From the NCBI GenBank assembly GCA_017549145.1, contig JAFYVM010000071.1, positions 1-46,661 of the forward strand: DNA of 46,661 nt, read 5' to 3'. Under the pieces are notes generated by a model, which was not told the origin of the DNA, searched no databases, and worked only from the letters and a program-made list of their open reading frames with translations. Numbering within the stretch: the first letter of the stretch is position 1; each line of letters starts with the position of its first letter. Positions 1 to 46,661 of the stretch are shown here, piece after piece. This DNA is from Bacteroidales bacterium. Its GTDB lineage: Bacteria; Bacteroidota; Bacteroidia; Bacteroidales; UBA932. Position numbers and translations under genes: made by a program.

Positions 1-380
<380 letters not shown>

Positions 381-456
381 TTAAAAATGTTTATATAAAA
401 GTTATACTTTAACTATCATTTCAGTCGTTCCAAGGCACATCCCCAGAAAAACGATG

Positions 457-464
457 CAAATTTA
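457..464 (-). promoter_or_regulatory. Putative -7 element for gapA
   Basis: The reverse strand reads TAAATTTG, matching the Bacteroidetes primary-sigma -7 consensus TAnnTTTG. It would place transcription start about 70 nt upstream of the gapA ATG. No good TTTG -33 box is seen at the expected spacing, so the call rests on the -7 box alone. Confidence 0.45.
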
Positions 465-486
465 GAAAAAAATCTCAATTATTGAT

Positions 487-494
487 TATATTTG
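487..494 (+). promoter_or_regulatory. Putative -7 element for surE operon
   Basis: TATATTTG matches TAnnTTTG exactly and ends 19 nt before the surE ATG. The -33 region is only loosely conserved (TTTA, spacing about 22). It would serve surE, lpxB and the DNPH1-like gene as one transcript. Confidence 0.5.
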
Positions 495-513
495 TGAAAA
501 TTTGATATAAGAA

Positions 514-1341
514 ATGCGCATACTAATAACCAACGACGACGGCTATCAAGCTAAAGGAATTCAGGTCCTTGCAAACATCATGAAGAAATATGGTGAAGTT
601 ACAGTAATTGCACCTAAAACCCACCAGTCAGGCATGTCCATGGCCGTGTCACTTGGCTTCAAGCAGATTGCCCACAAAGACCTCGGAAACGGATGGCATT
701 ATGTAGATGCGACTCCTGCAAGCTGCGTAAAATTCGGACTGAATACAATATTCTTGAATCAGTTCCCTGACGTAGTTGTTTCTGGTATCAACCATGGTTC
801 CAACGCTTCCACAGCATCATGCTATTCCGGCACACTCGGAGCAGCAGCAGAGGCTGCCCTTAATGGTATTCCTGCAATTGGAGTATCCCTTGATGATTTC
901 CATGTTGACGCAGATTTCAGTGCTGTCGAAAAGTACTTTGGAGACATTTTTGAAAAATTAATGTCAGAGCGTACAGGAAAGTTCGGCGTTTACTATAACG
1001 TCAATTTCCCTAGCATTCCGGTAAAGGAAATCAAGGGAATACGCGTAGGCTACCAGGGCAAAGGACGTTGGGTGCGCGAGTTCCAGGCGTGGGATGTAAA
1101 GTTCTATGAAAAATATGGACTGACTCCAGAACTGCTCGGACAGAGTTCCAATCCGGTTCTTGAGGAAGGTGAAGACCTATATATGATGGTAGGAGACTTC
1201 AAGGACGACCCTCGCAACAACTCTGAGGCTGATCATAGATTACTTCAGAAGGGATATATCAGCGTAGTTGCCCACAATCTTGATTGTACTGACTACGAAG
1301 AGACAAAGAGACTTACTGTTCTTTTGAACAAAACACTGTAA
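514..1341 (+). CDS. surE: 5'/3'-nucleotidase SurE
   Basis: SurE is a metal-dependent phosphatase of nucleoside 5'- and 3'-monophosphates, linked to stress and stationary-phase survival. The 275-residue protein opens with MRILITNDDGY; D8 and D9 are the family's metal ligands, followed by S39 in HQSGMS and N93 in SGINHGSN, which complete the active site. A YSGTLGAAAEA segment follows near residues 104-114, also typical. Length matches the family (about 250-275). It is separated by one base from lpxB and is the first gene of a three-gene unit. The third gene also acts on nucleoside monophosphates, so the unit combines nucleotide clean-up with lipid A synthesis. Confidence 0.96.
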   Translation: MRILITNDDGYQAKGIQVLANIMKKYGEVTVIAPKTHQSGMSMAVSLGFKQIAHKDLGNGWHYVDATPASCVKFGLNTIFLNQFPDVVVSGINHGSNASTASCYSGTLGAAAEAALNGIPAIGVSLDDFHVDADFSAVEKYFGDIFEKLMSERTGKFGVYYNVNFPSIPVKEIKGIRVGYQGKGRWVREFQAWDVKFYEKYGLTPELLGQSSNPVLEEGEDLYMMVGDFKDDPRNNSEADHRLLQKGYISVVAHNLDCTDYEETKRLTVLLNKTL

Positions 1342-1342
1342 A

Positions 1343-2611
1343 ATGAAATACTATATCATAGCAGGCGAAGCATCAGGTGACCTTCATGGTTCAAACCTGA
1401 TGAAAGGCATCTATGCAGAAGATCCACACGCAGACATACGTTTCTGGGGTGGTGACTTGATGCTATCAGTATGGGAAAGCTGGCAAAACGCAGCTCCATA
1501 TGATATTACAGCTGCATTTTCAACAAACAATATCAGCCTCGAGGGTCCAAGACCACAAAAAATCAAGAATCCACTTGAGTCAACCGGCTTAGTCAGACAT
1601 TATAAAGAAGGAGCTGTAATGGGCTTTGTAGAGGTACTCGCAAAGGCTCCAAAGCTCCTGGGTAATGTAAGATTCTGCAAGAAGGATATCATCTCCTGGA
1701 ACCCGGATGTAGTTATCTTGATTGACTACCCTGGCTTTAACTTCAAAATTGCGGAATTCGCTCACAATGCTGGCTTCAAGGTATTTTATTACATTGCCCC
1801 AAAGGTATGGGCATCACGCGAAAGCCGCATCAATAAGCTCAAGGAATATGTGGATAAGCTCTTTATTGTATTCCCATTCGAGAAAGAATATTTCGATAAG
1901 AAGGGCATTGATTACATCTATCGTGGAAATCCACTTGTAGATGCAGTCGACACATCCAAGGCGATGTACGAATCTAAAGACGAGTTCCTTGAAAGATGCA
2001 ATCTCGAGAAGGGACCGCATATCGCTCTTCTTGCTGGCTCACGAAAAGGTGAAATCAAGAAGATGATGCCAGTCCTCACTGAGTTGGCCGCCAAGCTCCA
2101 CTCAACTGCAGAATATTCAGATTATAAATTCCTCATTGCAGGAGCTCCTTCACGCACAATGAAGGACTATGAGCGCTATCTCACAGACGAACACAAGAAG
2201 TATATCACCGTACTCTTCGGCGAGACTCAGGCCATCATCAAGAACGCAGAAGCTGCAGTAGTAAACTCTGGTACGGCATCACTTGAAACTGTTCTTTTCA
2301 ACACGCCTCAGGTAGTCGGATACATCACAAATCCTATTACCTACATGATTGCCAAGAGCATCATAAAAATTAAGTACATCAGTCTTGGAAATCTGATTAT
2401 CAATAAGTTGGCATTCAGAGAACTCATTCAGAAAGACTGCAACTCGGATGCTATCATGTCGGAAGTACGCGCTCTGATTGAGAACCAGCAGTATCGTGAA
2501 GCAATGCTTAAGGATTATGCTCTCATCCGCGAGTCCCTTGGAGGCTCAGGAGCATCATCAGCAGTTGCCAAAGCAATGATTCAAGAACTTGAAAAGAACA
2601 GCAATGAGTAA
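1343..2611 (+). CDS. lpxB: Lipid-A-disaccharide synthase LpxB, with an internal insertion
   Basis: LpxB (GT19) joins UDP-2,3-diacylglucosamine and lipid X to form the lipid A disaccharide at the inner membrane. Family landmarks are GEASGDLHG at residues 8-16, FWGGDLM at 34-40, VMGFVEVL at about 92-99, LIDYPGFN, and VNSGTASLET in the C-terminal UDP-binding half. The protein has 422 residues against about 375-385 usually. The excess is mostly at residues 41-81, between GGDLM and GLVRHYKE, where relatives run on with only a few residues. The frame stays open and codon use does not change, so this looks like a real insertion. The 3' end overlaps the next gene by 8 nt. Confidence 0.95.
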   Translation: MKYYIIAGEASGDLHGSNLMKGIYAEDPHADIRFWGGDLMLSVWESWQNAAPYDITAAFSTNNISLEGPRPQKIKNPLESTGLVRHYKEGAVMGFVEVLAKAPKLLGNVRFCKKDIISWNPDVVILIDYPGFNFKIAEFAHNAGFKVFYYIAPKVWASRESRINKLKEYVDKLFIVFPFEKEYFDKKGIDYIYRGNPLVDAVDTSKAMYESKDEFLERCNLEKGPHIALLAGSRKGEIKKMMPVLTELAAKLHSTAEYSDYKFLIAGAPSRTMKDYERYLTDEHKKYITVLFGETQAIIKNAEAAVVNSGTASLETVLFNTPQVVGYITNPITYMIAKSIIKIKYISLGNLIINKLAFRELIQKDCNSDAIMSEVRALIENQQYREAMLKDYALIRESLGGSGASSAVAKAMIQELEKNSNE

Positions 2612-3017
2612 GAAGATCTATTTCGCCGGATCAATCAGAGGTGGAAGAGTGGATGCAGCTCTTTATCAGCAGATTATCGAGCACATAAAGGAGACAGACA
2701 TCGTCCTTACCGAACATATCGGAAATCCTCATCTCAATGTCCTGGAACATGCCAAGAGAGATGCTGAAATCTACGAACAGGACATGGAATGGCTGAGGGG
2801 ATGCGACTTGGTGATTGCAGAGTGCACATGCCCGTCACTTGGAGTCGGATATGAGTTGGCATATGCTGAAAAATGCGGAAAGCCATGTCATATATTCTAT
2901 AATAGAACAAAGACACAGCTTTCAGCGATGTTGAAGGGAAACCCCTATTTCAATATTTATCCTTACGAAAACGATAGCGAGATCTTCGAGGCTGTGGAAC
3001 GCATTATCCGTAGTTAA
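2604..3017 (+). CDS. DNPH1/RCL-like 2'-deoxynucleoside 5'-phosphate N-hydrolase
   Basis: This 137-residue protein belongs to the nucleoside 2-deoxyribosyltransferase fold and most resembles the DNPH1/RCL subgroup, which cleaves the N-glycosidic bond of deoxynucleoside monophosphates. The opening YFAGSIRGGR is the phosphate and nucleotide loop. EQDMEWL (D60) and SLGVGYE (E84) have the same 24-residue spacing as the two acidic catalytic residues of human DNPH1. The ATG at 2604 overlaps the lpxB stop by 8 nt and starts right before the first strand. An in-frame ATG five codons upstream exists but adds residues unrelated to the family. Likely role: removal of abnormal or surplus dNMPs. A general deoxyribosyltransferase is the alternative. 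Confidence 0.85.
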   Translation: MSKKIYFAGSIRGGRVDAALYQQIIEHIKETDIVLTEHIGNPHLNVLEHAKRDAEIYEQDMEWLRGCDLVIAECTCPSLGVGYELAYAEKCGKPCHIFYNRTKTQLSAMLKGNPYFNIYPYENDSEIFEAVERIIRS

Positions 3018-3020
3018 CCA

Positions 3021-3710
3021 CTACCCTCTCTCACCGAATATCATCGAACCGATTCGGACCATTGTCGAGCCATAAGAGATGGCAAGTGGATAATCATCCG
3101 ACATTCCGATAGAGAACTCATTAAAATCTGCCGCCAGCGAGTCAAATCGTTCGCGGCAGTTGTCGTATATAGACCTCAACGCTGCGAAATCAGCACGGAC
3201 TACAGACTCGTCATCTGTGAAGGTTGCCATACCCATAAGACCGCAAAAACGAATATAATCGTACTCTGAGGATTTCTGTAGAATCTCATATACCTCCTCT
3301 GGAGCAAATCCCTGCTTTGTTTCCTCTGCTGCAACATGTGGCTCAAGCAGCACAGGAATCACCTTTCCATTGGCTGCGCCCCATGTCTGGATAGCATTCA
3401 GCAATCTTTCAGAATCGACTGACTGCACAAGAGAAACGTATGGCAGAACCATCTTCAGCTTATTAGTCTGAAGATGACCGATGAAGTGCCATTGGATACC
3501 TGACATATAGTCCTCTCCCCTCTCGGCACGAAGTTCCTCGAGGCGTTTAACCTTTGCCAGCAACTCCTGCGGACGACTCTCAGCGAAGATCCTCTGACCG
3601 GCCTCATAAGCCTCCTGAATAGCTTCAAAAGGGTGGAATTTAGAAACTGCCACCAACTTTACAGTTGCTGGCAGCTCCTTATTTAATCTATAAACAATTT
3701 CTTTTATCAT
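3021..3710 (-). CDS. yggS: YggS-family pyridoxal phosphate homeostasis protein
   Basis: YggS/PLPBP proteins are small single-domain fold-type III PLP proteins that buffer pyridoxal 5'-phosphate and affect amino acid balance. The 229-residue protein shows KLVAVSKFHP with the PLP lysine at K24, FAESRPQELLAK (family form FGENRVQE), WHFIGHLQTNK, and a C-terminal phosphate-binding stretch SYGSTMVRIGSMIFGERG. The central GMSDD replaces the more usual GMSGD. Its start codon overlaps the yidC stop in a TAATG junction, implying translational coupling as the last gene of the DUF349-yidC-yggS unit. It ends 3 bp from the converging DNPH1-like gene. Confidence 0.93.
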   Translation of the reverse strand: MIKEIVYRLNKELPATVKLVAVSKFHPFEAIQEAYEAGQRIFAESRPQELLAKVKRLEELRAERGEDYMSGIQWHFIGHLQTNKLKMVLPYVSLVQSVDSERLLNAIQTWGAANGKVIPVLLEPHVAAEETKQGFAPEEVYEILQKSSEYDYIRFCGLMGMATFTDDESVVRADFAALRSIYDNCRERFDSLAADFNEFSIGMSDDYPLAISYGSTMVRIGSMIFGERG

Positions 3711-5554
3711 TATCTACGATTCTGATTCTGCATCTGCTGCTGCATTCTCTGAGCCTCCTCCAATCGCATCTGCCACTTAGACTTCTGCTTAGGCTTGTTA
3801 GCATTTGCAACCATCTCTGCGCGTACCTTATCCTCAGTCACAATAAACTTACGAACGTACCATGTCTGGCCCATTGTAATGATATTAGAAAGAAGGTAAT
3901 AGTAGCTAAGCGCAGCAGAAAGATTGTTACAGATGAAGAACATCATGATTGGCATAAGCCACAAACTCATGAACTTCATTCCTGCCATGTTAGGATCATC
4001 TGACATCTGTCCAGAAGTCATTCTTGAGTAGAAGAACATTGTCACCGCCATCAAAAGTGCAAACAATGAAAGGTGATCACCAAGAAGCGGAACATTAAAT
4101 CCGAAATCCACAATAGAATCATATGCACTCAAGTCATCTGCCCAAAGGAACTTCTGCTGACGAAGGTCAATACAAGCCGGGAAGAAACGGAACATCGCGA
4201 AAAGCACAGGCATCTGGAGCAACATTGGAAGACATCCTCCCATCGGACTAACGCCAGCCTTACGATAAAGATCCATCATAGCCTGCTGCTTCTTCATTGC
4301 ATCCTTCTCATTTGGATACTTCTTGTTAAGCTGATCGATCTCAGGCTTAAGCACCTGCATCTTGGCTGAAGACTTATATGACTTGATGGTAAGTGGAGAC
4401 ACCACAATCTTGATGAGTATAGTCATCAAAAGAATGATGAGACCATAATTTGTAAGGAATCTACCAAGTAAAGCGAAGCATGGGATAATCACGAAACGGC
4501 TGATCCAGCTCACAATCCATCCTCCAAGTGGAATGATATCCTCATAGCTCTGATCGTATGACTTAAGTACCTCATAGTCATTAGGTCCGAAGTAGAACTC
4601 ATAAGGGATAACCACATCCTGACCTGGCTGGAACTCTGAACGAAGCTTAGCGTGGCATGTCATGAGCTTACCCTGCTCCTTATACTCATCCTCAGAGAAG
4701 AACTTCACAGAAAGATCATCAGATGAAGCAAACTCCTGTGGTGCAGTCATGATAGCAGAGAAGAACTGCTGCTGGAATGCAAACCACTTGAACTTAGCAT
4801 TAACTCTCTCTGAACCATCGCGACCACGACCGATCTGCTCTGGCTTCTTATCTCCATCGAAGTAGTAATCAAGCTTTGAATACTGCTTCTCGTTCTTATA
4901 ACCCTTCTCGAGACGTGGAACTGTAAGAGTCCAGTCGATATCAAGACTTGAAACATTACGTGGGATTACATTTCCACTGATGCTAAGCTCGTTACTTACA
5001 TGGTATGAACCTGCTGCAAGAGTGTACTTCTGCTGGAGGTAACCACCATTTGAGAACGGCATTCTCATCACGAGAACTGAATCATTGTGCTCGACTACAT
5101 CGAAAACAAAATCCTTTGTATTGATATACTCGCCTGCATAAAGATTGATACCATACTGGCTCATCTGAGGCTTGACAAGATACAACGCAGTGCTGTCGTA
5201 TGACATGTAGTCATTGATCTTGACACTGTGGAACTGAGCACCCTTTGTAGTGAACTCAACATTGATCTTATCATTTGCGAGAGCTACGATCTGCTCCTGT
5301 GCATTTCTCGCCTGATTAAGCAGGCTATCCTTATAAACCGGTGTATTTTCTACCTGTACTTTTACGGCAGTAGTCTCTCCCGAGTCTACTAGTGCCGAAT
5401 CTGCGGCTGCCTGCATTGCTCTCTCCACCATCGCGATGGAATCAAGCTGCGCCTGAGCCTCTGCCTGTTTCTGATACTGCTTTGACTGATAGAACGAGAA
5501 ACCGAACATTATCAAGCCTATCAGAACAAATCCGATAATTGTATTCTTATTCAT
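3710..5554 (-). CDS. yidC: Membrane protein insertase YidC
   Basis: YidC inserts and folds inner-membrane proteins, alone or with SecYEG. The 614-residue protein has an N-terminal anchor (residues about 5-21), a coiled linker, a large periplasmic beta-sandwich domain (about 95-340) and the conserved C-terminal five-helix core beginning near IIPLGGWIVSWISRF. Landmarks are IKIVVSPLTIKSYKSSAKMQ, the PLLQ-type segment LPMLLQMPVLFAMFRF, and ALSYYYLLSNIITMGQ. A basic, Gln-rich tail ends the protein. Architecture and length match Gram-negative YidC of Bacteroidetes. It lies 14 bp downstream of the DUF349 gene and is coupled to yggS. Confidence 0.97.
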   Translation of the reverse strand: MNKNTIIGFVLIGLIMFGFSFYQSKQYQKQAEAQAQLDSIAMVERAMQAAADSALVDSGETTAVKVQVENTPVYKDSLLNQARNAQEQIVALANDKINVEFTTKGAQFHSVKINDYMSYDSTALYLVKPQMSQYGINLYAGEYINTKDFVFDVVEHNDSVLVMRMPFSNGGYLQQKYTLAAGSYHVSNELSISGNVIPRNVSSLDIDWTLTVPRLEKGYKNEKQYSKLDYYFDGDKKPEQIGRGRDGSERVNAKFKWFAFQQQFFSAIMTAPQEFASSDDLSVKFFSEDEYKEQGKLMTCHAKLRSEFQPGQDVVIPYEFYFGPNDYEVLKSYDQSYEDIIPLGGWIVSWISRFVIIPCFALLGRFLTNYGLIILLMTILIKIVVSPLTIKSYKSSAKMQVLKPEIDQLNKKYPNEKDAMKKQQAMMDLYRKAGVSPMGGCLPMLLQMPVLFAMFRFFPACIDLRQQKFLWADDLSAYDSIVDFGFNVPLLGDHLSLFALLMAVTMFFYSRMTSGQMSDDPNMAGMKFMSLWLMPIMMFFICNNLSAALSYYYLLSNIITMGQTWYVRKFIVTEDKVRAEMVANANKPKQKSKWQMRLEEAQRMQQQMQNQNRR

Positions 5555-5568
5555 TTATATATAATTAG

Positions 5569-7338
5569 TTATTCCTGTGTTTCAGCCTCTTTGAGAGCGC
5601 GGATCTGCGCTGCAAGGGCGTTCAATTCTACCTTAGCCTGAGCGATTCTTTCCTGCATCTGCTTGATGAGCGGCTCAGAATTCTTCGACATTGAGAAGAA
5701 ACCGATGTTATTCTCGTAAGTGATGACATCCTGTTCGAGCTGGTTGTACTTCTGGATAAGGATTTCCTTTTCTGACTTAGGAGCCTTAGCTGCAGAACGT
5801 GGACGACGTGGCTCCTTAGGGAATGTAGCCTGAAGCGCCTCTTTGTATGCCTGTGCAACCTTATCTTTCTCCTTGAATGGAACGAAGCCGATCTCCTGCC
5901 ATCTTGCCTGGAACTGACGCATAGCCTCCTGATCTGAAGCATCTCCCTTCAATTCGTAAGCACGAATCTCCTGGATAATCGCCTGCTTAGCCTTAAGGTT
6001 TGCGTAGAAATCATTCTCTGGTTTTGCCTGCTTGTCTCTCTCAGCGAAGAACTCGTCGCATGCTGCACGGAAACGTTTCCAAAGAAGTTCCGACTTCTTA
6101 CGAGGAACTGCTCCAATCTCCTTCCACTGCTTCTGAAGTGAAATGAACTGATCAGTTGTCTTCTTCCAATCTGTGCTAGTCTTCAAAGCCTCAGCAGCCT
6201 CGCAAAGAGCCACCTTCTTATCAAGATTAGCATTCATATTGTCCTTGTAGTCAGTGTAGAATTCACGCTTGCGGCCGTAAAAATCATCGCATGCTGCGCG
6301 GAAACGCTCATACACCTTCTGATTGTCCTTCTTTGAAGCGAAGCCGATAGTCTTCCACTCCTTCTGAAGTTCCTCAATTTCTTTTGAGAATGCATTCCAG
6401 TCATTTGATGATCCTACCTCTCTGGCAGCAATCTCCTCAACCTTCTCGCAAAGAACTGTCTTCTTCGCAAAGTTATCAGCCTGCTGCTCCTTAAGACCCT
6501 CATAATATGCCTGATACTTCTTGTTTACTACAGCTGTTGCAGCTTTGAAGCGATCCCAGATCTGCTCTCTGTACTCCTTAGCAACTGGGCCATACTCCTT
6601 CCACTGCTCATGGAGTTTCTGAAGTTCCTTGAATGCTTCAACAACATTCTCGCTCTCAGCAAGTTTTTCAGCCAATGCACAGAACTCCTCCTTCACCTCA
6701 AGGTTCTTCTTGAAATCGAGGTCACGAAGTTCGCGATTGATCTTAACCATATCATAGAACTGCTCGACATAGAGCTGATATGTCTCATTGATGTTTCTGT
6801 AGCTCTGAGCAGGAACAGGGCCGATTGCTCTCCACTTGTTCTGAATCTCACGGAATGCAGGGAATGTTGCATTCACATCTTCCTGCTTCTCGATAAGGTT
6901 CTTAAGTTCAGCAATGACAGCCTCCTTTGCAGCGAGATTGTTCTCACGCTCCTGGTCAAGCTGCCTGTTGTACTCAGCCTTCTCTGCCTTGTACTTATTA
7001 TAAAGCTCCTTGAAGCCTCTTTCAATTTCAATAAACGGATTTTCTGTAGCCACCTCAGCAACTGGTGCATCATCTTCCTCACCCTCAACAACTTCAGGAA
7101 CGCTCAATCCAGCCTCAGCCTTCTCCTTATGAAGTCTCTTGTAGAATGCAGCCTTAAGAATTTCAGCATCCTTTGACTTCTTCATTCTCTCTTCATCAGC
7201 AGCAAGCGCCTCAAACAATTGCACAAGCTCAGCAAGGTTCTTCTCAGAATAATTAACAGTCTGCTCCTCAACGATAAGATGCTCGACTGCCTCAGGTACA
7301 TCTGATGCGATTACATCAGGGATAATCTCTTCACTCAT
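5569..7338 (-). CDS. DUF349 repeat protein
   Basis: The 589-residue, charged, helical protein is built of repeated DUF349 units of about 70-75 residues. Each carries a W-x2-I/Y-G-P/A-V/F pattern (for example KWRAIGPVPAQSYR, QWKEYGPVAKEY, EWKTIGFASKKD, QWKEIGAVPRKK, RWQEIGFVPFKE), followed by a WxRFxAACDxFF-like helix. An acidic N-terminal region precedes the repeats and a coiled-coil C-terminus follows. No signal peptide or membrane segment is seen, so it should be cytoplasmic. Biochemical function is unknown. The family is common in Bacteroidetes, and placement before yidC suggests co-expression with membrane biogenesis, which does not prove a shared role. Confidence 0.9.
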   Translation of the reverse strand: MSEEIIPDVIASDVPEAVEHLIVEEQTVNYSEKNLAELVQLFEALAADEERMKKSKDAEILKAAFYKRLHKEKAEAGLSVPEVVEGEEDDAPVAEVATENPFIEIERGFKELYNKYKAEKAEYNRQLDQERENNLAAKEAVIAELKNLIEKQEDVNATFPAFREIQNKWRAIGPVPAQSYRNINETYQLYVEQFYDMVKINRELRDLDFKKNLEVKEEFCALAEKLAESENVVEAFKELQKLHEQWKEYGPVAKEYREQIWDRFKAATAVVNKKYQAYYEGLKEQQADNFAKKTVLCEKVEEIAAREVGSSNDWNAFSKEIEELQKEWKTIGFASKKDNQKVYERFRAACDDFYGRKREFYTDYKDNMNANLDKKVALCEAAEALKTSTDWKKTTDQFISLQKQWKEIGAVPRKKSELLWKRFRAACDEFFAERDKQAKPENDFYANLKAKQAIIQEIRAYELKGDASDQEAMRQFQARWQEIGFVPFKEKDKVAQAYKEALQATFPKEPRRPRSAAKAPKSEKEILIQKYNQLEQDVITYENNIGFFSMSKNSEPLIKQMQERIAQAKVELNALAAQIRALKEAETQE

Positions 7339-7374
7339 AATAATGGAGTTTTAGTTTGTTAATAATACATCCTG

Positions 7375-7382
7375 CAAATATA
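7375..7382 (-). promoter_or_regulatory. Putative -7 element for the DUF349-yidC-yggS unit
   Basis: The reverse strand reads TATATTTG, an exact TAnnTTTG match 36 bp upstream of the DUF349 start codon. No -33 TTTG at standard spacing is evident. Confidence 0.5.
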
Positions 7383-7414
7383 CCATAATTTTAGTAAAAT
7401 TCGTACGAAAACAC

Positions 7415-7422
7415 TATTTTTG
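7415..7422 (+). promoter_or_regulatory. Putative -7 element for trmD
   Basis: TATTTTTG matches TAnnTTTG and lies 32 bp before the trmD ATG. It is divergent from the DUF349 promoter, which sits about 35 bp away on the other strand. Confidence 0.45.
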
Positions 7423-7454
7423 CACCATTAACAACCTTTTGACATAATATAATT

Positions 7455-8132
7455 ATGAGGATTGATATCATCACAGTTGTACCAGAGCTTCTAGAAAGCC
7501 CGCTCAGCCACTCAATCGTAGGTCGTGCTATCAAGAAGGGACTTGTGGAAATCCACGTTCACAACCTTCGCAAATATGGCAAAGGACCTCGTCAGCAGGT
7601 CGATGACTACAGTTATGGCGGAGACGCAGGAATGGTACTTATGCTGGAGCCAGTATACAATATGATCGAAGAGCTTAAGGCGGAAAGAGAATATGGGGAG
7701 ATCATCTACATGTCACCGGACGGAGAGATATTGAACCAGAATATCGCCAACGAGCTTTCACTCAAAGAAAACATCATTCTGCTATGCGGACACTATAAGG
7801 GTATCGACCACAGAATCAGAGAGCACCTCATCACAAGAGAGATTTCCGTGGGAGACTATGTTCTTAGCGGCGGAGAGCTTCCTGCAGCAATTCTTGCAGA
7901 CTCGATCATCCGTCTTATTCCGGGAGCACTGACTGACGAAACATCTGCTTTGAGCGACTGTTTCCAGGACGGTCTTCTTTCAGCTCCGATCTACACACGT
8001 CCAGCAGAGTTCAACGGATGGAAAGTCCCTGAGGTTCTGCTAAGTGGAAACCCTAAACTTATCCGTCAGTGGCAGGATGAGCAGGCAATTGAAAGAACAA
8101 AGCGCCTGAGACCAAGTCTTTTGGAAGATTAA
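7455..8132 (+). CDS. trmD: tRNA (guanine(37)-N1)-methyltransferase TrmD
   Basis: TrmD methylates G37 beside the anticodon of tRNAs reading CUN, CCN and CGG, using SAM, and prevents +1 frameshifting. The 225-residue protein carries the SPOUT trefoil-knot signatures: [16 protein letters not shown] near residues 54-69, [13 protein letters not shown] near 112-124, and [15 protein letters not shown] near 133-147, which wraps SAM. Length is typical of the Bacteroidetes form. It appears monocistronic, without rimM or rplS beside it. A new promoter starts just after its stop codon. Confidence 0.97.
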
Positions 8133-8144
8133 ACCTCAATTTTA

Positions 8145-8175
8145 TTTGCAAATAACGATTTAATAATTATATTTG
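8145..8175 (+). promoter_or_regulatory. Strong Bacteroidetes-type promoter
   Basis: TTTG at 8145-8148 and TATATTTG at 8168-8175 are separated by 19 bp. This is an exact match to the -33/-7 consensus. Transcription should begin about 8181-8184. It drives the leader and the gene at 8330, and it lies only 12 bp after the trmD stop. Confidence 0.8.
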
Positions 8176-8181
8176 CACGAG

Positions 8182-8329
8182 ACATAACAAATCTATGTCA
8201 CTTAGACGTTTCTAACCACTAATAATTAATCATCCCGTAAGGGAATACACTACACTACTAACAAGAAAAAATCCCGCAGTGATGCGGGATTTTTTACGGC
8301 CCTTTTATGGTTAAAAACACTGATTGAAT
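8182..8329 (+). promoter_or_regulatory. Candidate attenuator leader with six-codon ORF (MSLRRF)
   Basis: Between the promoter and the gene at 8330 lies a leader of about 148 nt. It contains a complete tiny ORF at 8195-8215 (ATG TCA CTT AGA CGT TTC TAA, peptide MSLRRF), a small CCC-GTAA-GGG hairpin at 8234-8243, and a strong terminator at 8266-8295. The early TCCCG at 8233-8237 could pair with the CGGGA of the terminator's right arm and so act as antiterminator. This layout resembles leader-peptide attenuation but the controlling signal is unknown. Alternatively the promoter makes a free small RNA of about 115 nt. Confidence 0.45.
8266..8295 (+). terminator. Intrinsic terminator upstream of the gene at 8330
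   Basis: TCCCGC (8272-8277) and GCGGGA (8284-8289) pair around loop AGTGAT. The stem is extended by flanking A and T runs and ends in a T tract. It sits after a strong promoter and before a coding region, so it must either be read through or end a small RNA. Confidence 0.85.
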
Positions 8330-8911
8330 ATGGAAGAAAACACACAATATTTCGATGCATATGAGGAGAACCTCCTCAACGAACTTGTAAGAACAGTCTC
8401 TAGCCTTGGAATGCTTGATGGACAGCTTCTTAACTCAGAAGACATTGACCAGAAATGGAAAGAATGGGCACCTGAGTACATCGCCGAGGCACTTCCTGAA
8501 GTAAATAGCTACCCTGAATTCGCAATTGCATGCGCTGGTTACGCCGGCATGGCAGTAGCAAAGTGGTGGGATGCAGACTGGGGACGTCACCATGGAACAG
8601 ACTACTCCAGCCTCCATGGCCCACGCGGATTCGACGACATGGATGAGTACATAGTCCAGAATATTCTTGGACTTAAGCTTGACTCGCCTGAAGCAAAGCA
8701 GCTGGTTAATATTCTTCTAGTCTGCGCACAGAAGGCTTCTACCTTCATTCAGCACGAGCAGATCGAACGCCAGACAGTAAAAGCCTTCCATATCTTTGCT
8801 CGCACAGTCAAGGTCATGTACAGAATCGGTGCAGCCATTCAGCTACGCCGTCTAGGATATAAGCTTCACAAAGTTGCTTTAGACAGAAAAGGAATGCAGC
8901 CACTAAGCTAG
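8330..8911 (+). CDS. Conserved protein of unknown function
   Basis: A 193-residue soluble, acidic, mostly helical protein without signal peptide or membrane span. I do not recognise a characterised family, though the sequence has the look of a conserved Bacteroidales hypothetical. A Trp/His-rich centre (WWDADWGRHHG at about residues 83-93, then LHGPRGFDDMDEY) is the most distinctive part and could bind a ligand or metal. The start is the ATG at 8330; a TTG two codons earlier is in frame but unlikely. The gene stands alone between two terminators and behind a leader that may attenuate it. Confidence 0.75.
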   Translation: MEENTQYFDAYEENLLNELVRTVSSLGMLDGQLLNSEDIDQKWKEWAPEYIAEALPEVNSYPEFAIACAGYAGMAVAKWWDADWGRHHGTDYSSLHGPRGFDDMDEYIVQNILGLKLDSPEAKQLVNILLVCAQKASTFIQHEQIERQTVKAFHIFARTVKVMYRIGAAIQLRRLGYKLHKVALDRKGMQPLS

Positions 8912-8930
8912 TGACTGCATTTATTTTTTT
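8893..8930 (+). terminator. Intrinsic terminator overlapping the stop codon
   Basis: AATGCAG (8893-8899) pairs with CTGCATT (8915-8921) and CACTA (8901-8905) with TAGTG (8909-8913), with one internal mismatch and loop AGC. A T-rich tract follows at 8921-8930. The stem includes the TAG stop of the unknown gene. Confidence 0.85.
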
Positions 8931-8937
8931 ATCTGAT

Positions 8938-9693
8938 TTATTTCTCTACAAGCCTTACTTCATATAGCTTCGGCCAGTTCTTTCCGGTCAGATAGATTTT
9001 CCCATCCTGTGGATTGTATGCGATACCATTCAGAACATCAGTAGTAACCGTATGCAACTCGCGAGGAAGTAGTCCCGTGCAATCCACCACTCCATCTACC
9101 TTTCCTGTACGCGGGTTGATTATCACAATTTCATCTGAAGTATAGATATTCGCCCATACTCTACCATCAATATACTCAAGCTCATTGAGCCATCTCACAG
9201 GCTTATCCTCAAGCTTTACAATAACCTTATGATCTAATTTAAGGTCGCCATCAAGGAAATAGAGATTAGCAGTACCATCTGATGCGATCAGCTGCTTGCC
9301 ATCAGTAGTAAGTCCCCATCCCGGACGAGAATATCTCAGAGTCGACTTATACTCAAGAGTTTCCGCATCATAAACAAATGCCACACGGTTCTCCCAGGTA
9401 AGAATGTACAACTTACCATCATACATCACAGAGCCTTCTACAAAATACTTTTTATCGAAATCAAATCTCTTCAAAGCCTTACCTGTCTGAAGGTCAACAT
9501 GACGGAATGTCGACTTTCCGTTAAGACCTGTACTCTCGTACAAGTTGCCGTTCTCAAAGAAGAGTCCTTGCGTATATGATTGTGTATCGTGCGGATATTC
9601 TGCAACTACTTCCAGCTTGTACTGTTTCACCTCAGAGCCTGAGCATGAGCATAGCATAAAGGTCATTGCAAATATGAAAAATAGTGTTCTCAT
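8938..9693 (-). CDS. Glutaminyl-peptide cyclotransferase, secreted lipoprotein
   Basis: The protein belongs to the plant/bacterial-type glutaminyl cyclase family (five-bladed beta-propeller), which turns N-terminal Gln into pyroglutamate. Motifs seen are YPHDTQSYTQGLFF, GLNGKSTFRHVDLQTGKAL, the repeated blade strands, and the C-terminal LNGIAYNPQDGKIYLTGKNWPKLYEV typical of the family. The N-terminus MRTLFFIFAMTFMLCSCSG is a lipoprotein signal with a lipobox ending at Cys. I chose the ATG at 9693 because the promoter at 9720-9727 would start transcription around 9713, too close for the in-frame ATG at 9708. It likely acts in the periplasm on exported proteins whose mature N-terminus is Gln. 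Confidence 0.9.
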   Translation of the reverse strand: MRTLFFIFAMTFMLCSCSGSEVKQYKLEVVAEYPHDTQSYTQGLFFENGNLYESTGLNGKSTFRHVDLQTGKALKRFDFDKKYFVEGSVMYDGKLYILTWENRVAFVYDAETLEYKSTLRYSRPGWGLTTDGKQLIASDGTANLYFLDGDLKLDHKVIVKLEDKPVRWLNELEYIDGRVWANIYTSDEIVIINPRTGKVDGVVDCTGLLPRELHTVTTDVLNGIAYNPQDGKIYLTGKNWPKLYEVRLVEK

Positions 9694-9719
9694 TGTGTTT
9701 TGATTCATACTGATGGACA

Positions 9720-9727
9720 CAAAAGTA
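9720..9727 (-). promoter_or_regulatory. Putative -7 element for the glutaminyl cyclase gene
   Basis: The reverse strand reads TACTTTTG, matching TAnnTTTG. About 19 bp further upstream is a T-rich TTTT/TTTC that may serve as the -33 box. It is divergent from the promoter at 9758-9765. Confidence 0.5.
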
Positions 9728-9757
9728 ATTAAAAAATACATTTTGGAAAAATTATCT

Positions 9758-9765
9758 TACCTTTG
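9758..9765 (+). promoter_or_regulatory. Putative -7 element for the reductase pair
   Basis: TACCTTTG matches TAnnTTTG exactly and ends 22 bp before the ATG at 9788. No standard-spaced TTTG is seen upstream. Confidence 0.55.
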
Positions 9766-9787
9766 CGGTTCTATTCAGATTAGAACT

Positions 9788-10573
9788 ATGAATACATATT
9801 ATATTATAGTAGCAGCAATGGCTGCAATGGCGGTAGTTGTTTTCGTTGCTTTGTTCTTCTTCAAAGCTGGTTACGGATATCTTTCTACCTCAAACTGGGG
9901 ACCTAAGATCAATAATAAAGTAGCTTGGGTGCTTATGGAAGCACCTTCGTTTGGCTATATGCTTTATTACACCCTCAGATTCGCCAGCCAAGGTGGCGCA
10001 GTTAACGGATGCTCAAACCTTGTACTTTACATTCTTGCATCCTTTTTCCTGCTACACTATTTCCAGAGATCATTCATATTCCCGCTCCTCATGCGCGGAA
10101 AGAGCAAGATGCCTATAGCGGTAATGTTGATGGGTATGACATTCAACACCTTCAATGCATATGTAATCGGCGAATGGCTCTACAATCCTAACCTCAATGG
10201 TGGAATGTACCAGCTTGACTGGCTATGGAGCCCACAGTTCATTATCGGAGCACTTATATTCTTTGCAGGTATGGCAATCAACATGCACTCAGACCATGTT
10301 ATTCGCAACCTCCGCAAGCCTGGTGACACAAAGCACTATATTCCTCGCAAGGGATTCTATAAATATGTAACCTCAGCAAACTATTTCGGAGAGTTCACAG
10401 AGTGGGTTGGTTTCGCCATCCTTACTTGGTCTCCTGCCGGACTTCTTTTCGCTGTATGGACATTTGCGAACCTCGGCCCACGTGCCAAGTCTCTCACTGA
10501 AAAGTACGAGGCTGAATTCGGAGAGGAATACACAAAACTAAACAAGAAACATATCATACCATTCATTTGGTAA
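9788..10573 (+). CDS. Steroid 5-alpha-reductase-family membrane protein (3-oxo-5-alpha-steroid 4-dehydrogenase like)
   Basis: A 261-residue integral membrane protein with about six to seven hydrophobic segments. The C-terminal half carries the SRD5A/DUF1295 signature: IPRKGFYKYVTSANYFGEFTEW, then NLGPRAKSLTEKYEAEFGEEYTKL and the terminal KKHIIPFIW. In steroid reductases this part binds NADPH and holds the Glu and Tyr near the substrate carbonyl; NYFGE and EW are preserved here. The start at 9788 gives a leading membrane helix. It is followed 6 bp later by an Old Yellow Enzyme gene, so two enzymes of families that reduce steroid or enone double bonds are co-expressed. The substrate could also be another membrane lipid. 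Confidence 0.85.
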   Translation: MNTYYIIVAAMAAMAVVVFVALFFFKAGYGYLSTSNWGPKINNKVAWVLMEAPSFGYMLYYTLRFASQGGAVNGCSNLVLYILASFFLLHYFQRSFIFPLLMRGKSKMPIAVMLMGMTFNTFNAYVIGEWLYNPNLNGGMYQLDWLWSPQFIIGALIFFAGMAINMHSDHVIRNLRKPGDTKHYIPRKGFYKYVTSANYFGEFTEWVGFAILTWSPAGLLFAVWTFANLGPRAKSLTEKYEAEFGEEYTKLNKKHIIPFIW

Positions 10574-10579
10574 TATATT

Positions 10580-11839
10580 ATGAGCGAATTATTTACACCC
10601 TACAAAATAGGTCCGATCGAGCTCAAGAACAGAACGATCAGATCTGCCGCTTTCGAAGCAATGTGCCCTGGTCAGAGACCATCAAAGGAGCTTTTCGACT
10701 ACCACACTGCTGTAGCACGCGGAGGCATCGGAATGACAACAGTAGCTTATGCTGCAGTATGTCAGAGCGGTCTCTCATTTGAGAACCAGCTTTGGATGCG
10801 CGAAGAAATTGTTCCAGAGCTCAAGAAGCTCACAGACGCCATCCACGCAGAAGGTGCTAAAGCATCTATCCAGCTAGGTCACTGTGGTAACATGTCACAC
10901 AGAACCATCTGTGGATGCATGCCATACGGAGCAAGCCGCGGATTCAACCTCTACTCTCCTACTTTCGTTCAGAAAATGAACATGAAGCAGATCAACGAGG
11001 TTGCTGACGCATATGGTCACGCTGTAGAGCTTGCAATTGAGGCTGGTTTCGACGCAATCGAGATCCACGCCGGACATGGTTACCTGATCTCACAGTTCCT
11101 ATCTCCTTATACAAACAAGAGACGTGACGAGTTTGGAGGAAGCCTCGACAACAGAATGCGTTTCATGAGAATGTGCGTCAAGAAGGCAGTTGCTGCAGGT
11201 AAAGGAAAAGTAGCACTCTTCGCTAAGCTTAACACTCGCGACGGATTCAAGGGTGGACAGGAAACTGAGGAACTTATTGAAGTCGCTAAGGAGCTTCGCA
11301 ACCTCGGAATTGAGGCTATCGTACTCTCAGGAGGATTCGTAAGCCGTCACCCACAGTATGTGATGCGCGGACAGTTCCCGGTTAAGCCGATTGTACACTA
11401 CTTCCCATGGAGCAAATGGTGGCTCAAGCTCGGAGTTGGTCTTGCAGGTAAGATTGTAGCACCTACAGTACCATTTAAGCCTCTCTTCTTTATGGAAGAC
11501 GCGCTTAAGTTCCGTGCAGCAATGCCTGACTTCCCATTTGTATATGTAGGTGGAGTTATTTCACGCGAGACAGCTGACGAGGCACTTGACAAGGGCTTCC
11601 CTATGATTCAGATGGGTCGTGCCGTACTCGAAGACACAGACTTCGTGAATAAGATGCAGGCAGATGAGAAGCATTGCAGCGGATGTGAGCACAGCAACTT
11701 CTGCATCGGACGTATGTACTCTAAGTCAATGCAGTGCCACAAACACTGTGAGGACATCACTCCTGGCCTTATCAAGGCTGTTGAGAAAATCAACGCACAG
11801 AACGACAAGCTAGAGCGCAAACTCGGCTACAAGAAATAG
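10580..11839 (+). CDS. NADH:flavin oxidoreductase, Old Yellow Enzyme family
   Basis: A 419-residue FMN-dependent TIM-barrel ene-reductase. Visible landmarks are the N-terminal LFTPYKIGPIELKNRTI, SIQLGHCG (FMN contact), the catalytic-site EIHAGHGYLISQFLSP, TNKRRDEFGGSLDNRMRF, and the phosphate-binding VGGVISRETADEALDKG with MGRAVLEDTDFV. Unlike BaiCD/2,4-dienoyl-CoA reductase it has no second flavin/NAD domain. It does keep a C-terminal Cys cluster (CSGCEHSNFC then CHKHC), which may hold an iron-sulfur centre. A hydrophobic insertion around residues 265-305 may bring it to the membrane. It is coupled to the 5-alpha-reductase homologue 6 bp upstream, suggesting a shared steroid, bile-acid or lipid-enone substrate. 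Confidence 0.9.
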   Translation: MSELFTPYKIGPIELKNRTIRSAAFEAMCPGQRPSKELFDYHTAVARGGIGMTTVAYAAVCQSGLSFENQLWMREEIVPELKKLTDAIHAEGAKASIQLGHCGNMSHRTICGCMPYGASRGFNLYSPTFVQKMNMKQINEVADAYGHAVELAIEAGFDAIEIHAGHGYLISQFLSPYTNKRRDEFGGSLDNRMRFMRMCVKKAVAAGKGKVALFAKLNTRDGFKGGQETEELIEVAKELRNLGIEAIVLSGGFVSRHPQYVMRGQFPVKPIVHYFPWSKWWLKLGVGLAGKIVAPTVPFKPLFFMEDALKFRAAMPDFPFVYVGGVISRETADEALDKGFPMIQMGRAVLEDTDFVNKMQADEKHCSGCEHSNFCIGRMYSKSMQCHKHCEDITPGLIKAVEKINAQNDKLERKLGYKK

Positions 11840-11850
11840 TTCTTACTAGA

Positions 11851-12180
11851 TAATAGGTAGAATGATCTGTCGCTATTATCGCTGATAATAGAGGAAAGTC
11901 CGGACTGGCAAGGGCACCCTGCTGTGGAAAGCACAGATGGGAGTAATCTTATGAATGCCGTAACAGAAAACAAACCGCCGCAAGGTAAGGATGAAACCGC
12001 GAGGTAAGAGCTCACGACATTATATGGCGACATATAGTGGTGACGGCACCAGGGCCAGAAAGACCATGTATACCGGAGCGTCCGCAAGGGCAGAAGGGCT
12101 GCCCGCTCTTTTCCGGGGGGTAGGTCGAGAAGATAAATGGCAGAATAAAACAGAAACCGGCTTACGGTTCTACCTAATTT
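11851..12180 (+). ncRNA. rnpB: RNase P RNA, bacterial class A
   Basis: The catalytic RNA of RNase P, which trims tRNA 5' leaders. Conserved segments appear in order: GAGGAAAGTCCGGAC at about 11891, the P4-side ACAGAAAAC near 11962, the stretch GGTAAGGATGAAACCGCGAG then GTAAGAGCTCAC near 12010, the GGGTAGGTCGAG-like run near 12118, and AGATAAATGGCAGAAT near 12131. P1 closes between TAGGTAGAA (11854-11862) and TTCTACCTA (12168-12176), which sets the ends to within a few bases. The gene starts about 11 bp after the oxidoreductase stop, and a terminator follows immediately. Confidence 0.95.
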
Positions 12181-12182
12181 AT

Positions 12183-12213
12183 AGGGTTGGCACAGCGCCA
12201 ACCCTTATTTTAT
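12183..12213 (+). terminator. Terminator of rnpB
   Basis: AGGGTTGGC (12183-12191) and GCCAACCCT (12197-12205) form a perfect 9-bp stem with loop ACAGC, followed by a T-rich tail. Confidence 0.9.
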
Positions 12214-12247
12214 GTCGCTCTGGTTGCAATAAAAGATTTTAATTTAT

Positions 12248-12255
12248 TAACTTTG
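12248..12255 (+). promoter_or_regulatory. Putative -7 element for the lipoprotein gene
   Basis: TAACTTTG matches TAnnTTTG. GTTG at 12223-12226 could be the -33 box with 21-bp spacing. The distance to the ATG at 12302 gives a leader of about 40 nt. Confidence 0.6.
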
Positions 12256-12301
12256 TTAGGTGTTCGCGACAATTCTATTATTAACAACTAATACTAACAT
12301 C

Positions 12302-13258
12302 ATGAAAAGATTTCATCTAATCGGAGTAGTAGCACTTGCATCTGTATCTATGCTACTCGTAAGCTGTGGAAACAGCGAGCCTAAGCCAATCTCGTCAAAG
12401 ACAATCGTGAAGGAAGTTAACCAGAAACTCGTAGAGGACGCAGAATCTGAGCTTTATGCAGAAATCGCAGTTGGAACTTACGAGTGTAACGACGCAGTAG
12501 CAAGACAGTACCTTGCTAAACTCGAAGTTGCAGGACTTATTGAGTACGATATTACAAGATATGCTTGGTGGGAGAAATCAAAGAAATCATATAAGAAGGC
12601 TTACAAGGTAATCAGAGGTTACGGTTGGTGGTCTTATGAGGACATCGAGTACAGATGGGTAAACGGTACATCATATGACTTCGAGGATCACTACGTTGTA
12701 GACGTAAAACTCACTAAGAAGGGTGAAAGACTTGCTGTTGACGAGCGTCCAGAGGCAAAGCCACAGATTGATAAGGATCTTGTAAGCGAAGAGGTTGATT
12801 ATAACAAATACCCTTGGAATCAGGTAGATCTTGAGGAGGCTTGGGAAGAGATTCCTAACCCATTCATTGAGAAGAAAGAGCCTAAGGAGACAAAAAAAGC
12901 TAAGGAGAAGACTACAAGCCAGCGCAAGCCTAAGGAAGTTCTTAAGGATTCTAAGAATGACCCTACAGTCAGAATTGACTCTCTCCAGTACAAGCTTTAC
13001 ATGGAAGTAGATGAGATCAAGGAGGTTAAATATCTTAAAGCTGGTGAAGTAAAGGCTATTAAGGCAAGAAACATCCAGATTCTTGAGGACAAGGGAGTTA
13101 TTACAGCTGTTGCTGAGGTAATCTACGAGACTGAGGATGCAACTGATGCAGGTAGAATCCTTATCGGATTTGAGGATGGTCAGAGATCTGCAAAAGAAGT
13201 ACAGTTCACTTATTACTTCGACAAGGGTTGGGTACTTAAGAAACTTGAGGAGAAATAA
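12302..13258 (+). CDS. Lipoprotein of unknown function with a winged-helix-like segment
   Basis: A 318-residue protein with a clear lipoprotein signal: MKRFHLIGVVALASVSMLLVSC, lipid-accepting Cys22. Residues about 60-150 contain YLAKLEVAGLIEYDITRY then VDVKLTKKGERLAVDE, spaced like the helix and wing of a winged-helix fold, interrupted by an aromatic stretch with WW pairs. A Lys/Glu-rich linker (about 200-235) leads to a C-terminal domain ending FTYYFDKGWVLKKLEEK, which looks like a small NTF2-like or immunity-type sheet. I do not recognise a named family. The start is the ATG at 12302, since an upstream in-frame extension would put residues before the signal peptide. It is monocistronic, between a promoter and a terminator. 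Confidence 0.8.
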   Translation: MKRFHLIGVVALASVSMLLVSCGNSEPKPISSKTIVKEVNQKLVEDAESELYAEIAVGTYECNDAVARQYLAKLEVAGLIEYDITRYAWWEKSKKSYKKAYKVIRGYGWWSYEDIEYRWVNGTSYDFEDHYVVDVKLTKKGERLAVDERPEAKPQIDKDLVSEEVDYNKYPWNQVDLEEAWEEIPNPFIEKKEPKETKKAKEKTTSQRKPKEVLKDSKNDPTVRIDSLQYKLYMEVDEIKEVKYLKAGEVKAIKARNIQILEDKGVITAVAEVIYETEDATDAGRILIGFEDGQRSAKEVQFTYYFDKGWVLKKLEEK

Positions 13259-13275
13259 CCCACTCTAAATAACAC

Positions 13276-13309
13276 AATAATGGCGCATCTGATCGGATGC
13301 GCCATTATT
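13276..13309. terminator. Bidirectional terminator between convergent genes
   Basis: A perfect 14-bp inverted repeat, AATAATGGCGCATC (13276-13289) and its complement at 13296-13309, with a 6-base loop. A and T runs on both sides let it serve the lipoprotein gene on plus and the kinase gene on minus. Confidence 0.88.
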
Positions 13310-13325
13310 ATTTATAATTGTATGT

Positions 13326-14999
13326 TTATAAACTGCTGCCTCCAATAAAGCTACGAAGCATTGAAGTAGCAGGTACATCCTTGTCTGAAACAGGCGTGAA
13401 ATAGCTCAAGAACTTCATCAATCTGCACACTTCTCCATACTCTGGACAGTTCTTAGGCACAGTCATGAGGATTCTCTCAGCATAAGGTCTGATTACCGGG
13501 AATTCCACGATATACGATGAATTAAACAGCACATCTGCATTCTCCTGATATGGATATATCCACTTAACCTCAGAACGACGTACATTAGGCCAATGCATGA
13601 TAGATTCTCGAGCTGTGAAAGCGCCTTTATTGAAGTCACGGAGGATACGACGAATAAGACGGTTATCACTTGTAGGAATACAGTTGTGGTCATCAAGAGA
13701 AATACTTGTAATCGTATTGATGAAGATCTTGTATTTCGAAGACTCATCCACCTTATCTGTAAGACGAGGATTCAAGGCATGGATTCCTTCAATAAGAAGC
13801 ACCGAACCCTCTTCGAGTTTAAGTTTCTTTCCGTTGAATTCTCTAAGACCAGTCACGAAGTTATATTCTGGCACCTCTACAGTTTCACCGTTCAAGATCT
13901 TAAGAAGGTCACTCTGCAGATACTGATGATCTACCGTATCGAAATTATCGAAGTCAAAGTCACCATTAGGAAGACGAGGAGTGTCAAGGCGATTTACAAA
14001 ATAGTCATCGGTCGAGAACGAAATCGGGCGTATTCCGCAGGCCTTCAGTTGGATACTAAGACGCTTACAGAAAGTTGATTTACCACTTGAGCTAGGCCCA
14101 GTTATCAGCACGAGTTTCAATGGATTAGACTCATCGTGCATTCTACGTTCAATCTCCTCAGCAATCTGCACGATCTTCTTCTCCTGGAGGGCCTCAGCAA
14201 TCTTGATAAGGTCTGGCGCTTCTCCACTCTGACATGCAATGTTTACATCACCGACATTGTCAAGCCCCATGATCTTGTTCCATCTGAGATTCTCGCTGAA
14301 CACCTCAAAAGTCTTAGGCTGCTCAGTAAACGGTGCAAGCTCCTCCGGCTTATGACGATCCGGCACTCTCAACAGCATACCATCTCTGTAAAGGCTCAGA
14401 TTCCAAACCTTAAGATACCCTGTACTTGGCACCAATGCCTCATAATAATAGTCAGCCGTATCATCGAGCATATAGTAATTCACATAGACATCTCCCGAAG
14501 TCTTAAGAAGCTTGACCTTATCGCCATAGCCCATCTGCTCGAACATGCTGATTGCCTCATCAGTCTTCACCTCATAGCGTCTGAACAAAAGGTCAGCAAC
14601 CACAAGTTCCTGCATCCTTGCAGAGAGTGCATCAACATCCTCCTGATTTAGAGCCACACCATCTCCCTTATCCAAAGCACAGAAGTAACCTTTGGAAATC
14701 GGACGACGTAGAGTCATCTTACACTCTGGCCACAAATCTCGAGCAGCCTTACACAAAAGGAAACAGAGTGAAGCACAATAAACACTTCGGCCAGCATAAG
14801 AGGTATAATCTAAAAATTCCACTTGACGGCTGTTGAAAGCACGATACTTCAATCCTTGACAAACGTTGTTCACCTTCGCTGCAAGAATCGGATATGGTCT
14901 TTCGAAATCGGGTGCAAAATGTTCAAGAATTTCCAGAAGAGAATGTCCCTCATTGAAGCTGAGACTAGTCTGAGTATTGACGCAAAATATATTCACCAT
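13326..14999 (-). CDS. Nucleoside kinase: TGS/threonyl-tRNA-synthetase-like N-terminus fused to a uridine kinase domain
   Basis: A 557-residue two-part protein. The first 60 or so residues (NTQTSLSFNEGHSLLEILEHF) look like a TGS-type ubiquitin fold. A ThrRS second-additional-domain-like region follows to about 230. The C-terminal half is a phosphoribulokinase/uridine kinase domain with Walker A LITGPSSSGKSTFCKRL near residue 297, the DDYFVNR substrate loop, VEVPEYNFVTGLRE, and the strand LLIEGIHALNPRL. Such fusions are widespread in Bacteroidetes and Firmicutes, annotated as nucleoside kinases; the true substrate is uncertain. The gene is divergent from the DUF4250 mini-gene, with promoters in a shared 78-bp gap. 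Confidence 0.9.
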   Translation of the reverse strand: MVNIFCVNTQTSLSFNEGHSLLEILEHFAPDFERPYPILAAKVNNVCQGLKYRAFNSRQVEFLDYTSYAGRSVYCASLCFLLCKAARDLWPECKMTLRRPISKGYFCALDKGDGVALNQEDVDALSARMQELVVADLLFRRYEVKTDEAISMFEQMGYGDKVKLLKTSGDVYVNYYMLDDTADYYYEALVPSTGYLKVWNLSLYRDGMLLRVPDRHKPEELAPFTEQPKTFEVFSENLRWNKIMGLDNVGDVNIACQSGEAPDLIKIAEALQEKKIVQIAEEIERRMHDESNPLKLVLITGPSSSGKSTFCKRLSIQLKACGIRPISFSTDDYFVNRLDTPRLPNGDFDFDNFDTVDHQYLQSDLLKILNGETVEVPEYNFVTGLREFNGKKLKLEEGSVLLIEGIHALNPRLTDKVDESSKYKIFINTITSISLDDHNCIPTSDNRLIRRILRDFNKGAFTARESIMHWPNVRRSEVKWIYPYQENADVLFNSSYIVEFPVIRPYAERILMTVPKNCPEYGEVCRLMKFLSYFTPVSDKDVPATSMLRSFIGGSSL

Positions 15000-15047
15000 A
15001 GCGTTTCGGGTTAGCAGTGCGAATATACAAAATAAAGTTAAAATCGT

Positions 15048-15055
15048 TACCTTTG
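15048..15055 (+). promoter_or_regulatory. Putative -7 element for the DUF4250 gene
   Basis: TACCTTTG matches TAnnTTTG, 22 bp before the ATG. On the other strand the same gap contains a near match (TATATTCG) that may serve the kinase gene. Confidence 0.55.
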
Positions 15056-15077
15056 CACTCCCTAATAAAAGATAAAA

Positions 15078-15257
15078 ATGAGCACATTTCCATCAGATCC
15101 ATTCGTACTTTTCAGCTGGGTAAACCTAAAATTAAGGGATTTTTACCCATCTCTTGACGCACTCTGCGAGGACCTCGAAATCAACAAGGAAGAACTAATT
15201 AAAAAGCTCGAGGATGCTGGCTTTGAATACAACGAAAATGCTAACAAATTCTGGTAA
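15078..15257 (+). CDS. DUF4250 small protein
   Basis: A 59-residue protein beginning MSTFPSDPFVLFSWVNLKLRD, followed by YPSLDALCEDLEINKEEL, IKKLEDAGFEYNENANKFW. This fits DUF4250, a family of about 60 residues whose pattern is an N-terminal DPxxLLSxVNxKLRD, a helical middle resembling a helix-turn-helix (LDALCEDLEINKEELIKKL), and a terminal FEYxExxNxF. Function is unknown; the helix-turn-helix-like core suggests a small nucleic-acid-binding or adaptor protein. It has its own promoter, standard spacing and no neighbours in the same operon, so it is a real gene despite its size. Confidence 0.88.
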   Translation: MSTFPSDPFVLFSWVNLKLRDFYPSLDALCEDLEINKEELIKKLEDAGFEYNENANKFW

Positions 15258-15581
15258 AGCACCTTCATTTCTGCATCTGAACCTATCTGTTAGATACTAG
15301 ATTTCACGCAATTATAACTCGTTAAATATCTTACAATAAAACACATTTGTTTTGTCTTGTAACATTTTTGTTATAACATAATACAGGCAATTATGAACGT
15401 ATTTGAGTATTCGACAAGTGTTAGAAATCATCGGAGAAATGCAGGTAAGAACAAATCGTTGTAAAACACATAAAAACACGTTAAAAAATTCGCCACAAAT
15501 AGTCCCCTTTTACAGACTTTAGGGAACAACATATCGAAATATATTGTACCTTAGCACCGCAAACCTAAAAACAATCTATTT
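15258..15581 (+). other. 324-bp intergenic region with a 20-bp palindrome, likely control region of the transporter operon
   Basis: No convincing gene is seen. At 15357-15376 an 8-bp inverted repeat TTGTAACA / TGTTATAA (one mismatch, 4-bp spacer) has the shape of a dimeric regulator site. A near-consensus -7 box TACCTTAG lies at 15547-15554, 27 bp before the transporter ATG. A 23-codon ORF at 15393-15464 (MNVFEYSTSV...) has no supporting feature. Confidence 0.5.
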
Positions 15582-16550
15582 ATGAGTCCAGAAGTTATTG
15601 CTAGTTTGGATGCAATAAAGGTGAACATGAACGCAGCAGGAATGAATGCCATCAACATCGTTCTTGCCTTTGTAATGTTTGGAGTTGCTCTTGGCATCAA
15701 GCCAAGATCCTTCATAGGAATTTTGAAGAATCCAAAATCACTTATACTCGGAATTGTCTGCCAGTTGGTTTTACTTCCGGCTTTGACTTTCCTTCTATGC
15801 ATCACATTTGACGGTTGGATCAGTCCTATGATTGCTCTTGGTATGCTCCTCGTAGCAGCTTGTCCGGGAGGAAACATTTCCAACTTCATCACTTCCCTTT
15901 CCAAAGGAAACAACGAGCTTTCAGTAGCTCTTACAGCATTCAATACTGCAGCATGTGTTTTCACAACTCCTATGAACTTCGCTCTCTGGGGCGGACTTTA
16001 TTTGAGATTCGCAGAGAAGCACGATCTTGTAATTCCTGAGTTGAGCATTCCATTCTGGGAAATCTTCAAGACAATCTTCATTCTTTTGGGTATTCCACTC
16101 GTTCTTGGAATCCTTTGCCAGCGCTACCTTCCAAAGCTTACTGAGAAGCTTAAAAAGCCTATGCAGTATCTTTCTGTGGCATTCTTCATCGTGATGGTAG
16201 CCCTTACATTCGGTAACAATATCGATGCATTCTCCAAGTGCATCAAGTATATTTTCCTTATAGTATTTGTTCACAACCTTCTTGCTCTCGGCATCGGTTT
16301 CGGTACTGGTACTCTTTTCAAGACTCATTTCAGAGACAGACGTACCCTCACAATTGAAACCGGAATCCAGAACTCCGGACTAGGACTTGTTCTCCTGTTC
16401 AATCCTAACATCTTTGACCCAACAATATGGGCAAACAACGGAGGAATGGTAGTTATCGTAGCTTGGTGGGGTGTATGGCACATCGTGTCAGGACTTTCTC
16501 TCGCCTACAGCTGGAAAATGAATGGCCGAAAAGAGGTTGTGGCAGACTAA
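15582..16550 (+). CDS. Bile acid:sodium symporter (BASS) family transporter
   Basis: A 322-residue inner-membrane protein with about nine to ten hydrophobic helices. The family signature AACPGGNISNFITSLSKGNNELSVALTAFNT (near residues 91-121) holds the crossover region and the Na+-binding residues. The second crossover is IETGIQNSGLGLVLLF near 265-280. Members carry bile acids, keto acids, pantothenate or other organic anions with Na+, so the substrate cannot be fixed here. It is the first gene of a unit with the acyltransferase (11-bp gap) and the Omp85-type barrel. The SRD5A/OYE pair 3.7 kb away makes a sterol-like substrate worth considering, but the two loci are not one operon. Confidence 0.88.
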   Translation: MSPEVIASLDAIKVNMNAAGMNAINIVLAFVMFGVALGIKPRSFIGILKNPKSLILGIVCQLVLLPALTFLLCITFDGWISPMIALGMLLVAACPGGNISNFITSLSKGNNELSVALTAFNTAACVFTTPMNFALWGGLYLRFAEKHDLVIPELSIPFWEIFKTIFILLGIPLVLGILCQRYLPKLTEKLKKPMQYLSVAFFIVMVALTFGNNIDAFSKCIKYIFLIVFVHNLLALGIGFGTGTLFKTHFRDRRTLTIETGIQNSGLGLVLLFNPNIFDPTIWANNGGMVVIVAWWGVWHIVSGLSLAYSWKMNGRKEVVAD

Positions 16551-16561
16551 TTTCCAATCTT

Positions 16562-17860
16562 ATGAGAAATAAAATCTACGAGAGCGACGTCAGATACGAC
16601 ATCCTCAAGCCTTTTGTAGACTGGTGTACCAGAAGGAGTTACAAGAAGATCAAGGTTACTGGTCTTGAGAATCTCCCTAAGGACGGAGCAGTACTCCTCG
16701 CACCTAACCATTGCAACACTCTCATGGATGCCTTGGTGGTACTACAGGCTACAGATGATGCAAAAGTATTCGGAGCAAGAGCGGATATGTTCAAGAGACC
16801 GTTCATCGCCAAGATAATGCATTTCGTACGCATCCTCCCTATGGTCAGACAGAGAGATGGTCTTAGAAACGTGCTTAAAAACCACGAAACCTTCGAAATT
16901 ATCGTGGAAACACTTGAGAATGGAGTTCCATTCATTATGTTCCCAGAAGGACGCCACAGACCTGCTCACTCGCTTCTTCCGCTCGGAAAAGGCATTATAC
17001 GCACAGCAGTAGCTGCAAATGAGAAATTCGGCAAGGAAAGACCTGTTTACATAGTTCCTGTGGGAATTGAATACGGAGACTATTTCCGCTACAGAAGCAC
17101 ATGCCTTGTAACAATGGGAAAACCGATCAACGCAACAGAGTTCATCGCTGATCTCAACGTTGAGAACGAGGCACAGCTTTATGAGCCTCTCCGCAAGGAA
17201 CTTGTTCAAAGAATGTCTGAACTCATCACGTATATTCCTGATGATGAAAATCTTGCATCTAAATGGTCTCTTACCAAGATTCTTACAGCAGGATTCAGAT
17301 CTTGCGATCTTGTAAAGAGAAAAGGCAACAACAGACAGGCTATAGCAGAGATTGAGGACGCAATCCAGAGAAATCCACAGAAGATGCAGGAAATCCTTGC
17401 TGATGCGGCTGCATTTGACAGGAATCGTCGTAAAGCAGGTATTTCATTCAAGTCATTAGGACACGAGAAACTTGGCCTTAAATGCCTTGGAAAAGCCCTT
17501 CTTGCAATCCTTGGACTTCCCTACTTTATCTTCAGCACAGCTGCATGTTTGCCTATGTGGGCACTTGCACTCTTCCTTAGAGGCAAAATTCGCGATAAGG
17601 CGTTTGGCAACACAGTAAGCTTCGGTATCAAGCTTGGACTCGGAGCCATCTGGTATCCTATCGTATTTGCCCTCGCATTCGCATTTGCACCATGGCAGTA
17701 TGCCCTTGTAGGATCGCTTTTGGCTATTCCTACCTACAACTACATCTATGATTACACTGAATTCTTAAGAGTTTTCGTATCTGACTGCCGTCTTGCGTGC
17801 AATAAAGGCATCAGAAAGTCATTTGACTCAATCAAAGCGAGCTTTAGGAATTTGAAATAA
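16562..17860 (+). CDS. 1-acyl-sn-glycerol-3-phosphate acyltransferase family protein (PlsC-like, long form)
   Basis: A 432-residue membrane-bound acyltransferase. Motif I is APNHCNTLMD (NHx4D, residues about 45-54), motif II is near VRILPMVRQRDG, and motif III is FPEGRHR. These define the glycerolipid acyltransferase fold. The family core is about 200-250 residues. Here about 180 more follow: a helical region and then three to four hydrophobic helices (about residues 310-410), as in the longer Bacteroidetes members of unknown acceptor. The start is the ATG at 16562, since an upstream in-frame ORF overlaps the transporter gene by 124 nt and adds nothing recognisable. Likely acts on phospholipid or aminolipid acylation. 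Confidence 0.88.
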   Translation: MRNKIYESDVRYDILKPFVDWCTRRSYKKIKVTGLENLPKDGAVLLAPNHCNTLMDALVVLQATDDAKVFGARADMFKRPFIAKIMHFVRILPMVRQRDGLRNVLKNHETFEIIVETLENGVPFIMFPEGRHRPAHSLLPLGKGIIRTAVAANEKFGKERPVYIVPVGIEYGDYFRYRSTCLVTMGKPINATEFIADLNVENEAQLYEPLRKELVQRMSELITYIPDDENLASKWSLTKILTAGFRSCDLVKRKGNNRQAIAEIEDAIQRNPQKMQEILADAAAFDRNRRKAGISFKSLGHEKLGLKCLGKALLAILGLPYFIFSTAACLPMWALALFLRGKIRDKAFGNTVSFGIKLGLGAIWYPIVFALAFAFAPWQYALVGSLLAIPTYNYIYDYTEFLRVFVSDCRLACNKGIRKSFDSIKASFRNLK

Positions 17861-17868
17861 CTGAAATT

Positions 17869-19368
17869 ATGAAAAAGATTACATTAACCGCATTATGTAT
17901 GGCACTCTGCTGCTCTTTTGCATTTGCAAATGAGACTGTAGTGTCTGAGACAACAGCTGAAAATGCTGCTGAAACAGCATCTGAAGAAACTTCAAAGAAA
18001 AGCAAAAAGCCAGTTCAGTATAACGAGAAGGGCGAGATCATCAAGACAGGTATCAACCTCGGACCTCTTCCTGTAGTAGCATTCGATGCAGACCGCGGAT
18101 TCCAGTTCGGAGCCTTGATGAACATCTATGATTTTGGTGACGGTAAGAACTACCCTAACCCAAATTCACAGTGGTATTTTGAGGGTTCAGCATACGTGAA
18201 GGAGTCAAGAGTCGGAAGCTACCTTTTCAGAGCTGAGTACGACAACAAGACTCTTATCCCTGGAGTAAGAATGTCTGTCTGCGCTGGTTACTACAAAGAT
18301 GCAGCACTTGACTTCTACGGTTTCAATGGTTATCAGAGCAACTATGATATGAGCTTGATTAGCAATAATATATCATTTGACAACTCAACTAAAGCTGGAG
18401 AAAAACTTGAGACAAAATTCAACGAAAAGCATAAAACTCCTAAGGGATTTTACCGTTTCAGTAGAGAACTCGTAAGATTTAAGGCTGATTTCACAGGAAA
18501 AATTACTAAAAACTTCTATTGGGAAGCTGGATATAACTTTAACTGGGTTAACACAAAGTCTTTTACACCAGCAGGTTACAGCGTTTATTCTAATGTAGTG
18601 GATGGGGGCACTACTCTCTTCCAACTTTATAAGGATTGGGGCATCATTCCTGAGGATCAGGCTGACGGCGGATTCATCTCTTCTCTTCGCGCCGGTCTCA
18701 TGTATGACAGCCGCAATGTAGAGAATAACCCAACTAAAGGTATCTGGGCAGAGGCTCACGTAATTGCAGCTCCTAAGTGGCTCGGAACATCAGTTCCTCA
18801 TTACAAGTTCTGCGCAACAATGCGTCAGTACCTTCCACTCGGAACTCCTAAGCTCGTGTTCGCATATCGTCTCGCCTACCAGGGATTCCTTGGCAACGCA
18901 CCTTGGTACGCAATGCCGGTTTACACAACAATGGGTCCTAAGCCAGACTATGATGGACTTGGAGGTTACAGAACAGTTCGTGGTATCATGCTTAACCGCG
19001 TTCAGGGTCTTCACACAGGATTCTACAATGCCGAGCTCCGCTACAGATTCGTAGACTTCAAGCTCTTCAAGCAGAACATCGCATTCGCAGTAAGCGGATT
19101 TACAGATGGTACACATGTATTCAAGCCATACGACATGACTATGAGCGATGCAACACGCGCCAACCTCACAATTGCAGCACCTCAGAAACTCGCGCTCTAC
19201 GATCAGTTCGTTGACGCAAGCAAGAAGGACGGATTCCACGGATCAGCTGGAGCAGGTCTCCGTTTCATCATGAACGAGAACTTCATCGTAGCATTCGAGT
19301 ACGCTCGTTGCTTCAACAAGCAGGATGGTGACGGTGCATTCTACATCAACATCGGCTTCCTCTTCTAA
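17869..19368 (+). CDS. Omp85/BamA-TamA-type outer-membrane barrel without POTRA domains
   Basis: A 499-residue exported protein with signal peptide MKKITLTALCMALCCSFAFA. An acidic, low-complexity linker (about 21-55) is followed by a beta-barrel of alternating aromatic strands. The C-terminal half resembles the Omp85 surface-antigen domain: DSRNVENNPTKGIWAEAHV, the GLGGYRTVRG segment matching the conserved loop-6 RGY/F-type motif, and a terminal strand ending in Phe (AFYINIGFLF). No POTRA repeats are seen, so it is a short single-barrel member, possibly linked to lipid or protein insertion. Coupled 8 bp after the acyltransferase gene, it suggests an envelope-lipid function. Confidence 0.85.
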   Translation: MKKITLTALCMALCCSFAFANETVVSETTAENAAETASEETSKKSKKPVQYNEKGEIIKTGINLGPLPVVAFDADRGFQFGALMNIYDFGDGKNYPNPNSQWYFEGSAYVKESRVGSYLFRAEYDNKTLIPGVRMSVCAGYYKDAALDFYGFNGYQSNYDMSLISNNISFDNSTKAGEKLETKFNEKHKTPKGFYRFSRELVRFKADFTGKITKNFYWEAGYNFNWVNTKSFTPAGYSVYSNVVDGGTTLFQLYKDWGIIPEDQADGGFISSLRAGLMYDSRNVENNPTKGIWAEAHVIAAPKWLGTSVPHYKFCATMRQYLPLGTPKLVFAYRLAYQGFLGNAPWYAMPVYTTMGPKPDYDGLGGYRTVRGIMLNRVQGLHTGFYNAELRYRFVDFKLFKQNIAFAVSGFTDGTHVFKPYDMTMSDATRANLTIAAPQKLALYDQFVDASKKDGFHGSAGAGLRFIMNENFIVAFEYARCFNKQDGDGAFYINIGFLF

Positions 19369-19396
19369 TTAAAATATTGTTAAATATCAATATTGT

Positions 19397-19439
19397 TTAT
19401 CTCCGCAGAAATTCGCATTTTTGCGGAGATAATCTTTTT
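19397..19439 (+). terminator. Intrinsic terminator after the barrel gene
   Basis: An 11-bp perfect inverted repeat, TTATCTCCGCA (19397-19407) and TGCGGAGATAA (19422-19432), followed by TCTTTTTA. It lies directly before the deoxynucleoside kinase ATG. Confidence 0.85.
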
Positions 19440-19442
19440 AAT

Positions 19443-20054
19443 ATGCATATAGGAATCGCTGGAAATATAGGTTGTGGCAAGACAACCCTCACAAAAATGC
19501 TTGCAGAGCACTATGGATGGACTCCGAAATTCGAGTCTGTTACATACAATCCATACCTGGAGGATTACTATAAGGACATCGAGAGATGGTCTTATAATCT
19601 CGAGACATACTTCCTTGCTCAGCGTTTCCAGGATCTGGTTGAGATTTCCAAGTCAGATGATGTGATCATTCAGGATAGAACCATCCTTGAAGGCGTGCAT
19701 ATCTTCGTAGCCAACAACAAGGCCATGGGCAACCTTTCTGACCGCGATTTCGACACTTACATGCATCTTTTCAACCTTATGATGTCGATGGTCAGCGAGC
19801 CTGATCTTCTTATCTACCTTAAGTCATCAGTTCCAACGCTTGTTTCACAGATTCAGAAGCGTGGACGTGACTATGAAAAGAGTATCAGCATCGAGTACCT
19901 TAGCAATCTCAACGATCGTTACGAGAAATGGATTGCAGACTATAAGGGTAAGGTTCTCATCATTGAGGCAGACGACCTCGACTATGAGCATCGTCCAGAG
20001 GACTTCGCCTTTATCACTGACAAAATTGACGCACAGCTATTCGGCTTGTTCTAG
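19443..20054 (+). CDS. Deoxynucleoside kinase (dAK/dGK type)
   Basis: A 203-residue P-loop kinase that phosphorylates deoxynucleosides for salvage. The N-terminus MHIGIAGNIGCGKTTLTKML contains Walker A at residues 7-15. FESVTYNPYLEDYYKD carries the substrate-binding Glu, SYNLETYFLAQRF follows, and QDRTILEGVHIF is the DRS/DRT-type motif of this family. The lid segment is QIQKRGRDYE. The ATG at 19443 directly precedes the P-loop; 22 upstream codons in frame belong to the terminator. It ends in TAG, a normal stop in this genome, and a hairpin element starts 9 bp later. Confidence 0.93.
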   Translation: MHIGIAGNIGCGKTTLTKMLAEHYGWTPKFESVTYNPYLEDYYKDIERWSYNLETYFLAQRFQDLVEISKSDDVIIQDRTILEGVHIFVANNKAMGNLSDRDFDTYMHLFNLMMSMVSEPDLLIYLKSSVPTLVSQIQKRGRDYEKSISIEYLSNLNDRYEKWIADYKGKVLIIEADDLDYEHRPEDFAFITDKIDAQLFGLF

Positions 20055-20063
20055 CCCCGAACA

Positions 20064-20209
20064 ACACCAGAGGCACCCTAGTTTTCAAAACAATCCCTCC
20101 CACTTCGTGGCTGCGCGCTGCAAAAGCCCACTGGGCTATTTGCCTGTCGCTTGCGACCTCTGCGGCCAGAGGGGTAGCACGGTTTTGAAAACTAGGGTGC
20201 CTCTGGTGT
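20064..20209. repeat. 146-bp structured inverted-repeat element (MITE-like)
   Basis: A perfect 28-bp inverted repeat (20064-20091 and 20182-20209; outer end ACACCAGAGGCACCCTAG) encloses 90 bp. The interior can itself form hairpins: AGCCCA/TGGGCT (20125-20137), GTCGC/GCGAC (20146-20157), and CCTCTG/CAGAGG (20157-20172). The whole could fold into a branched cruciform. No clear target-site duplication flanks it. It follows the deoxynucleoside kinase stop, so it may also terminate that transcript. Frames on both strands across it translate to mirror peptides, as expected of an inverted repeat and not of a gene. Confidence 0.88.
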
Positions 20210-20248
20210 ATACAGTCGATTAGCTCCCACAAGCGCGAAACAGCCGTC

Positions 20249-20327
20249 AAGCGTAAAACACAACCACCTAACACTCAGCAACTTACGCAAAGTGCGTGCT
20301 CCCCTTTGGCAGCACGCACTTTGCGTA
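20249..20327 (+). repeat. REP-like hairpin repeat, upstream copy
   Basis: A 79-bp unit beginning AAGCGTAAAA and ending in a 17-bp perfect stem: TACGCAAAGTGCGTGCT (20284-20300), loop CCCCTTTGGC, complementary arm 20311-20327. The copy at 21520-21598 has the same length, the same 5' end and an almost identical stem-loop in opposite orientation. The remaining interval 20328-20506 is AT-rich with no gene visible. Confidence 0.85.
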
Positions 20328-20506
20328 TCTCACTGACAATCAACGCAATACATTCCACACTAAATCCAATCATATGCTACCATAAAACCTAGCAGCAAGA
20401 CATTTCGAACAGAATCATAAAATTTTTTCACCACATTTTTCTTTTTTTTATCATCACTCTCTGATATGTCACATAGATTTAAGCCCAAATTATAAAACAT
20501 ATCAAT

Positions 20507-21463
20507 ATGAGGAAAAGAAGGAAATTTTTTAGTGGGGTCGTAAATCACATCTATCAAAGAACCATTGATGGTTCACATCTCTTTTATTGCGTCGAAGACT
20601 GCCTGGTTTTCTATACCATGTTTTCTGTATGCGCAAAAGCGGCAGAAATAGAACCTATGATGCTCTGTATTATGCACAATCATTTTCATTGTCTAGCTAA
20701 AACCCAAAGTCGGGATGAACTCAGTAATTTCTTTGATCATTTTACAGCATGGTATGTCAGAGAATACAATCAGCACGTCGGTAGAAAAGGAAAGTTACTC
20801 AAGAAGAACTTTGGAAGCGCTCCCAAATGGGAGGAGAAGCGATTAAGGAGTTGTATTATATACATTGGCAACAACCCTGTGGAAAAACAATTCTGCAAAA
20901 GAGCTCAAGATTATAGATGGAACTTCATCGCATATGCACAAAGCGCCAATCCATTCTCTAAAAAAATCATCAAAAGTCAAATATCATACAAACTATCAAA
21001 GGCATTAAAAGAGGTCGATATCATGCAATCATTAAATCTGCCATTAAAGTATGCTCAAATAATACGTCTCACAGAGAAATTGAATGACATTGAATTCGAA
21101 CAATTCACTGACTACGTCATTAATAAATACTTGCCATTTGATTACAATGAACTAATCTCACATTTCAAATCATATGAATCCATGCTACTAGCTATGGAGT
21201 CCACCACAGGAGAAGAATTCGATATCCAAGAATCCAGAGATTCATTCTCTCTGGAATCATTTAAGGAAATGGTGAAACATATGGAAAAGAAAATGCCCAG
21301 ACATAAAATTAGAAGAATCACGACCCTCTCTATTGACGAAAAAATAGAGATATACAAAGAACTACAAAAGCACACATCTGCCACAGGTCAACAGATATGC
21401 AATTTTCTGCACATCAAGACTGAAAAGCCTGAGAAGAATGAAAAGCATGAAAAAGAGCGCTGA
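20507..21463 (+). CDS. REP-associated tyrosine transposase (RAYT), Y1 HUH family
   Basis: A 318-residue protein related to IS200/IS605 transposases. The HUH metal site is MHNHFHCL (H59-F60-H61), and the catalytic tyrosine is Y119 in IIYIGNNPV, the family's YIxxNPV helix. The N-terminus GVVNHIYQRTIDGSHLFY matches the RAYT form of the first strand. Residues about 155-318 form a long helical extension with a helix-turn-helix-like part (TGQQICNFLHI) and a charged tail; this probably recognises hairpin DNA. Such proteins nick and rejoin single-stranded REP hairpins. REP-like repeats lie 180 bp upstream and 57 bp downstream. Base composition is more AT-rich than adjoining genes. Confidence 0.9.
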   Translation: MRKRRKFFSGVVNHIYQRTIDGSHLFYCVEDCLVFYTMFSVCAKAAEIEPMMLCIMHNHFHCLAKTQSRDELSNFFDHFTAWYVREYNQHVGRKGKLLKKNFGSAPKWEEKRLRSCIIYIGNNPVEKQFCKRAQDYRWNFIAYAQSANPFSKKIIKSQISYKLSKALKEVDIMQSLNLPLKYAQIIRLTEKLNDIEFEQFTDYVINKYLPFDYNELISHFKSYESMLLAMESTTGEEFDIQESRDSFSLESFKEMVKHMEKKMPRHKIRRITTLSIDEKIEIYKELQKHTSATGQQICNFLHIKTEKPEKNEKHEKER

Positions 21464-21519
21464 AAGTATGTGTAAGAGCGCGAAAAACGTGAAATGCATC
21501 ATGCTGATTACCAGCATAT

Positions 21520-21598
21520 TACAAGAAGTGCGTGCCGCCAATGGGGAGCACGCACTTCTTATAAGCTATTGATTTACAATCGTTTGCATTTCACGCTT
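21520..21598 (-). repeat. REP-like hairpin repeat, downstream copy in inverted orientation
   Basis: The reverse strand begins AAGCGTGAAA and ends in a stem with AAGAAGTGCGTGC and its complement around the loop TCCCCATTGG (upstream copy: CCCCTTTGG). The two 79-bp copies align without gaps. Beside it are a small hairpin, ATGCTG/CAGCAT (21501-21517), and an 11-bp outer inverted repeat, CGTGAAATGCA (21488-21498) with 21585-21595. It may also end the transcripts of the RAYT and of the permease gene on the other strand. Confidence 0.85.
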
Positions 21599-21634
21599 TA
21601 TAGTTTAGGAGCCCTAAGTTAAAAATCACGGAAG

Positions 21635-23122
21635 TTAGAATCCAGGTAGTGTAAACAATGCTGTCGGGAGAAGAAGGAGGAAACCGACTACAAGCAGCAG
21701 AAGGATAAACTTCCACACAAACTTGAACCACTGTGCATAAGGAATCTTTGCAACAGAAAGCACCGCCATCAACACTCCTGAGCATGGAGTAATCATATTT
21801 GTAAATCCATCACCGAACTGGAAGGCCAGTACAGTAGCCTGACGTGAAAGGCCGATCATATCCGAGAACGGAGCCATGATAGGCATAGTCACTGCCGCTT
21901 TGGCAGAGGCAGATGGGATAAACAGATTCAGGAAAGTCTGGATTCCGTACACCATTCCGAGAGCACCGGTCTTCCCTGCCCCTTCGAGTGACTCAGCCAT
22001 AGAATTCAGCATCGGATCGATTGCATTTCCATTCTTTAGGATGAAGATGATTCCTGCAGCAAAACCTATTACAAGAGCTGCAGAGAAGATATCCTTTGCT
22101 CCTGCAATAAACTCCTTTGCTACAGAATCAGCAGAACCGCCTGCTGAAACTCCGGCAGCAATACCCAATGCAAGGAAGAGTGCGCATATCTCAGAGAGAT
22201 ACCATCCATAGCCCATCACACCGATTACCATGAAAACAATGGTAAACATCAGCATATTCAGAATGAACATCTGAGCAGAACTACGGATCGCAAATACAGA
22301 CGATACCACGAAGAGGCCGCTCACAACCCACAAAAGCCATGGAGCAGCAAACTCTCCCTGTCCTATCTTAACCACGCAATCAGCAGCATAGAAAGAGCTG
22401 AACAGAGCAAGGACAATAGTAATGATTCCGAAACTTACCCATGCTCCAAGACCAGCCTTTGTCTCTTTCACTGCCTCAATCTCTGGAGCAGCAGACACAT
22501 TACCTAATCTTGACTTCTTGACTCTGGAAGCATACAGAAGTACGCAAACGATTGCAAGAAGCATCAGGACTGCCCAGCAGATGGTTCTGTATTCTATTCC
22601 GGAGAACAACGGCAATCCTGACATATCCTGAGCAATACCGATTGTGAATGGATTGAGCATAGCTCCAGCAAATCCCACATGGGCCGCCACATACACCATA
22701 CACACACCCACTATCTCATCATAGCCCAAAGACTTAGCTAAAGGAATCACAACAGCCACAAAAGCGATTGTCTCCTCACTCATTCCAAACACAGCCCCAA
22801 AAACGCCAAAGAGCAGCATCACAAGAACAATTACGATATTTCCTATACCGAGATTACGGATAAGCGAGAAACGCTCTAATTTGCGCGCCTTCTCGATAAA
22901 CCTGACGATGCCGGCATCCACAGCCTTCGTACTATTTACAATCCAGAACGCGCCACCGATAATCAGCACGAATGCAATAATACCGGCCTGCTGACTGAAT
23001 CCCTCAAAAAGCGCAGAAAAGACCTGCCAGGTCTGTGGTATACCCCCTGGTATAAACCAAGTGGCTACTGCACAGAGCAGTAGCACACTAAAAATGATTA
23101 CGTATGTGTTTGGAACTTTCAT
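21635..23122 (-). CDS. YfcC-family permease (DcuC-like ion transporter superfamily)
   Basis: A 495-residue inner-membrane carrier with about twelve hydrophobic segments. The beginning MKVPNTYVIIFSVLLLCAVATWFIPGG, with a short periplasmic loop, and the later IPSASAKAAVTMPIMAPFSDMIGLSRQ and FGDGFTNMITPCSGVLMAVL repeat-entrance motifs, are typical of YfcC proteins. Members are annotated as C4-dicarboxylate or basic amino acid carriers; the substrate is unproven. It begins only 3 bp after the PCMD lipoprotein gene, so it belongs to the surface-lipoprotein operon. This implies that the product of that operon's activity, or a needed co-substrate, is moved across the inner membrane. Confidence 0.88.
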   Translation of the reverse strand: MKVPNTYVIIFSVLLLCAVATWFIPGGIPQTWQVFSALFEGFSQQAGIIAFVLIIGGAFWIVNSTKAVDAGIVRFIEKARKLERFSLIRNLGIGNIVIVLVMLLFGVFGAVFGMSEETIAFVAVVIPLAKSLGYDEIVGVCMVYVAAHVGFAGAMLNPFTIGIAQDMSGLPLFSGIEYRTICWAVLMLLAIVCVLLYASRVKKSRLGNVSAAPEIEAVKETKAGLGAWVSFGIITIVLALFSSFYAADCVVKIGQGEFAAPWLLWVVSGLFVVSSVFAIRSSAQMFILNMLMFTIVFMVIGVMGYGWYLSEICALFLALGIAAGVSAGGSADSVAKEFIAGAKDIFSAALVIGFAAGIIFILKNGNAIDPMLNSMAESLEGAGKTGALGMVYGIQTFLNLFIPSASAKAAVTMPIMAPFSDMIGLSRQATVLAFQFGDGFTNMITPCSGVLMAVLSVAKIPYAQWFKFVWKFILLLLVVGFLLLLPTALFTLPGF

Positions 23123-23125
23123 TTT

Positions 23126-24802
23126 TTACTTTGAAGTTTCATCTTCTGGAGTCTCCTCAACTAGAGGCTGGTCGTAAACTAGTTCGAATTCATCGACAAC
23201 AAGTTTTGACCCCTCACCTCCTGTGAAATAGTCTCCAAGATACGATGCACAGCAAGATATCACAATATACTTCGGAGTCCTTGTCTTGTCTCGATACTCG
23301 AGGTCAATCTGGAACTCGCGGAAGTCAGTGACTGTCTCATCAGACTCAAGTTTTCCGAATGCAATGATATGCTCATCATTCTCGAAATCCACAAATACTC
23401 CTGCAGTTGTATTAACTGTAAATGGAGCATCCCAGTCTGTCAAGAATACAAGGATCTGACATCTGTCTGTTGCCTTGCCGATAAGGTCGAGATATGGTTC
23501 CTTCGCGTGAGTGATAGTCATTGGAGAATACTTATAATATCCCTTCAATGCCATCGGCTTCTCAGTGAACTCTGTTCCCCAATCGAGGATAGCACCGATT
23601 CCCTGAACACGTCCGAACTTACCTACATACAGGTTACCAGCGGCAAATGCAACTGCTGCATTGCGGCTCACCATCTCTGCAGCCTTACGCACCTTTCCGT
23701 CCTGAACATCAGCATTCACAATGTCTTCAGTAGGATAAGTAGATGAACCAATGAACTTCGCGGCACCTGGGTTTGCTGAATCCCATACTGATGGAGAAGC
23801 TCCCTTAGCATATGGATACCAAACCTTATCATCCTGCCACCACTCGTCGAATGATGAGTTGTAAAGCTGAGTAGATACACCTGTGCGGAACGCAACCTCA
23901 GGAAGAATCTCGTCGTTAGCAATAATTCTTACAAGGTAGTCAGTTGACATCTCCAATCCATAGATCATTGCAGAAATATTGATTCCGTCAACAGTAATAT
24001 TCTCCTCTGGAATCACTGTCCACTCCTGAGCATCAGCCTGCTTGTACTCGAATACTGGAACCGGATTATCTCCACCACCGAAGGCAGCGATTACCTCAGC
24101 ATAGTAGCAACGAGCGTCAATTCCCTTAATCTCAGCAGCAACTTCTACAGGAACTGCGTACAATGTCCAAGGAATATCCTGGCCCTGGAAAGAAACATTG
24201 AATGTTCTCTTGACATCACAGTTAAGAACCATCGGGAACTCACAGTTGCGAGTAACCTCTGATGTCTCACCTGTCTGAGTATTCACTAGCTCAACAGCTG
24301 TTGTGTTAGTTACCACAGAACCAACTCTCTCAAGCTTCATATCAAGCACTTCGAGTCTATCAAGTCTCTGGCTCTGAGACACATAGACCTTCGCTACCCT
24401 ATTCTGAACATCAAATTCAGCCTCGCCGATCTGGTTTGCACAATATACATAGCGCTCAACCGGCTGGGTAGCCTTGATGGTCCACCAGTAGTCCTGATAC
24501 ATTGTCAACATCACCTCCATTGGTGAAGTAAGGTCCAATGTATTAGGAAAACTTCCATTCTTGAAACTTGCCTTCTCATTGAGTTCGACAGTATTAACAA
24601 CAAGCGATCCTAGCTCCACCTCCTCATTTACAACGAGGGAAACTGTGCGAGTCGCCGGATCAATAGTAGTCTCCAATGCACCCTCCACCTCTAGCTTGGT
24701 AAACTGCGCCAAGATTCTAGGAAGTGACATGTCATTTGAAAAACATGCTACCGCTAAGACTGCAACCAATGAAATTGACAATATGTTTTTAAACAATCTC
24801 AT
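23126..24802 (-). CDS. PCMD-domain surface lipoprotein
   Basis: A 558-residue lipoprotein (signal MRLFKNILSISLVAVLAVAC, lipid Cys20). After the signal, two Ig-like or DUF5018-like beta-sandwich segments (about 25-200) and an FN3-like domain (about 225-310, ending LVRIIANDEILPEVAFRT) precede a C-terminal PCMD domain (about 315-545). PCMD marks are NSSFDEWW, YPYAKGASPSVWDSAN, the VISCCASYLGDYFTGGEGS stretch and the final VDEFELVYD. This last part is nearly the same as in the 735-residue protein of this operon. The PCMD name means putative carbohydrate metabolism domain; no enzymatic activity is established. Placement after the barrel gene and before the permease suggests a joint surface function. 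Confidence 0.85.
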   Translation of the reverse strand: MRLFKNILSISLVAVLAVACFSNDMSLPRILAQFTKLEVEGALETTIDPATRTVSLVVNEEVELGSLVVNTVELNEKASFKNGSFPNTLDLTSPMEVMLTMYQDYWWTIKATQPVERYVYCANQIGEAEFDVQNRVAKVYVSQSQRLDRLEVLDMKLERVGSVVTNTTAVELVNTQTGETSEVTRNCEFPMVLNCDVKRTFNVSFQGQDIPWTLYAVPVEVAAEIKGIDARCYYAEVIAAFGGGDNPVPVFEYKQADAQEWTVIPEENITVDGINISAMIYGLEMSTDYLVRIIANDEILPEVAFRTGVSTQLYNSSFDEWWQDDKVWYPYAKGASPSVWDSANPGAAKFIGSSTYPTEDIVNADVQDGKVRKAAEMVSRNAAVAFAAGNLYVGKFGRVQGIGAILDWGTEFTEKPMALKGYYKYSPMTITHAKEPYLDLIGKATDRCQILVFLTDWDAPFTVNTTAGVFVDFENDEHIIAFGKLESDETVTDFREFQIDLEYRDKTRTPKYIVISCCASYLGDYFTGGEGSKLVVDEFELVYDQPLVEETPEDETSK

Positions 24803-24831
24803 TTCAATAAAAATTAACTCTACCTGCTAGA

Positions 24832-25956
24832 TTACTCTGCCTTTGGAGCTTTTTCCTTCTTAACCTTTGGCTCCTTTACCTTAGGTTCCTTTACCTTACT
24901 CTCCTTTGGAGTCTTCTCCTTCTTTACCTTCTCAGCTTTAGGAGCTTTCTCCTCTTTAACCTTCTCAGCCTTTGGAGCCTTCTCAGCCTTAGCTGCCTTC
25001 TCTACCTTAGCAGTCTTCTCTGTCTTAGTAGATGCCATAGCAGATGTAGCCAACTTCTCAGCCTCTACAGCCTGAGTTGACACTGCTGACGCTGACACGC
25101 CCCTAGCAACATAAGCCTTCTGCGCCTTCTTGCTGTGCTGACCAGTAGGGATATAGAAAGAAAGACCAAGGTTAACAGCAAGGAGATTTACCTTGAAGTT
25201 AGCGCTGCTGCTCTCAGCAACACTGAAATCCACCTGGTTAGTATTCTGAACCACCTTCTGATAATCGAGACCGATAAGTCCTACAGACATCTCAAGAGCG
25301 ATGTTGTTAGTGAAGAATGCAGTAATACCAGGGATTACACCGATATTGAACTTGTAGATATCCTGATATGTGCCAAGCTTATCTGTTGAGATGCCAGAAG
25401 CATCCTCGCCCTGTGAGTAGTTGAATGTCTCTGACTGAGCATATCCACCAGTACCACGGAGTTCAGCGAACATAGCAAATCTGCGGCTGTTGCCGAATGG
25501 GATATAATATCTAGCAGCAACTGAACCCAAATAAGAATTCTTGTTGTAATAGAAATCGTTGATTCCAAGACCAAGATCCATCACGTCGATTCCAAGGTTC
25601 TGGAGACCGAATGAAGTCTTGCTATACTCGAAACGCGCACCTACTGAGAGGTTATCCATTACGAAGTATGATACATATGGAGCAACTCCCACTGTAAGAA
25701 CCTCGCCCTGAATGCCTGTCAAAAGGCCGAAGAGCATCTTATATCCTGCATCATTTACTGCGTTACCAAGATCGTAAGTATTGTATGAAATTGCTGCACC
25801 GAAACCTACAGTTCCCTTAGGGATGAATGTAGATGTTGAGATGCCGATGTTTCTGGTGAACGGCTCGAAAGCCGCAGTATCTTTAACTTCCTTATTTGCT
25901 GCAAATGCGCTGAATGAAAGGCAAGCAGTCAATATGACAAATAGAATCTTTTTCAT
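24832..25956 (-). CDS. Outer-membrane beta-barrel protein with Lys/Glu/Ala/Pro repeat tail
   Basis: A 374-residue exported protein: signal MKKILFVILTACLSFSAFAA, then an eight-stranded OmpW/OprF-like barrel (about 35-275) with alternating strands such as YVSYFVMDNLSVGARFEY and LLAVNLGLSFYIPTG. The last 65 residues (nt about 24835-25029) are a low-complexity tail of repeated KAEKAPKAEKVKEEK and VKEPK units with no Trp, Tyr or Phe. The start is the ATG at 25956; an upstream TTG is in frame but weak. The tail would be periplasmic if the barrel ends there, and could contact peptidoglycan or negative polymers. It lies within the DUF4493/PCMD operon, 36 bp and 29 bp from its neighbours. Confidence 0.82.
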   Translation of the reverse strand: MKKILFVILTACLSFSAFAANKEVKDTAAFEPFTRNIGISTSTFIPKGTVGFGAAISYNTYDLGNAVNDAGYKMLFGLLTGIQGEVLTVGVAPYVSYFVMDNLSVGARFEYSKTSFGLQNLGIDVMDLGLGINDFYYNKNSYLGSVAARYYIPFGNSRRFAMFAELRGTGGYAQSETFNYSQGEDASGISTDKLGTYQDIYKFNIGVIPGITAFFTNNIALEMSVGLIGLDYQKVVQNTNQVDFSVAESSSANFKVNLLAVNLGLSFYIPTGQHSKKAQKAYVARGVSASAVSTQAVEAEKLATSAMASTKTEKTAKVEKAAKAEKAPKAEKVKEEKAPKAEKVKKEKTPKESKVKEPKVKEPKVKKEKAPKAE

Positions 25957-25992
25957 TGTATTCAATTCTTTATAGGTTAAAAATCTTAATCA

Positions 25993-28200
25993 TTAAAATA
26001 GGTTGAAGAAGTCTCTTCTCTGCTGGTCTGTAAGCGACTCATCTGATGGATCGTAAATAAACTCGAACTCGTCCACAAGCATTACTGAACCCTCACCACC
26101 AGTAAAGTAGTCTCCGAGGTAGCTTGCGCAACATGCTACGATAGCATATGTAGGAGTCTTATTGATATCACGATATCCCAATGGAAGAGTGAACGCTCTG
26201 TAGCTTGAGATAGTCTCTCCTGTTTCAATCTTGTTGTAAGCAATCAAAGTCTTGTTAGATGTCGAGAAGTCCACAAACTTATTTGCTCCTGAATCAACAA
26301 AGTAATAATAGTCTGAGTTGTTAGAAGAACAAGTTGTACCGTCAGCCAAAGCCACCTGGATAGAGCACTTATCTGGCTCATTCTTCAAATAGCTATGCGA
26401 ATTGTCATAAGCAGTGATTGGCTGCGGAGAGTACTTATAATAACCCTTCATCGCAACAGGACGGCCAGTGAATCTTACACCCCAGTTCAACTGAGCACCT
26501 GCTGGAGAGAGTGTCACATTTACAAAGTCACCAGTATAGATATTTCCTGCAGCGAACTTAGTCACACCAACGATAGAAACTGTCTTACTTTCCATTCTTG
26601 CAGCACTTCCCTTCACCACATCACTGGTTTCCTGAGTTGTGATATTGATTGTACTGAGTGAGCTAAGTCCCTCGTTCGCTGTATCCCAAACGCCATTATT
26701 CTTACCTGTATATGGATAAGCCACAGAACTTGTACCCCACTGATCGAAATTCAAGTTAGGAATTGTAGACGTACTTTCTGTCTTGGCAGAAACCACACCA
26801 TCAAGACCTCCATCCTTCGATGTAAAAGCTCTGAATGAGTATGTTGTATTCTCAGAAAGCTTGCAGATCATCGCCTTGAATGTCTTATCCGATGTGTTAA
26901 CCTCCTGGAGAAGGATATTCTCTTTTGTCCAATCAGAAGAGCCAGTCATATACTCGACTGTCAATCCTTCCGGTGCAGACGCTGCAAAATATCTACCCTT
27001 GACTACTACGAACTTAGCCCATGCATTTACTGAAGTGATCTCAGCAGGAGACATCACATTCACATTCACTGTAATGTTAGAAGTAAGGTCAAGCTCATTA
27101 GTAGCAGAAATAGTAAAGCTATAATTGCCTTTACCCAACTTGCCAAGGAACTGTGCGAAATCAGCATCAATATCAGTTGTATTCGAAACAAGTATACCTG
27201 TATCCACGCCATTTACATCTGCGAACTCAAGAGTAATACCTACTGCTGCAAGAGCCTGAAGAGTCTCCTCAGATGCATTCATCAACTCAGTTGACTCTGG
27301 AAGTCCGAGAGCAGCCAACGCTGAATTATTGTGAGTGATTACAACTGACTTATATCCCTTAGTTGAAACAACCTCATACAATGCAGACTCCATTGGAACT
27401 CCAGAGTAGAATGACACATTCTCGCTACCCATAATCACAGGGATATCAGGATAGATGAAGATTGGCATATCATACTCCTTCACATTGAACGAGTTATCAA
27501 CCGTAATAACGAATCCACCAGCACCCATAGGATCTGTAGATTCCTTTTCTACATCAAAGTACAAGTCATAATACTGTCGCGCTGCAACCTCTGTATATGA
27601 CTCGGTAAGCGTGAACACCTCACCCTTGACATTTGTTACCTCCAATGTCCATGAGAGTTTATCTGTAACATGGAAATATGCAGCCTTATCCAATGTGCCG
27701 GCATCCTCCGAGAACTCGAGAGCAGCCTCACCATTTGAAACAATCAACTTATAATCAAAGCTAGTGGTAAATGCTGAAGAGAACTCAGCTGTAACCTTGA
27801 CAGAAGCCAATGTACATACCACCTCAGATGTTGCCATCTGCATATTTCTCACTGTAAACTGCGACTCTCCATAATAGAAAGGCGCATCAAAAGCAGCAGA
27901 TCCCTGATCTACTCCAGAAGTAGCTACAACCTTGTAGTCTCCTGTTTTGAGCTGGATAGGCTCTGTGATCTGATTGACATCCTCTACAAAGATGCTTTCT
28001 CCTCCAAAGAGCGGCGTCAATGTCGCTGAAATTACAGCAGTCTCATCTCCGCTCTTGACGACTGGAACAATGTCCACGTCGGTATTGCATGAAACTCTCA
28101 GATCCAGATAGCCCATTCCCTGCTCCACCTGGTTCTCATTACAAGAGACCAAGGTAAAGAGCAAAGCCAAGCCTATCGATATGATATGATTAAATTTCAT
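25993..28200 (-). CDS. DUF4493 and PCMD-domain surface lipoprotein
   Basis: A 735-residue lipoprotein with signal MKFNHIISIGLALLFTLVSC (Cys20) followed by Asn-Glu, an acidic type of start common in Bacteroidetes surface-exported lipoproteins. The DUF4493 domain (about 25-225) begins MGYLDLRVSCN and contains YYGESQFTVRNMQ, then LASVKVTAEFSSAF. Beta-sandwich segments (about 230-470) follow, and the C-terminal PCMD domain (about 490-725) has NLNFDQWG, YPYTGKNNGVWDTAN, a CCASYLGDYFTGGEGS stretch and VDEFEFIYD. Its closest relative in the window is the 558-residue protein two genes on. Gaps to neighbours are 8 and 36 bp. Function unknown, likely a ligand-binding surface protein. Confidence 0.85.
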   Translation of the reverse strand: MKFNHIISIGLALLFTLVSCNENQVEQGMGYLDLRVSCNTDVDIVPVVKSGDETAVISATLTPLFGGESIFVEDVNQITEPIQLKTGDYKVVATSGVDQGSAAFDAPFYYGESQFTVRNMQMATSEVVCTLASVKVTAEFSSAFTTSFDYKLIVSNGEAALEFSEDAGTLDKAAYFHVTDKLSWTLEVTNVKGEVFTLTESYTEVAARQYYDLYFDVEKESTDPMGAGGFVITVDNSFNVKEYDMPIFIYPDIPVIMGSENVSFYSGVPMESALYEVVSTKGYKSVVITHNNSALAALGLPESTELMNASEETLQALAAVGITLEFADVNGVDTGILVSNTTDIDADFAQFLGKLGKGNYSFTISATNELDLTSNITVNVNVMSPAEITSVNAWAKFVVVKGRYFAASAPEGLTVEYMTGSSDWTKENILLQEVNTSDKTFKAMICKLSENTTYSFRAFTSKDGGLDGVVSAKTESTSTIPNLNFDQWGTSSVAYPYTGKNNGVWDTANEGLSSLSTINITTQETSDVVKGSAARMESKTVSIVGVTKFAAGNIYTGDFVNVTLSPAGAQLNWGVRFTGRPVAMKGYYKYSPQPITAYDNSHSYLKNEPDKCSIQVALADGTTCSSNNSDYYYFVDSGANKFVDFSTSNKTLIAYNKIETGETISSYRAFTLPLGYRDINKTPTYAIVACCASYLGDYFTGGEGSVMLVDEFEFIYDPSDESLTDQQRRDFFNLF

Positions 28201-28208
28201 CAGTAATC

Positions 28209-29492
28209 TTAGTAAGCAGGATTATAGAATGTCAATGACACCTCATATTTCTGATTTGAGTTATCCTCAAGCTCAAGAGTGAACACGTAGTCACCCTCTG
28301 GGAAACCTGTTGAACGGATAAGAGTTACAAGGTCAGTCAATGGGAACTGAACCACAGTCTGATCCTTAACCTGCTCAAGCATTGGAAGTGAAGTAACACC
28401 GAATGTCATAAGGTTTGCCTTAAGAGTTGTATCATTTACAAGGTCAAGGCAGTGAAGTTTATTACCCTCAGCATCATTTCCTGTAAGACCATCAATGATT
28501 TCCTGGAAGTTCTCGCTTACCCATACATTAAGAGTCTTGATTCCACCAGCTGCATAAATCACGAGATTAGCATCTGCGTTTCCTGCAACTACATCAGCAA
28601 TGTTCACTGTTGAGAATGTAGAGTTTGTAGCCCAATCCATGTAAGGCTTCTCAGGAAGCTGCTCACCAGAATCCTCCTCGTCCTCATCTGGAACTGGAAC
28701 CTCAGGAACTCCACCGAAGTTGATATCCTCATCTCTCTCATTCACCTCATTGCTTACTGAAAGGCTAAGAACATTAGCTGTACCAGTAACAACAGCGTCA
28801 ATGTTCAAGATGTGGTGATCGCGTGCCTGCCCATCCTTGATTTCATAAGTAACAGGAATCGGAGATGTACCGTCAACTGCTCTCTTACCAGTAATCTTCA
28901 CAGTAAGAGGAGCAACATCGAAGTAACCAGCCTTAGAGCTCATATTACCCTCTGTAAAATCAGCCTGAGTCCACTCAAGTGACTGTCTTCCAGACGCATA
29001 GTCACCAGTTACTGAAATAACATACTCGCTAAGCTCGCCAATGAAATTGTCAGTCAACTTAACGCTCACCTTCATATTTGAAAGAGCACATACAACCTCT
29101 ACAGGTGTAACTACGTCCTCTACGATAGTAAACTCAGCCTCACCGTAGTACTTAGGAGCATCCCAGCCTACGATTCTAGTCTCAGGAGAAACTGCAGTGA
29201 TAAGGAACTTACCAGGAGCAAGCTCTACAGACTCAGGAAACTCGGAGTAAAGCCAAGACTTAGTCCAATCGCTAGCCTCGCCATGCTCATCCTCCAACTT
29301 ATAAACTGTGATATTGAAGTTGCTCATATCCACCTGAGTGTCAGATGATTTAACTTCAATATATCCGCTCTCATCGCAACCAAGCGTGAAAGTCAAAATA
29401 CCTTTTCCTGAAGGTCTCTCAGGAAACACTTCCTTCTTACAGCTAGTCAACACTGCTGCCACTGCAAGAATAGTTAAGAGAATCTTTTTCAT
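28209..29492 (-). CDS. DUF4493-domain lipoprotein without PCMD
   Basis: A 427-residue lipoprotein: signal MKKILLTILAVAAVLTSC (Cys18) then KKE. DUF4493 covers about residues 33-260: GILTFTLGCDESGYIEV, the NFNITVYKLEDE strand, YYGEAEFTIVED and ALSNMKVSVKLTDNFIGEL. An acidic linker (PDEDEEDSGEQLPEKP, about 268-285) leads to a final all-beta region of about 140 residues ending LTFYNPAY. It lacks the C-terminal carbohydrate-metabolism domain found in its neighbours and may be an accessory or shorter partner. Gaps of 16 and 8 bp join it to the genes on either side. Confidence 0.84.
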   Translation of the reverse strand: MKKILLTILAVAAVLTSCKKEVFPERPSGKGILTFTLGCDESGYIEVKSSDTQVDMSNFNITVYKLEDEHGEASDWTKSWLYSEFPESVELAPGKFLITAVSPETRIVGWDAPKYYGEAEFTIVEDVVTPVEVVCALSNMKVSVKLTDNFIGELSEYVISVTGDYASGRQSLEWTQADFTEGNMSSKAGYFDVAPLTVKITGKRAVDGTSPIPVTYEIKDGQARDHHILNIDAVVTGTANVLSLSVSNEVNERDEDINFGGVPEVPVPDEDEEDSGEQLPEKPYMDWATNSTFSTVNIADVVAGNADANLVIYAAGGIKTLNVWVSENFQEIIDGLTGNDAEGNKLHCLDLVNDTTLKANLMTFGVTSLPMLEQVKDQTVVQFPLTDLVTLIRSTGFPEGDYVFTLELEDNSNQKYEVSLTFYNPAY

Positions 29493-29508
29493 ATATATTA
29501 TATCTTTT

Positions 29509-31758
29509 TTATTCGTAATTAAGGACTACTTCATCAAGCCATACAACATTTCCTGCATGGACGTCGCCAGAACCGGTATTATTTCCGCTTGTATTGAGAA
29601 TAGTATAGCTTGTCTTTCGACTATCTGTACTACCAGTAGATGAGGAAGCAAATATGATATATATCTTATCTGCCTTTCTATCAGTGATTGAGTATGTCAA
29701 CGGCACATCAACTTTTGTCCATGATGATACAGAAACGGCCTCACTTATATAAGTTCCTGTACCGATCTCTGTTGAACCATTATATAGCACAATGCTAGCT
29801 TTGAATGTATCTCCGTTACTATCGAATTTGTGATAGAATGACATTGAACTAGGGCGTGAAGGGAAAGAATGACCATTAGATATGTGAGTATTCTTTTTCT
29901 CACCTGAGTTGTCGGCCTTTCCAATATAAAGTTCACCTGTCTTAGCATCACCATTAGATATCTCAGAGCCATAGTCATCCACAGCGATTGATGCCACAAT
30001 GATAGAACGGCTTCCTGCATATACATCCTGTCCGGTCATACACACAGTAGGGAAAGTCTTGTATGTCAAATACGCTGTAGTCACGTCTGCATCAAGAGTT
30101 GCAGTACTGTTAACCGCCCACCAAGGATCGGTCTCACCCGACTTATATGGCTGATACCAAGTACGATATTCAGTAGTTGTTCCTCCAAACAAATACTTCT
30201 TATATGTAAACTTGAAAGACTCATAAGTGTGCTGCTCAAATCCATTGTTACCAACCTGAGTTGCAGCCTCAGTTGTAGCAGTCTTAACTACCTGAGTCAA
30301 AGGATTTCCGTTATATCTCGCACGGAACATATATTCAGTCGATGGCTCCAATCCTGCAACATCATAGATCATTACATTAGTTTCAGAACCCTCGCCTGCA
30401 ACACACATAGCCCAAGCATCCTCACCTGCAGATGCCTTCTTGTACTCCAAGCTAAGTGCATCAGGATTTCCTGAAGTAATGTAAGTCGAGACATTATCAA
30501 TTCTCTTAGCCCAGCAATTATATGTAGGAATATCATATAGTTCAAACTCAGGCTTACCCTGTTCAAAGGTAATAGGCTCTGTCTGAGCCTCGCCCATAGC
30601 CTGACGCTGGTCCTCTACTCTAAGGCTGAATGTAGCACTGAAAATATTGCCAGGATCGCACACCTGCTGCTCAATCCAATTAGCTACTCCAGAAAAGTCA
30701 ACATATCCAAGACGCTGACCGCTCATTGCATTAAGCCATCTAAGGCCAACAGCCTTAAGCGCAGCCTCAACCTCTGGATCAACTTTCTGTGCAAGGTCAA
30801 CAACCTCTGGAACTCCCTTTGCGCGGAGATATTCAGAAGTAACCTCGAGATAACAGTGGTTGATCAGACCTGGAGCAACGATATTCGCCTTAAGTCCTGA
30901 AAGATTGCTGTTAGCAGCCTCAATCAACGAATATGTCTTGTTTGAGAAATCATTACCAACATTGTCCACAGTGTTGATGACAGGAGCATCCTTTGGAAGC
31001 CAGCCCGAAGAAACCTCAACGTTCTTCTCCACCACCTCGACACCATTGTCAATTGTAGCAGAAAGAGTTACACTTCCATCAGCTTTCTCTGTGTCAACAT
31101 TGAATGTAATGAAATCATTTGGCTGAACAGCCATTTCTGGAGTGTGGTAGTACATCCAATCCTCGCCCACCTTGATGTAAAGCTCGACAACGAACTGTCC
31201 AGCAGGCATATAACCGGCTCTGGTCTCATTCTGAGAAAACTGAAGAGATCTCTTGCGACCACCCTTTGTAGTACACTTCACCTTTGCGTAATACTCCGGC
31301 CAGTCATACTTAAGTTCATCTCCATACACTACCGCCACCTTGGCATTGGCCATTTTGGCCTCAAGGCGTACGACTTCGTTAGTCTGAGGATGTACTGTAA
31401 GATTTGCCTGTGCGGCATAATAGATGGCATTAAAGCCGACTCCGAGCGAGTCTCCGTGTCTCGCGTGGACCATATAGTCCGCAGCATTGAGTGAGATCTG
31501 TTTTCCCACTGTATTTTCATAGGAGTCCCTGTAAAGTCTTAACAGGCCTTGATTTGCATACTTATAAATCTCGACCTTAAACTCATTTACATCAGGACTT
31601 CCGGACACGGCTTTTGTCGCATTGTCAACACGTATCTCCGGCTCAATCTGTATAGAAAGAGTACCGGTTTCCTGCGGCTGTTCCACCTCAAATGGCTTCT
31701 CAGCACACGCTGATACAATAGACACAATGGCGACAAGAATCAATGTTCTTAGTCTCAT
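29509..31758 (-). CDS. DUF4493 and PCMD-domain surface lipoprotein, first gene of the operon
   Basis: A 749-residue lipoprotein with signal MRLRTLILVAIVSIVSAC (Cys18). DUF4493 (about 30-250) opens GTLSIQIEPEIRVDNATKAVSG and contains FKVEIYKYANQG, YYAAQANLTVHPQTNE and MANAKVAVVYGDEL. Ig/FN3-like segments follow, with STEYMFRARYNGNPL near residue 490. The C-terminal PCMD-like region (from about 520) has NGFEQHTYESF, a jelly-roll core, and ends VVWLDEVVLNYE. The ATG at 31758 is chosen because the promoter predicts a start of transcription around 31783, leaving a leader of about 25 nt; an ATG at 31779 would be nearly leaderless and precede the signal peptide. Confidence 0.85.
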   Translation of the reverse strand: MRLRTLILVAIVSIVSACAEKPFEVEQPQETGTLSIQIEPEIRVDNATKAVSGSPDVNEFKVEIYKYANQGLLRLYRDSYENTVGKQISLNAADYMVHARHGDSLGVGFNAIYYAAQANLTVHPQTNEVVRLEAKMANAKVAVVYGDELKYDWPEYYAKVKCTTKGGRKRSLQFSQNETRAGYMPAGQFVVELYIKVGEDWMYYHTPEMAVQPNDFITFNVDTEKADGSVTLSATIDNGVEVVEKNVEVSSGWLPKDAPVINTVDNVGNDFSNKTYSLIEAANSNLSGLKANIVAPGLINHCYLEVTSEYLRAKGVPEVVDLAQKVDPEVEAALKAVGLRWLNAMSGQRLGYVDFSGVANWIEQQVCDPGNIFSATFSLRVEDQRQAMGEAQTEPITFEQGKPEFELYDIPTYNCWAKRIDNVSTYITSGNPDALSLEYKKASAGEDAWAMCVAGEGSETNVMIYDVAGLEPSTEYMFRARYNGNPLTQVVKTATTEAATQVGNNGFEQHTYESFKFTYKKYLFGGTTTEYRTWYQPYKSGETDPWWAVNSTATLDADVTTAYLTYKTFPTVCMTGQDVYAGSRSIIVASIAVDDYGSEISNGDAKTGELYIGKADNSGEKKNTHISNGHSFPSRPSSMSFYHKFDSNGDTFKASIVLYNGSTEIGTGTYISEAVSVSSWTKVDVPLTYSITDRKADKIYIIFASSSTGSTDSRKTSYTILNTSGNNTGSGDVHAGNVVWLDEVVLNYE

Positions 31759-31789
31759 TTTGTTTTGGTTTAGAATCATATTCAGCCAG

Positions 31790-31820
31790 CAAAGATAAAT
31801 ATAATTTATCAATTAACAAA
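31790..31820 (-). promoter_or_regulatory. Strong promoter of the DUF4493/PCMD operon
   Basis: On the reverse strand TTTG (31820-31817), 19 bp, then TATCTTTG (31797-31790): a full match to the Bacteroidetes -33/-7 consensus. No other promoter of similar quality was noticed in the short gaps inside the operon. Confidence 0.82.
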
Positions 31821-31870
31821 AGATGCCTCCGAGCCTCCTGAAAACATGCTTATTATTCAAAAATTATTCG

Positions 31871-31878
31871 TACTTTTG
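31871..31878 (+). promoter_or_regulatory. Putative -7 element for parE
   Basis: TACTTTTG matches TAnnTTTG, 23 bp before the parE ATG. The -33 region is not conserved. Confidence 0.5.
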
Positions 31879-31901
31879 CATGATTATGTCTTAATAGGTT
31901 T

Positions 31902-33818
31902 ATGGCAAAACAGGTAACAAATAACAACGGTAACTACACTGAGGACAATATTAAAACCCTCGAGTGGAACGAACACATTCGCCGTAGAGCGGGAATGTAT
32001 GTGGGACGACTCGGAAATGGAGACGACCAGGGAGATGGTATCTACGTCCTTCTTAAAGAGGTTGTGGACAACTCTATCGACGAGTTTGCAATGGGTTTTG
32101 GTAAGCAGATTCAGATTACCATCGAAGGAAAAGAGGTCACAGTTCGTGACTTCGGACGTGGTATTCCACTCGGAAAGGTGGCAGAAGTTGTAAGCCAGCT
32201 TAACACCGGTGGTAAGTTCGACGACGAGGCCTTCAAGAAGTCTATCGGTCTTAATGGTGTGGGTACCAAGGCAGTAAACGCCCTTTCATCATACTTCTAT
32301 GTTGAATCATACCGTGACGGAGAAAGCGCATACGCATGCTTCAGCAGAGGAGAAAAGGTAGAGGAAGGACGTCGCGAGACAAAAGAAAAGAACGGAACAT
32401 TCGTAAAGTTCATTCCAGACGAGGAGATGTTTGGAGACTTTACATATAATATGGAATATGTAGAGGCAATGGTCAAGAATTTCTCTTACCTCAAGAGAGG
32501 CCTTACCGTAACCCTCAACGGCACATCATACAAGTCAGAGAACGGTCTTCTTGACCTCGTGAATGACAGCATGTCGGAGACCCCGCTTTATGCCCCTATC
32601 CACATCATCGGAGAGGACATCGAAGTGGTACTCACCCACGGCAACAGCTACGGAGAGAACATCGCATCATTCGTAAACGGCCAGAACACACGCGAGGGTG
32701 GTACTCACCTTGCAGCGCTCAGAGAGGCCGTAGTAAAGACCCTTAAGGAGTTCTTCAAGAAAGACTATGCACCGGAGGATATCCGTCAGGGTATCATCGG
32801 AGCAATCAGTATCCAGATTCAGGAGCCAAACTTCGAAGGTCAGACAAAGACCAAGCTCGGATCCACATACATGTGGGAGAAGAACACCAAGGACGAAGAT
32901 GGCAACATCGTTTACGACAAGGGTCCTACAATCCGTTCATTCGTAAACGACTTCATCAAGACTAACTTGGACAACTACCTCCACATGCACAAGGAGGTCC
33001 CACCTGTAATCCAGGAGAAGATCATCGCTGCTGAAAAGGAGCGCAAGGAGATTTCAGGTATCCAGAAGAAGACCAAGGAAAGAAACAAGAGAACAAACGT
33101 ATATAACCGCAAGCTCCGCGACTGCAAGCTTCACTACAACGACAAGCTTCCAGCAGCGAAAAAGGATCTTGCTGAGCAGACAAGCATCTTCATCACCGAG
33201 GGAGACTCTGCGAGCGGAACCATCACAAAGGCACGTAACGCAGAGACTCAGGCAGTGTTCTCACTCCGCGGTAAGCCAATCAACTGCTACAAGGAGAGCC
33301 GCAAGAAAGTGGCTGAGAATGAAGAGCTTGCACTACTTCTCAACGCACTCGGATTAGAGGACGACATCGACAATCTCCGTTACAAGAAGATCATCGTGGC
33401 AACCGATGCCGATGACGACGGAATGCACATCCGTATGCTCGTGCTCACATTCTTCATGAAATACTACCCTGATCTTATCAGACGTGGACACGTATACATC
33501 CTTCAGACTCCACTCTTCCGAGTGAAGAACAAGAAGGAAGTACGCTACTGCTACAACGCAGAGGAGAAGGAGAAAGCAATCGCAGCTTTGAAGACAGGAG
33601 TTGAGATCACACGATTCAAAGGTCTTGGAGAGATTTCATCAAACGAGTTCGAGAACTTCATCGGTGAAGGAATGAGACTAGACAAGGTGAAGCTTAGTGA
33701 TGAGGAGTCCATTGCAGAGATTATGGAGTTCTACATGGGAGATAACACAATTGACCGTCAGAACTTTATCCGCGAGCACCTCCGCAGCGAGGCCGAGCTT
33801 GAAGACGTAAATATCTAA
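31902..33818 (+). CDS. parE: DNA topoisomerase IV subunit B
   Basis: The ATPase subunit of a type IIA topoisomerase, which decatenates chromosomes. The 638-residue protein has the GHKL ATPase motifs EVVDNSIDEF (near 48-57), DFGRGIPLG (near 83-91) and GLNGVGTKAVNALS (near 123-136). The transducer domain and the Toprim motifs ITEGDSASG (near 429) and DADDDGMHI (near 505) follow. Length and the ASG variant of the Toprim motif fit the Bacteroidetes topo IV form, not GyrB. The partner parC is not next to it; lipid-related genes follow on the same strand. Confidence 0.92.
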   Translation: MAKQVTNNNGNYTEDNIKTLEWNEHIRRRAGMYVGRLGNGDDQGDGIYVLLKEVVDNSIDEFAMGFGKQIQITIEGKEVTVRDFGRGIPLGKVAEVVSQLNTGGKFDDEAFKKSIGLNGVGTKAVNALSSYFYVESYRDGESAYACFSRGEKVEEGRRETKEKNGTFVKFIPDEEMFGDFTYNMEYVEAMVKNFSYLKRGLTVTLNGTSYKSENGLLDLVNDSMSETPLYAPIHIIGEDIEVVLTHGNSYGENIASFVNGQNTREGGTHLAALREAVVKTLKEFFKKDYAPEDIRQGIIGAISIQIQEPNFEGQTKTKLGSTYMWEKNTKDEDGNIVYDKGPTIRSFVNDFIKTNLDNYLHMHKEVPPVIQEKIIAAEKERKEISGIQKKTKERNKRTNVYNRKLRDCKLHYNDKLPAAKKDLAEQTSIFITEGDSASGTITKARNAETQAVFSLRGKPINCYKESRKKVAENEELALLLNALGLEDDIDNLRYKKIIVATDADDDGMHIRMLVLTFFMKYYPDLIRRGHVYILQTPLFRVKNKKEVRYCYNAEEKEKAIAALKTGVEITRFKGLGEISSNEFENFIGEGMRLDKVKLSDEESIAEIMEFYMGDNTIDRQNFIREHLRSEAELEDVNI

Positions 33819-33846
33819 ATCGCTAAAAATCTAAACCTATAATATT

Positions 33847-34398
33847 ATGTGGAGAAAATTTTGCGGATGGCTACTCCGCGCCCTAGGCTGGACAGCCGTT
33901 GACCCAGTAGTACCAGAGGACAAATGCATCATCCTCGGAGTCCCACACACATCGTTCTGGGATTTCGTAATCTCTTACCTTTATTATACATCAGTTGGTG
34001 GCAAGCCATACTGCATGGTGAAAGGAGAGTTGTTCTGGGGTCCGCTCGGATGGCTGCTTCGCAAGCTTGGTGGCATCCCCGTAGACAGAAAGAAAGGTAG
34101 CAACGTTGTACTCAGTGTCATCAGAGAGATGAAGGCTCAGAAAGTAGTACACCTTGCACTTGCACCAGAGGGAACACGTCAGCCAGTAAAACGCTGGAAA
34201 ACAGGCTTCCACACAATCGCAAGAGAAGTCGGATGCCCAGTGTACATGGGATATTTCGATTGGGGTACAAAGCGCGTAAGCCGCGGCCAGAAGGTAGAGC
34301 TCACAGACGATGCTCGCGCTGACATGGCAAGAATTCAGCAATTATATGAAGATATGCACCTTGTGGGCAAGCACCCTGAGTTGTATGTTACTAAATAA
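33847..34398 (+). CDS. Small 1-acylglycerol-3-phosphate acyltransferase family protein
   Basis: A 183-residue protein with glycerolipid acyltransferase motifs: VPHTSFWDF (Hx4D, residues about 37-45), GGIPVDRKKG, and LAPEGTRQPVKRWKTGFHTIA (motif III with following basic stretch). It is shorter than canonical PlsC and belongs to the compact form common in Bacteroidetes, with one N-terminal hydrophobic stretch (CGWLLRALGW). It should act on a lyso-lipid at the inner membrane. It lies 20 bp before an acyl-CoA ligase gene, a sensible pair: the ligase activates fatty acids and the transferase places them. Confidence 0.9.
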   Translation: MWRKFCGWLLRALGWTAVDPVVPEDKCIILGVPHTSFWDFVISYLYYTSVGGKPYCMVKGELFWGPLGWLLRKLGGIPVDRKKGSNVVLSVIREMKAQKVVHLALAPEGTRQPVKRWKTGFHTIAREVGCPVYMGYFDWGTKRVSRGQKVELTDDARADMARIQQLYEDMHLVGKHPELYVTK

Positions 34399-34418
34399 TT
34401 AACTTAAACCTTTTAACA

Positions 34419-36116
34419 ATGCTTCAAGTTTACAAGCGTATGCAGAGAATGAGGGAGAAATACGTTGACACCCTCGCAAAGCTCTACGAGTACGCAACAA
34501 CAGTGTACGGCAAAAAGCAGTACACACAGTGGTATGACACTAAGGAGGGTGGTTACACCTTCAATTCATTCAAGCTTAAGTGCGATAGCCTCTCAAAGAA
34601 ACTTACTCAGTACGGAATCGGAGCCGGAGACAAGGTAGCAATCCTCTCTCAGAGTATGCCTAACTGGTCAGTGGCATTCTTCAGCATCGTTCCTTTCGGA
34701 CGTATCGCAATTCCGATCCTTCCTGACAGTTCAGAGAACGAGGTAACTAACATCATCAATCACTCAGAGACAAAGGCAATCTTTGTGTCACAGCGTCTTG
34801 CCGGCAAGATCAGCGAGGAGGTTAAGAACAGAATGACTCTTGTCATTGACCTCGACACCCTCGAAGTAATTTCTGCTGACGATGAGAAGTTCACATGTGA
34901 CGGAAGAACTGCTGTTCCAACTCCAGATGATATTGCAACTATCATCTACACTTCAGGAACAACAGGAAGCGCAAAGGGAGTTGTGCTCAGCCACAGAAAC
35001 CTTGCATCAAACGTCATCACATGCTACCACGCTTGCAAGAGAACTCACAAAGACAGATGGTTGTCAATCCTTCCGATGGCACACACTCTTGAGATGACAC
35101 TCAGTATGCTCTACCCTATGTATTGTGGTGCGACTGTTTACTATCTACAGAAACCGCCAGTACCATCACTATTGATGAAGGCACTCAAGGTTGTCAAGCC
35201 TACTACAATGCTTACAGTGCCACTCATCATCGAGAAGGTTTACAAGGGATCAGTTCTTCCTACAATCAAGAAGAGCCGCACACTCACATGGATGAACGAG
35301 CACATGAACGGACTTATGTGTCGCATCATCGGAATGAAGCTCAAGGCAACATTTGGTGGTCACATCTCATTCTACGGAATCGGTGGAGCAAAGCTTGATC
35401 CAGAGGTTGAGAGCTTCCTTCTCAAGGCTAAGTTCCCTTATGCAATCGGCTATGGTCTTACTGAGACTTCCCCACTCCTCGGTTATGCAATGCACGGTTG
35501 GAGAACTGTAGGTTCATTCGGATATCCTGTTTACAACGTACAGCTTAAGCTTCACAATATAAATCCAGAGACTGGTGAAGGAGAAGTTGTTGCAAAGGGT
35601 CCTAACGTAATGCTCGGATACTACAAGGATCCACAGCGCACAAAGAGCGTATTTACTGAGGACGGATGGTTCCGCACCAGTGACATCGCAGTAATGGACA
35701 AGAAGGGACGCTACTACATCAAGGGACGTAACAGTAATATGATCCTCGGTCCTTCAGGAGAGAATATCTACCCAGAGGAGATTGAGAACGTAATCAACAA
35801 CGTAGAAGGCGTAAGCGAGTCTATCGTAGTTGAGCGTGATGGTCGTCTCGTGGCTCTCGTACAGCCTGCTGAGAACTTCATCTCATGGGACAAGGAGAGC
35901 GAGGACAAGCTCTATGAGAAGCTTGACAAGTGGAAAGCTACACTTTTGAAGACTGTGAACAGAAATGTAAGCAAGACTTCTCAGGTAAGCTCAGTAGAGG
36001 TTATGAAGGAGCCGTTTGAAAAGACAGCAACCCAGAAGATCCGCAGATTCAAGTACAAAGATGAAGCTCCAACTGTAGAAGCTCAGAAAGCCAAAGCAGA
36101 AAAAGCTGATAAATAA
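34419..36116 (+). CDS. Long-chain-fatty-acid-CoA ligase (AMP-binding)
   Basis: A 565-residue ANL-superfamily adenylating enzyme that activates fatty acids through acyl-AMP. The P-loop is TIIYTSGTTGSAKG near residues 172-185, the adenine motif is GYGLTETSP near 346, and the GWFRTSDI hinge and KGRNSNMILGPSGENIYPEEIE C-terminal domain motif follow. The product could be acyl-CoA or acyl-ACP. The last residues are Lys/Ala-rich. It follows the small acyltransferase gene and is closed by an intrinsic terminator. Confidence 0.92.
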   Translation: MLQVYKRMQRMREKYVDTLAKLYEYATTVYGKKQYTQWYDTKEGGYTFNSFKLKCDSLSKKLTQYGIGAGDKVAILSQSMPNWSVAFFSIVPFGRIAIPILPDSSENEVTNIINHSETKAIFVSQRLAGKISEEVKNRMTLVIDLDTLEVISADDEKFTCDGRTAVPTPDDIATIIYTSGTTGSAKGVVLSHRNLASNVITCYHACKRTHKDRWLSILPMAHTLEMTLSMLYPMYCGATVYYLQKPPVPSLLMKALKVVKPTTMLTVPLIIEKVYKGSVLPTIKKSRTLTWMNEHMNGLMCRIIGMKLKATFGGHISFYGIGGAKLDPEVESFLLKAKFPYAIGYGLTETSPLLGYAMHGWRTVGSFGYPVYNVQLKLHNINPETGEGEVVAKGPNVMLGYYKDPQRTKSVFTEDGWFRTSDIAVMDKKGRYYIKGRNSNMILGPSGENIYPEEIENVINNVEGVSESIVVERDGRLVALVQPAENFISWDKESEDKLYEKLDKWKATLLKTVNRNVSKTSQVSSVEVMKEPFEKTATQKIRRFKYKDEAPTVEAQKAKAEKADK

Positions 36117-36123
36117 TTTCAAT

Positions 36124-36157
36124 GGGAGCATAATCACTGATTTTGCTCCCGTTTTTT
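36124..36157 (+). terminator. Intrinsic terminator after the acyl-CoA ligase
   Basis: GGGAGCA (36124-36130) pairs with TGCTCCC (36144-36150), followed by GTTTTTT. The next gene's ATG is at 36163, so little space remains for a separate promoter; partial read-through is likely. Confidence 0.85.
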
Positions 36158-36162
36158 AGAAG

Positions 36163-38022
36163 ATGATTATTACACTACTTATATTATTGATTGCAGCAGC
36201 GCTATTTGTCAGCGGCAAGGTCCGTTCTGACCTTGTTGCAATATGCTCACTGCTGGCACTTTTGCTGGCTCAGATCCTGACTCCAGCAGAAGGCCTTTCA
36301 GGATTCTCAAACTCGACTGTCATAATGATGGTCGGCCTGTTCATCGTTGGTGGAGGTATCTTCCAGACAGGACTTGCCAAGATGATCAGTAGCAAGATGA
36401 TGATGCTCGCCGGCACGAGCCAGTTGCGTCTTTTCCTTCTTGTGATGATTGGCACAGGTATCATCGGATCAGTTGTCAGCAACACTGGTACTGTAGCCGT
36501 AATGATGCCTATCGTAGTCAGTATGGCTGCTGCCGCTGGTACATCAGCACGCCGTCTTTTGATGCCGCTTGCATTTGCGAGCAGTATGGGAGGAATGATG
36601 ACACTCATCGGTACACCTCCCAACCTTATCGTAAGTGACACCTTGCAGAATGCGGGCTACGCTCCCCTCTCGTTCTTCTCGTTCCTGCCGGTAGGTCTGA
36701 TAACGTTGACAGTGGGTGTACTTGGCCTGCTTCCATTGACAAAGATCTTCCTTGCTCCTAAGGATGCCGGCAAGAAGAAACAGAGCAGCGGAAAGTCACT
36801 CGATGACCTCGTGGGAGAATATGGACTCACTCACAACCTTTTCAGAGTACATATCAAGAATGAGGAGTCAGAGGCAATCAATAAGAGTATTGCAGAACTT
36901 AACATCTACCACAACTACGGTATCAATGTCCTTGAGCTCCGCCGAAGCAGTGGTCAGAACAGATTCGTTCGCACAGTTAACCAGAAGTTGGCTTCACCAG
37001 AGCTTATTCTCAAGCAGGGTGACGTACTATACCTGTCTGGAGAGCCCGAGATGATTGCAAAGTTCGCTGAGGACTTCCACCTTCGTCTGCTCGACATCCA
37101 CACTGATGAGATCGAACACAACAGCAACGCCTCGATTGACTTCTTCGACATCGGAGTTGCAGAGCTTCTCTTCATGCCGACATCCACAATGATCAATCGT
37201 AAGATCAGCGAGATCGGCTTCAGAGGCAAATTCAATGTAAACATCCTTGGAATAAGACGCGGTACAGAATACATACTCAAGGATATGGCCAACCAGAAGG
37301 TTCTGGAAGGCGACATCATGCTAGTTCAGGGAGCATGGTCAGACATTGCCAGAATGAAGAAAGAGTCAGACAACTGGGTGGTACTCGGAGAGCCTCTAAA
37401 GGAAGCTCAGAAGGTCACTCTTGATCACAAGGCACCTATTGCAGCTCTCATCCTCATTGCGATGATCGTTGTAATGGCAATTGACAAGATCCCAGTAGCT
37501 CCAGTCACATCAGTGCTTGTAGCTGCAGTGCTCATGGTGGTAACAGGATGTGTACGCAGTATGGAGGCAGCTTACAAGAGCATCAACTGGCAGACTATCG
37601 TTCTATTCGCAGCAATGCTCCCAATGTCCATCGCCCTCGAGAAAACAGGCGTATCAACAGCGATTTCAAGCTCTATGGTAGATTGGCTCGGAGGCAGTGG
37701 TCCAAGGCTCATGCTCGCAGGAATCTATGCTGCCACATCGATTATGACAATCTTCATCAGCAACACAGTTACAGCGGTTCTTATGGCTCCAATTGCACTC
37801 CAATGTGCAATGCAGGTCGGAGTTAGCCCTGTGCCGTTTATGTATGCTGTGACAGTTGCAGCCAGCATGTGCTTTGCATCGCCGTTCTCAACTCCACCTA
37901 ATGCATTGGTGATGTCTGCAGGACAATACACATTCATGGATTACGTAAAGGTCGGACTACCAATGCAGATCCTTATGGGAATCGTAATGGTTCTGGTCCT
38001 CCCTCTTCTCTTCCCATTCTAA
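36163..38022 (+). CDS. SLC13/DASS-type permease with two TrkA-C domains
   Basis: A 619-residue inner-membrane protein. About five hydrophobic helices (1-195) come first and contain SNTGTVAVMMPIVVSMA and FASSMGGMMTLIGTPPNLIVS, the SNT-type Na+/anion entrance of the family. A cytoplasmic stretch with two RCK_C/TrkA-C units (about 218-305 and 310-400, HNLFRVHIKNEESEAINKSIAEL and MIRKISEIGF-like) follows, and then a second helix bundle with SNTVTAVLMAPIALQCA and SPFSTPPNALV. This is the layout of SLC13 permeases that carry dicarboxylates, sulfate or citrate. Substrate is not determined. It follows a terminator and lies 16 bp before metF. Confidence 0.9.
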   Translation: MIITLLILLIAAALFVSGKVRSDLVAICSLLALLLAQILTPAEGLSGFSNSTVIMMVGLFIVGGGIFQTGLAKMISSKMMMLAGTSQLRLFLLVMIGTGIIGSVVSNTGTVAVMMPIVVSMAAAAGTSARRLLMPLAFASSMGGMMTLIGTPPNLIVSDTLQNAGYAPLSFFSFLPVGLITLTVGVLGLLPLTKIFLAPKDAGKKKQSSGKSLDDLVGEYGLTHNLFRVHIKNEESEAINKSIAELNIYHNYGINVLELRRSSGQNRFVRTVNQKLASPELILKQGDVLYLSGEPEMIAKFAEDFHLRLLDIHTDEIEHNSNASIDFFDIGVAELLFMPTSTMINRKISEIGFRGKFNVNILGIRRGTEYILKDMANQKVLEGDIMLVQGAWSDIARMKKESDNWVVLGEPLKEAQKVTLDHKAPIAALILIAMIVVMAIDKIPVAPVTSVLVAAVLMVVTGCVRSMEAAYKSINWQTIVLFAAMLPMSIALEKTGVSTAISSSMVDWLGGSGPRLMLAGIYAATSIMTIFISNTVTAVLMAPIALQCAMQVGVSPVPFMYAVTVAASMCFASPFSTPPNALVMSAGQYTFMDYVKVGLPMQILMGIVMVLVLPLLFPF

Positions 38023-38038
38023 TCTCAGCGTTATAAGC

Positions 38039-38998
38039 ATGAAAGTTTCAGAAATATTAGCGACCAGCACAAAAGCGTTTCCTTCGATTGAGATAGTGCC
38101 GCCACTTAGAGGCATTACCAATGAGGAGCTGCTGGAGAGCATTGCACCATTTATGGAGTTCAAGCCTAAATACATCAATGTCACCAGTCATCGTGACGAA
38201 TATGAATTCAGGCAAAACGAGAATGGTACATTCTCTCGTCATCTGATCCGAAACCGTATCAGCGAGACTACTGTATGCTCTGCTATCATGTCAAAATATG
38301 ACGTAGAAGTTGTTCCACACTTGATTTGCGGAGGTAATACCAAAGAAGAAATCGAGAGCAGACTGGACAATCTTGCCTTTCTTGGAATCAACAATATCGT
38401 TGCGCTCAGAGGCGACAGTTTGACAGGAGAAAAGCGCTTTACCCCTACCCCGGGAGGCTATAGCTATGCAAGTGAATTGGTGGAAGGAATCAGAGCATAT
38501 CAGGGAAGCAACTCATTCCGCAGAAGCCGAGGTCTTGAGACCACAGATAGATTCTTCTGCATTGGTGTGGGTGCATATCCTGAGAAACATTTTGAGGCAG
38601 CAAATATCGAGACTGATATCCAAAACCTTAAGAAGAAGATCGATGCCGGTGCTGACTATATCATCACACAGATGTTCTTCGACAACAAGGTCTATTACAA
38701 CTTCGTGGAAAGATGCCGCGCAGCTGGAATTACAGTCCCTATCATACCTGGTCTGAAGCCGCTCTCTACAGCAAGGCAATTATCACTTCTTCCAGAGGCA
38801 TTTTCAATAGATATTCCTGTTGAGCTCACTTCAGAAATCGCTAGAGTTCATACAGACAAGAATGCTGTATATCAGCTAGGTACAGAATGGTGTGCGATGC
38901 AGTGCAAAGATCTTATAGCTCATGGTGCGCCAGCCGTACATTTCTACACGATGGGCAAAAGCGACAACATATCACAGATTCTACGCGAATGTTTTTAA
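38039..38998 (+). CDS. metF: 5,10-methylenetetrahydrofolate reductase
   Basis: A 319-residue FAD TIM-barrel enzyme that makes 5-methyl-THF for methionine synthesis. Motifs: an N-terminal FPSIEIVPPLRG in the place of the usual FEFFPPK, VTSHRDE, VPHLICGGNTKEEIE, NIVALRGD, and GADYIITQMFFDNKVYYNFVERCRAAGI, which lines the FAD/folate site. The IVPP variant at the start is common in Bacteroidetes members. It follows the SLC13 permease gene by 16 bp and ends with a weak hairpin. Confidence 0.93.
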   Translation: MKVSEILATSTKAFPSIEIVPPLRGITNEELLESIAPFMEFKPKYINVTSHRDEYEFRQNENGTFSRHLIRNRISETTVCSAIMSKYDVEVVPHLICGGNTKEEIESRLDNLAFLGINNIVALRGDSLTGEKRFTPTPGGYSYASELVEGIRAYQGSNSFRRSRGLETTDRFFCIGVGAYPEKHFEAANIETDIQNLKKKIDAGADYIITQMFFDNKVYYNFVERCRAAGITVPIIPGLKPLSTARQLSLLPEAFSIDIPVELTSEIARVHTDKNAVYQLGTEWCAMQCKDLIAHGAPAVHFYTMGKSDNISQILRECF

Positions 38999-39000
38999 CT

Positions 39001-39057
39001 CACTTATAAAATAAGTGCTGCAAAGATTGTTTTGTAAGTGATTTATTAGTAAATTCG
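39001..39057 (+). promoter_or_regulatory. Weak hairpin and near-consensus promoter before the V-ATPase operon
   Basis: CACTTAT/ATAAGTG (39001-39017) is a small hairpin that may slow or end the metF transcript. ATTG (39026-39029), a 20-bp gap and TAAATTCG (39050-39057) form a promoter with one mismatch in the -7 box. It would start transcription about 40 nt before the subunit E ATG. Confidence 0.45.
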
Positions 39058-39102
39058 CCAAGATTGACTGAAATAATAACCAAAAACACAAATAACATAA
39101 AC

Positions 39103-39708
39103 ATGCAGAACAAATTGCAAGAACTGACAGAGAAACTCTACGCAGAGGGTCTGTCAAAAGGAAAACAGGAAGGCGAGGAAATCCTTGCCAAGGCAAAGGT
39201 TCAGGCAGATGAGATCGTAGCCAAAGCACATGCTGAGGCTGCTGCTATCGTAGCTGCCGCTAAGAAGGACGCCGAGGATCTCAAGACTAAAGTAGAGAGC
39301 GACGTTAAGATGGCTGCAAGCCAGAGCGTGGCTGCTACAAAGAAGGATATTGAGACTCTAGTTGTTGCAAAGATGACTGAAGCTGAAGTAAAGAATGCCC
39401 TTACTTCGGCTGATTTTGTAAAAGAGGTTATCCTTGCAGTAGCTAAGGGATTCAATACTGAGGAGCCGGTTGATTTGGAAGTTGTGCTTCCAGAGGCTCT
39501 TAAGAAGGACCTTGAAGGATTCGTTGCAAAGGAACTCGCTAATGCTCTCAAGGGCAATGTAGAGGCTTCATTCAGCAAGAAGGTTGCCGGTGGATTCACA
39601 ATCGGACCTAAGGATGGCGGATATTTCATCAGCTTCACTGATGAGACATTCAATGCTCTCATTTCTGAGTATCTCAGACCTGCAACTAAGAAACTTCTCT
39701 TTGGCTGA
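39103..39708 (+). CDS. ntpE: V-type ATP synthase subunit E
   Basis: A 201-residue peripheral-stalk protein. The N-terminal half is a long Ala/Lys/Glu-rich helix (GKQEGEEILAKAKVQADEIV, then AKAHAEAAAIVAAAKK) with the right-handed coiled-coil pattern of the EG stalk. The C-terminal half is a small alpha/beta globular domain (VEASFSKKVAGGFTIGPKDG) that caps the head. ATG 39103 is used; 13 upstream codons in frame begin with TTG and are not supported. First gene of the E-DUF2764-A-B-D-I-K operon, 2 bp from the next gene. Confidence 0.88.
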   Translation: MQNKLQELTEKLYAEGLSKGKQEGEEILAKAKVQADEIVAKAHAEAAAIVAAAKKDAEDLKTKVESDVKMAASQSVAATKKDIETLVVAKMTEAEVKNALTSADFVKEVILAVAKGFNTEEPVDLEVVLPEALKKDLEGFVAKELANALKGNVEASFSKKVAGGFTIGPKDGGYFISFTDETFNALISEYLRPATKKLLFG

Positions 39709-39710
39709 TC

Positions 39711-40337
39711 ATGTCTAATTACGAATACATAGTAGCAAGTCTACCGGACATAACCACCGGATGGAAATTCGGTGAGAAGGGTCCGCAGGACTATATTGAG
39801 GAAATCGTCAGCCTTTGCTCTGAAAAGGACAATGAACTGATCGACTTTCTTTTGAGCGGCTACATGGATGAGAATCTCAACGCTGAATTCTACAGCAAGG
39901 CCCTCACCCATAAGGACCGTTTCATCAGCGAGTACTTCAGATTCGACCTTAATGTCCGCAACGCAAAGGTAAAGTACCTCAACAAAGCTCTTGAAAGACC
40001 TGCTGAACAGGATGTACTCACATTCTCCGAGGACGCTCCACAGGCTGTGCTTGATGCAGTTGAAGCGGAGTTCGAGGAGGCCGGTGAGCTTGAGACTGTA
40101 CTTAATGCAGGAGATATTCTCTCGAGAGAAAGAGGTATCGACGATCTGATGTGGGAAAAGATCAGCGATCTTACTACATTCAACTATTTCGACATTGACG
40201 CAATCCTTGGTTTCATCACCAAGTTAAACATCGTGGCAAGATGGTATAAGCTCGATGAGCAGACCGGACGCGAGATGTTCAAGCGCCTTGTTGACGAGGT
40301 TCGCGGCACATTCAAAGGTGTCGAGTATAATGGATAG
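39711..40337 (+). CDS. DUF2764 protein of V-ATPase operon (likely subunit C/d counterpart)
   Basis: A 208-residue helical, acidic soluble protein starting MSNYEYIVASLPDI. It matches DUF2764, a family found between subunits E and A in the V-ATPase operons of Bacteroidetes. No canonical subunit C is present in this operon, and the position suggests that DUF2764 fills the central-stalk socket role. This is inference from gene order. It ends in TAG, and 158 bp follow before subunit A. Confidence 0.85.
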   Translation: MSNYEYIVASLPDITTGWKFGEKGPQDYIEEIVSLCSEKDNELIDFLLSGYMDENLNAEFYSKALTHKDRFISEYFRFDLNVRNAKVKYLNKALERPAEQDVLTFSEDAPQAVLDAVEAEFEEAGELETVLNAGDILSRERGIDDLMWEKISDLTTFNYFDIDAILGFITKLNIVARWYKLDEQTGREMFKRLVDEVRGTFKGVEYNG

Positions 40338-40497
40338 AAAGTAATAATGCTAAAACTTTGAGCAAAGCGATGGTAAGTCCTCATCCTGAGGAGGAGGATT
40401 TAGGAGGTGGGTAACGTAAACATATTTTCATATTATGTACAAACCTCAAAGTCGTGATGAGTCAATAAATGTCCAAAAAAGTAATAACGCTAAAAAT
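40338..40497 (+). repeat. 18-bp direct repeat bounding a 140-bp segment before subunit A
   Basis: AAAGTAATAATGCTAAAA (40338-40355) recurs as AAAGTAATAACGCTAAAA (40478-40495), one mismatch in 18, and the second copy ends 2 bp before the subunit A ATG. Between them is a CCTCA/TGAGG hairpin (40379-40391) and a GGAGG-rich stretch unlike neighbouring gaps. The other gaps within this operon are 2-35 bp or overlaps. The segment looks inserted or duplicated. An ATG at 40435 in the subunit A frame lies within it. Confidence 0.65.
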
Positions 40498-42249
40498 ATG
40501 AAAACAACTGGTAAAGTAACGGGAATCGTTTCCAACCTTGTAACAGTCGAGGTCAACGGCCCTGTGTCTCAGAATGAGCTTTGCTACATCACTGTAGGCG
40601 ATACAAAGCTTATGGCCGAGGTCATCAAGGTCAATGGCAAGAGCGCTGCTGTTCAGGTATTCGAAAGTACCCGTGGACTAAAGAACGGTAACGACGTGGA
40701 GTTCGAGGACAAGATGCTCGAGGCCACTCTCGGACCAGGTCTTCTTTCAAGCAGCTACGACGGTCTGCAGAATGACCTTACAACAATGACCGGCGTATTC
40801 CTTAAGAGAGGTGAATATACAAACCCTCTCAACCACGAGAAGCTTTGGGACTACACCCCTATCGCAAAGCCAGGTGACAAGGTTGTCGCTGCAGATTGGC
40901 TTGGTGAAGTAAAGGAAGGATGGCTCCCTCACAAGATTATGGTTCCATTCTCATTCAAGGGAGAGTACACCGTAAAATCTGTGGTTGAAGCAGGACAGTA
41001 CAATATTGAAAAGGTAGTCGCTGTCCTCACAGACGCCTCAGGCGAAGATGTAGAGGTAAAGATGTACCAGAAATGGCCAGTTAAAGTGGCTATCAAGGGA
41101 TATAAGGAGAAACCAAGACCATCACGCATCATGGAGACTGGTGTTCGCGTAATCGACACCCTCAACCCTATCGCAGAAGGTGGTACAGGCTTCATCCCTG
41201 GTCCATTCGGTTGCGGTAAGACTGTGCTTCAGCATGCTATTGCAAAGCAGGGTGATGCTGAGGTTATCGTGATGGCAGCCTGCGGTGAGCGTGCAAACGA
41301 GGTTGTGGAGATCTTCACTGAGTTCCCTGAGCTCATTGACCCACACACAGGACGTCACCTTATGGAGCGTACAACCATCATCTGTAACACTTCAAACATG
41401 CCGGTTGCAGCTCGTGAGGCATCAGTTTATACAGCGATGACAATTTGCGAGTACTACCGTGCAATGGGTCTTAAGGTCCTTCTCCTTGCTGACTCTACTT
41501 CTCGTTGGGCTCAGGCTCTCCGTGAGATGTCGAACCGTATGGAGGAGCTTCCAGGAGCAGACGCATTCCCTGTGGACCTTTCAGCAATTATCTCAGCGTT
41601 CTACGCTCGCGCAGGTATGGTCGTTCTCAACAATGGCCAGACTGGTTCAGTAACATTCATCGGAACAGTATCTCCAGCTGGTGGTAACCTCAAGGAGCCT
41701 GTGACTGAGTCTACAAAGAAGGCTGCACGTTGCTTCTACGCTCTCGAGCAGAACCGCGCAGACCAGAAGCGCTACCCTGCTGTTAACCCTATCGACTCAT
41801 ATTCTAAATATCTCGAATATCCAGAAATCCGTGAACACCTTTCAGAGAAGGTAAGACCAGGTTGGGTGGAGATGGTAGAGAAGGCAAAGAACATTATCCG
41901 CAAAGGTAAGGATGCCAACGACCAGATCAACATCCTCGGTGATGACGGTGTGCCTATGAGCTACCACGAGCTCTTCTGGAAGTCTGAGCTTGTTGACTTC
42001 GTTATCCTTCAGCAGGATGCGTTCGATGCAATTGATGCACTTTGTCCACTTGAGCGTCAGAGCTATATGCTAGAGCTTGTACTTGGAATCTGCGATAAAG
42101 AGTTCACATTCGAGGACTATGAGCAGTGCCGTAACTTCTTCAAGGAGACAATCAACCTCCTTCGTCAGATGAACTACTCTGAGTTCCACAGCGAGAAGTT
42201 CGAAAACTATAAAGAGAAACTTAATACACTCCTGAGCAATGGCAACTAA
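40498..42249 (+). CDS. ntpA: V-type ATP synthase subunit A (catalytic)
   Basis: The nucleotide-hydrolysing subunit, 583 residues. The N-terminal beta-barrel (KVTGIVSNLVTVEVNGPVSQNE) is followed by the bulge domain and the P-loop GPFGCGKT at residues 235-242. ACGERANEVVEIF and LADSTSRWAQALREMSNRMEELPGADAFP follow, with a helical C-terminal domain. The start is the ATG at 40498, giving the standard length and N-terminus; the in-frame ATG at 40435 would add 21 residues encoded by the inserted-looking segment. Its last 11 nt overlap subunit B. Confidence 0.96.
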   Translation: MKTTGKVTGIVSNLVTVEVNGPVSQNELCYITVGDTKLMAEVIKVNGKSAAVQVFESTRGLKNGNDVEFEDKMLEATLGPGLLSSSYDGLQNDLTTMTGVFLKRGEYTNPLNHEKLWDYTPIAKPGDKVVAADWLGEVKEGWLPHKIMVPFSFKGEYTVKSVVEAGQYNIEKVVAVLTDASGEDVEVKMYQKWPVKVAIKGYKEKPRPSRIMETGVRVIDTLNPIAEGGTGFIPGPFGCGKTVLQHAIAKQGDAEVIVMAACGERANEVVEIFTEFPELIDPHTGRHLMERTTIICNTSNMPVAAREASVYTAMTICEYYRAMGLKVLLLADSTSRWAQALREMSNRMEELPGADAFPVDLSAIISAFYARAGMVVLNNGQTGSVTFIGTVSPAGGNLKEPVTESTKKAARCFYALEQNRADQKRYPAVNPIDSYSKYLEYPEIREHLSEKVRPGWVEMVEKAKNIIRKGKDANDQINILGDDGVPMSYHELFWKSELVDFVILQQDAFDAIDALCPLERQSYMLELVLGICDKEFTFEDYEQCRNFFKETINLLRQMNYSEFHSEKFENYKEKLNTLLSNGN

Positions 42250-43561
42250 GGCATTTCAGAAAATATACACACAGTTGGAAGCCATCACAAAAGCAACTGT
42301 AGCACTCCGTGCGCAGGGAATTTCCAACGATGAGCTCGCTGTCGTAGACGGCAGACTTGCTCAGGTCGTAAAGACAAAAGGTGACCTTGTGACACTTCAG
42401 GTGTTCTCAGGTACTGAGGGTATCCCTACCAACGCTGAGGTAACATTCCTCGGAGTTCCTCCTACACTTAAGGTAAGTGATGAACTCGCCGGACGTTTCT
42501 TCGACGCTTATGGTAAGCCACTCGATGGCGGTCCGGAGGTAGAGGGAACAGAGGTTCAGATCGGTGGTCCATCAGTTAACCCTTACAAGAGAAGACAGCC
42601 ATCACAGATCATCCCTACCGGTATCGCAGGTATCGACCTCAACAACACCCTTGTGTCAGGACAGAAGATTCCTTTCTTCGCTGACCCTGACCAGCCATAT
42701 AATAATGTAATGGCACAGGTGGCACTTCGTGCAGACGTTGATAAGATCATCCTCGGTGGTATGGGTCTTACAAACGACGACTACCTCTACTTCAAGCATG
42801 AGTTTGAGGCTGCAGGTGCTCTCGACAAGATCATCTCATTCGTAAATACAACAGAGCAGCCACCAGTTGAGCGTCTTCTTATTCCAGATATGGCCCTCAC
42901 AGCAGCTGAGTACTTCGCAGTAGAGAAGAACGAGAAGGTTCTCGTACTCCTCACCGACATGACTCTTTATGCCGATGCGCTCTCTATCGTATCGAACCGT
43001 ATGGACCAGATTCCTTCTAAGGACTCAATGCCAGGTTCACTCTACTCAGACCTTGCAAAGATCTACGAGAAGGCCGTACAGCTCCCTGCAGGTGGTTCAA
43101 TCACCATTATCGCGGTGACGACCCTCAACGACGGAGATATCACACACGCTATTCCAGATAACACAGGATATATCACAGAGGGACAGCTCTTCCTCCGTGC
43201 AGATCCAGACTCAGGTAAGGTCATCATTGACCCATTCCGTTCACTCTCACGTCTAAAACAGCTCGTTCAGGGTAAGCAGACACGTAAGGACCACAGCCAG
43301 GTGATGAATGCATCTGTACGTCTTTATGCCGATGCTCAGAACGCTAAGACAAAACTCGAGAATGGTTTCGACCTCAGTGATTACGACCTTCGTTGTCTTG
43401 ACTACGCTAAGGCATATGCAACACGCATCCTTGCCATCGACGTAAACATCAAGATCGACGAGATGCTTGACACAGCTTGGGAGCTCTTCGGAACTTACTT
43501 TACAAAAGCTGAGACAGGTATCAAACAGGAGTTTATTGATCAGTACTGGAAAGGTAACTAA
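42239..43561 (+). CDS. ntpB: V-type ATP synthase subunit B
   Basis: The non-catalytic nucleotide-site subunit, 440 residues. Features: the N-terminal barrel (LVTLQVFSGTEGIPTNAEV), the sequence YKRRQPSQIIPTGIAGIDLNNTLVSGQKIPFF, then ADPDQPYNN in place of a P-loop, as expected for B. LTDMTLYADALSIVSNRMDQIPS and the C-terminal helices follow. The ATG at 42239 overlaps the end of subunit A by 11 nt. It ends 2 bp before the subunit D start. Confidence 0.95.
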   Translation: MATKAFQKIYTQLEAITKATVALRAQGISNDELAVVDGRLAQVVKTKGDLVTLQVFSGTEGIPTNAEVTFLGVPPTLKVSDELAGRFFDAYGKPLDGGPEVEGTEVQIGGPSVNPYKRRQPSQIIPTGIAGIDLNNTLVSGQKIPFFADPDQPYNNVMAQVALRADVDKIILGGMGLTNDDYLYFKHEFEAAGALDKIISFVNTTEQPPVERLLIPDMALTAAEYFAVEKNEKVLVLLTDMTLYADALSIVSNRMDQIPSKDSMPGSLYSDLAKIYEKAVQLPAGGSITIIAVTTLNDGDITHAIPDNTGYITEGQLFLRADPDSGKVIIDPFRSLSRLKQLVQGKQTRKDHSQVMNASVRLYADAQNAKTKLENGFDLSDYDLRCLDYAKAYATRILAIDVNIKIDEMLDTAWELFGTYFTKAETGIKQEFIDQYWKGN

Positions 43562-43563
43562 TT

Positions 43564-44175
43564 ATGGCAATTAAATTTCAATATAATAAGACCTCTCTGA
43601 ACAACTAGAACAAGCAGCTCAAGATGAGGAAGAACGCCCTCCCGACGTTGAAGAACAAGGAGTCGGCACTTCGTCTTGAAGTCCGCAAGGCCAAGGAGTA
43701 TTCAGAGAAGCTTATTGAAGATCTTGATGCCGCACTGAAGAAATATGATTATCTAGCAGCTCTCTGGAATGAGTTTGACGCTGGACTTATCACCATTACA
43801 GATGTAGATCTTGTAACTGTGAAAGTTGCCGGTGTAAAGACTCCAGACCTTAAAGAGATCCACTACCAGATCAATGACTTCAACGCATTTGCAAAACCAG
43901 CATGGTATGCAGACGGAGTCACTATTCTGAAGGAGCTCTCAAGACTAGGTATTGAATCCGAAGTCTATAAGGAGAAAGCTAGAATTCTTGATTTCAACAG
44001 AAAGAAGACCACTCAGAAGGTAAACCTTTACGAGAAGGTACAGATTCCTGGATATCAGGAGGCAATCAGAAAGATCAAACGATATATGGAAGACGAGGAG
44101 AACCTCTCTAAAGCAGCTTCCAAGATCGTTAAATGCAGACACGAAATCGAAGAGGAGGAGCAGAACAATGGTTGA
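43564..44175 (+). CDS. ntpD: V-type ATP synthase subunit D, interrupted by an in-frame TAG at codon 15
   Basis: Subunit D is the central rotor shaft. The reading frame starts MAIKFQYNKTSLNN at 43564, 2 bp after subunit B, and continues NKQLKMRKNALPTLKNKESALRLE after an amber codon at 43606-43608. N- and C-terminal helices together form a coiled coil; here the C-terminal part (EDEENLSKAASKIVKCRHEIEEEE) is intact. Without the stop it has 203 residues, the family's length. Relatives have Leu where the stop is, so TTG to TAG is a simple explanation. Reinitiation at ATG 43624 would give 183 residues without the N-terminal 20. TAG also ends several intact genes here, so it is not globally recoded. 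Confidence 0.85.
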
Positions 44176-46006
44176 TAAAATGATGAAATACTCTTTCATT
44201 CTCCTTAGTGAGGAGACTGAAGGATTCCTGGCGAGGCTCCAGGAGTTAGGAGTCGTTGACGTGACCCGTTCTGCGAAACCTATTGACGAGCACTCAGCTG
44301 CTATAATGGATGCTGTCAGCTCAGCTAAGAAAGTGATTGGAAAGTTGGAAAGCTTGAACTTCACTAAGGATGCGGGAGAAGATGAAATCCAGAAAGCAAA
44401 AGAAGCAGCAATTCTTGATGCAGACCTTACAGCCGGAGCACAGCAGGCACTTGTCGAGCTTATGGAGCTCGAGCTTGCTAAAGCAGCGGCAGAAAAAGAG
44501 GTGGCATTGAGACAGCCTTGGGGTGAGTTCGACAAATCGCGTCTTGACCAGCTTAATACTCTCGGCTATGCTGTGAGGTACTATAAAGTCTCAGCCAAGA
44601 AGTTTGACCCAGCATGGGGAGAACTCTACCCGCTCGAGATCATTAACCAGGACAGTTCATACGTATGGTTTGTAACAGTAGCATCCTCATCAGAGGAATA
44701 CAGCTTCCCGGTTGACACTACCCCAGCTCCAGAAGGATCTTGGAAGGAAGCTCAAGCAGTTGCAGATTCACTCAATGAGAACATCTACAAAGTTAAAGGT
44801 CTATTGCTCAAATATCAGGAGGCAATCCCTCAGATGAATGAGACCAACAGACAGGAACTCGTAGATCTCGACATGTACCTTGCAAAGGCTGCTACAGAAT
44901 CTGCTGCAGACAATCTACTAAGCGTACTCGAAGGTTTTGCACCAATCGAGAACGACGAGGAGCTATGCAAGAAGTTCGACCAGATGGGTGTCCTCTATAT
45001 CAGAGAAGAAGCTGTAGAAGATGACAATCCGCCAATCCGCCTTAAGAACGGATGGTTTGCAAGATTGTTCGAGGTACTTACAGGAATGTACGGTATGCCG
45101 GGCTACAAAGAATTTGACCCTACACCGATTCTTGCTCCATTCTACCTTTTGTTCTTTGCAATGTGTATGGGAGACGCCGGCTACGGCCTTGTACTCATAC
45201 TCTTTGGACTTGGAGTTACCAAGAAGTGGATCAATATCGACATGTTCAAGAACATCGGTCCACTCATCTCAGTTCTCGGTGTCGGAACATTGGTAGTAGG
45301 TCTCGTACTTGGAACGGCATTCGGTATCAGCCTTGCTGACGCTGCATGGTATCCAGAGGCATTGAAGAAATTCATGGTTGTCGGAGACATCGCAGGCTTC
45401 CCTGCCCAGATGATTCTTGCACTTGGAATCGGAGTCTTCCATATCTGTCTTGCAATGATTGTCAAAGCAATCGGATACACCAAGAGATTCGGATTCAAGG
45501 AGAACATCAGTACATGGGGATGGCTCATCCTTATCTTGGGAGGACTTATCCTCGCAGCAGTTGGCATGACAGGTTTCCTCAGCCCACTTGCTATGAAGAT
45601 TTCGATTATCGTCCTCGCAGTAGTTTCAGGACTTGGCATCTACATCTTCAACACACCTGGAAGAAATCCTCTCGCGAACATCGGATCTGGACTTTGGGAT
45701 ACCTATAATATGATTACAGGTCTCCTCGGCGACGTACTCAGTTATATTCGTCTCTACGCCCTTGGTCTTGCTGGAGGTATGCTCGGACAGGCATTCAACA
45801 TCCTTGGCGGCATGATGGTGGAAGATGGATTTGGAGCTATCAACTGGCTTCCATTCCTTCTCATCGTCCTCTTCGGACACACGCTCAACCTCGCGATGTC
45901 ATGCCTTGGAGCATTTGTACACCCTCTACGTCTTACATTCGTTGAGTACTTCAAGAATGCAGGTTATGAGGGAAAAGGAAAGGAGTATTCTCCACTTAAA
46001 AAGTAA
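44168..46006 (+). CDS. ntpI: V-type ATP synthase subunit I (membrane stator a-subunit)
   Basis: A 612-residue protein: a long soluble N-terminal half of alpha/beta and coiled-coil segments (1-310) and about seven to eight membrane helices. The helix SYIRLYALGLAGGMLGQAFN holds the conserved Arg (R528) that releases the ion from the rotor ring. EYSFPVDTTPAPEG is in the soluble part, and the early membrane helices contain LFFAMCMGDAGYGL, a subunit I signature. The ATG at 44168 overlaps subunit D by 8 nt. The last helices end GAFVHPLRLTFVEYFKNAGY, also typical. Confidence 0.94.
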   Translation: MVDKMMKYSFILLSEETEGFLARLQELGVVDVTRSAKPIDEHSAAIMDAVSSAKKVIGKLESLNFTKDAGEDEIQKAKEAAILDADLTAGAQQALVELMELELAKAAAEKEVALRQPWGEFDKSRLDQLNTLGYAVRYYKVSAKKFDPAWGELYPLEIINQDSSYVWFVTVASSSEEYSFPVDTTPAPEGSWKEAQAVADSLNENIYKVKGLLLKYQEAIPQMNETNRQELVDLDMYLAKAATESAADNLLSVLEGFAPIENDEELCKKFDQMGVLYIREEAVEDDNPPIRLKNGWFARLFEVLTGMYGMPGYKEFDPTPILAPFYLLFFAMCMGDAGYGLVLILFGLGVTKKWINIDMFKNIGPLISVLGVGTLVVGLVLGTAFGISLADAAWYPEALKKFMVVGDIAGFPAQMILALGIGVFHICLAMIVKAIGYTKRFGFKENISTWGWLILILGGLILAAVGMTGFLSPLAMKISIIVLAVVSGLGIYIFNTPGRNPLANIGSGLWDTYNMITGLLGDVLSYIRLYALGLAGGMLGQAFNILGGMMVEDGFGAINWLPFLLIVLFGHTLNLAMSCLGAFVHPLRLTFVEYFKNAGYEGKGKEYSPLKK

Positions 46007-46026
46007 TTAGTAAAAATTAACAATAA

Positions 46027-46482
<456 letters not shown>

Positions 46483-46521
46483 GAGAAAGACGCATAAATG
46501 AAAAGGAGATCGACAACCATG

Positions 46522-46661
46522 TGACATGAACCCCGAAAGTTAGACAAAAAACTTTCGGGGTTTTGTTATGAAATTTTGTTTTGAAATTAAGCTGGAAGCT
46601 GTTAAACGTTACTTGTCAGGTTATACTGAAAGACAGGTTACAGAACATTATGGTGTTAACA
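46522..46661 (+). mobile_element. IS3-family (IS150-like) insertion sequence, left end, cut by window
   Basis: The left terminal inverted repeat TGACATGAACCCCGAAAGTT, then AGACA, fits the IS150-group form (TG, a C run, then AAAGTTAGACA). It includes a 10-bp inverted repeat, CCCCGAAAGT/ACTTTCGGGG (46531-46540 and 46551-46560). The first transposase ORF begins 46 bp in. The right end is outside the window. Confidence 0.78.
46568..46661 (+). CDS. IS3-family transposase OrfA, N-terminal fragment
   Basis: Thirty-one codons are visible: MKFCFEIKLEAVKRYLSGYT, then ERQVTEHYGVN. This is the N-terminal helix-turn-helix of IS3/IS150-type OrfA (pattern FxxKLxAVxxYLxGxSxxxVAxxxGV). The rest, including the frameshift site into OrfB, is not in the window. 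Confidence 0.85.
   Translation, partial: MKFCFEIKLEAVKRYLSGYTERQVTEHYGVN

What the first reader, a model, noticed from the sequence alone, without database searches (positions are those of the whole stretch)
43564..44175. In-frame amber stop at codon 15 of V-ATPase subunit D
The frame beginning at the ATG 2 bp after subunit B reads into TAG at 43606-43608 and then continues without interruption for a full-length subunit D. TAG terminates other genes here (dNK, the OYE, DUF2764, the 8330 gene), so it is not simply reassigned. Options: a point mutation (Leu TTG to TAG) with loss of the pump, reinitiation at Met 43624 with a shortened rotor shaft, programmed read-through, or a sequencing error. 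The rest of the operon is intact, which argues against long-standing decay.
Basis: partly seen in the sequence, partly recalled or inferred. Interest (0 to 1): 0.72.

Follow-up and report, generated by a model that had tools for sequence, protein, structure and literature searches.

The report
Private nonsense mutation in V-ATPase gene
One draft genome of an uncultured gut bacterium carries a single-letter change that stops a proton-pump gene after 14 codons; the relatives examined do not share it, and it looks like an ordinary recent mutation or an assembly error rather than new biology.

Summary
TAG at 43606-43608 is codon 15 of an otherwise intact V-ATPase subunit D gene. The genome is a draft, 78 contigs, 83% complete; named close kin are mostly gut Bacteroidales MAGs.

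The codon is a sense codon in the 135 other D copies read from the genus and in all 80 named loci (the sets overlap). It is TTG in the ten near relatives compared. So it is a private one-base change. The other 202 codons show strong purifying selection (dN/dS 0.011 against the nearest relative), so any loss is very recent.

Recoding has no support. TAG ends 5 of 35 window genes. RF1 is encoded, split over two contig ends. None of 35 tRNA genes found has anticodon CTA, though the set is incomplete. A scan of 847 kb found only ends of adjacent genes.

It is a real loss-of-function allele or a consensus error of an apparently strain-mixed assembly; only reads can tell. Restart at Met21 would drop 20 conserved residues. 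Interest is low.

The parts
43606..43608 (+). In-frame TAG, codon 15 of the D gene
   Evidence: Read directly. Sense codon in the 135 other genus copies read and in 80 named loci; TTG in ten near relatives.
43564..44175 (+). V-ATPase subunit D gene, full reading frame interrupted at codon 15
   Evidence: Frame and N-terminus shared with relatives; dN/dS 0.011-0.048 against ten relatives.
43624..44175 (+). Open frame behind the stop from Met21, 183 residues; possible restart product
   Evidence: PF01813. NF002565 171.4 bits, under its cut-off of 189.
39103..39708 (+). V-ATPase subunit E-like gene (ORF listed from 39064)
   Evidence: NF002424, 108.2 bits, under its cut-off of 241; no Pfam family.
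39711..40337 (+). DUF2764 gene of the V-ATPase operon, ends in TAG
   Evidence: PF10962, 96.3 bits; stop codon.
40435..42249 (+). V-ATPase subunit A (ORF as listed; the true start is probably the Met at 40498)
   Evidence: NF003220, 752.9 bits, from residue 23 on; start read.
42239..43561 (+). V-ATPase subunit B
   Evidence: NF002555, 678.8 bits, over its cut-off.
44168..46006 (+). V-ATPase subunit I; its start overlaps the D stop by 8 bases
   Evidence: PF01496, NF004429 203.3 bits, under its cut-off; overlap read.
46042..46482 (+). V-ATPase subunit K
   Evidence: PF00137, 101.8 bits.

Best explanation
A private, very recent single-base nonsense change in an ordinary V-ATPase subunit D gene, with no special decoding. 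Shown: the codon is TTG in the near relatives compared and TAG only here; the rest of the gene was under strong purifying selection and the neighbouring operon genes are open; TAG is a normal stop in this genome and RF1 is encoded. Inferred: if the base is real in living cells, RF1 ends translation after 14 residues, no working rotor shaft is made and the V-ATPase does not assemble; the cell, which also encodes an F-type gamma subunit, lives without it or the allele is short-lived. Not decided: whether the base belongs to real cells (my estimate 45%) or is a consensus error, or a rare allele picked by the assembly, of a strain-mixed sample (about 47%).
For: One stop among 136 genus D copies read, Leu/Ile/Met/Val in the other 135; sense codon in 80 of 80 named loci; TTG in ten near relatives, dN/dS 0.011-0.048; 11 of 13 near relatives matched a probe over the site, all 11 with TTG. 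TAG ends 5 of 35 window genes and 60 of 369 coding frames. RF1 pieces. F-type gamma. Contig ends in RF1 that leave one base out suggest strain mixture.
Against: Nothing found speaks directly against it. D and B of the 151-genome draw hold three internal nonsense codons, this one included, and rpoB none in about 111,000 positions; this weakly favours real alleles over error, but the numbers are too small. The A-rich context of Met21 leaves room for partial rescue by restart.
Confidence: 0.92

Rival explanations
1. Consensus or assembly error alone: no cell, or only a rare one, has TAG here. This is one half of the best explanation, stated by itself.
For: Draft in 78 contigs, 3.62% contamination. 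RF1 breaks between two contig ends with one base missing, as a single-base bubble would leave it (inference). Other drafts show isolated breaks too: L250 has a 10-base tandem duplication in D and a split subunit A, L251 has split B and E.
Against: The change is a clean substitution outside any homopolymer. rpoB has no internal stop in 104 stretches of 98 genus genomes, so error stops are rare. No other broken gene was seen in the window or by the scan of 847 kb, which finds about 61% of simulated interior stops.
Confidence: 0.47
2. Real nonsense allele rescued by restart at Met21: ribosomes that stop at TAG begin again 15 bases on and make a D that lacks its first 20 residues.
For: In-frame ATG at 43624. 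The 20 bases before it are 45% A, like real starts in the window (mean 40% of 15); 4% of 175 internal ATGs have as much.
Against: 13 of the first 20 residues are invariant in 21 relatives. Without them the NF002565 score falls under its cut-off here (171.4) and in a relative (171.8), against 196-198 for three full-length D. No Shine-Dalgarno-like motif; the predicted fold around this start is stronger than around the normal one (-8.2 against -3.8 kcal/mol). In T. thermophilus the N-terminal helix of D contacts subunit B (PMC8904598, passages).
Confidence: 0.05
3. Programmed read-through or an amber-suppressor tRNA inserts an amino acid at codon 15.
For: The frame continues without a break and stayed conserved. 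The tRNA set is incomplete (none found for Phe, Ile, Trp, Tyr), so a suppressor could be missing from the draft.
Against: No relative read has a stop there. None of 35 tRNA genes has anticodon CTA. TAG ends ordinary genes. RF1 is encoded. The scan showed no other in-frame TAG that was not a gene end. No unusual fold (z -0.80).
Confidence: 0.02
4. Normal alternative start: the gene really begins at Met21 and the first 14 codons are not coding.
For: An ATG exists at 43624.
Against: 134 of 136 genus copies carry the N-terminal stretch in frame, the other two being cut by a contig edge. The NF002565 profile begins at residue 1 of full-length D. The residue at place 21 is Met in some relatives and Val or Ile in many others.
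Confidence: 0.01

Closest known systems
V-type ATP synthase subunit D, NCBIfam NF002565 (PRK02195) and Pfam PF01813, as in related Bacteroidales
   Same: Same gene, same operon place between B and I, 98% identical protein in the nearest relative
   Different: Stop at codon 15; the open part behind it does not reach the NF002565 cut-off
V/A-ATPase subunit D of Thermus thermophilus (PDB 3w3a, 3a5c, chain G)
   Same: Homologous rotor shaft; the profile of 21 relatives aligns from its residue 16 with residue 14 or 15 of the chain
   Different: Intact, and distant in sequence (31 bits, E about 1e-6)
Isolated nonsense codons in draft genomes of the same genus (G049 contig C211 subunit D, G128 subunit B)
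   Same: Single internal stop in an otherwise open V-ATPase gene
   Different: Other places, other genomes; the G049 copy is one of three D copies in that draft

Membership tests
V-ATPase subunit D (NF002565 / PF01813) | Score over the curated cut-off by the product as decoded with the standard code | tested here: not met
   From Met21: PF01813 107.7 against 25.7, met; NF002565 171.4 against 189, not met. Full-length relatives reach 196-198. The gene is a D gene; its standard-code product is not a full D.
V-ATPase subunit D (NF002565 / PF01813) | Place in a V-ATPase operon next to A and B | tested here: met
   E, DUF2764, A, B, D, I, K in one row.
Recoded or read-through amber codon | Stop conserved at the same place in relatives | tested here: not met
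   0 of 135 other genus copies read, 0 of 80 named loci.
Recoded or read-through amber codon | Cognate suppressor tRNA (anticodon CTA) | tested here: inconclusive
   None among 35 tRNA genes found, but four amino acids have no tRNA in the draft.
Recoded or read-through amber codon | TAG not used as an ordinary stop, or other in-frame TAG codons | tested here: not met
   TAG ends 5 of 35 window genes and 60 of 369 coding frames; the TAG candidates of the scan are ends of adjacent genes.
Recent nonsense mutation (pseudogene in the making) | Single change to a codon intact in relatives, rest of the gene conserved | tested here: met
   TTG in ten near relatives; dN/dS 0.011-0.048 over the other codons.
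Recent nonsense mutation (pseudogene in the making) | Base supported by raw reads | not testable with these tools
   No reads held.

The most novel reading that the evidence does not exclude
The V-ATPase of these gut Bacteroidales is conditionally dispensable, and nonsense alleles of its rotor and catalytic-head genes segregate in natural populations, where an F-type synthase can take over. The TAG would then be a snapshot of pump loss under way. D and B of the 151-genome draw hold three internal stops, rpoB none; by my count this difference is not significant.
Probability: 0.15. Interest if true: 0.35.

Novelty: already known. Interest (0 to 1): 0.12.

Why it matters
Mainly as a caution: an isolated stop in a metagenome-assembled gene should be held against relatives and reads before recoding or pump loss is claimed. 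If the allele is real, it says that this pump can be lost, which bears on why these bacteria keep both a V-type and an F-type rotary ATPase.

Tried and rejected
Alternative start: rejected, the N-terminus is conserved in relatives. Old decay: rejected by dN/dS and the open neighbouring genes. Recoding: rejected. A second, intact D in the draft: none found. Insertion in RF1: considered because the gene is split; both contig ends are RF1 sequence only.

Hot spot near codon 15: L250 (Reindeer_1_mag_63) has a 10-base tandem duplication at codons 13-16 that shifts the frame. Its subunit A is split too, so I take it for likely sequence error. Rows flagged with a stop that I do not count as internal nonsense: G131 D and G047 B, at or close to the usual C-terminal end, and G146 D, whose frame is lost near the C-terminus. 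In the 80 named loci the stops aligned to subunit A (8 rows, residues 10-21) probably lie before its true start (inference), and one in K is near its end.

Limits: the codon-usage scan covers 36% of the genome, finds 607 of 993 simulated interior stops, and does not flag the D stop itself, which has only 14 coding codons before it. The match lists are cut. The base-rate sets overlap in genomes.

No use: phage search with the D gene (no match), viral-contig scan over the site (no match), paper searches apart from what is cited. PMC5758568 was opened for passages and not used.

Full report
What is there. The D frame starts 2 bases after the stop of subunit B, reads 14 codons, meets TAG at 43606-43608 and runs open to TGA at 44173-44175. 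The open part is a V-ATPase D by Pfam. The neighbours E, DUF2764, A, B, I and K are open and recognisable. Of 28 further window proteins scanned, 24 match a Pfam family and none looks cut short; the other 4 have no family. The window is one contig of a 2,351,949-base draft in 78 contigs, 83.09% complete and 3.62% contaminated, with one D found. Named relatives are mostly Bacteroidales MAGs, many from animal guts; three of the 80 are named Candidatus Cryptobacteroides. That the window's own genus is this one is inference.

Relatives. Of 151 genus genomes (own included), 136 have a match to D, in 138 rows. I read 136 copies, own included; two rows that hold only the C-terminal end (G107, G136) were left out. 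Codon 15 is Leu in 106, Ile in 17, Met in 11, Val in 1 and a stop in 1, this one. In 80 named loci, partly the same genomes, it is a sense codon in all 80; in one of these (L250) the frame is shifted just before it. Ten distinct near relatives all have TTG. A probe over the site matched own plus 11 of 13 near relatives, all 11 with TTG; of the two misses G391 has TTG (L263) and G123 has CTC (L006). In a larger draw 368 of 400 genus genomes have D; in the rows listed (the list is cut) two are flagged, this TAG and G131, and the G131 stop is at its usual end.

Age. Against the nearest relative D shows 53 synonymous and 3 non-synonymous differences over 202 codons, dS 0.56, dN 0.0064, ratio 0.011. 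Against the other nine the ratio is 0.015-0.048. Selection acted on the gene until the stop arose, so old decay is excluded.

No recoding. TAG ends 5 of 35 window genes and 60 of 369 coding frames in 846,661 bases of this genome. The scans for stops inside coding-like stretches gave six distinct candidates over all settings, two of them TAG; in each the next gene's ATG follows within a few to about 15 codons. RF1 is encoded in two pieces at contig ends; 37 of 41 genomes searched, own not among the 37, have it over the cut-off in one piece. None of 35 tRNA genes has anticodon CTA: 34 by ARAGORN, one at a contig edge read by eye as GAC. One has anticodon TAG, a Leu tRNA for CUA, which is not a suppressor. 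No tRNA for Phe, Ile, Trp or Tyr was found, so the set is incomplete. The RNA around the stop folds no better than shuffles (z -0.80).

Restart. Met21 lies 15 bases behind the stop. The 20 bases before it are 45% A, like real starts in the window (mean 40% of 15), and 4% of 175 internal ATGs have as much; there is no Shine-Dalgarno-like motif. Some restart is plausible. But 13 of the 20 lost residues are invariant in 21 relatives, and their loss drops the NF002565 score under its cut-off here and in a relative. In T. thermophilus the N-terminal helix of D contacts subunit B (PMC8904598, passages seen). A working short D is unlikely. Because the start of I overlaps the D stop, loss of D translation might also lower I (inference).

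Real allele or error. RF1 breaks between contigs C30 and C55: the pieces match profile positions 1-182 and 184-357, and the ends leave two bases of the missing codon, so one base is absent; no foreign sequence is seen on either side. The missing base would be the third of a Gly codon (motif recalled). A single-base bubble in an assembly graph leaves such a gap (recalled), so the sample probably held more than one strain; MAGs are described as population consensus genomes (PMC11446047, search listing). Control: rpoB shows no internal stop in 104 matched stretches of 98 of 151 genomes, about 111,000 positions by my sum; the own genome has no rpoB match. D and B in the same draw show three internal stops, this one, G049 contig C211 D codon 30 and G128 B, in roughly 85,000 codons by my estimate. 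In the 80 named loci I saw no internal nonsense codon in 170,359 codons of seven operon genes, and frame breaks in two MAGs, L250 and L251. Pooled, that is three (two without this one) in about 366,000 codons. A window of this size holds about 13,500 codons by my estimate, so an isolated stop in a window picked for looking odd is not surprising. The difference between V-ATPase and rpoB is not significant by a simple binomial estimate (about 0.08 for D and B alone, 0.3 with the named loci).

Verdict. An ordinary private nonsense change, real or artefactual, with no sign of a new decoding or translation mechanism. If real, translation ends after 14 residues and the V-ATPase lacks its shaft; an F-type gamma gene is present, so the cell need not lack a rotary ATPase. 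Reads decide.

Noticed in passing
G000 contigs C30 (start, L180) and C55 (end, L179): The RF1 gene is split between two contig ends with one base missing and no foreign sequence, which looks like an assembly break at a single-base variant.
   Followed up: partly
L250, about 5926-5990: A 10-base tandem duplication at codons 13-16 of D shifts the frame in Reindeer_1_mag_63; subunit A is split in the same locus.
   Followed up: partly
L034 (G049 C211) and L087 (G128 C6): Isolated internal stops: TAG at codon 30 of one of three D copies in G049, and TGA in subunit B of G128.
   Followed up: partly
window 44168-44175: The start of subunit I overlaps the end of D by 8 bases, so translation of the two may be coupled.
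   Followed up: no
window 46570-46661: The contig ends inside what looks like the start of a transposase gene (reading by eye, no search done).
   Followed up: no
window 23126-31812, minus strand: Cluster of proteins with DUF4493 and PCMD domains.
   Followed up: no
window 11854-12180: Bacterial RNase P RNA, class A, 184.6 bits.
   Followed up: no
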